Shown here in pieces: positions 1 through 64,000 of a stretch of 64,000 bases of DNA (its first letter is position 1; every line of letters starts with the position of its first letter). Where the stretch lies: NCBI GenBank assembly GCA_033182465.1, contig CP137319.1, positions 3,348,001 through 3,412,000 on the forward strand. The letters run 5' to 3'. The position numbers and the translations under genes are program-made. The DNA comes from Sanghuangporus weigelae. Its lineage: Eukaryota > Basidiomycota > Agaricomycetes > Hymenochaetales > Hymenochaetaceae. The notes beneath the pieces were generated by a model. It was not told the origin of the DNA and ran no database searches. It saw only the letters and a program-made list of their open reading frames with translations.

Positions 1-893
1 AACGCTGGTTGAGGATCATTTCCTTGTGCGATCCAAATGTTCAGATACGGAGAGCGAACCGCGAGAGGTAAAGACGGTGGGTTGAACGGAAATGCCGTCC
101 AGTTGGATGGACCAGATTGAGAGGTCGTCTTCTGGGGCAAGAGAAGCAGTAAGAGGGCAAGATAAAGCATCGCCTGCGATAGGGAAAGGATGAAAGGGGA
201 GTCGCTGGATGAGAAGATACACGACAAGACGAGCGTCGGTTTACATAAGTCGCTGAGCGGTGATCTTGTCGCGACAGCATCAAAGCGCGACCGTCAACTC
301 GTTGCCGCCATGCGATGATCACCCGGGCCGTGTTGTACTGATTCGATGTGAACAAAGATGCAAGATGGCGCCTTGTTTGTGCATGACATGGTAGTGGAAG
401 TTGGGAGAATGACCTGCCTCGGACGGTCTCGATAAATATAATAGAATAACTGCTTTGCGATGACTACCGCCCGCAAATCATTCTTGGATTTGGAAAGTGA
501 TCGACCCTTACAACGTTTCTATGCATTTCTGCTGAATTTGTATCTTGTAAAGCATAAATGAGGAGTTTTATGAATTTTGCGGTCTTTTCTTGATATGTTC
601 TGCGATAAAGAATAAGGTGGAAGTACCAGATTGACAGACCTTTCCCCATCCCCATTACAGGAAATTCCCATAATAATTTGGGCACGTGATTTTCGGCCCT
701 CCAGTACGTCAAAACACAAAATAATTCATATCTCTATCTATGAATACTCGATGGTTTTGCATGATTTAAATTTCTAAATTCGTCTTTCGATCTCTGCACT
801 GTCATCATTGCCTGTCTCTCCCCGTTCCGATTCGCGTATGCATTGCGTTTATTGTATATAAGGCAGTCAGCTTACTCCCTATACCTTAGCCTA
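1..893. other. no gene recognised; left edge
   Basis: Only short unconvincing open frames are present, with no domain I recognise and no coherent splice pattern. A gene lying mostly outside the window could have an exon here. The stretch 719-780 is a diverged copy of the repeat described separately. Confidence 0.4.
719..780 (+). repeat. diverged solo copy of the foldback-repeat arm
   Basis: This stretch resembles the left arm of the 894-1659 foldback element. Both share an 11-base core GTTTTGCATGA followed by a T/A-rich stretch ending in CTAAATTC. Many substitutions separate them, so it would be an old copy in the same orientation as the left arm. Confidence 0.45.
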
Positions 894-1659
894 TTACTGC
901 CTTTTTCATATGTATTGTCACTCGCGACTTTTGTGATTTTTGTCACACAGAACACATCAAAATATAAAAATCACCATATCTCACTCAATTCTTGACCGTT
1001 TTGCATGATCTAAGTTGCTAAATTCATAGTTTTAATATCCGTTTCAAACTTGTACAAGGATGAAGAGAAATAAGCAAAGAATGAGTGAGATATGTCGCAG
1101 AAGGCCGATTTTAGACTCGTCCTTCATGTGCAGTTTTTTCTGCCCTCAGACTGGGTGCTACAACAACCTGGACTGCACCGGAGTGATGCTATTGGCATAA
1201 TATGAATTTACAGACATCAGCTTTCCTAAGAATAAATTTATTTTGAGGTCTGGGGGCCCTTGAGAAAAGGTATGTTTGAGCTCAGCTCAGACATGTATCA
1301 AACCAGCAGATGCAACACAGAATAGAGCTCAAAGTCAGTCTTTAAATTTTAAATAAAATAATTATATCATTTTGGACTTGCTTGTAGGACTGTAGAAGCA
1401 GGGATGAGGGCAGGAAAAACTGCACATGAAGGACGAGTCTAAAATCGGCCTTCTGCGACATATCTCACTCATTCTTTGCTTATTTCTCTTCATCCTTGTA
1501 CAAGTTTGAAACGGATATTAAAACTATGAATTTAGCAACTTAGATCATGCAAAACGGTCAAGAATTGAGTGAGATATGGTGATTTTTATATTTTGAGGTG
1601 TTCTGTGTGACAAAAATCACAGAAGTCGCGAGTGACAATACATATGAAAAAGGCAGTAA
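894..1659. mobile_element. foldback (MITE-like) element with 255-bp inverted arms
   Basis: The left arm 894-1148 and right arm 1405-1659 are near-perfect reverse complements of about 255 bp around a 256-bp non-repeated centre. The outer ends read TTACTGCC...GGCAGTAA. Only scattered single-base differences are visible between the arms. No transposase ORF lies in the centre, and I see no clear target-site duplication. A non-autonomous foldback DNA transposon is the simplest reading. A local inverted duplication is the alternative. Confidence 0.7.
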
Positions 1660-2016
1660 ACGAGTATAACAGAAACATAGCACCAGATCGGGGTGTTCGT
1701 AAACTATTAGGAAAACGTAAATACATTAGGGTTGCTTCTTGATCCGCAGGTCTGTCTTCGGGCGTTAAAATTACGAAGCGAAACATTCCGGCATAGCGAG
1801 AAGTATGTACATGACATTCATTCGATACTGACGATAAGAGGTTCGATATGAAAAGCTGTCCGTGAGCGGGGAGAACATGATACAGAGTTTCGAAAAAAAA
1901 AGAAAGTTCACGAAGAAGAGCTGAAAGTCCATCGCGTGCGTATTTTCATAATCTGGACCAAGCCCAGCATCGCATCAGCCTAAAGAATAACAACGTTTGT
2001 CCCTAAGACCTACCCT
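1660..2016. other. intergenic, 3' side of cerato-platanin gene
   Basis: No gene is seen. The right part should hold the 3' untranslated region of the minus-strand cerato-platanin gene. Confidence 0.4.
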
Positions 2017-2433
2017 TTAGAGACCACAAGCACTCGCGTTCACTTGGGTTGACGTAGCTTGGACGACACCGAGCTGCTCAGCCTGTCCATTCGTCAAATT
2101 GTTCATCGAACTGAGTGCAATGTTGAATCCGCTAGCAGCACGGTCGATCGCGGTCACCACAATGCTCGTTCCGTTGAACGTGATGTTCCAGCATGAGCCG
2201 CACTGGGCGGAATTGAAGCCCTCCACAGCCTGCGCACCGCCAATGAATGGGAATGTCGGGAGAGAAGCAAAGGTGGTGAAGTTGCGCGTGATGAGCCCGT
2301 TTGAGCCCGTAGAACACTCGACGGTTGTAAGAGACTGGTTTGCGTTGTCATAGACCGGGTCAAATGTAACTTGTTGTGCAAGTGCACTGAGAATTAGAGC
2401 GGAGAGAAGAGCGAAAACAGTTGCGAGCTGCAT
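2017..2433 (-). CDS. cerato-platanin family secreted protein
   Basis: Small secreted protein of 138 residues. Cerato-platanins are fungal cell-wall and effector-like proteins with an expansin-like double-psi beta-barrel that bind chitin oligomers and self-assemble at surfaces. The start at 2433 is chosen because it begins a clean signal peptide (MQLATVFALLSALILSALAQ). The longer open frame up to 2553 runs through the core promoter. The mature part begins VTFDPVYDNANQSL and carries the family blocks VECSTGSNGLITR, FPFIGGAQAV, CGSCWNITFNG and the C-terminal ASACGL. The four family cysteines are present. No intron is needed. A TATA box lies about 80 bp upstream. Confidence 0.93.
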   Translation of the reverse strand: MQLATVFALLSALILSALAQQVTFDPVYDNANQSLTTVECSTGSNGLITRNFTTFASLPTFPFIGGAQAVEGFNSAQCGSCWNITFNGTSIVVTAIDRAASGFNIALSSMNNLTNGQAEQLGVVQATSTQVNASACGL

Positions 2434-2511
2434 GATTGAAGAGAGAGAAATAGAACGCCAAGTGCTAACTTTGAGATGTTCGCACTGAGTAAAGGAGGGG
2501 ACCCTCGAACA

Positions 2512-2519
2512 TTTTATAG
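2512..2519 (-). promoter_or_regulatory. TATA box of the cerato-platanin gene
   Basis: The minus strand reads GCTATAAAAT about 80 bp upstream of the chosen ATG at 2433. This is a usual spacing for a TATA element plus a short 5' UTR, and it supports the internal start over the upstream Met at 2553. Confidence 0.6.
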
Positions 2520-2892
2520 CCGATGCCAGCTCACGAGAAGACTGAAATATCATGACATATCATGACGAAAGTTGGAACAGCACATGCAACAGGGAAGTCG
2601 AATGTCGGCAGAAGCTGCTTCTTTCATGTTTTAGTTGAATGTAATCCAGCGGAATGTCGGTGGAAGAGTCGTGCATCATGGTTCGAAATGAAGGAAGACG
2701 CGAGATGAAGTAGCCAAGTCACGCGCCGCCTTCTTCCGTCCTGATCATCACTAGATCTTTTCCTTTTTTTATCACCATCTCGCGAGTCTTGGTTCTTCTC
2801 CTTCTCCTTCTCTTTCTAGTTCTGTTCACAAATTGAGAGCCATAAGATTTCCGACGTGGCAATAGAGGATTGAACAAACAGCGAGCGAAGCA

Positions 2893-4314
2893 TGGATCCT
2901 TTTGAAGTGAGGATGCAGTTCCTCACTCTTCTTCACCGGCTCGACGCGTCAGTATACCGTCCTTCTTAGAAGCTGCGGCGTGAAAAAGTCTGATTATTAG
3001 TTTCGTTTTCTGCGCAGCGCAGGTCGCAACAGTCGATCCAGAAAGTCGTTTCTTACGCGCTCAGGTACTTCTCTCGTTGCGGAGACTTGATCTGGGACTG
3101 CATTGCAGAGGAATGCCAAAAAGTATTGTACCTCGACCTTTTTGTTTCGTACTCTTGAAGATTGATGTAGGCATGTGTCTGTTCAGGGATCATTGAACAC
3201 GCGGACAAATATTCTTTACCTTCTTGGTTCTCTTTGCGGGGCGTCGCTTCTTAGCAAAGCGTCCTTCGGACCTGGGTCGACAAGTAGCAGTGTCAGCGGA
3301 AATCTCTATGTTGACTTCGTTGCTCGTGACTTGTCAACAACTGTCGATTATGTCGTTCCTTCAGGTACAGAGAGGCTGATCAACCTTATGAGTGTTGTTC
3401 AGATGTGTATTGCAATTGTTCATCTTGCTGATTTCCTACGATCTGCCCTTTTCACCATTTACGTCTAGAAAGTGGCATGAAATCTAATGAGACCGGCTTT
3501 CTTTCTTGCATCGTATAGATCCTGGAGAACTGGCGCAACAAGCGCGTAATTGAGACACAAAAAGTCGAGGAGGTCCTCTCCAAACTCGAATCTGAAAAGG
3601 CGGAAATGCACGCTGCGGCTACTTGTTCTGCTCAAAATGCATCATCGAACGCACAAGGTACATCATAAAATGCCGAATCTCACGCTTTCTCACGAAACGA
3701 GGTATTCAAACAGATCGAGGAGGATAGGGAGCGGCATAAGCGACTGAGAGAGAGAAGATGGGTGCAGCCCCTGGTACATGGACCTCAAAGTGCATCGATA
3801 CTAGCTTCGTTTGCACCATTGCCTTTCAGAGATGACTTCTCTTATCTCCTCGTCTGCAAATCTCGGTACGGATGAGAAGAAAGAGAATACGTCTGCCACT
3901 ACAGCTCCATCGTCGTCAGGCCAAATCTCTAATCCGGCTCCTACATCTTCACGTACCGCTCTTCTCGCAGGTACGCCCGATCTCCCTATCGACATCGAAT
4001 TCGACAATGCATGGGAAACGACAAGCGACTGCAACGAAGATGATGACGAGGCAGTAGCAGAGGATAATTCGTTATGTTACTCCAATTCTGCAACGCGACT
4101 CGATTCCGGAAAAGGAGCGGGACCAGTTGCCCCTGCAGCGATAAAGGAGAGGTATTCTTCTACCAGTGCTCCACCTCCTCCGCTCTCGTCAGGTTCGTCC
4201 TTGGCTCGTACTTCGAGCACCACATCCCAACTTCCTGGACTTCCCCTGCCGCCGCGCCGACGTCCAGCTCACAACAAGGAAAACGGCATTGAAAGATTGA
4301 TCGAGCGCGAATAA
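2893..4314 (+). CDS. CTK3: CTD kinase subunit gamma (Ctk3-like)
   Basis: Third subunit of the CTDK-I complex, which phosphorylates Ser2 of the RNA polymerase II CTD; it acts in the nucleus. The N-terminal CID-like domain is spread over several exons: MDPFEVRMQFLTLLHRLDAS (exon 1), then RSQQSIQKVVSYALRYFSRC...WDCIAEECQK (exon 2), then a block with NTRTNILYLLGSLC and NLYVDFVARDL (exon 3), then ILENWRNKRVIETQKVEEVL. The C-terminal family blocks EEDRERHKRLRERRWVQP and IDIEFDNAWETTSD follow, and then a Pro/Ser-rich tail ends at the TAA at 4312-4314. Introns 1 and 2 have clear GT...AG ends. The donor after LMSVVQ (about 3400) and one or two introns between 3660 and 3990 are not resolved, so the exact protein is uncertain although the gene identity is firm. 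Confidence 0.85.
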
Positions 4315-5271
4315 ATAAAATTTCCGATCGAAGAGGGAGTTGACAAGATGATGCATGGTCTCGTACGGCTCGGTTCTGCAGCTTTACGTATATCATGTAT
4401 TTGGGATACATCACTGAATGTATATGGCTGAGGATGTACTCCGATGAATCTGTGCCCTTTGTGCATGTCCTACGAATATTTTCGTAGTTCTGAGTAAATT
4501 ACATATTTGATGTTCTCTACCATCCGGGTTTTTCCTGAAATTGCGTGCAAAATTGTCAGTTTGCGATGTTTGGGGTCATTTTTGCTCCACTTTCTTTCGT
4601 TCAAGCTGGAAAATGAAAGCCATAATCAAACGATGAAAATAGCAGCTTAGATCACGCAAAACCGTTGAGTATTTGATTTATTTTGTGTTTTGAGGTGCAG
4701 GAGGGTCGAAATTGGCAATATAGCACGTGCCTCAAGACTTTTGATGAAAGGCTGTGTAGGGGCGTAATCGTCAATAACGGATTTGTCTCTTGGAATCGAG
4801 GCATACACAGCGCATTTGAATGGCAAGTAATCACTAAAATTCAGAATTTCTCTGGCCCGAGTTCTTTACCCTGCTCGGATATCATCACATCTGATTTTTT
4901 CCAGTAACGCTCGTTCGCATCACTCACCATCACCTCATGCCTCGTGCGCATCATTATGGCTATCAGGTGCAGTGATATCGGTCATTACTCCAGACAAATG
5001 GGTGTCAAATCGGTGACTTCCATAGAAACGCGTAGATACGTCCCGTAGTTGAAAAATTACGAGTTCGGAAACAGATCTTGTCATTCACGTTTTCAAGACG
5101 AAATACATAGTTACCACTTATCGCCACGAAGCTACATGCGCGCGTACATTTACTGCCCATCTGACAGGCACAGGACTGGACAGGCGTCAGGAAAGGCCAA
5201 GGCCAAAAGCTCATTTATACTCACGAATCGCAAAATCGGTCCGAATAACAGTGAGCTTGATGACTCGGGTA
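4315..5271. other. intergenic between CTK3 and the zinc-cluster/AlkB-like gene
   Basis: No convincing exon is seen, apart from a possible last exon of the minus-strand gene near its right edge. The stretch holds the diverged repeat at about 4560-4710. The genes on both sides end here (convergent). Confidence 0.4.
4560..4710 (-). repeat. second diverged copy of the foldback arm
   Basis: The segment from about 4641 (TAGCAGCTTAGATCACGCAA, then AACCGTTGAG and TTTTGAGGTG) parallels the right arm at 1530-1600 (TAGCAACTTAGATCATGCAA, then AACGGTCAAG and TTTTGAGGTG). Similarity fades on both sides. It is an old solo copy in right-arm orientation. Confidence 0.5.
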
Positions 5272-8200
5272 TCAGATGTGCAATCCAGCTTTGAGGTGAA
5301 GGATGAAGGCACGTACAACAATGTCGTCGCCTGATACGACTACTATGCTACCGTGTGTCATTGTAAGCCTGAATCGATCAAGCGACGTTAGAGCCTTGAT
5401 TGTTTCGCATGCATCTGCATTGGTCCATATCTCGTCATGTTTCCCGGCCCGAGATGTCTCAGTATGCTCTTCTTCGATACCAACCAACGCCGATTTCCTT
5501 GATCGGGACTTTGACTTCGAAGGTGACTTCTGCTGGATCTCATCTCCGGACTTAGGAAATACAATGTCTAGATCAGCTCCCAAACACATTAGCATCGTCG
5601 GATTTTGTTTTGCACGAATCGGGATCGTTTTCTGTAGTGAGTTGTACGACATTAAGGAAGGATTTAGGCCAAAAGACAATGCCAAACCTTCACAGGACTC
5701 TCGCCAAGCCAGACTATTGCAAGAACGTGTTGAAGAGCAAGGTCCACATCGTGCCCTAGGTAAAGCTTTGCATAACTCGACATCCTTCCAGTCGCTGATT
5801 TTACACAACTCGGAGCCGAACTCCAGTCCGAATACCCCTCGGCACATGTATGTTCGCGTTTTTTATCTGGATCAACCCTGTAGGTGTAAACACCAGCTGC
5901 AAGCATCGGCAACTTAGCATTCCAACAGACCCATTGCCATTGCACTTGAGAACACACCTGTTCCCCGACGGTCGGTTTTCTCAAAACGCATTGGGCATTC
6001 TTTCTGAAAAGCTATAAAATCGGCATTTGCGTCCGTTTCCAACTTCTCTCGGTTCCCTAAGAAAAGCATTTCGACGACAAGCGAAGGCTCGTTCCGTCTC
6101 ATGTCCTCATCTCGATCAGCCGGATTCACTATTACTGGTCCATTGCTGGGCTCTTTCTCCCTCTCCTTGCCATTCCATTTGATGATGTCATCGCTTGAGT
6201 CACCAGAATTCCGCTCCGTCGACGGTATAGTTGCGTTAGAGTAAGTTGAATGACCATAGCGGAACTTACGGGGAAGCGTGAAGGTGAAAAGCTTGTACCC
6301 TTTTTCCAATAAAATTGAGCTTCTCGTCACACCCTCGGGAACTTGCATGGACGGCTCCCACATTGGAAGAAATCGGTGTCTGTCACGAACAGAAGAAGGC
6401 TGGAATAATTTTACCGATCCCGAGATCTAAACAGTGAAGCCACCCGTAAGAAGAACATACAGAAGAAATGCAACTGTTCATTCACCTGATTACCGCAGTA
6501 CGAACAGGCATAATTACCGATCCAATTTGTCAAGCTGATCTTGCCGCACCGTCTACACAACCACGATCTCTTTGATGCGTCCGTTCTTCCGTTTTCTCCA
6601 TCATAAGCGTCGCGTAAGATTGATTGCGCGACAATCGTCGATCCAACGAAGAATGGCTCGTATAGATCCTCATACACAGTTGGTGCGTTACTTGTTGCTG
6701 GAATAGAAACTGACGCAGTCCACCAGGGCACAGGAGGAGAATCGTGAGGACGTCCATCAAGGTCTACTGGAATGTCCAGATCTAAGGGGCCACTCGGTAG
6801 CCACCGAAGAGTGAAGGTCCATGTCGTCTGCCTTCTCGGGAAGCGGGTCCCGTTCTTCTTTGGGGTGGAAGTAAGGTGGTGGTTAATGTTGATCTAGCGA
6901 ATGAAACTTGCAATCAGCCATAATAAAAAGCAAGAATAAAGCAACCAGCGCTGACTTGAAGGTCGATAACATGAAAGAATCCAAGTACTGCAAATGCACA
7001 CCCGTCATGCAACTGAAACGGCGACCCTGTCCAAGCCGCTTCCATTATTACGGAAATAGGCATTCCTCCCTTATACGCTTTGATCAGAGTAGAGATTTCG
7101 TCAGGATACCCTTCCGGTGTGCGAAGAACGTTTGTTTTTTCAGAATCTACGACGATTTCTCCAAAATTGTCGCATGAATTATCCCTTGAGCCCCAAGAGG
7201 ACACAAGTGCAAAAATTTGCGCATTTGAAAGATCATCTCTTCTGTCACTTCTGTCATGTGTGAGAACTAGAGTTGACCAACCGTGCAGATCCGGCACATA
7301 CTCTATCAGCACTTTATCTTCGATAGGATATTGAAGTTCTGCTTCTGAGGTTGTCTCTTCGTCCTCTTCAGATGCTGCAGTCCGAGTGTCCGACGTTTTA
7401 TAGCGCTCAGATGAATTTTCGACTCGGTTAAAACAATCCTCCGAAGAATTCGGATGTAGCTTCAGAACTGATTCTAAGCAAGGAAAGCTCCGCGTTCTGT
7501 GATTTTAGATGAGTTTGCGACTCTTCGCTTTTGGGAATAGGGAATACAGCTTACGTTTTCAACTTCATGGTATCGGAACCATCCCAGTCACCGATCCAAA
7601 ATGTATTCGTCAATAAAATCATCGGGGACAAGTTATCATCGGCGCAGACGCCATTGTTGACTGCCGAAAGGAGAGGAATCGCGCCAAGGAGTTCCTCGTA
7701 GTTCTAAAAGATTGTTGCATAATAGGTGACGAGTTGCATCATTAGTGGACATACCTGAGACCACAAGTACGGTTTTCTATCAGGAGGAATCCTAGCATCA
7801 AATTTTCTCGAGACCGAGACCAAGTCAGTCATGTCAGAGACTTTCCATGTCTTGGTATTCTTTCCTGCATCATAATATGGATCATTAATCGATATCGAAG
7901 AAAGCTAACAAACTTGAAGCATTACCTATCTCTGAGCGACGTCGTTTCGGAGAGGATCGCAAAATCAAGTCTCTTTCTCCTCCATGCTCTTCGATTGTTC
8001 TGTGCTGATCAACTATTTCGTGCTCTTCGATTGAAGCCGCCTTACGCTTGCGGGCCTTGCACGCGGGTGGCCCTGTTCTCTTTTCCAAGACGTACTTGGA
8101 TGGATCGCTTTCAACACAGACTGTCGAATCGAATATAGAAGTCTTCTCGAACATATCAACGAGCACTTGCTGGGGAAGGGGGAAATCATTTTTCGGGAAC

Positions 8201-8529
8201 AAAATCGTTGGGTGCTGCTGATAAGGAATGTCTTTGGCTCCGACTTGAATATAGCCAGAAGGGTAGGTACAACGAAACCTCTTTTCATTGCAATAGTTGC
8301 ATGTCTGGTCGCGAGAACAGTCACGTCTTTTTAAGGAGACGCAGTTTATGCACCTATTTCGAGCAAAAACTCTGAATTTGCGTTCACTACTGCTTTCCAA
8401 CGCGAATAAGTTCCGGACCGGAATGTCCGGTTTTGCTCGTATGCCTTGAAGATCTGCAACAGAAGCGTGTCGGGATTGCCCTCCCCATTTCTCAACATAG
8501 GGCGGAAGGTCGAAGACAGAGTCGCTCAT
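5272..8529 (-). CDS. zinc-cluster protein with AlkB-like (2OG-Fe(II) oxygenase-type) C-terminus
   Basis: Large multi-exon gene. The start at 8529 gives MSDSVFDLPPYVEKWGG. Exons I can trace: 7926-8529, 7755-7864, 7555-7703, 6956-7496, 6486-6893, then about 5930-6380 and smaller 3' exons. Exon 1 has a Cys cluster, C-x2-C-x7-C-x5-C-x2-C-x6-C, close to a Zn2Cys6 pattern. Exon 5 has a second finger, WLCRRC-x13-CSYC. Near the C-terminus, LTMTHGSIVVVSGDDIV resembles the strand before the last iron-binding His of AlkB-type dioxygenases, and an upstream GHDVDLALQHVL stretch could be the His/Asp region. I cannot show an intact HxD...H triad because 3' exon borders are unresolved, and the true stop may lie a little further left. 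The function is inferred. A divergent start 124 bp from TGS1 suggests a shared promoter. Confidence 0.5.
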
Positions 8530-8653
8530 TTCAAACGTGGGTTGAGGTAGCAGTATAGCCTCAGTCTGGGTTGAGCGAACTAGCATTACATAAGCGAGCC
8601 AACTTGGCGGTCGCCTTCGTGTCAACCTCTTAGTTACTCTAGTAGTTAGTACT

Positions 8654-9712
<1,059 letters not shown>

Positions 9713-10174
9713 TCGGATGATTGTTCTGATGCGAGCGATGTTTTTTTTGCTTGGACTTTTAGTCTGGAGTCTCACAGCGAGTAGCCTGTCTTACAGTGTT
9801 ACTGTCGTGAATAAATGTACATAGTTGAATTGGACGCATCGGCTCATCTGAATCAGGGCCACGTTAACTGTCTTTAGATTAGAGAAGCAAACCTCCCATT
9901 AATATTAATATTAATATTTAAGCAGTTTAATAATTATTAAAAACCGTGGGAATGATTTGCGAACATGATCCCAAAGTGGAAGTGCTTCGCTCAGTGCCTT
10001 GCACTTTGTACACTAGTACTTCCACTAACCCGCATTCACTAAGTATTCTTCTTCGGTGCGTAGAATTGACTTCCATCCCTTCCATTCCCATCGCGTATAG
10101 CTGACAGTCACGGTATGAAGCTGTAATATCCATGCCCTCAGAAACGCCACAGGTGACGCACACTTCAACGAAAT
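9713..10174. other. intergenic with short A+T-rich tract
   Basis: No gene is seen. A strongly A+T-rich stretch with repeated TAATAT units lies at about 9897-9945. It sits between the TGS1 3' end and the next plus-strand gene. Confidence 0.4.
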
Positions 10175-11881
10175 ATGAGAATATTCCTCCTCGTTTCAGG
10201 AAAGGTGACTATCATCAATTACGCTTGCAAAGATTTGTTACTCAAAGTAAGCACTAAAGTATGGATACAAGGACACGCCGAAAGGATCCAGAAGAAGTTA
10301 GACGCGCCCATAGAGGAGTTCTCTTTTTCCATGCCGAAGCCCACATCCATTTCGGACAAGGATCTACTCAAAAGCACAGAAAGAAAGGCCTCTCAGAGCC
10401 GTTTTTCGGGCGCTTCAGACGAAGGATCCTCTAACTCTGGCTCATATTTTGCCCATTACAAGCGTCCTAGAACATCTGAAACGTCCCCGCCGAAATTGCC
10501 TACAGGTGGCAGCGAAAGACATTTCCACGAAACGGAGAAGGAAGCATATCCTACTCCGATAGCATACAGTGGAACATCATCGATGCGTCAAATCGTAGAC
10601 GCTATCGTCAATGCCAATGTTTCCTTATCCACTCCTCCGGCGTCCCGTTCTAGTTCACCTCATGACGGACTAAAGCCACGAAGACGGCTTCGGCAGTCAT
10701 CACAATCACGCCCTGCTTCAAGGACAATCTCTCCGAATCCTGGCACCCGTCCTTCAACTCCAATTCCATCTGGATGGACGGCTCCGAGCTCTCGGCATTC
10801 TTTTCGGCGGTTCGACATTCGACCGTGGGGTCCACGACACTTAGAATACGACTATAATCAAGCACGGAAGGAATTTCAGGCGGCTGCGTATTACGCTCTA
10901 GGACAATACGGATACGAGCCACCGAAAGGGATTGGCAAGTACAAGGCTCCATCCCCGGAATATCTTCCATCGATGGACGATTTACGCAGGATTCCAGATT
11001 TTGCTAAAGCATGTAGGAAGCTCGATTCTGCCGATCGTGCGTTGGAGGAGGCACTTTCTCGTGACGAGACGTGGGAGAACACCCCTATTCCAGAGAAGTA
11101 CCTTGAACTTTCACTTGAGGATGCAGTTCCGGAGGATCTCTGCATACAGCGTCGAGACAACGCAGCGACTCAAGAGCGATCACGAAGCTCGGTCACTCTC
11201 GAGGAAGCAGCAGGTCAATTTAATTCTTCTTTATCGGCGCGATCGTCAGCTGCGCCCACGTCAGTACCTTCATCTGCTTCTGCGTCAGAAAATGGGACAA
11301 CATCAGTCGCTGGAGACGATATTCGATCCTCGCGTGGAACATCGCCCTTGGCCAAAATGACCTTATCAGACGAGTCTCTTCCTCCTCCAGCCTCATCATC
11401 TACGCCGCAGAATATCGATGTAGCTCCTTACGCCGACGCTGCTTATAGTCATGCTTCAGATGCCGCTTCTTCTCTGGCGCAACGTAACTCCGGTATTACT
11501 TCTTCTGGGGTATCTAACGCATCATCTGGTCGTAAGCGGCTACTTAGCGAGGTCGAGGTCGAAGCTGGCGCAAACGTTATGGAAGTTAAGGACCAATCCA
11601 AAGAGACTGGCGTTATACTCCAAGTACCAACGCGTGCCTGCTCTCCTGATTCTTCGCATACTAAATCTGGTAAGGGGGTGGAAGGATCTCTGGGGCGGAC
11701 TGAGTCGGAATCAACTACAGGATCAGGATCAGCGCTTGGCTTTGTCGAGATAGGTTCAACAGGAGACTCTCCGCCGACGTCTGTATCCAGCGCCATGTCG
11801 AAAGAAACGCATTCCAGGGCACGTGGAGGTAGAGTTGGAAGAATGCGTGGTCGTAAGCGTGGCGTAGGAAGGGGAAGATAG
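10175..11881 (+). CDS. hypothetical Ser/Pro-rich, largely disordered protein
   Basis: One long open frame of up to 568 residues. I do not recognise the family. Most of it is low-complexity Ser/Pro/Thr sequence typical of intrinsically disordered nuclear proteins. A more ordered island (about residues 215-330) contains RRFDIRPWGPRHLEYDYNQA and an Ala/Glu-rich helical stretch (FAKACRKLDSADRALEEALS). The extreme C-terminus is an RGG/RGR-like basic tail (RGGRVGRMRGRKRGVGRGR), suggesting nucleic-acid binding. The first 52 codons may be an artefact of an upstream exon or intron; the next Met (10331, MPKPTSISDK) is an alternative start. Confidence 0.6.
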   Translation: MRIFLLVSGKVTIINYACKDLLLKVSTKVWIQGHAERIQKKLDAPIEEFSFSMPKPTSISDKDLLKSTERKASQSRFSGASDEGSSNSGSYFAHYKRPRTSETSPPKLPTGGSERHFHETEKEAYPTPIAYSGTSSMRQIVDAIVNANVSLSTPPASRSSSPHDGLKPRRRLRQSSQSRPASRTISPNPGTRPSTPIPSGWTAPSSRHSFRRFDIRPWGPRHLEYDYNQARKEFQAAAYYALGQYGYEPPKGIGKYKAPSPEYLPSMDDLRRIPDFAKACRKLDSADRALEEALSRDETWENTPIPEKYLELSLEDAVPEDLCIQRRDNAATQERSRSSVTLEEAAGQFNSSLSARSSAAPTSVPSSASASENGTTSVAGDDIRSSRGTSPLAKMTLSDESLPPPASSSTPQNIDVAPYADAAYSHASDAASSLAQRNSGITSSGVSNASSGRKRLLSEVEVEAGANVMEVKDQSKETGVILQVPTRACSPDSSHTKSGKGVEGSLGRTESESTTGSGSALGFVEIGSTGDSPPTSVSSAMSKETHSRARGGRVGRMRGRKRGVGRGR

Positions 11882-12277
11882 GAGTTCGTGGTCGAACAAA
11901 CGCGAAATGAGTTTAGCGTGGCTTAGCGTTGTAAGTCTGAGATTTCTGAAATTGAGGTGAAGTTTTGTCGGTATATTTGCTGTAAATATCTGAGATTATG
12001 TTTTTTCTCTCTTTCTGTCTCTGGTTTGCTTGTCAGTATCTATGTTCTTTCTGTATAGCTATCCTAATTCAGTCATAAACTACTTTATTGCCTCTTTACG
12101 ACGACCGTTCTTGATAGCTTCAAGCATGGAGTATGGCTCAGCGAGTTCTTCGAATAGGTACTTCAATTAATGATACATGATAATTCTTTCCTATATCTGA
12201 GCTTTAATGATGCAATTGCTTTTGACAGCTTTGCTTGTCTGGAGCTCCGTGATTCGGCATCGACTACGCGCCTTCCA
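11882..12277. other. intergenic between convergent genes
   Basis: It holds the 3' ends of the disordered-protein gene (plus) and the FAD oxidoreductase (minus). An open minus-strand stretch at about 12081-12165, ending at a TAG, could be an unassigned exon but cannot be connected to anything. Confidence 0.35.
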
Positions 12278-14166
12278 TCACTTCCTGTTCCAAGTGAGGT
12301 ACCGCTTGGGGAGCCATTCCGGAACAGTCCAATTCTCGCGAGGCAAGCCTGCGATGTCGTGCGCAATGAGAGACGTGATGGCTTCCGCACTATCAGAGCC
12401 AGTTCGTCGCGGAGTTCGGCATCACGTAATACCGTACACGGCATAAGACGGGAGAGATCACCATCACATCACATCAGGTCCGAGACGGCATGGTTAGGAT
12501 CGACGATCAAAATGAGGCACAATCAGATGCGCAAACACTCAGCAGTTACTTCAAGAATTCAGCGATAAGGAAAGAGGACGTACCAACCGAAAGTACGGGG
12601 CATGCCGTGCCCGCTAAACCCAGCTGCAATGTATTGCCCTCCCAGCTCAAGTCCGTTAGATCCAAAGACAGGTCCGACCTTTCTCAAGTGTAACAGCAAG
12701 TCGGTTAGCCCATATTTTGCATGCTGAGGCGTGATCCACTCACGAAAGGGTCGCGAATAGACGTGAACCCCATAATACCTGTCTGGTATTCGCCATAAGC
12801 ATGATTGAGTTTCAAGCAAAGTGTCTATCAATATGCACATACTCACCCATTCTTTTTCGGGTTCGGTTCCTTTCTCAAACTTGCCGGGAAATACGACAGG
12901 CAAGAATTCTCGTAGAGGTTTCCCAGCTTTCGGATTCAATACGCTGTCATCCGTGATGCCTAACTCCCAACCGCCTGTCCCTTCGCGGCCACCTCCGAGG
13001 ATAATCAGCGGCTTTTCCTTATCTCCTTCTACCTTGGGTGGACGAGGGAACCAATATTCGAAATGTTCATTCCCACCCCAGGAAGCTCGTTCCTCATCGT
13101 AGAGTGGTACAGCGGCCCGGGTTGCCATGATCTGACCTCTGACGGGAACAATGCCCTTGGGACCGGCAAGATGTGGTAGAAGATGGGATGCATATCCATT
13201 GGTCGCGTGAAGAACAGTCGTGCAGGAGATGGAACCGCGTGGTGTCGATAGCGTCCATCGTCGTCCAGTTCCGTTATTGGCATTTGGCGAAGTGATAGGA
13301 GAAATTGAGGTAACTGGAGCGGAAGTGAAAAGGTCCAAGGAACCCGTTGATTTAGAGAATCCTGATTTGGCGAGATAAAAGAGCTGAGTGACCAGCTTCA
13401 GTGGCCAGAGGTTATGACCTGGACCGCGCACTGCTGGATATGGGGTCCCAAATTTCTAGACATAAAGTATGTATACGAGCGACTTCTTCGAATACAGCAG
13501 ACAATATGCTTACTTCTAGCATCTCTTCTTTGGAGAAGAATGTGACTTGATTGACGTCCATTCCCGACTTTTTGGCAAGCCCATAATCAGCATGAGATTT
13601 ATCAGTTTCTTGTTCGGTGAAAAGGAGTTGGATGTGCCCTCCTGAAACGAGATCTACGGTTTCCTTGATGTTGTTTTCGTTAATAATCTTGATTATTGAA
13701 TTTACGGTATGGTGTTCGAGAGCTGATTGTTTCTTCGCTTCTTCGATACCCATCGCCTTGCTAAAATGGCTAAGATCTTGATGCACGACCGGGGTAAGGT
13801 GACCTCCATTTCTTCCTGTGGCTCCAGAGCCTTTCACAACAGGGTGATCATGAATAACCTTCGTTAGAAGCAATAGAAGTCCTTACAGAAGTCTCGAGCT
13901 TCAATGATGACTACTTTCTTCTCGGATAGGGATTTGGAAAGATGGAAAGCTGACGATATACCAGTGATACCAGATCCGATAATGCATATATCGGCATCAG
14001 ATAAAATAGGGCCCTCGCTTCCTTCTTTCGCCAGCGGATTGACCTCTTTGGAAGGATGTAACCAGAATGAATGGGTTGAGTTTGGAACAGGCAGTGATGC
14101 CGGAGTGTCACTCAGATGAACCTGAGCTTCAAAGAAAGCTTGTTCTGCCTCAGATCGATAAGGCAT
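12278..14166 (-). CDS. FAD-dependent oxidoreductase (DAO / DadA-like family)
   Basis: Flavoenzyme of the D-amino-acid-oxidase-like fold; it oxidises an amine or amino acid whose identity I cannot tell. The start at 14166 gives MPYRSEAEQAFFEAQVHLSD. The FAD dinucleotide-binding motif ICIIGSGITGISSAFHLSKS is at residues 60-79, followed by EARDFC and GATGRNGGHLTPV. The C-terminal half has VLHATNGYASHLLPHLAG, PVRGQIMATR and the terminal FAD-contact block GQYIAAGFSGHGMPR. The true last exon is 12278-12389, joined over a 194-bp intron (12390-12583) to give FGCAEAITSLIAHDIAGLPR and a stop at 12278-12280; reading straight on from the donor at 12583 gives a false end near 12559. No signal peptide, so probably cytosolic or peroxisomal. 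Confidence 0.88.
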
Positions 14167-14520
14167 TGGTTAGATATAGAAGAGGAAGAAGAATTTCTAT
14201 TGATTGAATATCATTGCAAGCGCACGTGCCTGAAGTGCACGTGCGCACTACGTCTGCTTGACACACAACTGTGTACATGTAGTTTGCGTCTTTCCCTTCG
14301 TCCATCACCGCTGCTATTTGCTTAACTTATTCCCTCTCTTCGCGACACATATACTTTATAGTCATCTTATTTCTTGAAGTCACTGACGACTGACGACTTC
14401 AGCTTTCGCTTATCTGTACGTGCTCAAGCTTCAAGCGAGCACAAACATCAGACTTCCAGCGACACGCAGGGCGCTGACGGTGCCCAGGTTGTCGCAGGAC
14501 TGTTCTGAGATATCCGTTGT
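14167..14520. other. divergent promoter region
   Basis: This 354-bp gap lies between the starts of the FAD oxidoreductase (minus) and the ankyrin-RCC1-BTB gene (plus). It should carry both promoters. The paired CACGTG sites inside it are listed separately. Confidence 0.5.
14222..14244. promoter_or_regulatory. paired CACGTG (E-box/G-box) sites
   Basis: Two copies of GCACGTGC lie 15 bp apart (cores 14223-14228 and 14238-14243), arranged around a short spacer in the divergent promoter. CACGTG is the classic core bound by bHLH factors such as Cbf1, Pho4 and USF. That these sites are functional is inference from position and pairing. Confidence 0.45.
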
Positions 14521-17500
14521 ATGACTGCACTTCATGTCCACTTTGCACTTCGAAGCCAGCAGGCGTTCCAACGCCTGCTCGACGTCTCGCGCGGCGGTAC
14601 CTCTCAGACCGCCTCAGGACCCAGACTGAGCACCAGCGGAGGACGTTCATGGAACAAGCCAAGCCCGCTTTCTGCAGGTATTCCAGTACCATCGTGTGAC
14701 GTCAATGCCCGCGACTGGCTCGGACGCACAGTCCTTCATCTCGCCGTATCTTCGCTTGACCCTACCGCTTTAGAGTTCGTAAAGCTTCTGCTTTCTCACC
14801 CTCGGATCGATGTCAACGTCCCCGACATGGAAAGCCGATGGACTGCTTTGCATAGGGCTCTGTATGTCGCGAACATTCCGGCTTGGTGAGCTTTGTGCCA
14901 CTCAAGAAGTACGCGCCTGTGCTCATCCGATTGCAGCGTTCTCTTGTTACAGCGTGCGGACATCGACGTGTCACTCAAGGACTTTGAGGGGTATACTGCT
15001 TTTGACGTATACAACTCCACTGTCGAGGGAACGAAGCCAAATGAGCTAGAGCTTACCGACTTATGTACATGGGGAACAAATAGGAATGCGGCTCTCGGAC
15101 TGGGTGATGGAGATGATCGTGCTTTTCCGGAGCTGGTGCCTATACCACCGCAGAAAGAGCACTCAGACACTACAACACTTTCTCTTCGCACTCGCTTTCA
15201 ACCGATCCGCTCCAAGCGCGTCGCCATGGCTAAACTGCATACTGCAGTCATCACGTCAGAGCCGCGAGCAAACCTCCGTATATGCGGTTTTGGTAGTGGC
15301 GGTCGTCTTGGAGCCGGCATGGGGCAGCATACCCAGTATACATTTTCGGTCCCGAAAGATCTTACTTCAGAGGCCCAAATTACCGCAGTCGCCCTTGGTC
15401 AAGACCACACCTTGGCGTTGACTTGCACGGGTAGTGTTCTCAGCTGGGGTTTGGCTCGTTTCTCGCAACTCGGATATGCTCTCGATGGGGGCCAGACACT
15501 CCAGGCCGCTCCTCGGCGCATAGTTGGACCTTTGAAGAAGGAAATTGCTGTCGGAGTTGCCGCTTGTCGAACCGCTTCGGCCTGTTGGACAAGAGATGAG
15601 CTGTTCACTTGGGGTACAAATAGTGGACAGCTCGGATATGATCGTGCAGGAACACCTGTTCAGGTTGTTCCGCGTCGTGTGACACAGATCACACTTGCCG
15701 TTATTGACGCTGCTTTATCTGACACAGCATTGGCAGTTCTCCTGTCAAGTCGGGATGTCCACTGCTTTCAGAACGGTCGAAATTATAAGATTAAGTATGC
15801 GCTCTTCTGTATTCATCTTCTATTCGCTTATGCTGTCTAGTTTTCCAACGCAGAGCTTTCCTTCGGAGATCCAAGTATATCGACCGCCGATGGCGCAGCA
15901 CAATGCGAGCATAGCCAAGGTCGTTAACTGCGATAACACCTTTGCCACCCTGTCGTCGAATGGGGAAGTTTTCACGTTTGTATCTAACGAGCCGGCTTCA
16001 GTCTTCTCGTCCGATCCTAATGCGCCCCCGACGAAGGCTGGCAGCATGACAGCAGTAAAGCCACAGCGTATCTGGGCGCTGCGGAAGCAGATCAGTGCTG
16101 TCAAGGTTCGTATACTCTATGCCGATTTCTCTAGAAGCTAACATCACGGCCGCAGGATGTGGCACTTGGTTCGGATGGCACGATCCTCCTCTGCACAGAG
16201 TCAGGACATGTGTACATCCGCAGCCGCACAAACAAGACGTCCAAGTTTACCCGTGTGCCACTACTTCAGCGCGTCGTTTCTGTCGCAGCGAACAGCGCGG
16301 GGTCATTTGCAGCACTCAAGGCAGAATGCTCTCCTGCTCCGATTAATCTGCAGGGTAATACAGTCGCAGAGGACTTGCGCGCGATCCAACCATATAACCA
16401 TCCGCGTATCGAACCGGAGTTGAAGGCAAGCATCGACACTGCGGTAGCTTGGCCGCCTACACCGCCGTCAACGGATGGCCAAACAAGAATACAGAGATCT
16501 TCTACGGACGAAGATGATGTAGAATCTGACGAAGATGGAATTGCAGCTTCCGTACGAAAGGACGTTTCGATAATCCTGTCCTTGATTGACCTGCTAACTC
16601 GCGACGCAGTACGTCGTAAGGCTGAGAGTATCGGTCTTTTCACGAAGACTGATGATGCGCACGGTGCGGATCTCACCATCAAATTGGATTCTGGCTTCGA
16701 GTTCCCGGCGCATCGTGTGGTTTTCGCTTCTCGATCCCAAGCTTTGAAGAAGGTCCTTCTTGGCGAGATCATTTCTGATCCGGACGGTAGAACTTGTTGT
16801 CGTATCATCAAGAATAAACTGAAATCAAGTCGGCCAGTCATGATCCTGTCAGGCATTCATCCACTTTCTGCTCTTATACTAGCAACGTATCTTTACACGG
16901 ATGAAATTCCATCCGTATGGGATCGACGAGTATTAACATCCGTAGCTGATAGACTAGTAGAATGCCCACCAAGGACCGATGCGATGAGTGTTCATGGTGA
17001 TCTGCAGAAGCTATCCTCGTTACTACGACTTCCAGTGCTCGCCGAAGCGCTGAATACTCCCGTAAAACGGCCACTGGAAGCTCGCCTTGGGCATGACATG
17101 AAGGTGTTACTCGATAGCATGTCACAGGACGAAATGTGGACCAGCAGTTCTCCCGTTACCCACCCTCTTGCTCCAGACACCGTTCTCGAGCTCGCCGACG
17201 CTCGTGTGTACTGTCATTCAGCGATTCTTCGAGCACGCTCGCCTTTCTTTTCCGCATTTTTCGGGGACCCGGATTGGACTGTGCATCGCAACCGGTCAGA
17301 CCATGTTTTGTCTGTAAAGTTTGAGCATCGACGTCAGCGTGTAATGGAGTACATAATACGCTTCATCTATATCGGAGGAAATGAAGAGCTGTTTGACGTG
17401 TTGAGTAAGTGTTTTTGCCTCATTCTGACTTTTGCTTTACTGATGTTCCGACATCCAGATTTCGTACAATCAGTCGACGATGTAATAGAATTCTTATTTG

Positions 17501-19413
17501 AAGTCATGGATGCAGCGGTATGCTTTAAGCTCGTGCATGTTTCATCTGTAATTCAGTGTAATTCTTTCATTTTAGGGTGAACTACTATTGGACCGTCTCC
17601 TTCTCGTATGTTCTTCAGTAATCCTGCAATTCCTGAACATCAACAACGCCTGCGCTATTCTTTCGGATGCTTCGCACTTCAATGCTAAGCAGCTTGTCTC
17701 GAGCGTACATGGATACCTCGCCTGGAACCTTGAAACTCTGTTGGAGAGTCGAATGCTCGACGACCTTCCCGTACACCTTCTACGACAACTCGCAGACTTC
17801 ATTCGCGCAAGACAATCCGAGAAACTGCCGGTTACTCGCTCTGAAATGATGGTTGAAAAGGCTCTCGAAACATGGAAAGACTGGCTTGCTCTACAAGACA
17901 TCCCACAAACTATTGTCCCTGGACGGAAATCATATGCCGGCCATACTCGGCATTCCCCAAAATTATCACCGGAAATGGTTGCGGCAACATCTAAACGGAA
18001 TCGTCGTACATCTGCTGTGCAATCATCAACTTCGTACAGTCCACCTCAGGATCTTCATCACCCAATAACTCCTCCATCGGCACCGATACAGAAGACTGTC
18101 GAAGCCAGTTCCGATGACATCTTCATGATGGATGATGTCCAGGATGTACCACCGTTGAATCTGTCTTCTGCGCAAGATAGCACATCTTCGGTCACTCCAA
18201 AGGATGGTCACTTGCGTGCATCGGGGACGTATAGTCCATGGAAAGCGCGTGTCTCGCAGCTGCCTTCAAGGTATGGCCTTGCTTGTAAGCTTTCAACCTA
18301 TCCCAAGTTGCTGATCACAATTTAGTAAATTGGACCTGAGAGCAATCATGGCAGAAGCAGAGGACCAGAGGAAGATATCCGTCGCTTCGGGAGCTTCACC
18401 TCAGCCGAGGTCGCGGGTTGTCGGATTTGATGCATCGTCTGTCGCTCAAACATCGTCGACAACTCAGAAGGGCGATTCAATCCATGGTCCGCAGGCTATG
18501 AAAACGGGCGCAGGTTCTCCATGGCAAACACCTAGGACCGATCGAACATCTGGACGTTTAGAATCGCCTGCCAGTAGCAGTCCCATACTTTCCCGTCAAG
18601 TGTCCGGAACGCAATCTACATCAATTTCGTCAGGGTTGAGTCGTGATATCCGGGAAAATCAGACTGCAGTGAATCGCGTATCTGCGCCACTGACATCTAC
18701 TTCCTCCAATTCGCAACAAGGGCAGACAATTATTAGTAAAGGAAAGGCGCCGCTCGGTCCTACATTCACTCCTACTCGGCAAACCGCTCCTCCTACCAGC
18801 GCAGCTCCGATCACCAGACGAGCATCGTAAATATTCCACTCTTCTTCCGAAAAGAATATTACTAACTAATGGTAAATTATACAGGGAAGGAACTAACAAG
18901 GCATGGAACACCATGCAGGTATCTTCTGCTCCGGCACCTCCAGAGAATGCTCCGATGTCGACTACGCCTCCATCCTTCTTAGCAATCCAGCAACAGCAAC
19001 AGGATCAGAACGCAGGTTCAACGCGCGTTAAGAAGAGCCTGCTTGAAATACAAGCCGAAGAGCAGGCTCGAGTTGCGGAGGAGCGCGCCATTCAAGAGGA
19101 AATAGATTTTATGAGATGGTGGGCAGCTGAAGAGGACCGTATAAGGCGGGAGACACAAGCTCAGCCCGGTCCACCGATCTCTGGACCCGGGGCTGGACGT
19201 GGTCATAGAGGTGGAAAGAAAGAAAAGGGCAAGGGTACTGGAGATAAAAGGAAGCCAGGACAAACAAACAAGAAATCAGGGCCTACTTCTGGCCGAGTCG
19301 TTATGGAAGGTGGGGATGAGACCAAGCAACGTGGCGCCGCAAGTGAGGACCAGAAGGGTGGTAGGAATAGACGAGCAAGGCAGAAGGTTGCAGCTTCAAA
19401 CATGGACAGATAG
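14521..19413 (+). CDS. ankyrin-RCC1-BTB protein (IBtk-like)
   Basis: Very large multi-exon gene, the longest in the window. Order of domains: ankyrin repeats near the N-terminus (DVNARDWLGRTVLHLAVSS, VNVPDMESRWTALHRAL, SLKDFEGYTAFDVYNST); RCC1-type beta-propeller repeats (LCTWGTNRNAALGLGDG, ICGFGSGGRLGAGM, VLSWGLARFSQLGY, LFTWGTNSGQLGYD, VALGSDGTILLCTESGHVYI); and two BTB/POZ domains (ADLTIKLDSGFEFPAHRVVF near 16670 and DARVYCHSAILRARSPFFS near 17200). A long disordered Ser/Thr/Pro tail follows, with a Q-rich run and a basic Gly/Lys/Arg-rich C-terminus. This matches inhibitor-of-Bruton-kinase-like proteins, substrate adaptors for Cul3 ubiquitin ligases. At least seven short introns. Partner and substrates are unknown. 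Confidence 0.88.
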
Positions 19414-20159
19414 CCTATATTGTATCTCTAAGTATGTTTTATCTAGTGACAAGTCTACAGTACTGTACTTTTTAGAATATCCCCATACTTCTGTTTGCCG
19501 AATTACTGACTGCGACTGGAGAATATGACGGAATTATGTGATCTCGGCGCATGCCGCGCGGCAACTTATGCCCGATTCTGGAACGTCGACTCGGCTAGAT
19601 CATTCGGCAGCCGAATCCGTTGTGATGCACTCTCTTGCCGGGTGCGTTTGGAAGTCATGATGATGCAGATTGCGCGACCAGTGGAATTGCAGTTGCTAAG
19701 CTTCAGACGGGCTTCAGGGGTATGTGTACATTCAAGCATCATTGATACAAAACTAATTCATAGAAAAGTCGGATAAAAAACAAAAAAAAGCAAGTTGGAT
19801 TATGCTATGTTTTGATTACGAGGTCGTGCCGAGTCGGATCGGGAGAATAGAATATCCGTTATTACATGAGCCACTCACTCACCTCCTGGAGCACCTGAAA
19901 AAGACAAAGAAGGAAATAAAGCGGTGTAAGAAGCCCAACTCTCCCGGAAAAGCCCTGCCAAGGGAGATGACGGACCGGGACTTCTTGGGACTTCTTATTA
20001 GGGTGATCCGACGCCGAAAAGATGAGCACTCTACCCTTAAATTACAGAAAATGAGTCCGCCGAGCCCATCTCTTTCTCTTCTCATTATTTTCTAGCCCTC
20101 ACCACTACCTTCACTACCCTAAACTCCTCCTCCTTTTCTTGTCCCGCGTCCTCAAAGAC
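19414..20159. other. intergenic between plus-strand genes
   Basis: No recognisable gene is seen. The stretch holds the 3' UTR of the BTB gene and the promoter of the GMC oxidoreductase. The last 60 bp before the start are C/T-rich, as is common just upstream of fungal starts. Confidence 0.4.
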
Positions 20160-22421
20160 ATGAAATCACGAACGGGGACACTGGCACTCGTGCTTGTGTC
20201 TGCTTGCTGTTCGGCCGTAGCCAGTTCTTCATGGGACATCCACGACTATCCTTACCCCGATCATCGATTCAAGGCTCACGCTCGAACCGTTCAGCGTCGA
20301 GCAATCGTCACTGACGCCGACGTGCTAGACTCGTATGACTTCATCATTGTCGGTGGCGGCACTGCGGGACTCACCATCGCATCGCGTCTATCGGAGGACT
20401 CGAATCATACCGTCCTCGTCCTCGAGGCAGGCGATACTGGAGATGCCGTCCGTGCGCAAATCGGTACGTCACTGCACGTTCACATCGTCCTACCTTCCTT
20501 CCTTTCTGGTCTTGCTTACATACTACGTGTTGTGCGCGTCTTCTCTTCATTATTAGATATCCCCGGAGATACATATTATGACGGCCTAAGTGGATCCTCG
20601 TATGACTGGTCGTTCACCACAACCGCACAATCGCAAGCCGGAGGCAGAAGCCTTACTTGGCCCCGCGGCAAAGTTCTTGGTGGTTCGTCAGCCATTAACG
20701 GCCTGTATTCCGTAAGAGCAAATAAGCTCGAGCACGACACGTGGGCCAGCCTCCAGGACAACGCGGATGGAGCCAACGCGTGGAATTGGGATAACCAGTT
20801 TACGGCTTATAGGAAGTCAGAGACATTTTCCGCTCCGGACAGCGTTCTCGCAAGCAATTTTTCGTTGGAGTCCAATGCCGATAGCCATGGTTCAGATGGT
20901 CCTGTCGATGTATCATGGCCTGCATTGTGAGTATCAAATCAGTTCTGTTGGATATGATATAGATACTGACCTATGCCTAGCCAAGTTCCCATTGTAGCTC
21001 AATGGGCTCCAACGTTAGGAGCAGCGGGCATTCCTTTGAACTCGGACCCGTACAGTGGTTTAAACGCTGGAGCGTTCATCGCACTTTCTACAGTCGACCC
21101 CACAAACCACACACGTTCTTACGCGCGTTCCGCATACATCGACCCCCTTCCGCCACGCTCGAATCTTGCCATCCTAGCAAATGCCATGGTCACGAATATC
21201 GGCTGGTCCACTTCTGACTCATCCAATATTACTGCGACTGGAGTGACGTACCAACTGGCCGGGTCAACCACTACCCGAACCATCTCTGTAAACAGAGAAG
21301 TCATCCTTGCTGGTGGCGCGGTTGGATCGCCACATGTGCTCATGCTTAGTGGTGTCGGACCATCGGACATGCTTTCGGCCGCGGGTGTTAATGTCGTTCT
21401 GGATCTACCGGGAGTTGGGCAGCATTTACAGGACCATATTGCTGCAGGTATCTCATGGACCACGACCGCCGAGACGTACGCATCCATTCGAGATTCAGGC
21501 GATACCGATCCGAGCTTCTTGAGCTATGTGAATGCTGCGGAGGCTTATATCAACTTGACCACGTTGTTCGGCCAAGACCAGGCTCAGACATTCCAGCAAC
21601 AAGTGTCCGGTGCTATCGATGGCAACGCCGATAACCTCGTGCCGAGCAGTGATGCAACCGTGAAAGAGGGATATAAGGCCATTCAACATGCCATCACGGA
21701 TACGTTCATGCTCTCTGAGCTGGGGCACGTGGAACTACTTTTGAGTGTTCAAGGGCAGAGGGGCTCAAGCGGACAGAGTGTTATGGTCCAGTGCGCACTG
21801 CAGCATCCTCTCAGTCTAGGCCGCCTATACATCAACTCTTCCGATCCATTCGCCCCTCCTGTGATTGATCCCTGGTACTTGTCCCATCCATTTGATGTTA
21901 CTGCAATGCGTGAAGGTTTGAAACTCGCACGTACAATCGGGCAGACACCGCCTCTCTCCAACTTCCTTACAGGCGAGGCCTTCCCAGGTTCAAGTGTCTC
22001 AACAGACGAAGACTGGGAGAACTGGCTGAGGTCGAACTTCGCCACGGAGTTCCATCCCGCTAACACTTGCGCGATGTTGCCTCGATCACAGGGCGGTGTG
22101 GTCGACCCCAAGTTGAGGGTTTACGGCACGAGCAATGTTCGTGTGGCGGATGCAAGCGTGTTTCCGATCCAGTTTTCCAGTCATCTGATGATGAGCGTGT
22201 ACGCCCTCGCTGAAACAGCGTCAGAGATTATCAGAGCTGAATATAACGGAGTCATTGCGCCCGGTGAGACAGCTAGCGCCTCGAGTACTGAGACAAGTAC
22301 GGGTGGAAGTACAGCTCAGCAAACGGACTCAGGTGCCTTTATGGGCGCAAGGCCTTTATCATCTCCGACGCTTGGATTGGTAATGCTCTTAAGTGTACTT
22401 GGCGCTGTGTTTGCGGTATGA
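20160..22421 (+). CDS. secreted GMC oxidoreductase (aryl-alcohol oxidase / glucose oxidase type)
   Basis: FAD enzyme of the glucose-methanol-choline family; it oxidises an alcohol or sugar and probably produces extracellular H2O2. The start at 20160 gives a signal peptide (KSRTGTLALVLVSACCSAVA). Introns are 20464-20556 and 20927-20980. Blocks in order: FAD motif YDFIIVGGGTAGLTIASRLS; GMC signature 1 around WPRGKVLGGSSAINGLYSVR; EVILAGGAVGSPHVLMLSGV (signature 2); and catalytic His in EFHPANTCAML with the second His in FSSHLMMSVYALAE. A Ser/Thr-rich spacer and a C-terminal hydrophobic stretch (SPTLGLVMLLSVLGAVFAV) suggest a membrane or GPI anchor, unusual for typical secreted AAOs. Confidence 0.92.
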
Positions 22422-23339
22422 GACGCGTCGCATTGCATTTTGTCGTGTCCGTCTTCCCATATTTTCTCCACCTCCGCGTTTGACCTTTTTTTTAGAGCTG
22501 CTCTTTGCTCTTATTGTTTTTATTTCGGACATGGACTCCTACCCCGATACCAGACAGTCTTTTACCCCTGCGTCACTCGTCCGCTGACGACTTTGCAACC
22601 GACCTTGCATCATCACCACTTTCTATTATTACATATCATACAGTATTTTCACGTTACTGCTTTTTTCTGTTTCTTTTAACACTATCGGACTATTGTAATG
22701 CATCTCTTCCAGTCGCTCCTTTCGAACCCCGCTCTTTCAGAGTTCTCTACGAACTTATTTCTCCTTTCTGAGCCAATGCCTGAGCTCGGTCTCAGGTTGT
22801 TACTCGGACCATGTTAAAGTCAAGATCGAAGCAAGTAGAATAATTTTACTCATAGCACTAACTGGACCAGTAGACGGCACAATGCATATGCAACTGTGTT
22901 GCTCCTCGTCGTAGTAAAACCACATCCGAAGCTATCTGAGATGCGAGTGAATCAGAACCCGAAGTAGAGCAATATTAATGGTTACTGGACTCAAATCGGT
23001 GAAGTTGAAGGCCCTCTGGGCCAAAGTATCTGTGAAGTTGACTGGTTCCGTGCTAAGGGAAAAATATCAAGTTCTTCGTGAAACCGATTATCTACGGGCC
23101 GACTCAGTCACATAGATTCAAATCGTCATTCGATATGAGTCGTTATGGATGGACAAAATGAAGACTTTTTCCGAGGACAAGAAGTGTTTCAGACTACCAA
23201 TCAACGAAAAACGTCACATCGGATGTATTAGAAATAAACCAATTATTACGTAAAGACTGAAGTAGAAAGAAAATGAATGAAATATTTGGAGAGGGGAATT
23301 TTATTAACCATTCGCCGACCAGCCCTAACACTTCGGGCT
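22422..23339. other. intergenic between convergent genes
   Basis: No gene is seen in about 0.9 kb. It lies between the 3' ends of the GMC oxidoreductase (plus) and the transporter-family gene (minus). Confidence 0.4.
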
Positions 23340-24567
23340 TTATGCTGGACTACCATCAGAGCTTCCTCTACCCGAAAGATCGATGAGCGAGATAGAGAAC
23401 GGGCATCCTACCGAAGCAAATAGCAGAGATACGTCAATCCATACACCGAGCTAGAAACCAGTCAGTTTCGGACTCAAGAAGAGAATTGCGCAAGACCTAC
23501 TATTGACACGACAAGGCTCAATGCTCCCGCAGCCTTCATTTCTTTTAGTGCCTTCGGGACCTCACCCTCGCCGATGGCGACTACACGTCTAGTTGAGCAT
23601 CCTGATCGACCATGAGACGGAACCCACTTACAGTATGCCGCTGCGAGTAACTCGAATATAATAATAAGGACTGAGGAACACGCATCAGGCCTGATTTCTT
23701 GATAGACGATCTGCAAACTTACGGAAGAAAATGGCGGCAAATGCAACATTCCTGAAGAGGAATCAGCGTCCAGGTACGCTATTCTGCGAAATAATCTAGA
23801 TACTCACGTCCGGAGAGAAGCGAGGAAGAGGACGACGCAGAGGATGCCCCAGATAAGGAAATAGAATCCTACACCATCATTGTAAGCCGAGGTCGCCGAG
23901 CCGGCAGCGGCGGCAGTGGCGCTGCTCGTTGCTTGATCCGGAGTTGCAAAGCTCGCCGCAATGCCGAATGACGGTTGCAAAAGAATGGCGTACGAAATCC
24001 ACAAGCCACCTAATTGGAAATAAAAAAAAAAAAAATCAGTGACCGTGTCAAGCAATAGTCTTGCTGTATTGGTTTGAACAAACCAAACAGGCCAAAAACA
24101 ACGCTTGGGAAGGTATTGCCGATGATCCATTCCATTATGCAGGCGAGATAAAGTCCAATCCCTGCAACCCCATAGAGTGCCTGGATGCGAACGACACTTC
24201 AGTCAAAATCCATACACTTTCTATGCATCCCACTTACACCCAGGAGAGTTATACTAGACCCGGAAGTCGTGCCCCGGAGTTGCAACAGATCTAGAGATAG
24301 CGGGAACAAAGCAAGCAGAAAAGCTGTAATTCCACTTTGTCCCCAGAGACGCGTCAATTACTGTCGACTGCTACGCGAGAAATATAACTGGACATACAGC
24401 GGAGTTGGGTTACCAAGGTTATTCACGAGCAGGTTCCTCTTCCCAGCGCTGGAATGAGGCTGAAGATATAGAGTCTCGAACTGCTCCGATGTCAGCGTAA
24501 CAGTCGTCAACTGCCTTGCTGCGGTTCCATTGTAGCCAGAGTCCTCCGCATGCTTTGTCTCCGCCAT
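23340..24567 (-). CDS. GPR1/FUN34/YaaH family membrane protein (acetate transporter type)
   Basis: Six-TM family of acetate/ammonium-linked transporters in the plasma membrane (yeast Ato, Yarrowia Gpr1). The start at 24567 gives MAETKHAEDSGYNGTAARQL. The family N-motif NLGNPTPL precedes the first TM. Later exons give TAFLLALFPLSLDLLQLRGT, a block with GVAGIGLYLACIMEWIIGNT and FPSVVFGLFGSYW, then AILLQPSFGIAASFATPDQA, and GVGFYFLIWGILCVVLFLAS. The gene has many very short exons (at least seven). The last exon (23340-23450), ending at a TAA, is my inference from splice signals; the C-terminus is less sure than the core. An Ala/Ser-rich loop replaces the usual short loop after TM3-4. Confidence 0.75.
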
Positions 24568-26370
24568 ACTGTTGTCGTGTTTATGATCGCGTCGCTCCTC
24601 GGTTTTTGTGAAACGCGGATGAGACGGGCTGGGTAGGAACGGTTGTGGATGAGGTTTGCTGTTTGTGTTTATAAGAGGACTCAAAAGGTCACCAAGCTCT
24701 TTTCTCCTACCCTCGAATTTAAATCCCAAGATATCGGAAATGGGAGGCGTTCTGATCGTAGAACAAGATTGCTTACCTGGTATGCTTTACGCTCGGCCTT
24801 TTTTCGCACTTGATATCGTTCTTGCGCAATTTCTATTAGCTCAACCGTCAAGGTACCGTGAAAAGCTAGCTTCTCGCGCGCGGGGATGAGCTGCTAGCGA
24901 GACTGAAAGCCTCGCTTAGCTTGTTCTCATCAGATGAAAATTGGCAACTGAATGCGATCGCATCTGCATCTGCATACATGTGATCATCCGATCTGCAGCC
25001 AAGACATCCAGTGTATACAGTCCAAGGTGGTCGATAAAGTGAGGCGGAGTGATTCGGGATATGAATCAATTGATTCGAATTTATTTCTGGTACAAGTGGT
25101 CTGAAAGGAGCAAAAAGGACACTCAGTTTTAGTTCAAGCTTGTTCTTTAGAAATATCCTATCGACACCGACCCGGACCTTCGCTTCGTGAACTTTCGCGA
25201 AGCGCCAGACAATTCATTCTGATACGACGGCGGAGGATTGAAAGACTCGCGGCGGTGCCCCAAGCCTAAGTACGGGAAGTGAATAATTGACATATGAGGC
25301 AACTTATTGGGTCGCGACGTACATAAGAGATCCCAGAATGGCACTTGATGCTAGTGTGCGAGAGCTAAGCAACTGAAGTATATGTCCGCTAGGCATGTTG
25401 AAGAAGACTCCTACTTAGGAAGAACTTGTGAGCTGGTCCTTCGCGGCAGTAGCCATTACCGCCGGTAATAGTCATCATTCATGTGGCCAGACTGAAAGAA
25501 AAAATCGGTTGTGCACCCCACAAATTTGATTGCATCTGAGAACAGGGTCAGGGCGAGAAGAAACTCTTTGAGTCATGTGCTTGTGATCGGCAGGCTTCAT
25601 CAAGCACGAGTTACGTAAGAGTGATATGTTGACCATGCTCAAGAAGATCTGATGCCCTTCTCTGGCTTGCAGCCTTTGCACGACTGTGCCGATGGCATCA
25701 GTCCTCTGTGCCTATACCCTCGAATAGTCCCCATTCGTCGGCATTGCTTATAAAAGGCATCTACCTAATCTCTGAAAAGTCGACATCTCTAAGCATTTCT
25801 TGAAGTTTGAAATCGCATTTTGCCTATAGGACTTGAGCAGACTCGAGAATCTTATCCCGCCGGTGATAATCTGTCTTCTCGTTACCTGATGCTATAAATT
25901 GCATGATCCAAGATTCTGGACGTGTATGCATACAGGGCTCGCCAAGTCCGGCCGCTGGCCCAGAAATAGCTTCCGAAGTCCGAGTTTGCATTTAGCACTC
26001 ATCTCATCTCAGCTCATCAGAGCCGAACTCATCTGTATCCCTTTTCTACGAAAAAGCTGAAGTTTCTACAGTATGGCTAGATAGGGAGGATCGGGTTGAT
26101 CTTTACGAGCTATACTTAAGTTCGATTACTTGCTCGAGCCGGAAGTCTCTTCGGGGATTTTTTCCAGACCTCAGTCGAGACCCACCACTTGGTCCCATAT
26201 CTGGTACGTTTCGCAATTCGAGAGGCGCCAGCTCTGGAGCTGTTATTATAGGTTCCAAGTTGATGCATGGTCCTCTCTTTGCTGAGTAGTGTCCTGAGCG
26301 CCGAGATAATGCAATGCTCGAGAATCTAGTATAAGATGGTGTACTATGGTTTTTTGAGCACAAAGATAAC
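24568..26370. other. 1.8-kb intergenic stretch
   Basis: No exon structure I can support. A TATA-like GCTTATAAAAGGC lies at about 25747-25758 with no obvious coding start soon after it. It could serve an unseen non-coding transcript or be chance. Confidence 0.35.
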
Positions 26371-27637
26371 ATGCTACCTATCCATTTCTCTGCATTCTCT
26401 GCTGCGCTCCTGGTCTTCGCAAAGCCGACGTTGGCTCGAACATTCGCTGTGAAGAACCAATGCAGTTATACTGTATGGTAAGGACCTACAGTATTGTTGA
26501 TGAACCCGATAGGCTCTAATGACACTCATATAGGCCAGCGGTATGTTCATTATTGACCAATCAACCTCAGTTGACTAAGGAATTACCACTGTTTGAAGAT
26601 CTTCACTGATAAGAGTTCTCCTGTAAAACCAGATCATCCGACAGGGTGCGTTTTGGATAGGTTACGGTTGATGTATAAGTGTCTCAAACATCTGATACAG
26701 ATGGGAAGCGGCTCCTGGAAGCGAAGTGAGCTTCAGCGTTCCTGATGGCTGGACCTCTGGACGCATCTGGGTAACAATAGCTTTGTGCAAATGCATCCAC
26801 TAAAGTTCACTGACAGGAAGGTATTCAGGGCCGCAGAGACTGCGATTTTGGTAGTAATCCAGGTCCAAACTCGTGCTCTACAGGCGGTTGCAACGGCGGT
26901 TTGGAATGCGATCCCGATAGTGGAACCGTACGCATATGTTGCATACGTGACGTGTAAATTAGTCTGAAAGCATGATTAGGGTGTCCCACCTGCGTCGTTA
27001 GCGGAATGGACGTTGAATGGTGGTGGCCTTGACTGGTACGACGGTGAGAAGATTAATTTCCCCACCTTTTCAATACTATAATCGAGTTTCAACTTCTTTC
27101 CCTAGTCTCTCTCGTCGATGGGTTCAACATACCTATCAGTGTCACGAACAATAAGGGCTGTCCAAGTTCAGATTGCTCGAAAGATCTCGGGGCAGATTGT
27201 GGGTTGACCTGTAGAAATGCCATAAGCTCGACGACTTACGAGTAATTTTGAATAGGTCCTGATCCTCTCAAGCACGGAAATGGCGGTTGCTTGAGTGCCT
27301 GCGCTGCAAACTTGGATGGACATCCCGGTAAGCCGAATAGCTTCCAATGTCCTAATCGAAACTTATGCTCCGGAAATACGCAGAGGACTCCCCGAATTGT
27401 TGCTCCGGGAGCCATAATACTGCGGCAACATGTCCATCCTCCGGTGTTCAATACTACTCGCATTTCAGTATGTTGTCACAACTTTCAGTATCAACGACTC
27501 CTGACATCTGAATGGCCTTTGTAGAGCAAGGCTGCCCGAATTCATATATTTATGCGTATGATGAAGGAAGCGGAACTGCTCTGTTCAATTGCTCATCCTC
27601 TCTTTCGGCAGATTACACTTTGACTTTCTGTCCCTAA
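26371..27637 (+). CDS. thaumatin-like protein (PR-5 family), secreted
   Basis: Secreted protein of the thaumatin fold; fungal members are often beta-1,3-glucan-binding or glucanase proteins tied to cell-wall remodelling. Signal peptide MLPIHFSAFSAALLVFAKPT. Multiple tiny exons: 26371-26477; a 7-nt microexon 26534-26540; 26599-26645; then more, giving WEAAPGSEVSFSVPDGWTSG, GRRDCDFGSNPGPNSCSTGG, GVPPATLAEWTLNGGGLDWY, SLVDGFNIPISVTNNKGCPS, GCLSACAANLDGHP, NCCSGSHNTAATCPSSGVQY and the end ADYTLTFCP. The acidic-cleft REDDD residues (R in the GRIW.GR region, E in LAEWTL, D in LDWYD and VDGFN) and many paired cysteines are visible. Complete and apparently intact. Confidence 0.88.
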
Positions 27638-28178
27638 GAACCAGAGCATGTAGAAGCGATCCAGATGGTTACGCATTTGACGATTTATCACTTTGCTGTA
27701 TCCAAATGCACAAATTCGATATTATTGCGGCCATTTTCCCCATAAATAATAATAAATTATGCTTGGATGTTCGCACGTGATACATTGTGGCCCAATGACA
27801 TGCCGTCTATTAATATTGGCACGACATCAAATTCCCTTTACTTTACTTTTACTATGAGATTTCTTCTTCGTCTCCTCCAAATCTCCAAATCTCACTTCTC
27901 CGTCCTACATTTATCAAAATTTCTCTGAATTGGTATCAATGCAATTCGCTGTTCGACTTCTTTCGCCCTGGCACTGCCGGGCGCTCGAGGAGTGCCATTG
28001 GCGACAACGATGGACGTCGAACTTCCAGGCCGGGTGATTTATTCTCCCTGGGACGAAAGCGCGAATTCACTCTGCGTCATATGTTCATCGCATGGCATGG
28101 CATGGCAATGTTCCCGCGTCGACTGGGAGTGTTAAATAGCCATCTCGGAGGTGGCATCCAGTTGCAGTCTAGCAGGCA
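27638..28178. other. intergenic upstream of first P450
   Basis: No gene is seen. It should contain the terminator of the thaumatin-like gene and the promoter of the P450 gene. Confidence 0.4.
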
Positions 28179-30355
28179 ATGGACACCGTTACTGCAGCTG
28201 TGCTTTGCGGTTTCCTCGCTGTCATCATCACATCAGTCTCCCGAAGACAGAGCAATGCAAACCTACCGCCTGGTCCTAAAGGCAACTGGATATTCGGAAA
28301 TTTAGGTGACTTAATTTCTCAGTACCAGTGGAAAAGATTTGCTGCCTGGTCCAAGACGTATGGTGCGTAGGGGATTGGCAGTTTTTCAGTGATTCTAGAT
28401 AAATCCGTGCGTCCAGGGGATATCATCTATCTGACGGTGCTTGGACGGCCTGTTGTCGTGTTGAATAAGTTCGAGCACGCTCGCGAGTTGATGGAAAAAC
28501 GTGGCGCGACGTATTCTGATCGGCCGCGCATGCCTTACATCACAAACCTGTACGTTATCTGCCATTCTCAGACGGTAATGAACTAATCGAGTTGCTCAGA
28601 GTACGGATTCGCTCCGCTACTTTCATGCCTTATGGAGAAAAATGGAGGAGCCATCGACGACTCCTACAGCAATACTTGAATCCTCGCGCTGTAGCCCAGT
28701 TTCGTCCAATTCAGACGAAATGCGTACGAAGTCTGCTCAACGATCTTCTCATTGATCCAAACGACTTCTGGAAGCATGTCAGACAGTGCGCGGAAATTTC
28801 TCTTCATACCTACAGTAGAGTTTGATTTATTATGTGCGGTGAATCAGGTTCGCAGCGTCGGCCGTCCTTTCCGCCACGTATGGGTATACACCTGCGCGTG
28901 AACAGGATCCACTTATTGTGTTAAACAACCATTCTGAGAGTGCAATCATCAAGCCCGGTCCGCCTGGGGCTACTATGATCGATCTTTTTCCGATGCGTAC
29001 GCCTTACTTTCGTGATCTTCACTCTGGGAAAGGCTGAACAATTTCCAGTTCGTTTCATCCCAACTATTCTTCCATGGACATCTTTCAAGAAAGCTGCACT
29101 AGAGGCACGGGATGCCTTGGATGAAATGTCTGCCAGACCGTTCAAGATGGTAAAGGAGCAGCGGGTATGTCATTGCTCACTAAAGTGTTGTGTGCCTTTA
29201 AAATAGAACTTGCGTATCAGGCAAAGGGTACAGCAGTGCCCTCGTTGTTGACGCATATGCTGGATGACCTGGAGCGCCAGGGCGTTCACGATGAGACAAT
29301 ACTTGAGGTAATGAAGGACGTATGTGGTTCCACGTATCGAGGTGAGATCACAGAGTGTTTTGTTGCAGGGCTCACTTACTCAGTTCTATTCCCAGCTGGA
29401 GTCGCGACGGTGAGTATCTCAGTCCCGAGTGAGAGATCCATTGCCTTATCTGCATTAGACCATGGCGACTCTCTACGTCTTCGTATTGGCTATTCTACTT
29501 AACCCGGAGGTCGCCCAGAAAGCCCAGGAGGAGTTGGACTCTGTCTTAGACGATGAACGGTTACCAAATTTTGACGATCAGGAATCACTGCCATATATCA
29601 CTTGCATTATGAAAGAGTGTCTAAGGTGGGTTTACGTTTCGCTCCACGTCCCTGTTTCTGATACGAAAGAAGATGGGGCCCTCCGACTCCACTTGGTAAG
29701 GCAGGTCACAGCCTGAAGACGCTCGTAAGCTGACATCTTTCTTCAAGGCATATCACACCGAGCAATGGAGGAAGGAGAATTGGATGGAAAGTTCATTCCG
29801 AAGGGCTCCATGATAGTGCCTAATATATGGTATTTGGCTTTGGTTATTGTTCCTGCTATAATGTTCATCAGCGTGCCGTCTCCCAGGTATATGACGCATG
29901 ATGAACGAAACTACGTTGATCCGAATGGATTTTACCCTGGTCGTTTTGCAAGGACCGGCGAATCTGAAGCTACTATACTTGATCCATCAGCAATTGTTTT
30001 TGGCTTCGGAAGAAGGTGGGACTGTGCTTAGTGTTTAAAGATAGTAAGACACGGTTAAACCATGTTCATTAGAATCTGCCCCGGGCGGCACTTTGCGGAA
30101 GCCGACCTTTGGCTAGCTATAGCCAACATTCTCGCAGTATATGATATCCTGCCTACGAAGGACGAAAATGGCGCCGACATCCTTCCCAAGGTGGAGTTCA
30201 CTGCGGGTTTGAACAGGTGAGGCAATTGAACGCTGAGAGTCCAGGCTGACTTCACAGCGGCTGACTCTATAATTAGCTGGCCCAAGGAGTTCAAATGCCG
30301 ATTTATTCCTCGAAGTGAGAAAGCGGTAGCGCTTGTGAAGAGCACTTGCGCATAA
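28179..30355 (+). CDS. cytochrome P450 monooxygenase, copy A of a pair
   Basis: ER-membrane heme monooxygenase; the substrate is unknown. The start at 28179 gives an N-terminal anchor (TAAVLCGFLAVIITSV) and the Pro hinge LPPGPKGNW. About 10 introns, all GT...AG, keep frame when spliced. Key motifs: helix C block SHRRLLQQYLNPRAV, helix I AGVATTMATLYV, ExxR in CIMKECLRW, PxRF-like FYPGRF, and heme loop FGFGRRICPGRHFAEADLW with the Cys ligand. It ends VKSTCA at the TAA at 30353-30355. Exon positions and phases match copy B (34569-36703) exon by exon, so the two are paralogs by duplication. The sequence type is the one commonly labelled O-methylsterigmatocystin-oxidoreductase-like in mushrooms, which is a class label, not a function. 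Confidence 0.92.
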
Positions 30356-31379
30356 GGACAGCGAAGCTCTCGACTTTATCACCGTCCACGCCTTCAGACA
30401 GACATGCATGTTCTTCCATTCTGCTCTCCGTCAAATTTTCTATCCTACATGATTGTTTCGCATGACATACAATCTTGCCCCACGTGTACTACATAAACGA
30501 TTACGCACCTGTTTCATTTCAAGTGCCGGAAACCATGCACTCTTGTTCTTGGTTAAAGGGATCGAAGCATGACCGAGAGTTGATCATCAATGATCAATAT
30601 ACATGCACGTATTCAGAGTTTGATCACAGGGACTCTCGCTGTCACGAATCGGACTGTTACCTACGTTTGCTGGCTTCTGTTCCGATTACACTCTTGGTTG
30701 GTGACCATTCTGTCTAATCGCGACAATTTGATCTGTTAAAATAGCGTCTCAAAGAATGGTGATCACAAGTCCGGTGATGATGAATTGGACGATCCGGTAA
30801 CTATCGTCCATCCTGCGCTGTCCCTATGGCCCATCGGCCTTTCACTTGGACCCTAGTCAGGAGCTCTGTCGAGCCGATTTGCGTAGCTGCGCCTTCAGAA
30901 CTGGCACGACTGTCATAGCATTGGAGGTCGGTGAATTCCATTCTCTACGCCGAGGTCTTACAGCATCATCGTGGCTGTCCATTGTAGGACATTCCGAGTC
31001 CATGCAACGGAACGTCGCACCTAGAACTCCTCAAAATACAATGAGCGTACACTTACTTTAGGAAGAACCATGATGCTAGTCCACTTGCTATTCTTTCGTA
31101 GCTCCGGTGCCCGTGGGTAATGGTCCGGATTACCCTTCGATGCAGAATTAAAACGATCGGTAGCGCGATATTTCCTCGATTGAGTTGACTGCTTAAGTGC
31201 TGTTGGCACGTTCAAGGTCTCCATGCACCTTGTTCTTTTCAAGCAAAGTCGACACCTATCTCAGTCAATTTGGATAGACAGATTGAGTAAATGCTTAAAG
31301 AGACGCTGTCATTACGAGTCCCTCTAATTCAGCTTCTTTGAGCCCTTCTCTTGTATTACCTTCGTTACTTCCGCTCGAA
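30356..31379. other. intergenic between P450 copy A and the DUF6533 gene
   Basis: About 1 kb with no exon pattern or family I recognise. Confidence 0.4.
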
Positions 31380-32971
31380 ATGTCCGCTCCGAATTCTGGC
31401 TCCGTCGCAGATCTTCTCCCCAGCAAATTTATATCGCAATACTGTCAGATAGCTCTTCTCACTGTCTTGACGTATGATATATGTATGTAATTTCTCTTCG
31501 ACATTCACTACCACCAAGAGCTTATCCATTCGGATGGCCTAGTAATTACAATGGAAGCAGAAGTAAGTATATATCCAGTACTTTCATTCCATCGCGCACA
31601 TGAGTAATGTCTTTATCAGGTGAAATATTTCTGGGTAACTGGTATTGCTTCGAGGCTTGCATGAATAGTATCTGACTTGTATAAAGAGTAACCCTCGTAA
31701 TTTCATCAGCATCATCTACTTCGCAGTAAGGGATACAGTCTTTATCGCATCAAATAGCTCACTGACAAAATGCTGGGCTTCTATAGAATCGCTACATCGG
31801 GCTTTTCGGAGCAATCTGTGGGGTGGCATGTCAGTCGAGAATCCACGTTTCAGTCATACAGATGAAAACAAAGAACTGATTCTTCAATAAAGCTAAGACT
31901 CTTAGTGTCAATCAAACTATGTGAGCTCACTATTGCTTTATTGTAAAGCTAATTCTCAGTTCTTTAAAGTTGTGGGTATTCAGAACTTTTTGAGTCCAAT
32001 AACTAATGGTATCTTGCAAGGCTCGTTCAGCAAGTGGTCAGAATTGCTCGCGGGTGAGTCGGCTCTAATCCTTTCTGTTGATTCTCATGTACTCATTTCC
32101 ATCCAGATTGGGCGACCTTCATTCTCATTGAATGTATTTATCTCTTACACTTGAAACATCTTGTTATAATAATTAACCATCTACAGATATTCTTCTCATG
32201 AGGGTCCTAGCCTTGTACTCTCGAGGTATTTTCACCGAGGTGAAACTCTGAATATCATACTAAGTTGTCTTGTTTTAGGCAAAACAACGACTCTATGCCT
32301 GAGAGCATTATTCGCTCTGGAAGCAACTTATACTCTGGCCCTTTTGGTATATGTTGTCGTCTACGAAAAAGGTATGACTCATTCTAAAAGCAAGGGGCTT
32401 TCTGGTGACCCATTAAGTCAGTGGGCGTCCTGCATCTCTCCGATGGATTATCGCTTTGTGGAGGTGTCGGGGATATTAAAGTTATTCCGAAGACATATGC
32501 TGCAGCCTGGTGAGTACATGACTTAGGTAAATGAATCGCTTTTCCAATCATCATCTAATCACCTTGGACAGGGTCCCGCCAATGATGTATGACCTCATAC
32601 TCATGACTTTATCACTCTACAAAGCCGTGCAGTTCTGGAGAGAGTCCCCGGGCTCGACAGCAGTCGACCTCGTGAAGGTTCTCATACAAGACCAGGCAAT
32701 GTATTTTGTCCTGTACGTAGGATCTTTCTCATTGAATCGGTTTATTTATGCTGTGTTTTCTAGCCTTATCGTCAACACCTCAGCTCAAATTCTATCGGAA
32801 GTCCTGAAATCATCCACACTGACGGACTTCCTGGGTGTATTGGGCAATCCTTTAATGCTTTGCGTTTTAGGAAGTCGTCTTGTCGTCAATATGAAGGAAG
32901 CAGGTGAGAAAGGGGAAAACGGAGGGTCAAACGGAAGCATCGCTACAGTCAGCGACATACAGTTTTCCTGA
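31380..32971 (+). CDS. DUF6533-type multi-pass membrane protein
   Basis: Integral membrane protein of a family common in mushrooms; no biochemical role is known to me. The start at 31380 gives MSAPNSGSVADLLPSKFISQ and the first TM (YCQIALLTVLTYD), then after a short intron TMEAEVKYFWVTG, the DUF6533 pattern of a Tyr-Asp TM followed by an acidic-aromatic loop. Later exons carry further hydrophobic stretches (ALLVYVVVYEKG) and the C-terminal blocks MMYDLILMTLSLYKAVQFW, VKVLIQDQAMYFVL and SLIVNTSAQILSEVLK. It ends with a short polar tail (stop 32969-32971). At least seven exons; the middle ones (31.5-32.3 kb) are not fully resolved. It sits between the two P450 paralogs. Confidence 0.7.
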
Positions 32972-33084
32972 CTTGAGCGGCTCGGCTAAGTTGATGACGC
33001 GGCCGTTTGAACCGTATTCCTAGTCCAATAGTTCATGTTTCGTTATCTTAGAAAGTGCCTCTGTTAAAGTACAACGAACTGTCC

Positions 33085-33712
33085 TGACATAGGGCTACGA
33101 TACGCGCAGATAATTTAAGGTTTATACGCATACGCTCGTATAAAATACGAGCGTATATTTGATTTTGAAGTGAGATACGGATACGCGCGTATATTATACG
33201 GCGTATATGACGTATACAGGTCCACACCAACAACATAATGTTCTGACCATTGCACGTCATTTTTGTGCCTAGAAAATACTTTCATTGTGTTCCTTAAGTT
33301 GAGACACCTAATACAAATACTAATTTGTGCACAAATGACGAGATTCTTCTGTCAGAATTCTGTCAGATAAGGGAGTATGAAGTTATGTAATTTTTGCATT
33401 ATAAGCGAGACAACCCTAAATATTATGCTGAACGTCGTACTTAGACCATGACCATACACCCAAAGTAAGTTTTCGGTGAGTAAAGTCTCATTTCGAAACA
33501 AAGGGGCAAATTTCTTATTCGAGTCCGAGATTTCTTACTGTTTTCAGGCCCAAAAAATATACGCACGTATACGCCGTATACGCCAAATTTTCCAAAACAT
33601 TATACACATACGGGTGTATAATTCAGTAGCTTGAGCTGATACGCATACGCGCGTATAGCGTATACGCCGTATCATATACGCTATATACGATACGCTGCGG
33701 AACCCTATCCTG
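33085..33712. repeat. paired TACGCGTATA-type palindromic clusters, possible small transposon
   Basis: Two clusters, 33095-33221 and 33551-33700, are packed with variants of ATACGCGCGTATA, CGTATACG and TACGAGCGTA, which are self-complementary and overlapping. The outer edges look like imperfect inverted ends: ATAGGGCT...GATACGC at about 33092, and its complement-like CGTATC...GGAACCCTAT near 33705. The spacer (33222-33550) has no ORF of interest. It could be a small non-autonomous element with subterminal repeats or a hypervariable palindromic repeat. Confidence 0.45.
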
Positions 33713-34568
33713 ATACGATTTGACAGCTCATCGCGAATTCCTCTGGAACTGTACGGGCCACCCTGCAAATTCTCAACACAAGTCAATACAGAGATACACA
33801 CAGTAAAGAAAAAAGAAAAAGAACTCTGACTGGATACGTTTATTTAGAAAGGGTGTGAACATAAAGTTATCGCTCAGGACAGCATTACTACGCCTATCGG
33901 GCCTACAAACGGCTGACACTCCACGCTTACGGTCCTTCAAGTAGTATCGATGTTTCGAGTGAGTATGGTGCCGGCTTTTGTGCGCGTCATAGACTGTACC
34001 ATTCCATCAGTACATCGACGAAAGCTTTTTCACGAATTACGGGAGAACTTCCGACCATGCTTTTTTAACCATTCAGATCTTGGCGAGCAAGTATAAATTT
34101 CAGGTTCACGTGATGTTTTCGGAAACTTTTGTAAAAAAATTACTGTAATTGTCTATCTTCCGATCAAAATTGAATCCAGCAAACCCAACTTCAGAATTTA
34201 TATGTGATCACTGTCTCCTCTCTCTAATCGTTTTTACTCTCCTGGCATACGATTCGATTCGCTCGGCCTACCGTAGACAAGGATGCCAGAAATGACAGTA
34301 ATCGTGATGATTATTTTCTGCTCCATAACGCTATCATTATTGTCACTGCCAACCGCCTCCGAGTCGTTCACGGAAGTATTGTTTTCCATATTAAATTGCA
34401 GAAGCCATGCTCAGTAAATCTGACTTCACGGACGTCCATTTCAGTATGCATTTTCCTCTCATGCCCGTGCTTCCCTTTCTCTTCAGTCTCACGCTCCTTG
34501 AAGGTTCTGGTGTGAAGTACATAAGAACGAATGGCATCGGAAGGGGGTCTGTACAGCAACTCCTCTCC
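33713..34568. other. intergenic upstream of second P450
   Basis: No gene is recognised. The open frame upstream of the P450 start (34407-34568) lacks the P450 N-terminal pattern and is taken as a 5' leader. Confidence 0.4.
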
Positions 34569-36703
34569 ATGACCATCCAAAGCGGACTCGTTGCGTGCAT
34601 CGCGCTCACTTTCGTTGCCTATTACCTGAAGAAGTCGCCCCCAAAGCATTTCGAGCTTCCTCCTGGTCCCAAGGGCAAGTGGATAGTGGGAAATGCGGGC
34701 GATTTTTTTGCACCTTACCAATGGATAAAGTTCACGAGCTGGTCGAAAATATTTGGTATGCGTTTATTTCACACTATTGGTGCTATTTTGATTGTATTGC
34801 CTCAGGAGATATCATATATCTCACGGTTCTTGGAAGACCAGCTATTATATTGAATAAATTTGAAGACGCACGAGAATTGATGGACAGGCGAGGCGCTCTT
34901 TATTCCGATCGTCCTCCAATGACGTATATCGTCGATATGTGAGGTTTTTCTTGGTTTCTAGACAGCGTGTAAGCCAACCATATCACAGGCTGAAAGTTCG
35001 TTCTCCTACGTTCATGCCATACGGAGACGATTGGAGAGCCCACCGTAGGCTAATGCAGCAATACCTTAACGTGCGATCTGTCATTGCATTCCGTTCTCTT
35101 CAAACTCGATGTGTTCATGAGCTGCTGGAGGACCTCGCTGCGCAACCAGATACTTTCTGGAAATATGTGAAGCGGTACGAGTCAATAACTTCCCTGCTTC
35201 GTTCTTGACCAAATTGCATGTAACAGATTTGCAGCATCCGCGATTCTATCAGCCACATATGGTTACAGAGTCACTCGTGGAGATGATCCCCTCATGAAGC
35301 TAAACACACACTCTGAGAGAGCTATAATCGCAATGGGACCTCCAGGAGCAACTTTCGTGGATTTTTTCCCATTCTGTCGGTGTCCTCCTTCTCTCGAATT
35401 TTCCATGCTAACTCATTCGCACAGTACGCTATTTTCCTTCCTTCATCCCTGGTATGTCGTTCAAAAAGGTCGCTGATGCGGCTCGTGTAGCATTGCGCAA
35501 TATGTGTGATCTTCCGTATGAAATGGTTAAAGAGCAGCGGGTTCGCTTTCTAATTGTATGATCTGCCGATTTATATCTAATGCTACGGCATGATCAGGCA
35601 GCAGGCACCGCAGAGTCGTCGCTGCTGTCTAGGATGCTAGATGATGCAGAACGACAGGGTGCTCAAGATGGCACTCGTTTCGAAGTCATCAAGGACGTCT
35701 GCGGCGCGATGTATCGGGGTGAGCGAACATAATTGAACGAAAGTGAATCACACTTACGCGTCGTTCTTGTCGTATAGCTGGCGTGGCTACGGTAAGCTGT
35801 GGACTCCTTGCAGACATTCAAGAATACCTCTCATAAGATATAGACATCGGCAACACTTTACGTGTTCATTCTTGCAATGGTGCGGCATCCGGACGTGGTT
35901 CGAAAGGCCCAACAGCAGATAGATTCTGTTACCAGTGGTGAACGTCTTCCAAACTTCGAGGACCAGGATTCTCTTCCATATATTATCTGCATTATGAAAG
36001 AGTGTCTGAGGTTAGCAGAAAGCTAAAATTATAGTTTCGCAGTCGAATTCACGAATGACCGATCAGATGGGCACCTCCGTTTCCCCTAGGCCTGGCGCAT
36101 CGTGTTATGGAAGACGATGAGTTTGAGGGAAAGCTCATTCCAAAGGGCTCTATTATTATGCCAAACATCTGGTTGGTTATTCTATGTCGTGTTCTGATTC
36201 TTCATATTGACTACCCGGATGACGACAGGAAAATGATGCATGACGAGAGGAATTACTCAAATCCTGAAATTTTTTGTCCAGATCGCTTCATGAAACCTTC
36301 TTCGCAAGTTCTTGACCCAGCAGCGGCTGTGTTTGGTTTTGGAAGACGGTTAGTTGCTCGGGGCGCTCAACCAGGCATCATCTCGTTTATTCTATTTTAT
36401 TTTCGTTTCTAGTATCTGCCCAGGGCGACACTTTGCGGAAGCTGATCTTTGGTTAGCCATGGCCAGTATTCTTGCAGTCTTCGACATTCTTCCTATAGTG
36501 AATGAGAGAGGAACCGAAATTCTGCCAAAGGTAGAATTCGTTCCTGGCCTTAACAGGTAGGTCATGCGTATCTTTTCTTCATATGAAAAATTTGACTTTC
36601 AATCAGCTTTCCGAAAGAGTTTACGTGCAGATTCGTTCCTCGTAGTGCTCAGGTCACCTCACTTGTTCATAAGACGGAAGAGAGATCCGCTTCATATGCT
36701 TAG
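34569..36703 (+). CDS. cytochrome P450 monooxygenase, copy B of a pair
   Basis: Paralog of the gene at 28179-30355. The start at 34569 (MTIQSGLVACIALTFVAYYL) is preferred over the Met at 34407 because it places the membrane anchor directly before the LPPGPKGKW hinge, as in copy A. Motifs: YGDDWRAHRRLMQQYLNVR (helix C), AGVATTSATLYVF (helix I), CIMKECLRW (ExxR), FCPDRF (PxRF), FGFGRRICPGRHFAEADLW (heme loop). It ends EERSASYA. Intron positions match copy A; one donor near 35377 reads GTCGGT rather than a consensus GTRAGT but keeps frame (PFL|RYFPSFIPGMSF). Apparently intact. Substrate unknown. Confidence 0.92.
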
Positions 36704-36980
36704 GTCACTACCTTGTGTATTTCCATAAGTGAAACGAGTATGCTATCTATCTAGAAGGCCGTGAACTGACTCATACAGTGAGGTAGGTTGAGGGCTGGCA
36801 TATCGGATTGAGGGATGGTCACCGAGTCGAAGTCAGATCGAGTCAGGAGCGAGTCAAGTACATAAATAATGTATTGCTGAACTAATGCATGCCCACTAGA
36901 GTTGGTATATATACGTACAAAGTTGTGACTCGTGAAGAATAAGACCTGACTCAAACCTGATTCCTCCTCCTTTGAAGGAT

Positions 36981-39585
36981 ATGTCGACCGAAGCTTTCAG
37001 CGAGACCCTTCGTTTCATTACGAATGTCAAGCTCGCCGAGCTAAGCAAAAAGAGCAACAAGTTCTCCGAGCATGTGTCTCGAGTTTTCGACGAGGCCAGT
37101 TCGCTTACAGACGTTGATGCCATCACGCGTCTTAAGATACTCGTCGACGGTCTACGGGTATGGCCTGGTGCCCGTACAGCTGACTTCAATCTCGAAGACA
37201 TCGAACGTTTCTTGGAACAAGCACGCAGAGCTCCTGATTTTCCACCCGACGTGATCGACGAGTGGAATCGTCAGGCTAAGGCGCAATTCGAAAATGAGGG
37301 CACACGCTTTGACTTTGCTCGTTTATTTGGCATGCTCGTAAAGGATTGGCTCATGTCGAATCCATTGAAGTCGCCGGATTCATCAATCGATACTAGCGAC
37401 GACCCGGATGTGTCTCGAAGGCAACCGTCGTTCTCGGAAGAGTTCGAAAACGTCAACGAGAAGCAGACTGTTGAACATAAAGAAACATTGGAATCGGTCA
37501 TATTCGAAGAAAAGAAGATCGACATTGCAATTCTGGAGAGCTATTTAGACGGCTTATTCGAAAGCAAAGAGTCAAAGGAGGAGTTGGAGAAAATGCGAGC
37601 CCGGATACGCAAATTCGCTTCGAGTTTGAAGGAACGACGAATCTCGATAGACGAATTGGAGCAAGTTATACAATCCGTGCTTCGCACGGATGTGCTGTCA
37701 GAAGGAAAGCAGGGAACGCTGAAGGAATTTCTTCTCAACCCGACGATCATGCAAGAGTTGGCAAGCGTTCTCAACATGCAACTATCGACGATCAAATCGT
37801 GGACGTGGCCAGAGGATGGTGTTGCGCTGGGACCCCAACGTCTCCTCAATGGACGAACGCGGTTTTATCTGGATGCTGAGATCCTCACGTGCCTCCTTCT
37901 GCACTTTCTGGTCAGTAGAGTTTAAGCAGAGTCTCATGCAACTCCTGAAGAGCGTGGTATGGAAGAAGTCACCGAAGAAGCTGAGCCGCGTCTATCATAT
38001 TCGGAGAGACGTCTTTTACGGCAAGGAGGATGCCAACATTGACAAGATTCGCCGGCAGTTTGACACGGAGCACTTCTTCATGTGTCAGCTGCCATCAGAA
38101 TTTGAAGTCACTGTCGATCAGTACGAGGAGGACCCGGGCCGGGGAGGCAATAGACTTGCATCACTTGGTTCGGTACTGGATGGCCCTCGCTTCGATACGC
38201 CGATCGACCTGAAGCAGTCGCTGTTGCACATTCTTTCGGCTGACATTGTCCTCACCGACGAGCTCCACGGACAGTGCACGGCCGTGCGCACGGATTTTGA
38301 ATGATTTGGTTCTTCGTTGGCGTTCGACACAATCACGACGGTCCTCAGGTTCTTTGGAGTGCCGGAAGAGGATGTCGCCTTTATGCAGGCGTTCCTCGCG
38401 TGTCCCATCAAGTTCAAGGATGATCCGTCGGGGCAGGTCCGGATGCGCAAGCGCGGAGTGCCGCTTTCGTACTCGTTCAGTACTCTGTTTGGCGAGTTGG
38501 TCATGTTCATAATGGACTTCGCTGTCAATCAGAAGTCAGACGGGTTGTTCCTCCATGGGATCCATGACCACATATGGTTCTGGGATCCAGACGAAACGCG
38601 TTGCGTCACAGCTTGGAAAGAGATGCAGCGTTATGCGTCGATCGCTGGTCTGACATTCAACATGGAGAAGACCGGGTCGGTCACGGTTGGAAAGGATGCG
38701 GTGCATGAAGAGTTGCCTCACGGTAACATCCGCTGGGGATTCTTGGTTATGGACCAAACTTCGAATGGACGGTTCAAAGTCGATCGGGGTATGATCGACA
38801 GATATGTTACGGAGCTGAAACGACAATTGGCATCAACGGGTTCCGTCTTTGGTTGGATTCAGGTCTATAACAAGTACATGGCGTTCATCATCCGCAATTG
38901 TGGAGAACCCTCGATCGTGTACGGAAAAGAACATATTGACGATATTATCGACAACCTCGCGCGCATACAGAAATCCCTTTTTGCCGGGAAAGGCGGTCAA
39001 GGCAATGGATCTTTTGCCACCGCAATCGCAAAGATGATCAAGGAAAAGTTCGACATGTCCCTGGAGGATGTCCCACTCGGCTGGTATCTCTGGCCCAACG
39101 CGGCGGGCGGGCTAGAAATAAAGGACCCGCTCGTTGACATGTTCCTTTTGCGTGATGGCTACGCCAGACGGGAGGATGGCGGTTCGATTGACCGAGTCGA
39201 AAGGTACCTGAAAAGATCAAACAAATATGACCTTGTGTCGGTCAATGATCCATTCTTTTCATTTGAGGAGTTCACGAAGGGCCGTGAGGAGAGGGGATTA
39301 TGGTGGTATTCGGCATACAAGGAGCTACTGAATCGTCCGAAGCAATGTACAGTCGCGTGCACACCGCGATTGCAAGCTTCGTTGAAGTTGCTCGATGACA
39401 GTATTAGTGCGTTTGGGGAAGCGACGGGTTGGCATACATTACTTCCGTATTGGCAGTGGATCATTGCGCTCCATCATGACGCAATGGTTAAGAAGTTCGG
39501 AAGCTTGGCGGTGGTTGATCCGGCGACTGTGCCTGCGGGCATAGTATCTGTCTTTAAAGGTTCGCGGATGAAGTGGGAACAGTAA
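36981..39585 (+). pseudogene. decayed reverse-transcriptase-related cellular gene (rvt-type)
   Basis: Reads as one coding region of about 870 codons broken at two places. Frame 1 runs from 36981 (MSTEAFSETLRFITNVKLAE) to about 37900 and includes SIKSWTWPEDG. The coding sense then continues in the next frame (WSVEFKQSLMQLLKSVVWKK), so a one-base frameshift lies at about 37895-37925. An in-frame TGA at 38302-38304 falls in RTDFE*FGSSLAFDT, where related proteins, as I recall them, have Trp. The downstream part has RT-like blocks: VPLSYSFSTLFGELVMFIMD, the polymerase-motif-C region GIHDHIWFWD, GLTFNMEKTGSV and GNIRWGFLVMD. No LTR, endonuclease or target-site duplication flanks it, and it is single copy here. 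This matches the cellular rvt genes described by Gladyshev and Arkhipova, by memory only. No intron I tried removes the TGA in frame. Confidence 0.7.
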
Positions 39586-39708
39586 AAGAAGATGTGTAAG
39601 AACAAAAAAATGTGTTATAGCGCAAACTTGTACCTAATAACAAAAGAACGGTCCTCAGTCTCTTTCGTGTATCACGAGTCCTATCTCTTCATATTCAAAT
39701 GATCCTAC

Positions 39709-41541
39709 TCATAACTTCGCCATGTGTGATCCAGCCAAAATACCCTGTTCTCTCAACATTCGCTCAGCCTCTCTCCATTCCACGTTCGGTAAAGCCGACC
39801 ACTGAATTTCCCACTTCTTGTAAATCTCCCGAGTGAGCTTTCCGAGCTCTATGTCAGAACCAGCGCGCGCACGCCCTTCGTCGATGTCCTCGGGAAGTTC
39901 GTTGAATTCATAAAGTAGGCCCGTCAATCGCGACCTCTCGGCAACATGGTTACCGAAAGGTCGACGAATAGCGTCGTATATCTTTAGAACTGAAACCAGG
40001 TTTTGATTCGTCACGTCCGGTGAAGCGAGTAGCTTCCCGAGGATATAGGAGTCCTTTTTGGTTTCGAGGAAGATTGGTTACAGGTCAAAGTGATCCTACG
40101 TAGAGAGCGCCCTTACCTCAATAGCTTGGCTTGCCCCTGCGCCAATATGCGTCGTCATTGCATGTGCCTATGGGCGCGATAGTGAGTTCCTTGTGGTAGG
40201 GGAAAGATATAAAAACAAAACTTACAGCATCTCCGAGTATGACTACAGGACCATCAACGTATGTCGGCAACCCTCGAACTTGACTAATTGCCCATCTCGA
40301 TACCTTCTCGCAGCACTGCACGTCGTCAAAGCATCCATGAGTGATTTGTCAGAGCAAGAAGGCGAGACGACGCACCGTAAGTAGGTTGAGCACCTCCGGC
40401 TCCCATCCTTTGTATTGATCAAGCATCTCCTGCTTAGAAACGTCGACGACAGCAGGTCCATCCAGCTCCTCCCCGTCAGCCCCTGGAACAGTTACAAAAG
40501 GTACGAGATTGACGACTCGACCTTCAGAAATCGGGTACGAGACGACATGCTAAAAGCAAAGTTTGATACTCAATAACTTGTAATATGGCACCGATTACGA
40601 ACTTTGTTCTTTCCGATGTACTGTGACCAATAAGAAGCCATTATAACCAAGTAAATCATCTAAGTATATCAGTACGCACTATCATAGGGGTGGTCGCAGC
40701 CTGATGACCTGGAGATTTTCTCAGGAGCGACTCGGACTCCACAAGACCACGATATGCATAAGTCCCTGACCAACTTGCCTGAATATGACTTCTCAGCTGC
40801 TTCTTGCGTGCTTCGTCTTCGGTCTTGTCCGCAAGCACCGTATACATCGTCGCGCGTGTTGCCGACTTGATCCCGTCTGCACCTGCTAATACGTCCGCTT
40901 CCGAAGAAGTACCGTCTGAAAAATGCAGAATGACCGAATCGCCTCTTCTCGTATATGAAACGAGACGCTTGTTGAAGTGGGCACGGAACATGAAGGGTGG
41001 TGGTAAGTTATCCGTGAGTACTTTCAACATGTCTGCACGATGAAGGGTGATCGAGCCATCTGGAGATCCACGAATGAGATACGCGGTACAGTGGCATGAT
41101 GATTGTCTACTCACAAGGGACAATCATCCTGGCAAAGTTGAAACCCTCCGTCTCCTGGTCACCCTTTCTGAAGCAGAACCCAGGCCCTAGTATACGATAA
41201 GCACATACAGCGGAAACGGCAGCATGCATCAAGACTCACTCAACTCGTCAACGGGCGGTTGTACGGCCATCTTTCCAAGCGTCTCGTCTAGACCGAGCTC
41301 CTGCATGATGAACCATGTCCTCTTCCATACAGAGATGCCTGCACCGATCTCAGTGAACTGAGGTAAGGCTTCGTATAGGTCAATTTGGATATCATCGCAA
41401 TGCTTTCCCAGGACCACTGCAAGAGAAAGACCGCCAATGCCCCCGCCGCTGAATAACGAGATATGTAATGAACTGTGCCAGCAATCTTGATAACGGCGAG
41501 ACGCACCAGATGGCCACGTGAATCCGGCGTCGCAACTGCAT
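39709..41541 (-). CDS. FAD-dependent monooxygenase (salicylate-hydroxylase-like)
   Basis: Class A flavoprotein hydroxylase acting on aromatic substrates with NAD(P)H; probably cytosolic. The start at 41541 is chosen because it alone gives MQLRRRIHVAIC spliced to GGGIGGLSLAVVLGKHC, the GxGxxG FAD motif; longer upstream frames do not splice into it. Other blocks: EALPQFTEIGAGISVWKRT, LHRADMLKVLTDNLPPPFMF, the DG motif VLAGADGIKSATRATMY, and the GD motif VVILGDA joined over an intron to AHAMTTHIGAGASQAIE. The C-terminus is GILAGSHMAKL with the stop at 39709-39711. About eight exons, all canonical. Its 3' end faces the rvt pseudogene 123 bp away. Confidence 0.87.
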
Positions 41542-42629
41542 GAACGACGAGCGCAACGATAGCAAAGGTCAACATGAACTCGGTCTTGAAATGGGCCAAA
41601 TATATTCGCATAGTTTCCACGATTGAAGTCATAGGACATGAATCTGGTGACTAAAAGAGTTCACATAGCGTGTAAATTTAGATCCTTAGTTGCTTCAAGT
41701 GGGTTTGGCGTCATGGTATGTTCAATTGCATCGGTGGATAGTGGATAGTGTTGTGCCAATTGAATGGATAAGATGAACATCGAGCAAGCAACTCAAGTTG
41801 CGTTCGTAGTCTAAAGGGCTGAGGATGTGGGAAACGCTTACATAACATTACAATTGCAACCCGTCGGCCCGTCGCGTCTAACGACTTTCATCCTTTTCAA
41901 TATCTTTTCGGTATCATGTATCAATCTGACTGCTAGAGATAAAATCAAATCAATCAGCGTTCTGAGGGTTTCGAATCAGGATAACTTTCTACTGCGGATT
42001 GTTGTAAGACGTAAGTACAACATACAATACCGAGGCATAGAATGTGTCCTGAATTCAAAGACCTCATCTGTCCTTTTCAGATGACCTTTATCGCAACGGA
42101 TACTCGCGGACTAGACTTGAAGAAGCCTGTTCAACCTAGCTCACTGTGGTGGACTTCCCGTTGGAAATTTATGGAAATAGCTACTGGAAAGGGATGACTC
42201 GACTTGGGCCTCTGCAACTCCTTCATTCCCTGGTCATGGCCATCGGGCCCTATTGCTAGCAGAATTTCTCCTTCTTGAAATTAGCGCCATATTCCGAAGC
42301 TCCAGTGAGCTTGTTTGTGGAGGAAAAACGCCTACGACGCAGACAGTCAGGCGCAAGGACAGAAACCCTCTCACGAACAGAGAGAGAAGCTAAAAGAATT
42401 TGCTTGCTTCGGAAGAGACCATAACGACAATCGTGGGGGATAGATCCAGATGGACCTATGCTGCGTCGTATTTGGCCTCTTGGCACAGTTGGACAAGCTC
42501 GCCCTGGACTTAGTTGTACTTGATTGTCCTTAAACCTTGTGAACAATTGTCTCCATTCTTGATCAGACTGAACCTCTCTTTTACTCTTCCACCATCTATT
42601 GCGACACTTCTTCGCCCCGTCGAAGCCTC
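41542..42629. other. intergenic, divergent promoters
   Basis: No gene is seen. It separates the FAD monooxygenase (minus) from kinase paralog 1 (plus) and should hold both promoters. Confidence 0.4.
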
Positions 42630-43953
42630 ATGAATCTCAAGAAAATACGCCATAAACTGCTTTTCAGTGAACCACCTAAAATTACCTGGAGTTTATATGA
42701 GCTAGCTGAAGATGAAATCTGGCGGAGAGATCGTTATTCGCTGCTTGAATCTCAAGGTTACCGTCTGCGCGATCGACTACGGCCAGGATGGGTACCTTCA
42801 TAGAAATTAGACCCGAAGAGGCACCCGGAGGACCACGAGGATACCGCTTCCAGCCATGTACGCATACTGCTCGTGTTTAGTTGTCTATCTCTTGGTTACC
42901 AAACGTCCTAGCATCCTTTTATCACGCATGCTGCTCGTGTCTCCGATGGCTCGAATGTCATCATTAAGAAAATCAGGAAAAGCAGCGATGAAAAGTCGAT
43001 AGCAGTCTACCTGTCTTCTCTGAAGGATCAGGAGAATCATTGTGTGCCGATCATTGACTCATTCTCGGACAAAGCAGAAGATTATACCGAGTTTCTCGTC
43101 ATGCCGATATTGCGCAGATTCAATAGTCCTTCGTTTCGTACAGTCAATGAAGTCATCGACTTCGTGAAACAGACACTCAAGGTTCGTCAACGTCACGTTC
43201 ACTAACGGTATGCTTACAAGAACCATCCCTAGGGAGTCGCCTTCATACATTCTAAGAATATCGCACATAGGTATGAGGGAACTCGTCGACCGCTGATAAA
43301 TTCACTAACATCGAGTACCGCTAGAGATTGTTCGGATTTAAATATCATGTTAGATGGAACACTGATGTTTCCAGAGGGCTTTCATCCTGTCCGTCAAATC
43401 ATGGACAGGAGTTCTATAAAGCTTGCGAAGTACAGAAGCCGAAGCAATAGCCCAGGCACGAAGTATTACTTCACAGACTTCGGATTGTCTTCGCGATTTG
43501 ATGATATGGACTCGGAGCATCTTGTGACCGGTCGCAGATGCCAGGTTTATGTCCCGGAACTCTCGGATACGATTCCCTATGATCCATTCGCAGTGGATAT
43601 TTATCTACTCGGCGATGTCTACAAGAAGAATTTCGTTGAAGTACGTCTACTTACTTACCGCTACTCAGTGCGTGACTTAACATTCTCATCAGAAATATTC
43701 GAACGCTCGGTTTCTGAAACCTCTCGTGGAATGCATGACGCAAATAGTCCCTTCTGAGCGCCCCAAAGCCGATGCCGCTTTGAAACAACTTGAGAATCTC
43801 GTTTCTCCAATGTCCAAGTCATCGCTGCGACGGAGGCTGATGAAGAACAACATAGGACGAACATCTCATTTCCTCCTCAACATCAGTTGTACCACCCGCG
43901 AGGGAGTCTATGTCGTCAAGCGTATAGTCAATAAACAATACACGCGAGCCTGA
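42630..43953 (+). pseudogene. fungal protein-kinase-like gene, paralog 1, nonsense mutation
   Basis: Protein-kinase fold of a family expanded in mushrooms. Exon 1 starts at 42630 (MNLKKIRHKLLFSEPPKITW) and has ELAEDEIWRRDRYSLLESQG, then GWVPS followed by TAG at 42801-42803. The paralog at 44.6-45.8 kb has Trp there (DWVPSWLNTSKDP), and the reading frame continues sensibly after the stop, so this is a TGG-to-TAG change. Later exons: ARVSDGSNVIIKKI (the ATP-site Lys), FLVMPILRRF (hinge), IHSKNIAHR|DCSDLNIML (catalytic loop), KYYFTDFGLSS (DFG) and PYDPFAVDIYLLG. Apart from the nonsense codon it looks intact. A downstream start that skips the N-lobe extension is possible but has no good Met. Confidence 0.72.
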
Positions 43954-44552
43954 CGAATTTGTCCTAAAAGTATTGTTGCAATTGATCAGGCTTGCGAACG
44001 AAATGAATCTACAATTCTCAGCGTCAGAAAGTGTATAACTAACATCGGTCATAGATGCCGCAGGATATAATCTGTCCGTTGCATGGTGTTGTTTCTTGTC
44101 CTTATCATTCTCCAGCCATTGTATCGCTGTGCAGAATCAACGACAATGCAATCGCCTCGTCAGGTTCTTGCTTACCAAGAGCAGCCTTTCTTTTGTCCGG
44201 AACCAATAAAATTCATGAAAGTACTCATAACATAACATTAGGCAACAATCAAGGTAGCGGGACGCATACGAACATAATGAACCCAGATGACTCGGAGACT
44301 CCCAAATTGAGTCGGATATTCTTCCGTTCATCTCGCTCGTAGCACATCGTTTCTATTATCAGAATTCTGCCTCACGGCCGAAAACGTCAAGGCGAGCTCC
44401 TTACAACGAATACCCTAAAGTATCACGATTCATTTTCAACATTAGAGGATTCCTACTTATCATTACATATACCGACAAAAGAAGGGGTCTATTATCCCTA
44501 GAGAACAGAAGTATTTTCTGCATAAGGTTCGCGATATGTACAGTATAAAATG
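43954..44552. other. gap between tail-to-tail kinase paralogs
   Basis: About 0.6 kb with no gene seen. It contains the 3' ends of both kinase paralogs. Confidence 0.4.
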
Positions 44553-45773
44553 TCAAAGCAAGAAATTACATGTATTGAGCACGGGTCTCACGGCGAGAAC
44601 GATTTCTCTTCCAAAAGAGCGAATGTCATGAAAAAATGATGCTATCTTCCCAATTCCTGCCTCTTTCAACCGTTGTCTACGGGAATATTCTGAGAGGGAG
44701 AAGACGAGCTCTATGTATTGTTCCAAGGCCTCAGAGGCGGATGGACGCTTTGTTGGTTCCTCTTGCGTCATAATATCGACAAGAGGTATTATGAATTGCA
44801 TATTACTATATTTCTTTCATGGAATGTAATACGTCGGTAAAAGGACGGAGCACCAGAAAGGAAGAATAGCTGCGTACCGTTACGAAGTTCCGTTTGAAGA
44901 CGTTTCCGAGTATAAAGATGTCTACCGGAAATGGATCATAACTATCGACGGTTGAGAGTTCTGGTACATCTTTGTCGAGACCAGCTTTACCCATCACCAA
45001 TCGTGTTTCTCCTTCCAGAAAAGGACTCGAGATGCCAAAATCTGTGAAAAAGTATTTCACTCCCAGTACATCGCTGCGCCGAAGAGGACGTGCTCGTTTG
45101 CCGTGAGCATCCAAATCCCAATAGCTTGGATGAAAACCATCTGGATACATCCCAGCTGCATCAAACATTATGTTCTTGTCGGAGCAATCCCTTCAGAAGC
45201 TAGGTGTCAGATGTGATTTGTCTGCGCTGTTGATGACCGTCTGACCTGTGTGCAATCCCGAGTTTATGCATAAATGTCAGTCCCTGTTAATACAGAGTGT
45301 GTAAGTCCAATGTATTTGAAGCGTCGGCTTACTAACCTCCAAAGCCTGCTTCATGAAGTCAAGCACCTCTTCGACGTTGAAGAAGGATGGTTCATCGAAC
45401 GGTCGGAGTAAGCGCATCACGAGGAATTCCACGCATGGCTCTGACTCGTCCCTGATAACATCAAGAATCGGTACACAATGATTCCTAGGGTCATTCGAGT
45501 GATCAGCGGACGAAAGGTAAACGGCAATTTTTGATTCTGTCGAGTTTCGATCTACAGTCTTGAGCATGACTTTCAATCCGTCCGACATGCGTTCCGCATC
45601 GATCAAGGAAGGTAGCTACTTTGGGGTCAATAAGAGCTGACGCAGCGCAACATGTAGATGAGAATAAGAAACAAACCGGTTAAAAAGAGAATCTTCACAG
45701 AGCAATGGATCTTTCGACGTATTCAGCCAAGAGGGAACCCAATCAACTCTGAAGCGCGGACGAAGGAGGTATC
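44553..45773 (-). pseudogene. fungal protein-kinase-like gene, paralog 2, main part (split by Copia)
   Basis: Minus-strand kinase with SLIDAERMSDGLKVMLKTVD (ATP-site Lys), VEFLVMRLLRPFDEPSF (hinge), MHKLGIAHR|DCSDKNIMFD (catalytic loop), KYFFTDFGISSPFL (DFG), PELSTVDSYDPFPVDIFILG and the C-lobe up to the stop at 44553. At 45773 the coding sequence (YLLRPRFRVDWVPSWLNTSK) is cut off by a Copia LTR. The missing 5' part of the same exon is at 63505-63708, and the 5-bp GTATC/GATAC duplication is present at both breaks. The gene was therefore a normal kinase until the insertion. It is tail-to-tail with paralog 1. Confidence 0.85.
45769..45773. repeat. Copia target-site duplication, left copy
   Basis: GTATC directly precedes the left Copia LTR. 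The matching GTATC is at 63505-63509, directly after the right LTR. Five bases is the usual Copia duplication length. Confidence 0.9.
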
Positions 45774-46059
45774 TGTTGTGAGGGAGCGAACACGAATATC
45801 CGAGAGGAAAACTCTCTATTATTTTGTTATACAGTTTTTACAGCGGTTTTATAATACTGAAGGGATCTGAGACATAAGTCGGGATAGAACGGTAAAGAAA
45901 TAGAATGGTAATACAATTCAAAAAGTGAAAGAGAATTGACAAACAAGAATGACAAGCACAAAACCGAAAGAATGCAAATGATTAATAAATACCATATATT
46001 CATTCCAAACGGCAAGTGAAACAACTCGATCGGAACTTCGACAGTTTGATAATCCAACA
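45774..46059 (-). repeat. Copia 3' LTR (286 bp)
   Basis: TGTTGTGAGGG...AATCCAACA. It matches 63219-63504 with one base difference noticed. Flanked on the left by the TSD GTATC. Confidence 0.93.
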
Positions 46060-46334
46060 CTCCCCCTCAAAGTGTGCGAAGTCCAAGTTCCGAAGCAAAA
46101 TGTTTGACTTTGAAAGATGGCAGAGGTTTTGTAAATATGTCGGCTGTCATGTCCTCGGTAGGACAAAACACGAGTCGAATTTTATTTTCCTCGATGAGCC
46201 ATCGAATGAAGTGATATCGAACATCGATATGTTTTGTTCGAGCGTTGAACTGACGTTCTTTGGTAATGGAAATCGCGGATTTGTTGTCAGAAAAGATGGT
46301 TGTTGGTTGAAGAGACGTCTTGAATAATTGATAA
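46060..46334 (-). pseudogene. Copia polypurine tract and C-terminal RNase H fragment of pol
   Basis: Minus strand, ending at the TGA at 46067-46069, then the polypurine tract GAGGGGGAG (46068-46060) next to the 3' LTR. The frame encodes the last part of Copia RNase H: TTIFSDNKSAISITKERQ, TKHIDVRYHFIRWLIEE, PTEDMTADIFTKPLP. It is separated from the rest of pol (58626-60055) by the 12.3-kb Gypsy insertion and rejoins it in frame when one GATAA copy is removed. Confidence 0.88.
46330..46334. repeat. Gypsy target-site duplication, left copy
   Basis: GATAA precedes the left Gypsy LTR. GATAA also directly follows the right LTR at 58626-58630. Confidence 0.9.
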
Positions 46335-47846
46335 TGTTAGGGAGTAGGCCCGGGGTTACACCGGTTTGATCCTTTTGCCTAAGCAGCGGTGTGTTGTGCA
46401 GAGGTGATCTTATCTACCCACGTCTGGCTGTACCACGCGGTCCCTTACTAGCCTTCCTAGTCGCGGTCCGAGTTATGGATGCTTTCAGATACGAGGTAAT
46501 AGTAAAGCAGATTGGGATTTCCAAAAGGCGTGATAGTACAAAGCACACAGTAATAGCTCGCTGTAGGGCAAGCTTTACACCAGTGTGTTAAGAGGATCGA
46601 AAGATGGGGAAATGAGGGCCTAATCCTACAACTATTTATGCTCCCAGATATTCCATTTTCCGTCCTATTTCTTACTCATCCTGTCTCCACTTTACTCCAC
46701 TTTCCTCCACCATTACATCTGTTCCTTTGTCATCCTGCTGCGCTTCGCTCCACTTTGCTCCAATCTTTGTAAGGTCGTCTCCACTATGACAGAATTCTTT
46801 GGAGTTGCTGACTGAGACAATAGAGGTGGTGCTCCGATATGGAATGCTCCACTGTCAGTACTCCATAACGATGTCATTGCCGTCATTGAGTGGCATCTTT
46901 GCTCTTGGAGCGATGTAGGCTGCTCGGTATGTGATTCTTCGGAATTCATCTCGAGGTCCAGCGAGGGTAAGCATAACTCGCACGTCAGTGTTAAGGTGTC
47001 GGGTCGGTGTAGAGTATGGTCCAAGGCATATCATGAACTGCATAAGCTCTGCTGGTGGGTTCTGCTGGGTTCTGGTGACTAGCCATGCTTTGCCTTCGTA
47101 TCGTATATCTCGAATGTAGCGCCATATCCTTCGTTGTATAAGGAGTTGTAATTGCTTGGTTTCCAGGTTCGCATCTCTCGGTAAATAAAGGTTTGCCTGT
47201 ATCGTAGATGCTGGGCATGGTGTGTGCAACTCCGGTCTATACCATCCAATCATTCTCCAAGTTATCGGGTTCGCAGTTCGAGGGGTTCGAGTTGTGATCG
47301 TTAGTTCCTCTCGTTTCTTGGGTACTATTGGGTTTGGTGGATTGGAATGCATTGTATCCTGAAGGTGTCGCTCGGTTTCGATGTGACAGTCACGCGTACC
47401 AACCGTTGCCGTGCATACTAAGTAGTATACTTCATAAAGGACCATGTAAACTCGTGCACAGACTTGACAGTGCTGAAATGCCAGTGAGGTCTCCATAAAC
47501 CTTATTAGCCTTTAGCCTTTTAGCGTTTAGGCTTTAGTAGTTGTGCTTCTGGACTTCTAAGAAGTTTGATCGCTTCTTTTGATCGAGGTCGCTCTGGTTG
47601 CTTGGTCGGCGGCGTTAGAGTGGTAGTCCGCGGCAATAGGCGGTCGGCGGTGTTAGCTGTTAGCGGGATTACGTATCCGCTTCGGTGCTTCTAGCGCTCG
47701 GGTGGTAACGGGTTACTGTTGCCTAGGCCGCTCGATTGCTTGGGCCTTTGATAGCTGGCTTGGTTACCGGTCGCGTTTGGAAAGCTGATCGTGTAGATCT
47801 GTTGATCGTGTCGATCCTGATGCGAGTTTTTGAGCGGATCCTTTCA
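46335..47846 (-). repeat. Gypsy 3' LTR (1512 bp)
   Basis: TGTTAGGGAGTAGG...GATCCTTTCA on the plus strand. Next to it (47847-47862) the minus strand reads CTTAGGGGGGGTGTAG, the element's polypurine tract. The long U3 carries a 213-codon ORF. Confidence 0.95.
46855..47496 (-). CDS. U3-encoded ORF in the Gypsy 3' LTR (213 aa)
   Basis: Open frame inside the LTR on the element's coding strand, lying in U3 and so downstream of pol in the genomic RNA. It starts METSLAFQHCQVCARVYMVL (with a CxxC) and has PRTANPITWRMIGWYRPELH, RRIWRYIRDIRYEGKAWLVT and ELMQFMICLGPYSTP. No known domain is recognised. An identical copy is in the 5' LTR at 57634-58275. Its position recalls U3-located accessory genes of some retroviruses. 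Whether it is translated is not shown by the sequence. Confidence 0.5.
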   Translation of the reverse strand: METSLAFQHCQVCARVYMVLYEVYYLVCTATVGTRDCHIETERHLQDTMHSNPPNPIVPKKREELTITTRTPRTANPITWRMIGWYRPELHTPCPASTIQANLYLPRDANLETKQLQLLIQRRIWRYIRDIRYEGKAWLVTRTQQNPPAELMQFMICLGPYSTPTRHLNTDVRVMLTLAGPRDEFRRITYRAAYIAPRAKMPLNDGNDIVMEY

Positions 47847-47970
47847 CTACACCCCCCCTAAGATGAACTTTCGGAGAAATGTTCATCCTAATCCGTGAGA
47901 AAGCTCGGATAAAGGGTCGCCTAGTGATGGTTGATTTTTGCTATCAAACCATCATCATCTCTGCTCCAAA

Positions 47971-48286
47971 ATGTCGAAAGTCGCCGCTGCTGTTACTGTT
48001 TTTGTCGTTATTGTCGCGATTTTCGGCATAAATCATTGGATTTTGGAGCGTAAGAGGCGTGCTCAGGTAAGTGATGCATGCTCTGTGCCGTTTCGAGTTG
48101 TTAATCATCCTCTAGGAGGCTGACTTCGAAATGCAATCGTTCCAGCGCGATGTTACTACTGTCGCGCTTCGAGTTCACCTTGCGCTCGGTTATGACGTTG
48201 AGGATATCGATCCAGTCGTCGAAAATGCAGGTATTGCTTCGCAGGAACGTCGTGAAAAGGGTGTCTGGGAAGACATTGACTTGTAA
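47971..48286 (+). CDS. antisense spliced gene for a small single-pass membrane protein inside the Gypsy
   Basis: Runs opposite to the element, in the 3' internal region between ORF3 and the 3' LTR. Exon 1, 47971-48066 (32 codons): MSKVAAAVTVFVVIVAIFGI, a strong TM segment (about residues 4-22), then NHWILERKRRAQ, a basic stop-transfer. Intron 48067-48115 is 49 bp with a consensus donor GTAAGT and acceptor CTCTAG. Exon 2, 48116-48286: EADFEMQSFQRDVTTVALRV, then LALGYDVEDIDPVVENAGIA and an acidic end (WEDIDL, TAA). The protein is 88 residues, likely N-out/C-in or signal-anchored with an acidic soluble tail. Splicing removes the exon-1 readthrough stop and opens 56 codons, which is unlikely by chance. 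No family recognised. Confidence 0.68.
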
Positions 48287-48825
48287 AGGGTGGTGGGAAG
48301 GGATATGAATATGAAATGTGCATCATGTAAAGAATATGACGCTATTGAAAGTGATAAGAAAGAAATCATAAAGTCGTTAATGAATAAGTTTTATACCAAT
48401 TTGGGAGTGAAGTTCCAGGTGTTTACCTACGGCTCTTCAACCCCCAAATGGAGTTTTTCGAAGAAAGAGTGTAATTGGAGTGCTTTTCAGCGTGAAGGCA
48501 CATCCTAGCATGATGCAAGGGAGTGACTTCACGTAAACTTTTGGCTTCTCCGTTGCATAGAGGATAATAAAAGGTAGGCATAATCTGCTAATTCGGAGCC
48601 GGCACAATAAAACAATATACAAAATGTCTAGGCCCTTGTAGGTTCTTTGACACTTCTGCATAGTGCTTCATTTGTGCTGGTTGGCCGAATAAGCGTGAAA
48701 TAAAGAGGTGCATAAAGCATAATTTGGTCGGATGTGACCATAAATATCATAAGGTAAGAATGAAATGCATAATTGACCATGTCGGGTCACGATATGGGAA
48801 AGGGGTCGCATAAAAGAAGAGTTGT

Positions 48826-49824
48826 TTACAAATCTTCGGATTCTTCAGCCTCAGGTGTAGTCTGGGCCGAGTTCGCTGGGGTATATAGTTCCCTGCTTTC
48901 ACCTTCTTCACTTGACTCTGTATCGTCGGAGTGTATGTACATGTCCTCCTGTTCTGACATAGTAAGCATCTCGTCCGGTTGGTAGAGTTCGTTCGGGTAC
49001 TGGTAGACTGAGATCATCAGATCTTCCAGCAATGGGTGTCGTGTAGCCTGTAGTTTTTCTCTGGCTTCTTCCTCTCGGTTGTTGAGTTCCATAAGGTAAT
49101 GAGGGTCGTAGTTAACCTCTTTGCCTTCGACTACGTGGTGTTCGATGTTGTCGAGTGGTACCTCGTCCGTAGTGGAGTTCCTCGCTTCAATAACCGTTCG
49201 GTATCTCGTTCCTTCGTAATACTTCGTCATGTTGAGTACCGTCATGAACTGCATGGTGTGGGATGCATAGAAGCCCGTCTGGTCGGCTATGTATATAATG
49301 TACTTCATCGCATCGATGCTCATCGGATGATAGTGACTCCATCGCATCATTCGGTTGAGAATTGCGGTAGTCATGTCTCGTCGGTAGGCGCAAATTTGAA
49401 TTGCCGAATGATAGATGCCCATGATGTTCTTGTATGTCGTTTCGTGCCTAAAGTCGATCTTGCCGCGGTGTAATGCTTGTGTTTCGAGTTCGATCGCGTA
49501 GGTTAGAAATGCATCATCATTGAGTCGGCGTAATGCTGCGTCTCGAGGGTTACTGAGTTTGAATAACCACTCGTCTGAGTGATTCGCCATCATAAGATGG
49601 GGTATTTCGTCTCGGTTGTGGTGGACTGCGTTCCACTTGTCGAATAGATCATCGAAGTACTTCCCTGGGCATAGGGGTACAATCTCATCTTCGTAGTTCT
49701 CTTCGTTGAATCGGTTGCACAGCTGTGGCCATTGATAACGTTCGGTCGGTGGCCTGAGTGTAAATGTCCATTCTGGTGCATCTTCTGGTTGACAGAATGC
49801 ATGTAGCTCGTCGAAAATAGGCAT
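48826..49824 (-). CDS. Gypsy ORF3 downstream of pol (332 aa), unknown
   Basis: Open frame on the element's coding strand about 255 bp after the pol stop, the position of env in some Gypsy lineages. It has no signal peptide or TM, so it is not an envelope-type protein. Features: MPIFDELHAFCQPEDAPEWT, NRMMRWSHYHPMSIDAMKYI, YIADQTGFYASHTMQFMTVL, and a Glu/Ser-rich acidic C-terminus (SDDTESSEEGESRELY). No family recognised. A short upstream frame starting at 49903 (MENFELNEQQLE) may be an alternative first segment. Confidence 0.6.
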   Translation of the reverse strand: MPIFDELHAFCQPEDAPEWTFTLRPPTERYQWPQLCNRFNEENYEDEIVPLCPGKYFDDLFDKWNAVHHNRDEIPHLMMANHSDEWLFKLSNPRDAALRRLNDDAFLTYAIELETQALHRGKIDFRHETTYKNIMGIYHSAIQICAYRRDMTTAILNRMMRWSHYHPMSIDAMKYIIYIADQTGFYASHTMQFMTVLNMTKYYEGTRYRTVIEARNSTTDEVPLDNIEHHVVEGKEVNYDPHYLMELNNREEEAREKLQATRHPLLEDLMISVYQYPNELYQPDEMLTMSEQEDMYIHSDDTESSEEGESRELYTPANSAQTTPEAEESEDL

Positions 49825-50078
49825 AGCTGAGTAGTGGTTCGTCTGCAGTGAAGTAGAGCTGTTGAGATTCGAGTTGTTGTTCGTTCAGCTCGAAGTTCTC
49901 CATGTTTTATACCATCTTGTTGGTATGTCGGCGATGTCTTGCCTAATTCTTCTATCTCTGCTCTCGCTTTGGTGTGCCACATTGATGTCATCGCTTGGTA
50001 AGGTCATTGGGGACCTTACTCATCGTCTCTATTGTGGATCCATAAGCGGCTCCATCGGGTGGAGTGCATGTGATGCAA

Positions 50079-53000
50079 CTATTGCCTCATTCGTTTTCGT
50101 GCGGCGATCCATTGGTTAAGGTTCGGTGGCTGGATTGCCTGAGGATACTTTTTATGGAATGCTTCGATCATTTGATAGGAGTTCTTGAGGTTGTCAAGTG
50201 GCTCCCATGTTCGCTCCTGGTATCCTTTCCATTGGATAAGGTATTGGACCTTGCTCCGATGACGTCTTGTATTATGAATCGTCTCCACTTCGTACTCTGC
50301 TTCTCCCTCCACTTCAATAGGTGGTGGTTCATCCAAAGTGGGTCTTCCAGGGTATTCCTTTCGTTTGTAAGGCCTGAGAAGGCTCGCATGAAACACTGGG
50401 TGGATCGGAAGGGTTTCGGGTAAGCGTAATCTGAATGACACTTGTCCGACTGCCTTCTCGACTTTATAAGGCCCTGCCCATTTCATTGCAAGTTTCTTCG
50501 TTGGTTCCAATCGACTGAGATTCCTCATGTCTAGTAACACTTCGTCTCCTGGCTTGTACTCCGGCAGTTTGCCTCGATGCAGGTCTGCATAAAGCTTCAT
50601 TGCCTCATTCGCTTGCCTAATCGAATTATAGGCTTCTTGCTGTACTTGTCGAAGCTCCTCTAGGTGATTTATTGCTTCTGGGACGTTTGAATCACCGGTC
50701 TCCGCAACGTCCAGGTGAGGATGCCATCCATACAGTGTATAGAATGGTGACTGATGTGTAGTACTGTGCTTCCTGTTGTTGTAGGCGAATTCTGCTATAT
50801 CGATGTACTCTGCCCAATCTGTTTGTCGGTAGGACACATAGCAGCGTAAGTACTGTTCAAGCTCTTGATTTAGTCGCTCGGTTTGACCATCGGTTTGTGG
50901 ATGATACGCTGTACTAGTTTTCCAATCGACATCGATGAGTCTGCAGAACTCCTTGAGGAATTGCGCGGTGAAGTTGCTACCTCGGTCGGAGATTACTCGT
51001 TTAGGGGCCCCGTAGTATTTGAAGACATGTTGGCGGAACAAACGTGCCAACTGCTTAGCATTGGGTATTCCTTGGCAAGGAATGAACTTCCCCATTTTAG
51101 TGAGTTTGTCCACTATAACGAGTATCACACTGTAGCCTTCATTGCTGACTGGTAAGTCGGTAATCAGGTCACAGGTTATGGTTTCCCATGGTTGATGTGG
51201 TGCCTCCAACGGTTGGAGCGGCGGATTTCGAAACTGTCGAATCGGTTTTGCACGCTGACATATGTCGCAGGTTGCGGTATATGCTCGGATCATTTCTTCC
51301 ATCTTCGGCCAATAGTATGATCGCTTTACAAGCTCTATGGTCTTTTCTGCTCCTGGGTGGCCTGCAAGTTTGTGATCATGGCGCCTTCGGATTAGCAACG
51401 CTCGTAGGTTGGCGGACGGCGGGATATATAATGCATTGGTTACGTAGTGCAAGCCGTTCCTGTAACTGTAGCCGTTGCTCTGCTTGATCGCCTGAATTTC
51501 CTTCTTAGCCTCCTCGGTATGGTAGTTCCTCTTGATCGTTCGGATAATAGGATCAGAGATAGTGACCGTTTCAGTTTCTAGCTTGTATAGACCGTTGATC
51601 TCTGTGCGTCGCAATGTTTGTTGCTTGATCGTATCAGGAGGTAATAAGGTAACTCCTAAGTTGTCCTTGTCCTCTGGCATATAGTCGGATCGTCGTGATA
51701 GCTCGTCAGCTTGGTTCTTCTTGCCTGGCCAATGGAGAATCTTGAAGTTATATCGTGATAACTCTAGTGCCCATCTTGCTTGACGTCTCGATAGATTCTG
51801 AGCTGTCATGAAGTATCGGAGGTTTGCATGGTCGCTTCGGATTGTTACTGGTTCTTTGGTTCCCTCCAATAGGTGTCTCCAATGCTTGAGTGCTTCCATG
51901 ATTGCTAGCATCTCTTTGTCATGCGTCGGATAGTTTCGTTGGGTGTTTGTTAGAGTTTTCGACATGAAACCTAAAGGTCTCAGTTCTCCTTGGTTGTCTT
52001 CTTGTTGTAAGACTGCACCAATCGCTACATCGGATGCGTCGGTTTCCAATGTGTATGATTTGTCTGGCTTTGGCATTGCCAATGCGACTTCCGTTTCGAA
52101 TGCCTTCTTGATACTTTCGAATGCCTTGTCTTGTGCCTCTGCCCATATGAACTTGCGATCCTTTTTGATAAGGTCGCCAATAGGTGCGAATGTATCGGCA
52201 TAGTTCCTGATGAATCTTCGGTAGAAGTTACAAAATCCTTGGAACTTTCGAACTTGTCGTTTCGTCTTTGGCACTGGCCATTCGTGAATAGCTTTGAGCT
52301 TATAAGGATCCATCTGGATGCCTTTCGTTCCTACTACAAATCCCAAGTAGTCGAGCTGGGTTTGGAGGAAGTGACATTTCTCGATTTTGAGGTAAATGTC
52401 GAGCTCTCGGCATTTCTGTAGAATTGCCCTGAGGAGTTTCCAATGTTCCTCTTCAGTTTGTGCTTGACCAATAAGGTCGTCCAAATAGTTGAGTGCTTCT
52501 TCTGTCCTGAGCCAATATTCGAAGTTGTCATTCATGAATCGTTGGAATACTGCAGGTGAGTTCTTCATTCCAAACATCATGACCTTTGGCTTGTAGACTG
52601 CATTGCCAACTCGGAATGCTGCCTTCCACTCGTCTCCTTCTCGGATTCGCAGGTTGTTGTAACCTGATCGCATGTCGAGTGTAAAGAAGAATTTTCCTTT
52701 CTCCAGTTTCTCTGGGAGAACACTCATGATCGGTATCGGGTATGGATCTGATACTGTCGTGTCGTTGATGTCTCGGTAATCGGTTACTGCTCGTGCTCCT
52801 CCGTCTTTCTTTCCTACAAAGAAGACTGGTGCTGCTACCGGACATGGTTCATGTGGTTGAACCTTTTCAATCCATCCTTTGTCAAGTAACTCTTTGACAT
52901 AAGCATCGAGTGCTGCCTGCTCTTCTCGTGTGAGCTTGATAATAGGCCTTGGTTTCGGTAATGGTACTCCTTCTTTGAGGTTAATCGCCATATCCCATTT

Positions 53001-54557
53001 CGTATGCTTGGGTAACCTTCTTGACTTGTCAGGATCAAAGACATCTGCGTAGTCTTCTATTTCCTTTGGTAGGAGTTTTCGCCAATCTCGTTTCTGTGTT
53101 CCTAGTAGTCCTTCTGCAGCTGCCTTTTGTTGAGAATACTGCTGGGATACTGAACTCGCTTTGTTCAGAGGCTGTGAGACTTGGTTCTGCTGCCTTGGTG
53201 ACCAATTTCGATTGATGTCTAGCTCTAGCTTTGCAGCGAGCTCTTCCTTTCTGGTAAGGGTAGCTGGTTGGTTGGTCGTCCTAAGACTTTCAATGTCTTC
53301 TGGCTCTATATCGTGCATAGGAGTGTCTTCTGTTGTCTCCTGCTCGTCTTGCATCTCGATATCGCTTTCGTTGTCTGCCCATCTTGTACGCTTCGGTGTG
53401 GGACTAGCTCCTCGCATTAACGATGCCGTTCTTGGTCGTATAATGCCTGCCACTGGCTTCTCTGGATACCGTGTCTTTCGTGGTCGTATCCTATACTTCA
53501 TGCCCGGGTTTTCTTCTGGTGATGGCCAGAGTTCTTCATCTTCCGGCATGTTTTGCCTCAGTGGGTGTATCTTCTGTGGTGGTTGTTTCTTCCAACGTTT
53601 CGGAGAGTCGTTTATTTCCTCCTGTTCGTCTAGGCTATGCTTGCCTGTTACATCTTGTGTTTCACCTTCGGATGTCTGGTACAGTTGCCGTGCTGGGATC
53701 ATCCGTCTCGGTATGTGCCTTGGTCGTCGTTGCACTATACTCGTTCCTTGTGGTGCCTGTTTCTTCCATCGCTTGGGAGTGTAGTTTATTTCCTCCTCAT
53801 CTCGATGATGCTTGTTTGCCGTTTCCTGTTGTGGCTGTTTCGTTGCAGAGTCTGGTATATTTTCCGTGCTCGGACTCTTCACTTCTGGCGTCTGTTTTGC
53901 CTGTTCCAGTCTTGGTGTTGCTGGTCTGGTTTCCGGCTTCGCTTGTGGTTTCGTTTCGTGAGAGTGTCCGTTGTTGTCTCTCCTTGGCGCAAATATTATT
54001 CCTGGTGCTCCAGAGTGTCGATAGTTGTCTCTGTCCTGAGCCTGTTGCTTCGTGTTATGCCTAGGTCTTGTCTTGTCAGGTTTGCCTTTCGTTTGCCGTT
54101 TCCGTTTGCGCTTCCTGTGCCTTCGCTTCTTGGTAGCTCGTATGACGTTGAGCTCGAATGGTATCGAATTACCATTCCGATTCCATACTTGATTCTTCCA
54201 ATCAATTTCGGGATTGACTTTGGCCAAATAGTCAATTCCTAGGATCACTTGATCCTGTCCTGTGGTTGCTACTGCCAACGTTTGTGGCTGCGGTTTAGGT
54301 CCATCAAAAATTAATGTGTAGACCTCGTGCGTGATTGCTCCTCCTTGGTTGGGACTTCCATCCGCATTATTCAAAGGTCGAGGGTGATCAAGCCTCTTTT
54401 TGAATAGGCTGTAGTGTCGTACTAAGTTGGGGTGTATCGTGCTGCATGTAGCTCCGGAATCGATTAACGCTTTGACTGCTAGGGTCTTTGTTCCAACCTT
54501 CACTCGAATAGGTAATCGGGGATGCAATGCTTGTATTGGCAATCGCTTATTGTACAT
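50079..54557 (-). CDS. pol: Gypsy chromovirus pol polyprotein (PR-RT-RH-INT-chromodomain)
   Basis: 1492 codons from the first Met. Domains: aspartic protease KALIDSGATCS (about residue 30); a low-complexity spacer; RT with FFTLDMRSGYNNLRI and YLDDLIG (catalytic YLDD, about 690); RNase H with YTLETDASDVAIGAVL; integrase zinc-binding HDHKLAGHPGAEKTIELVKR...CDICQRAK (about 1060), with core residues in TCDLITDLP, VISDRGSNFTAQFL and HPQTDGQTERLNQELE; and a C-terminal chromodomain YLIQWKGYQERTWEPLDNL (about 1430). The pol frame stays open upstream of this Met to the gag end and beyond, so pol is most likely made by -1 frameshifting at 54668-54674 rather than from 54557. All catalytic residues appear intact. 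Confidence 0.95.
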   Translation of the reverse strand: MYNKRLPIQALHPRLPIRVKVGTKTLAVKALIDSGATCSTIHPNLVRHYSLFKKRLDHPRPLNNADGSPNQGGAITHEVYTLIFDGPKPQPQTLAVATTGQDQVILGIDYLAKVNPEIDWKNQVWNRNGNSIPFELNVIRATKKRRHRKRKRKRQTKGKPDKTRPRHNTKQQAQDRDNYRHSGAPGIIFAPRRDNNGHSHETKPQAKPETRPATPRLEQAKQTPEVKSPSTENIPDSATKQPQQETANKHHRDEEEINYTPKRWKKQAPQGTSIVQRRPRHIPRRMIPARQLYQTSEGETQDVTGKHSLDEQEEINDSPKRWKKQPPQKIHPLRQNMPEDEELWPSPEENPGMKYRIRPRKTRYPEKPVAGIIRPRTASLMRGASPTPKRTRWADNESDIEMQDEQETTEDTPMHDIEPEDIESLRTTNQPATLTRKEELAAKLELDINRNWSPRQQNQVSQPLNKASSVSQQYSQQKAAAEGLLGTQKRDWRKLLPKEIEDYADVFDPDKSRRLPKHTKWDMAINLKEGVPLPKPRPIIKLTREEQAALDAYVKELLDKGWIEKVQPHEPCPVAAPVFFVGKKDGGARAVTDYRDINDTTVSDPYPIPIMSVLPEKLEKGKFFFTLDMRSGYNNLRIREGDEWKAAFRVGNAVYKPKVMMFGMKNSPAVFQRFMNDNFEYWLRTEEALNYLDDLIGQAQTEEEHWKLLRAILQKCRELDIYLKIEKCHFLQTQLDYLGFVVGTKGIQMDPYKLKAIHEWPVPKTKRQVRKFQGFCNFYRRFIRNYADTFAPIGDLIKKDRKFIWAEAQDKAFESIKKAFETEVALAMPKPDKSYTLETDASDVAIGAVLQQEDNQGELRPLGFMSKTLTNTQRNYPTHDKEMLAIMEALKHWRHLLEGTKEPVTIRSDHANLRYFMTAQNLSRRQARWALELSRYNFKILHWPGKKNQADELSRRSDYMPEDKDNLGVTLLPPDTIKQQTLRRTEINGLYKLETETVTISDPIIRTIKRNYHTEEAKKEIQAIKQSNGYSYRNGLHYVTNALYIPPSANLRALLIRRRHDHKLAGHPGAEKTIELVKRSYYWPKMEEMIRAYTATCDICQRAKPIRQFRNPPLQPLEAPHQPWETITCDLITDLPVSNEGYSVILVIVDKLTKMGKFIPCQGIPNAKQLARLFRQHVFKYYGAPKRVISDRGSNFTAQFLKEFCRLIDVDWKTSTAYHPQTDGQTERLNQELEQYLRCYVSYRQTDWAEYIDIAEFAYNNRKHSTTHQSPFYTLYGWHPHLDVAETGDSNVPEAINHLEELRQVQQEAYNSIRQANEAMKLYADLHRGKLPEYKPGDEVLLDMRNLSRLEPTKKLAMKWAGPYKVEKAVGQVSFRLRLPETLPIHPVFHASLLRPYKRKEYPGRPTLDEPPPIEVEGEAEYEVETIHNTRRHRSKVQYLIQWKGYQERTWEPLDNLKNSYQMIEAFHKKYPQAIQPPNLNQWIAARKRMRQ

Positions 54558-54661
54558 CGCTTCACTGGGGTTGAACCCAGGAGGTTTGAAACACTGGTTG
54601 TTGAAACCTTTCTCGTCACCCTTGTTACACTCACATCGCGCAGTCTCGTTCGATGGAGGTC

Positions 54662-55750
54662 TTAGTCTTTTCCCTGTTGCTCTTTACTTGCTAGGGATTT
54701 GCGAATGTTGTTTCGGTATTCTTCGTCATGCTTGCAAGTCCATCCTGCTGATTCATCGCCTTTAGCCCATGCTACATGATCGTAGTGGACTGGCCTCCGG
54801 CAGTGTGGATCGGGACATGTTTCCTTGAAATCGATTGTTCGTGTTGTCATCGTCCTCCGTTTTACACCATTAGTCTTCTTCGGCCGCTTAGAGGAAGAAC
54901 CCTTTTGCTTCCTTGGTGCCTTGCACTCCTTTGCGTAATGTCCTGACTTTTCACAGTTGTAGCATTTGCCTCCCTTCTTCGGCAAGCCTCGGAGTGCATC
55001 TACATCCATGGCGTCTGGATCTCGTTTCGTTGTTTGTACTGGTGGTCGGAAAGATGACTGTCCGTTCGATTTGAATCTCGGGGTGTATGTTTGACTACCC
55101 ATGAGCCTTTGCCTGGCATCAGAGTTTGCTAGGTTGCTTGTCCATTCCATCCATGCATCGAGGTCGTTCTTCTCGAAAGCGTCGGGTTGTACAGATTCGA
55201 CTCGTCGTTTGACCCACATGTCTAGTCCTTTGACATAGATGTACTTGAGCATCTGCTTATCCATCGTGTCTGGTGATCGTGCTTTGAGTCGTCGGAATTC
55301 GTCGTTGTACGCCCTAATGCTTGCTCCTTTCTGCTGGATGCATAGTAGTTGGAATAGGGCTTCCTGTTCTCCGATGATCGGATGTCCTGCTCGGATCCTC
55401 ATCCAGTTCAGCATGTCCTTGAGTGATGCGAACATTCCATTTGTTGCAGCGATAATCGCAGGTACTGGTTTCAGTTTCCCATTGGCATCGAATGATGTTA
55501 GGGTATTCTTCTCTGCAAACCAATCGTAGCTGTCGCCTTCTAGTGCCGCAAATAGGCTCTTTGCGATCTCCTCCTCATCCTTGACTCCATGCTGTGCCAG
55601 CTTCGAGATACATCGACTAATCCACAGATCAATATCTTCGCTTCGCTTGCCATAGTACTTCGGAAGCTTGATGCTGTGTTTAGAGAGTTGTGTCTGAAGA
55701 GTCTGTAGTTGCTGCTCCAGTGCTTGCACCTTCTGGTCGGTTGTCGACAT
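54662..55750 (-). CDS. gag: Gypsy gag (capsid/nucleocapsid)
   Basis: 362 residues. N-terminal coiled-coil-like MSTTDQKVQALEQQLQTLQT, then the Ty3/gypsy Gag block YYGKRSEDIDLWISRCISKL...SYDWFAEKN, LFQLLCIQQKGASIRAYNDE and a CCHC zinc knuckle CYNCEKSGHYAKEC (about residue 265). The C-terminus is basic (KQKGSSSKRPKK). The start overlaps the end of ORF2 by 71 nt in another frame. The last codons (CAG GGA AAA GAC TAA) contain the slippery heptamer that leads into pol. Confidence 0.92.
   Translation of the reverse strand: MSTTDQKVQALEQQLQTLQTQLSKHSIKLPKYYGKRSEDIDLWISRCISKLAQHGVKDEEEIAKSLFAALEGDSYDWFAEKNTLTSFDANGKLKPVPAIIAATNGMFASLKDMLNWMRIRAGHPIIGEQEALFQLLCIQQKGASIRAYNDEFRRLKARSPDTMDKQMLKYIYVKGLDMWVKRRVESVQPDAFEKNDLDAWMEWTSNLANSDARQRLMGSQTYTPRFKSNGQSSFRPPVQTTKRDPDAMDVDALRGLPKKGGKCYNCEKSGHYAKECKAPRKQKGSSSKRPKKTNGVKRRTMTTRTIDFKETCPDPHCRRPVHYDHVAWAKGDESAGWTCKHDEEYRNNIRKSLASKEQQGKD
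54668..54674 (-). promoter_or_regulatory. -1 ribosomal frameshift heptamer GGGAAAA (gag-pol)
   Basis: In the gag frame the heptamer sits as G|GGA|AAA, the canonical X XXY YYZ slippery arrangement, one sense codon (GAC) before the gag TAA at 54664-54662. After a -1 slip the frame reads GGG AAA AGA CTA AGA and stays open through the protease. No ATG is needed for pol. I did not model a downstream stimulatory structure. Confidence 0.8.
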
Positions 55751-56714
55751 GATCGTAAGTGCTTATGGGCACTGCTGGTGGTGAATAGGATGGTGGTGGT
55801 GGATTCTCTGGCGCTTGGGTTGCTACTGAACCACTTGCTGGTACTGCAGGTACTGTTGGTACTTGGATGATAACCGTTCGAGGTGGGGTTCTGAGTAAGA
55901 ATGGCCTTCGTGATGCTTCTTCGTCTGAGGACACTGATTCGTCAGAACTCTGTTCCTGTTGGGCTCTCTCTCTTGGTAGAAAGTATTCCCAGCGTTGTGC
56001 TGCCTGAGCTACTTCTCGAATTCGTTGAGCGTGTTCGAGTATGTTCCTTGAGGTAGTTTCGGTTGTCTGTACCGATGTGAGTATAGCTGCGTAGGTGCGT
56101 TGACTCGACTCGATTGTTTGTCCTAGTTGGAGTAGGGCTTCTCGCAGGTTATGGATGTCTTGAACAATCCTTGGTTGATCTAGAGCTGTCCTGTTAAGCT
56201 CTCCGACTCTCGTCTCGATTGTCTGTAGTTGTTGTTCCTGAGCAGTAATCCTGTTTCGGATAGCGTTGAGCTCTCGGTCAAGTACTCCGTTTCCGTCTAT
56301 GACCCGTTGATTGAGTGCCCCTGCTGCTCGATCCAATTCCAGAGTATATCTCTCTAGAGCTGCTACCTGTGCTCCAATTCTTCGAGTAGTTGTTTCGAGT
56401 GCTTCGAATCGATCTCCTACTGCTGTCGCGTATGCTCCGGTTGGTAGACTGTTTGACTGCCCCGTGTTTGCAGTTCGTTCTTCCAGTCTTTCAACCCTTT
56501 CTTGTAGCCTTCTGATCACTGGTGGATACAATATGCTGTGGTTCGTTGTCGCGTATAGTATGTCGTGATCGCTTTCCAGACTACGTAGCCTGTTGGTGAT
56601 ATGTTGAACTCGTTCGTCGAGGGATCTAGGTGTGAACCTCGTTTGATTATCGTTCGCCCGTTCGTTCGTTCGATGACCGTTACTTCTGTTGTTGGCGTTT
56701 CCTGATCGGTTCAT
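55680..56714 (-). CDS. Gypsy ORF2: coiled-coil protein upstream of gag (344 aa)
   Basis: Starts at 56714 by an ATGA overlap with the end of ORF1. The middle part (about residues 30-215) is dense in Leu/Glu/Arg/Gln with heptad-like spacing (RRLQERVERLEERT, ERYTLELDRAAGALNQRV, ITAQEQQLQTIETRVGELN), so a long coiled coil is likely. The tail is Ser/Pro-rich (RPFLLRTPPRTVIIQVPTVP). It ends 71 nt inside the gag frame. It could be an accessory protein or an N-terminal extension fused to gag by +1 frameshifting. No known family recognised. Confidence 0.65.
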   Translation of the reverse strand: MNRSGNANNRSNGHRTNERANDNQTRFTPRSLDERVQHITNRLRSLESDHDILYATTNHSILYPPVIRRLQERVERLEERTANTGQSNSLPTGAYATAVGDRFEALETTTRRIGAQVAALERYTLELDRAAGALNQRVIDGNGVLDRELNAIRNRITAQEQQLQTIETRVGELNRTALDQPRIVQDIHNLREALLQLGQTIESSQRTYAAILTSVQTTETTSRNILEHAQRIREVAQAAQRWEYFLPRERAQQEQSSDESVSSDEEASRRPFLLRTPPRTVIIQVPTVPAVPASGSVATQAPENPPPPSYSPPAVPISTYDHVDNRPEGASTGAATTDSSDTTL

Positions 56715-57052
56715 GAACTTCGTTTCTCGCCTGATGCTTCAGGGTTATTGTTCCTTGGTGCTGTTAACCAAGTAGTTCCTTTCTCGTCGAATGTAGCAAT
56801 AGTGGAAGGGACTGCTGCTACTTTCGTGGTTGTTGTTTGCGTGCTCCCAACTGCAGGGCTACCAGATGCCTTTGCTATTAGGTACACTTCGTCGTTGTAG
56901 GGGTTATAATAGTAGATATGTGATTTAAGTGAATCGGGTTTGTCGTTCTCCAGGATGTGCACTTGTCCTGAGGATTCGATATGGGTACTAGTCTCGAAAC
57001 TAGTAACGTCGATAGGGACTTGAGGTCGACGGTCCTCGCCTCGATAAAACAC
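56711..57052 (-). CDS. Gypsy ORF1: first ORF after the leader (113 aa)
   Basis: Short frame from 57052 to a TGA at 56713-56711, which shares the TGA of the ATGA with the start of ORF2. It begins MFYRGEDRRPQVPIDVTSFE and includes SHIYYYNPYNDEVYLIAKAS. No family recognised. The 4-nt overlap is the classic layout for termination-reinitiation, which suggests it is part of a linked translation chain with ORF2. Confidence 0.55.
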   Translation of the reverse strand: MFYRGEDRRPQVPIDVTSFETSTHIESSGQVHILENDKPDSLKSHIYYYNPYNDEVYLIAKASGSPAVGSTQTTTTKVAAVPSTIATFDEKGTTWLTAPRNNNPEASGEKRSS

Positions 57053-57099
57053 TAGCCAAGAACCTTGCCCGTGAGAGGTGGTGGTAAAACTAGCGAGTG

Positions 57100-57111
57100 A
57101 TCTTTCGATCC
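57100..57111 (-). promoter_or_regulatory. Gypsy primer-binding site, self-priming type
   Basis: Minus strand GGATCGAAAGAT begins 2 nt after the 5' LTR end (57114). It is perfectly complementary to ATCTTTCGATCC inside the same LTR (minus strand 57384-57373), at the predicted RNA 5' end. It does not resemble a tRNA 3' end complement I know. This is the layout of Tf1/sushi self-primed elements. Confidence 0.72.
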
Positions 57112-57372
57112 AATGTTAGGGAGTAGGCCCGGGGTTACACCGGTTTGATCCTTTTGCCTAAGCAGCGGTGTGTTGTGCAGAGGTGATCTTATCTACCCAC
57201 GTCTGGCTGTACCACGCGGTCCCTTACTAGCCTTCCTAGTCGCGGTCCGAGTTATGGATGCTTTCAGATACGAGGTAATAGTAAAGCAGATTGGGATTTC
57301 CAAAAGGCGTGATAGTACAAAGCACACAGTAATAGCTCGCTGTAGGGCAAGCTTTACACCAGTGTGTTAAGA

Positions 57373-57384
57373 GGATCGAAAGAT
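57373..57384 (-). promoter_or_regulatory. predicted 5' end of Gypsy RNA, complementary to the PBS
   Basis: Minus strand ATCTTTCGATCC, perfectly complementary (12 of 12) to the PBS at 57100-57111. It lies 26 nt downstream of the TATA-like element, so it would be at or next to the transcript 5' end, as Tf1-type self-priming requires. Confidence 0.65.
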
Positions 57385-57410
57385 GGGGAAATGAGGGCCT
57401 AATCCTACAA

Positions 57411-57419
57411 CTATTTATG
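57411..57419 (-). promoter_or_regulatory. TATA-like element of the Gypsy promoter
   Basis: Minus strand CATAAATAG in the LTR, 26 nt upstream of the 12-nt PBS-complementary sequence. The identical site is in the 3' LTR at 46632-46640. Confidence 0.6.
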
Positions 57420-57633
57420 CTCCCAGATATTCCATTTTCCGTCCTATTTCTTACTCATCCTGTCTCCACTTTACTCCACTTTCCTCCACCATTACATCTG
57501 TTCCTTTGTCATCCTGCTGCGCTTCGCTCCACTTTGCTCCAATCTTTGTAAGGTCGTCTCCACTATGACAGAATTCTTTGGAGTTGCTGACTGAGACAAT
57601 AGAGGTGGTGCTCCGATATGGAATGCTCCACTG

Positions 57634-58275
57634 TCAGTACTCCATAACGATGTCATTGCCGTCATTGAGTGGCATCTTTGCTCTTGGAGCGATGTAGGCT
57701 GCTCGGTATGTGATTCTTCGGAATTCATCTCGAGGTCCAGCGAGGGTAAGCATAACTCGCACGTCAGTGTTAAGGTGTCGGGTCGGTGTAGAGTATGGTC
57801 CAAGGCATATCATGAACTGCATAAGCTCTGCTGGTGGGTTCTGCTGGGTTCTGGTGACTAGCCATGCTTTGCCTTCGTATCGTATATCTCGAATGTAGCG
57901 CCATATCCTTCGTTGTATAAGGAGTTGTAATTGCTTGGTTTCCAGGTTCGCATCTCTCGGTAAATAAAGGTTTGCCTGTATCGTAGATGCTGGGCATGGT
58001 GTGTGCAACTCCGGTCTATACCATCCAATCATTCTCCAAGTTATCGGGTTCGCAGTTCGAGGGGTTCGAGTTGTGATCGTTAGTTCCTCTCGTTTCTTGG
58101 GTACTATTGGGTTTGGTGGATTGGAATGCATTGTATCCTGAAGGTGTCGCTCGGTTTCGATGTGACAGTCACGCGTACCAACCGTTGCCGTGCATACTAA
58201 GTAGTATACTTCATAAAGGACCATGTAAACTCGTGCACAGACTTGACAGTGCTGAAATGCCAGTGAGGTCTCCAT
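57634..58275 (-). CDS. U3-encoded ORF in the Gypsy 5' LTR (213 aa)
   Basis: Identical to the ORF at 46855-47496. In the 5' LTR it lies upstream of the predicted RNA start and so would not be in the genomic transcript; only the 3' copy could be translated from it. Confidence 0.45.
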   Translation of the reverse strand: METSLAFQHCQVCARVYMVLYEVYYLVCTATVGTRDCHIETERHLQDTMHSNPPNPIVPKKREELTITTRTPRTANPITWRMIGWYRPELHTPCPASTIQANLYLPRDANLETKQLQLLIQRRIWRYIRDIRYEGKAWLVTRTQQNPPAELMQFMICLGPYSTPTRHLNTDVRVMLTLAGPRDEFRRITYRAAYIAPRAKMPLNDGNDIVMEY

Positions 58276-58625
58276 AAACCTTATTAGCCTTTAGCCTTTT
58301 AGCGTTTAGGCTTTAGTAGTTGTGCTTCTGGACTTCTAAGAAGTTTGATCGCTTCTTTTGATCGAGGTCGCTCTGGTTGCTTGGTCGGCGGCGTTAGAGT
58401 GGTAGTCCGCGGCAATAGGCGGTCGGCGGTGTTAGCTGTTAGCGGGATTACGTATCCGCTTCGGTGCTTCTAGCGCTCGGGTGGTAACGGGTTACTGTTG
58501 CCTAGGCCGCTCGATTGCTTGGGCCTTTGATAGCTGGCTTGGTTACCGGTCGCGTTTGGAAAGCTGATCGTGTAGATCTGTTGATCGTGTCGATCCTGAT
58601 GCGAGTTTTTGAGCGGATCCTTTCA

Positions 58626-60055
58626 GATAAACAAGTTGGCGAAGCCAAATTGCCTCTTTGGCTGCATGGGTGGCGGCAATGTATTTGGATTCGGCTGTAG
58701 AAAGCGAGATGATTTCTTGTGTTTTCGAATACCACGATATGGCTCCTCCATTCAGAATAAATACATTACCAGAAATTGCTCAACGTTCTTCCTGCATGCT
58801 TCCATCTGCGTCCGTAAAGCCTTTCAATTCACGTCCTTGAACTCCTCCGTAGGTCAACCAAAGATTTCTGGAACCTTTTAAGTATGCGAATACACATTTG
58901 ACGGCCTTCCAATGATCTGGCCCAGGGTTCACGGAAAACTTGGATAATAGCGTTACAGTAAACGCTATGTCGGGCCGAGTTGCTAAAGCCGCGTACATTA
59001 GGGACCCAATCGCCTCTCGATATGGTACGTCCCGCATGGTGCCAAGTTCTTCGGCTGAGTGTGGAGATTGCGAAGAGGTTAAACGAACATTTGGGTCCAT
59101 GGGACTGGACAGCGGTTTTAGCTCGTCAAAGTTAAATCGACGCAAGATAGCATCGATGTAGGCCCGTTGAGAAAGAGAAAGGCTTTGATTTTCGCGATTC
59201 CGAATGATTTCAATTCCGAGCAGCCAGTGAAGTGATCCAAGGTCAGTAATGTCGACATATTCTTGAAAGCGTTGCTTGAACCAAGCTATCTGGCTAGTTT
59301 CGCCACGTGTTCCAGCAATAGTAAAGTCGTCGACATGAATCACCACAATAAGAATTTTGTCTTTGTTGTGGAGGAAGAAAGCCCCGAGGTCGGCATCCGA
59401 GCAGGTAAATCCCAATTTATTACAAAGGATCCACGTGACTTTTTGATACCATTTTCGTCCAGACTGCTTAAGGCCATATATGGGTTTCTTCAGGTCGTAT
59501 ACCTCGGTTTTGCTCCTCGCATATCCTGGTGGCGGCCTCATGAATATGTCCTCTCTGTCATCAAAGTGGCCATTTAGGTAAGCACTTTTAACATCAATTT
59601 GTTCCAATTCGAGGTCGTAAAGTGCTGCCATGGCCAGGACGGCTCGGATAGTAGAAAGTTTCGCGACAGGTGCGTATGTTTCAAAAAAGTCGACTCCTGG
59701 GACTTGACTGAAACCCTGTGCCACTAACCTTGCTTTATATCATATAGGCTTCCCAGCAGCGTCCTTCTTCACCTTGAAGACCCACTTGGAACCTACGATG
59801 TTGGTTCCTTTAGGTACGTGGTCGCGTTTCTCCCATGTACCAGCTGATTCTAATGCATGTATTTCTTCTTTCATAGCTTGCTCCCACAGTCTCCATTCAG
59901 GGAGTCTTTTCGCTTCTGATAGGGAGTGTGGTTCAACGACGTCCACGTCGTCCATAGCGGCCATGAATGCATACTCCTCGTCGTAGTCGTCCACCCTCTC
60001 ATCAATCACATCCGCAGCCGCAGCTACTGCTGCGCGCATGCCCCGTGGCAGACTC
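58626..60055 (-). pseudogene. Copia pol middle part: linker, RT and start of RNase H, two nonsense codons
   Basis: Minus strand. The frame begins GMRAAVAAAADVIDERVDDY (linker), then EWRLWEQAMKEEIHALE, GSKWVFKVKKDAAGKPI, a TGA (59742-59740), then YKARLVAQGFSQVPGVDFFE, LEQIDVKSAYLNGHF, YGLKQSGRKWYQK and the catalytic IVVIHVDDFTIAG, up to LKGFTDADGS and a second TGA (58782-58780). After that the frame continues as RNase H (ISLSTAESKYIAATHAAKEA). In both places related Copia proteins usually have Arg, so CGA-to-TGA changes are likely. It is truncated on the left by the Gypsy insertion and on the right by the solo LTR. Confidence 0.9.
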
Positions 60056-61594
60056 TGTTAGGACCAGTAGTTTTAGACGAGGTGGTCAGTCTAAGCGTAC
60101 CGGAACAAGTCCCTGCTTATTCCTTCTGATGATAATTGATTGGAGATGGAACGAAGGTTATAGATGTACTACTTTAGAAGCGAGCGATAGGCTCAAGCTT
60201 GACCTCAGTAGTAGAACAGGGTTTCAATCAAAGGGTACAGTTTTCGATTGAGAGTACAAAATAATTTTGCTGAGGGACAATGCCCCGCTCAGCTGGCCCT
60301 TAAATAACCTATTTACTAAATAGTACCGACTACCTATTACTACCGACTACAGCCTTGCTATTGGTCTAGACAATATGTTTTCTCTGACACCAGTACTCGA
60401 CTCTGGTGCCAACACCGATACTTTCCTCTAGTGTTGAATCACAATACTTCTACCATATTAGGAGGGTTTGTTTGAGTCCTACTACCCCGATGCTTCGAGA
60501 AGCTTCTTCCGTGCTTCCTCCGATCCGCAATCGTTATCACATGTTAATCTCTCCTTATCTTTACCCCGCGATCCTTCTCCGTTCCCAGACGGGTTCCCAT
60601 GATAGTTGCCAAGCTATCGCTTCTCTGGCGCTCCGTTCCCGGGCTGAGCTTCTGCCGCTTAATCCTCGATCATGGGGGAGATAGTGATATCAGGGTTAGA
60701 GATCGGCAGAGCTTGCCGATCTTCTCCCGGCGAATGAGTGTACTCCGCTACACTCCTTCTGTGCCTCGCCGCGACTTCGATGTCCGATAGTTGTAGTCCT
60801 GGGCCCGTGGTTAGCCGTAGCCTCTGTCCAAAGTGCTCGCGGCCATTCCACTCATCAACTGTAATTACCCCTGGCTCTGACGCTCGCCAAGCCTGCATTA
60901 AGCGTTCTATCGCTTCTTCCGTAAGATGTTCAATGTCCGAAGGTGGCCGCTTGTAAACTGGCCAATCTACTTCCACTGCCGTGTGACTGCACAAGGTCTG
61001 GTGCCGATGCTGATTGATCCAAGCTCGCACGCCGACCTTTAATGCATAGACATCCCTATCGCTAAGCCATATGGATACCTCATGGTCGTATGCACTCATT
61101 CCGTGGTTCGGTAATGGTTGGTCTTCTGTTCGTTCCGAGGGTCCGGGCTTATGCCGAATCTTGACATCGGCTGCTTCCCTTGACACTAACCGTTCCGTGA
61201 AGTTCTTCATGAGCCATTCCGCAAGTACCCAGCTTCGTTGGTAGGCCAAGTAACAATTGGCGCACACCAAGCTCTCATGTACAAATCTTCTAGTTGCACC
61301 ACGCCGATAATGTCTTCGTTGCAGGAGTTCCGTATACCTTGCGACATTCCTTTCTTCCATCGCCGCCAGACTGCGTTCCGGCGGTGGAGTATGTCCAATG
61401 TGCATATTAGTTAGTCTTAATTGCAAATCATTAGAGTCCTCCGTGTCTTCTCCAGACGATCCGTGGTTTGCTACTCTTGAGTCGCCACCACTGTTCTGCC
61501 GTAGTAGCCTTTCGAAATAGTCTTGATTTGGCATCGCAACTCGGTGTGTAAAATTTAGCCCACGCCGCATTAGATAACCACAATTTTCGTAACA
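60056..61594 (-). repeat. solo LTR (1539 bp) of a different LTR element nested in Copia
   Basis: Begins TGTTAGGACC and ends TCGTAACA, flanked by GACTC on both sides (60051-60055 and 61595-61599). Removing it and one GACTC restores the Copia frame (AGEGSDRSLPRGMRAAVA). The size and presence of a U3-type ORF resemble the nested Gypsy LTRs, but the sequence is different. It is the footprint of an element that inserted and then lost its body by LTR-LTR recombination. Confidence 0.88.
60659..61570 (-). CDS. ORF inside the solo LTR (303 aa)
   Basis: Open frame from the first Met inside the LTR (MRRGLNFTHRVAMPNQDYFE) to the TAA at 60661-60659. It includes FVHESLVCANCYLAYQRSWV (with a CxxC) and YALKVGVRAWINQHRHQTL. 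No family recognised. It is long for chance and is the same kind of LTR-borne ORF as in the nested Gypsy, on the equivalent strand, but not obviously homologous. The longer frame to 61684 runs into Copia and is not real. Confidence 0.45.
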   Translation of the reverse strand: MRRGLNFTHRVAMPNQDYFERLLRQNSGGDSRVANHGSSGEDTEDSNDLQLRLTNMHIGHTPPPERSLAAMEERNVARYTELLQRRHYRRGATRRFVHESLVCANCYLAYQRSWVLAEWLMKNFTERLVSREAADVKIRHKPGPSERTEDQPLPNHGMSAYDHEVSIWLSDRDVYALKVGVRAWINQHRHQTLCSHTAVEVDWPVYKRPPSDIEHLTEEAIERLMQAWRASEPGVITVDEWNGREHFGQRLRLTTGPGLQLSDIEVAARHRRSVAEYTHSPGEDRQALPISNPDITISPMIED

Positions 61595-63107
61595 GACTCC
61601 TATCGGATCCCTCGCCGGCCAATACTCTCCTAACGTATGGAGAGGGTTTCTTAATGCGTTTAGAAGAGTTCTCGTTGTCCTCATCGACGATTGTCTTGGA
61701 TTTGTAAGTCTCTTTTTCTTCGTTTTTGTTTTTCTCGCTAGGGGTCTCCTTTTCTTCCTCGGGTGTATCCTCTGTCACTTTGGCTGAGAGCTCGACCATA
61801 GGATAGTCGTTTTCGTCTTCATCAAACCAGTCTTCAAAACCAGGTGGGCACTCGACACCTTCTTTCACATCCTCATCTACTGCAGCACACCAATCCGATT
61901 CGTCCTCAGAGTCCACAGTTACGTTGGCAGACTCTTTCATGTTTCCATCCTTCGATTTAGGCTTTTCTTTCTCCGGTGGTGAGTTCTTCGTTTCGCGTTT
62001 TGGTCCACTGTAAGACTGATCTTTTCTTTCTTTGAGCTTCTTACAGTTCTTGACAATATGCCCTGGTTTGTGGCAATAATGACACGTCCTCGTTTCCTTT
62101 CGAGGTCGTTCCTCAGCAATGAGGGATACTTCCTTGCCTTTGGTATCTCGTTTTTGGTCAGTTTTTCGTCTTTCACGTTCTTTCGACTCTCGTTCGGATT
62201 CGACTGATATGAGATGGATTAGAGCGTCTGGATCAATGGCTCGGATTTTTCGAATGGTTTCCTGGGAAATTTGGCCACCATAAAACGAAATTGCATGACT
62301 TGCTGCTACTTCAGCGGCCGAAACTTGGGTCAAAGCGTACTTGGCCAATCCAGGAGGAATGGAGTTGATGATAGTCGACCTGTAAGCATCATCGTCAATT
62401 GTTACGCCGCATGCTGCTAATGTTTGCTTTTTGAGGCGTAATTCATTCAGGAATTGCTTCACATTCGCTCCTTTGGGGCATTTCGACTCCATGAATTCGT
62501 TTTTCAATGAGGTTTGTGCAAACATCGATTTGTCGGTATATTCCTGAACTACTAATCTCCATTTCTCAGCAACTGTACGACATGTCAAGATTCGGACAAT
62601 AGTCGTATCAGGGAGCTTCGAGGTAAGCAAATAATTTGCTGTATCTTCGTCTTTGTCCCATGCATCCTGACGAATTGACAATGTTAGATCGTCATCATCA
62701 TCATCATCAGCTGGAGGAACCCCTGGGGATGGTGGAAGAGGCGGTAGGCTTTCTATAGGCGGTTCAGGCTGGGGCGGCGGAGCAGTCGCTGCTCCTCTGC
62801 CTCTGCCCCTACCTTGACCAGAACGCGTTTGGATTCCCTCAGGAGCGACAGGAGGCGGTTGAGGGGCTGGTGCAGAGCCCGTCAAACCCAAATTCGGCCA
62901 ACCCAAGGGGCCGAATGACTGAGCTGAAGGCTGAATAGGCGGGGGAACGACTCCAGCCGCTTCAGGACGAGTGGACGACCCATCAAAGTGGTCCCAAACT
63001 CGTTTGGTACGTACAGCGGCCTCAAGACATATAGCGAATATCGTCCAATTCTCCCCACTAGGCTGTAAAGACGGCACGGACTTCAGTTCGTCCAATGACA
63101 AGGACAT
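61595..63107 (-). pseudogene. gag: Copia gag with CCHC knuckle, fused in frame to the pre-RT linker
   Basis: Starts at 63107 (MSLSLDELKSVPSLQPSGEN) with the Copia Gag pattern (LLTSKLPDTTIVRILTCRTV, EKWRLVVQEYTDKSMFAQTS, QFLNELRLKKQTLAACGVTI). The knuckle CHYCHKPGHIVKNC is at about residue 340. After an acidic stretch (DESDWCAAVDEDVK) the frame passes straight to KRIKKPSPYVRRVLAGEG, the linker that normally follows integrase. No protease DSG motif and no integrase motifs lie between, so about 1-1.5 kb was lost in frame. It is cut at 61594 by the solo LTR. Confidence 0.85.
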
Positions 63108-63207
63108 ATCGGTGAGTTTCTCCTTTTCTTTGTAGCGGTCTCAGGCGCTAACACTCGGAATATTGCTTTGATTGAAAAATAGCGGACTCTGGCGCACGAT
63201 CAAGCAA

Positions 63208-63218
63208 GGCTCATAACC
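63208..63218 (-). promoter_or_regulatory. Copia primer-binding site, initiator-tRNA half-molecule type
   Basis: Directly after the 5' LTR the minus strand reads GGTTATGAGCC. This complements GGCUCAUAACC, the anticodon arm of eukaryotic initiator tRNA-Met, the primer type known from Drosophila copia and yeast Ty5. A tRNA 3'-end PBS (TGG...) is not present. Confidence 0.75.
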
Positions 63219-63504
63219 TGTTGTGAGGGAGCGAACACGAATATCCGAGAGGAAAACTCTCTATTATTTTGTTATACAGTTTTTACAGCGGTTTTATAAT
63301 ACTGAAGGGATCTGAGACATAAGTCGGGATAGAACGGTAAAGAAATAGAATGGTAATACAATTCAAAAAGCGAAAGAGAATTGACAAACAAGAATGACAA
63401 GCACAAAACCGAAAGAATGCAAATGATTAATAAATACCATATATTCATTCCAAACGGCAAGTGAAACAACTCGATCGGAACTTCGACAGTTTGATAATCC
63501 AACA
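63219..63504 (-). repeat. Copia 5' LTR (286 bp)
   Basis: TGTTGTGAGGG...ATCCAACA, followed by the TSD GTATC at 63505-63509. Confidence 0.93.
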
Positions 63505-63708
63505 GTATCCACGTCTTTCGAGCATTCTTTGCCGACTTCTCCATATCAGCTCACCGCGAGAGAGATCGTATTTGATGGTTGTGTTTTCTCTGCGCCATGC
63601 GGGAAGCTCTCTTGACATTTGGCGATTTAGAAACGGAATGAACGCGGTCGCGTTCATAACGCGTTTTGAGGGTGAGGGTGCCACAGCCCCTCGTGCGGAG
63701 CTAAACAT
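63505..63708 (-). pseudogene. 5' exon of kinase paralog 2, separated by the Copia insertion
   Basis: Minus strand from the Met at 63708 (MFSSARGAVAPSPSKRVMNA) through YDLSRGELIWRSRQRMLERR to GY at the Copia edge. It matches the N-terminal block of paralog 1 (ELAEDEIWRRDRYSLLESQG). It continues in frame at 45773 (YLLRPRFRVDWVPSW) when the Copia and one TSD copy are removed. Confidence 0.85.
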
Positions 63709-64000
63709 TCGCGTATCAGGACGAAGCTATACCAAATTCACACCTTTGATCTCTTGTCCTCTGAACATCTTCTTTTCATTCATCTTGATTTTTAATCTAA
63801 ACAAGAGCCAATCGTAACGATGGAAGAAACAATAGCCAGTAGGTCAGTTGCAGTTGCACAGGCCCTCTCGGAATCATTTGGCATTACGTAATATAAGGCC
63901 CAGGCAGAATCTGATTCTCTATGCCAAGCGCGCGCATAGTCCATTTACATACAGTAAGGTAGGGAAAGTATAAACTCGACTAGCTGTCACATGTGACTGA
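63709..64000. other. upstream region of the split kinase gene; right edge
   Basis: It should contain the former promoter of kinase paralog 2. No further gene is seen before the window ends. Confidence 0.35.

What the first reader, a model, noticed from the sequence alone, without database searches (positions are those of the whole stretch)
47971..48286. Antisense, spliced gene for an 88-residue single-pass membrane protein inside the Gypsy
A plus-strand ORF with a textbook 49-bp intron (GTAAGT...CTCTAG) encodes a hydrophobic N-terminal segment, a basic stop-transfer and an acidic tail. It lies between ORF3 and the 3' LTR, opposite to the element. Antisense genes are rare in LTR elements, and an intron in an antisense gene would survive retrotransposition because it is not spliced from the sense RNA. 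It could be an env-like or regulatory factor.
Basis: partly seen in the sequence, partly recalled or inferred. Interest (0 to 1): 0.8.

Follow-up and report, generated by a model that had tools for sequence, protein, structure and literature searches.

The report
Antisense spliced gene in fungal Gypsy
A family of jumping genes in a medicinal mushroom carries a small, spliced membrane-protein gene written backwards relative to its other genes, and natural selection has kept that protein intact, so the element seems to use it.

Summary
The window carries a young 12.3-kb chromodomain Gypsy on the minus strand. Between ORF3 and the 3' LTR lies a plus-strand, two-exon gene for an 88-residue protein with one hydrophobic segment. 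It was found at 109 places in this genome: 108 of 109 lack an in-frame stop, 109 keep ATG and AG acceptor, 108 an unbroken GT donor; the only gene indels (3 copies) fall in the intron. Selection acts on the spliced antisense frame: dN/dS 0.14-0.28 in five of six comparisons with diverged copies, and 33 synonymous exon variants where about 20 are expected. Annotated 88-aa homologues exist in Sanghuangporus baumii and S. weigelae; one S. baumii copy has the locus tag next to an ORF3 homologue. So it is a real, conserved, element-borne gene. Antisense genes in this place are known (Grande, Retand, Boty brtn). What looks new is the intron, the small membrane protein, and a 112-bp leader far better conserved than its flanks. 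No transcript was seen; function is inferred; an env role is not supported.

The parts
46330..46334 (.). target-site duplication GATAA (with 58626-58630)
   Evidence: flanks printed, read together
46335..47846 (-). 3' LTR (1512 bp; a 1514-bp block is 100% identical to the 5' LTR)
   Evidence: self-BLAST; ends trimmed to TG...CA by eye
46855..47496 (-). 213-aa ORF inside the 3' LTR
   Evidence: purifying selection (22 S, 6 N, 0 stop; expected S 8.1)
47847..47860 (-). polypurine tract beside the 3' LTR
   Evidence: sequence; recognised by inspection
47847..47970 (+). leader of the antisense gene; first 112 bp strongly conserved, three predicted hairpins (about 47862-47887, 47891-47910, 47924-47955); proposed promoter/5' UTR and/or sense-strand RNA element
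   Evidence: 10 of 112 changes in L041, 3 of 113 in L042; folds; motif counts
47971..48066 (+). exon 1 of the antisense gene: N-terminal hydrophobic segment and LERKRR stretch
48067..48115 (+). 49-nt phase-0 intron, GTAAGT...CTCTAG
48116..48286 (+). exon 2: acidic tail and stop
48566..48611 (+). two AATAAA signals (48566, 48606; a third at 48699), possible poly(A) signals of the antisense mRNA; none on the minus strand between gene and ORF3
48826..49824 (-). ORF3, 332 aa, no Pfam match; convergent neighbour of the antisense gene
50079..54557 (-). pol: protease, RT, RNase H, integrase, chromodomain (1492 aa)
54662..55750 (-). gag with zinc knuckle (362 aa)
55680..56714 (-). additional sense ORF upstream of gag (344 aa; only weak matches to coiled-coil families)
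57114..58625 (-). 5' LTR (copy of the 213-aa ORF at 57634-58275)

Best explanation
It is an accessory gene of a fungal chromovirus, encoded on the opposite strand between ORF3 and the 3' LTR. Proposed working: a promoter in the leader and/or the edge of the 3' LTR drives antisense transcription; the 49-nt intron is spliced; the mRNA ends at the AATAAA signals before ORF3; the product is a single-pass membrane protein with a short outside N-terminus and an acidic cytosolic tail, acting in trans in favour of the element's propagation, for instance by anchoring particles or a host factor at an internal membrane. The intron survives each cycle because the genomic RNA is the other strand. Shown here: the gene, its kept splicing signals, purifying selection on the spliced frame, conservation across element subfamilies and species, linkage to the element. 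Inferred: transcription, promoter position, membrane insertion and topology, and the pro-element role. My odds: real protein-coding gene 0.95; spliced as drawn 0.9; own antisense promoter 0.75; pro-element rather than self-limiting 0.55.
For: 109 places, 108 without an in-frame stop in the joined frame, no exon indel in 109, and all 3 indel-bearing copies with the indel in the intron. dN/dS of the window gene against diverged copies: 0.22 (L041), 0.28 (L042), 0.21 (L043), 0.21 (L044), 0.14 (L045). Synonymous excess in the + spliced frame. Annotated 88-aa homologues: P0001 S. weigelae 97%; P0002-P0006 S. baumii 58-64%, 23 member sequences in five clusters. In this genome 107 of 111 ORF3 matches have the gene nearby on the opposite strand. 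The hydrophobic segment changes residues but stays hydrophobic. Leader motifs at 110 and 105 places against 109 genes.
Against: No transcript, junction read or protein was available. L046, with six exon changes, gives dN/dS 0.58, and L041 against L042 gives 0.44. In the simulations the amino-acid identity of L043 is not significant on its own (8.1% of runs reach it; L041, L042, L044, L045: 0.24, 0.28, 0.98, 0.09%), and L042 is not intact. Minus frame 1, which has stops, also shows a synonymous excess (31 against 20.6, 37 of 10,000); I read this as wobble alignment with the real frame. Of 58 distinct loci compared, 52 are 97-100% identical to the window, so their intactness alone says little. 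One copy with 98% ORF3 lacks gene, leader and polypurine tract (L112), so a gene-less copy exists. No fold: the model is poor beyond the first helix (mean pLDDT 64.5).
Confidence: 0.6

Rival explanations
1. Self-limiting device: the antisense protein, or its transcript through double-stranded RNA or interference, restrains the element, as antisense RNA does for yeast Ty1, keeping copy number tolerable.
For: Antisense RNA from this gene would pair with the 3' part of the genomic RNA; such roles are discussed in PMC7264820 and PMC12786077 (passages).
Against: RNA pairing needs no protein, yet codons are conserved. The gene is present at 109 places, so restraint, if any, is leaky.
Confidence: 0.25
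2. Captured host gene carried as a passenger: promoter, two exons and terminator of a cellular gene were taken up in antisense orientation, which keeps introns, and simply hitch-hike.
For: Intron, leader and + strand poly(A)-like signals form a complete gene cassette; antisense capture would explain the retained intron (inference).
Against: No host paralogue outside the element was seen, with the limits of the searches: 107 of 109 genes have their own ORF3 nearby, and the leader from the LTR edge lies beside the gene in all 60 loci (58 distinct) compared. Protein searches, which need shared 5-residue words, returned only Sanghuangporus. A mere passenger would not keep dN/dS near 0.2 at synonymous saturation. 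Capture as the origin, followed by use, remains possible.
Confidence: 0.12
3. Chance ORF: a fortuitous open frame in a young repeat, with an imagined intron.
For: Most compared copies are young (52 of 58 distinct loci at 97-100%) and share recent ancestors.
Against: dN/dS and synonymous excess in the spliced + frame, intact frame in L041 at about 75% nucleotide identity, intron-only indels, independent 88-aa annotations in another species.
Confidence: 0.03

Closest known systems
Boty-like element of Botrytis cinerea with antisense gene brtn
   Same: Fungal LTR element whose gag-pol has a chromodomain, with a small additional antisense gene between pol and 3' LTR (PMC7264820 section 5; PMC4227169 and PMC8365987 passages).
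   Different: Ascomycete. No Botrytis protein appeared in the profile search, but I did not hold the brtn sequence, so homology was not tested directly. The original paper (Virology 2011) was seen only as a reference, so whether brtn has an intron or membrane segment is unknown to me.
Antisense aORF-3R of plant Gypsy elements (Grande gene23, RIRE2, Retand TRP28, PvRetro13)
   Same: Same place and orientation; kept in most copies and across species; Grande gene23 uses its own promoter (PMC7264820, PMC11963269 passages).
   Different: Those with a described property are nuclear or probable DNA-binding proteins; here a small membrane protein with an intron. No sequence relation was found (no such Pfam domain).
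HTLV-1 HBZ
   Same: Antisense, spliced, transcribed from the 3' LTR (PMC1459196 abstract and outline).
   Different: Nuclear bZIP factor of a retrovirus; different protein type.
HIV-1 antisense protein ASP
   Same: Antisense-encoded hydrophobic membrane protein of an LTR retroelement (PMC10186651 passages).
   Different: About 190 aa, two predicted membrane spans, overlaps env; here 88 aa, one span, no overlap with another long ORF.

Membership tests
Chromovirus (chromodomain Ty3/Gypsy element) | RT, RNase H, integrase order with C-terminal chromodomain | tested here: met
   RVT_1, RT_RNaseH, rve, SH3_Tf2-1, Chromo (E 4.7e-10) in that order in the pol ORF
Antisense additional ORF between pol and 3' LTR (aORF-3R) | coding gene opposite to gag-pol, between pol and 3' LTR | tested here: met
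Antisense additional ORF between pol and 3' LTR (aORF-3R) | present in most copies and conserved like other element proteins | tested here: met
   107 of 111 ORF3 matches have it; dN/dS 0.14-0.28 in five of six comparisons of the window gene with diverged copies, 0.58 in the sixth
Antisense additional ORF between pol and 3' LTR (aORF-3R) | transcribed in antisense, from its own promoter in the one case worked out (Grande) | not testable with these tools
Boty brtn family | sequence homology to brtn | not tested
   brtn sequence not held; profile search returned only Sanghuangporus
Env-like ORF | sense orientation, large surface/transmembrane protein (feature recalled and from PMC7264820 passages) | tested here: not met
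   antisense, 88 aa, single N-terminal hydrophobic segment
Spliced gene with GT-AG intron | donor and acceptor kept across copies | tested here: met
   108 of 109 uninterrupted GT(A/G)AGT, 109 of 109 AG
Spliced gene with GT-AG intron | junction seen in RNA | not testable with these tools
   no reads; the annotated 88-aa proteins come from BRAKER3 annotation of repeat-masked genomes (PMC12001456 passages), and the passages read do not say whether RNA reads supported them

The most novel reading that the evidence does not exclude
A fungal retrotransposon with the layout of a complex retrovirus: an antisense promoter next to the 3' LTR drives a spliced membrane accessory protein, a second conserved protein is encoded inside the LTR, and further extra ORFs flank gag and pol; the strongly conserved 112-bp leader is a two-way control element serving both strands.
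Probability: 0.3. Interest if true: 0.82.

Novelty: new variant of a known kind. Interest (0 to 1): 0.6.

Why it matters
The 2020 review of additional ORFs asks for a look at antisense and spliced transcripts in LTR elements (PMC7264820, conclusion passage). This case offers a candidate with codon-level evidence, in a genus with several sequenced species. It makes a testable case for accessory, perhaps membrane-acting, genes in ordinary fungal retrotransposons, a trait mostly discussed for retroviruses.

Tried and rejected
Chance ORF: rejected on dN/dS, intron-only indels and cross-species homologues. Overlapping sense ORF as the cause of conservation: rejected; every minus frame over the region has stops, and the one minus frame open across exon 2 in the window is broken in L041 and L042. 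Env-like: rejected. A domain name: Pfam gave only weak hits (AtPDCT1_2 E 0.02, AAA_lid_3 0.029 as best of 4 of 6 members, DprA_WH 0.14, EphA2_TM 0.13); not believed. Solved structures: one weak match to a receptor transmembrane chain, E 0.59. Structure model: mean pLDDT 64.5, so no fold search was run. Viral contigs: no relative confirmed. A host donor gene: none seen, of which searches scored only part of their candidates. An idea, recalled from memory, that the protein resembles the mitochondrial PET117 family found no Pfam support and was dropped. Covariation of the leader hairpins: too few changes to be worth a test; not run. A comparison of ORF3 variants among close copies failed and was not redone.

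Full report
What is there. The window lies in a 33.87-Mb, 13-contig genome. I take it to be that fungus; the published total is 33.96 Mb, a small difference I did not resolve. The annotated S. weigelae protein P0001 comes from another assembly (tag ACEPAI, contig 2,644,339) and is not encoded exactly by any of the 109 copies here. The element at 46335-58625 on the minus strand has 1512-bp LTRs (a 1514-bp block 100% identical), a GATAA target duplication, gag with a zinc knuckle, a 1492-aa pol ending in a chromodomain, an extra ORF before gag and a 332-aa ORF3 after pol. It is a young chromovirus copy.

The antisense gene. On the plus strand, 124 bp inside the 3' LTR, an ATG opens exon 1 (47971-48066), then comes a 49-nt GTAAGT...CTCTAG intron and exon 2 (48116-48286); the product is 88 aa. 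Each minus frame over 47900-48300 has stops. One of them is open across exon 2 in the window but is broken in L041 and L042 with dN/dS 0.57-0.68, so no sense protein explains the conservation.

Copies in the genome. Exon 2 of the S. baumii protein finds 109 places, all 109 candidates scored; the tool calls such counts lower bounds. I fetched all 109. Two extra loci were duplicates (L039 = L041, L040 = L009) and were dropped; L007 is the window copy. 109 of 109 have the ATG, 108 of 109 an uninterrupted donor (104 GTAAGT, 4 GTGAGT; L048 has lost one base in it), 109 of 109 the AG; 108 of 109 have no in-frame stop, the exception being L042 with TGA at codon 83. Of 109 copies, 3 carry an indel in the gene, all three in the intron (L041 and L042 share one insertion, so at least two events), none in an exon. 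Of the 58 distinct loci compared, 52 are 97-100% identical to the window; the other 51 were not in that call. The weight therefore rests on the diverged copies.

Selection. L041 and L042 share about 75% and 74% of nucleotides with the window over the gene and its borders. Nei-Gojobori dN/dS of the spliced + frame is 0.22 and 0.28, with synonymous sites near saturation (dS 1.2-1.3); L043, L044 and L045 give 0.21, 0.21 and 0.14. L046, with only six changes, gives 0.58, and L041 against L042 0.44. In 107 close copies, 64 exon variants split 33 synonymous, 31 nonsynonymous, 0 stop; expectation with the same changes and CpG context is 20.0/41.2/2.8 (0 of 20,000 reach 33; 6 of 10,000). Four of the five other frames show no excess. 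Minus frame 1 does (31 against 20.6, 37 of 10,000); that frame has stops and I read it as wobble alignment. In neutral simulations L041's full intactness arises in 0.36% of runs. Its amino-acid identity is reached in 0.24% of runs, that of L042 in 0.28%, L044 0.98%, L045 0.09%, but L043 in 8.1%, which is not significant.

Other species. The protein search returned five, then six clusters, all 88 aa and all Sanghuangporus: P0001 of S. weigelae (97%) and P0002-P0006 of S. baumii (58-64%; 2, 18, 1, 1 and 1 member sequences). The basic LERKRR stretch and the exon-2 motif NAGIASQE are invariant in A1 while the hydrophobic core varies within hydrophobic residues; P0006, not in A1, reads LEHKRR. ORF3 relatives occur in S. 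weigelae, S. sanghuang, S. vaninii and S. baumii. The S. baumii ORF3 relative P0012 is ACEPAG_5827 and the antisense homologue P0006 is ACEPAG_5826, on contigs of the same length, 2,780,392, so the pair is very likely adjacent there too. ORF3 is 54% identical in the largest S. baumii cluster (46-73% over parts or all in the others), the antisense protein 58-64%, so the antisense gene changes no faster than its sense neighbour. No 88-aa hit came from S. sanghuang or S. vaninii; absence and missing annotation cannot be told apart. The ACEPA-tagged gene models come from BRAKER3 (PMC12001456, passages) and are not proof of transcription.

Linkage. Of 111 ORF3 matches (all 111 candidates scored), 107 have the gene on the opposite strand close by; 105 of the 108 paired distances are 545-566 bp. 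Of 109 genes, 107 have their own ORF3 within about 1.7 kb; the C9 copy has none and the copy at C5:2506024 pairs only with an ORF3 3.1 kb away that belongs to another copy. The four ORF3 matches without a gene are two fragments, one copy in which ORF3 joins the LTR directly (L112: gene and leader with polypurine tract missing) and one old copy in which gene, leader and LTR were not found in the 1.4 kb read (L113).

Leader. The first 112 bp next to the LTR differ at 10 positions in L041, and 113 bp at 3 positions in L042, whereas the adjacent LTR part matches at 76-79%, the exons at 69% and 65% and the intron differs at 17 and 13 of 49 positions. It folds into three predicted hairpins; compared with shuffles the sense strand gives z -3.0 and the antisense strand z -2.3. 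Its two core motifs occur at 110 and 105 places (up to 3 mismatches) against 109 genes. Gene conversion from young copies could also cause such an island. I favour a cis element, perhaps promoter and 5' UTR of the antisense gene as well as a sense-strand structure beside the polypurine tract; this is inference. The gap between gene and ORF3 has three AATAAA on the plus strand and none on the minus strand in the window; of 16 other copies looked at, 14 have at least one AATAAA there, one has none, and one was not located by the script.

How it most likely works. An antisense promoter yields a short spliced mRNA for a membrane protein whose topology, by the positive-inside rule (recalled), places the acidic tail in the cytosol. 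The sense genomic RNA carries the intron in reverse, so it is not lost during retrotransposition. Codon conservation argues that the protein matters, not only an antisense RNA. Whether it helps or restrains the element is open; I lean to help because the family is large and the protein is kept across subfamilies.

Known relatives. [quoted passage not shown] PMC11963269, PMC4227169, PMC8365987: passages). HBZ of HTLV-1 is antisense and spliced (PMC1459196: abstract and outline). HIV-1 ASP is an antisense membrane protein (PMC10186651: passages). In the listings I saw no report of a spliced antisense membrane-protein gene in a fungal LTR element; those listings show titles and abstract starts of the best-ranked papers in an open-licence library only, and the original brtn paper was not among them.

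Noticed in passing
46855-47496 (-) and 57634-58275 (-): The LTR itself encodes a 213-aa ORF under strong purifying selection: 37 of the 38 loci given covered it, 28 variants, 22 synonymous, 6 nonsynonymous, 0 stop; expected 8.1 synonymous, 0 of 5000 simulations reach 22. A diverged LTR in L041 is 74% identical over all 213 residues with two stops. No Pfam match. A protein gene inside an LTR is unusual (my judgement, no search made) and deserves its own study.
   Followed up: partly
47847-47958: 112-bp island of 91-97% identity between flanks of roughly 65-79% in two diverged copies, predicted to form three hairpins.
   Followed up: partly
55680-56714 (-): 344-aa ORF upstream of gag, overlapping its start; only weak Pfam matches below cut-off, to coiled-coil families.
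   Followed up: no
48826-49824 (-): ORF3, 332 aa, no Pfam match, with relatives in four Sanghuangporus species.
   Followed up: partly
gene copies L001-L111 without L039-L042: Among exon variants of the 107 close copies, 30 of 64 are C>T or G>A at CpG sites, suggesting CpG-directed decay of older copies.
   Followed up: no
58780-63107 (-): Copia-like reverse transcriptase ORF (58780-59724) and gag-like ORF with a zinc-knuckle motif (61431-63107) next to the Gypsy; recognised by eye from the translations, no search made.
   Followed up: no
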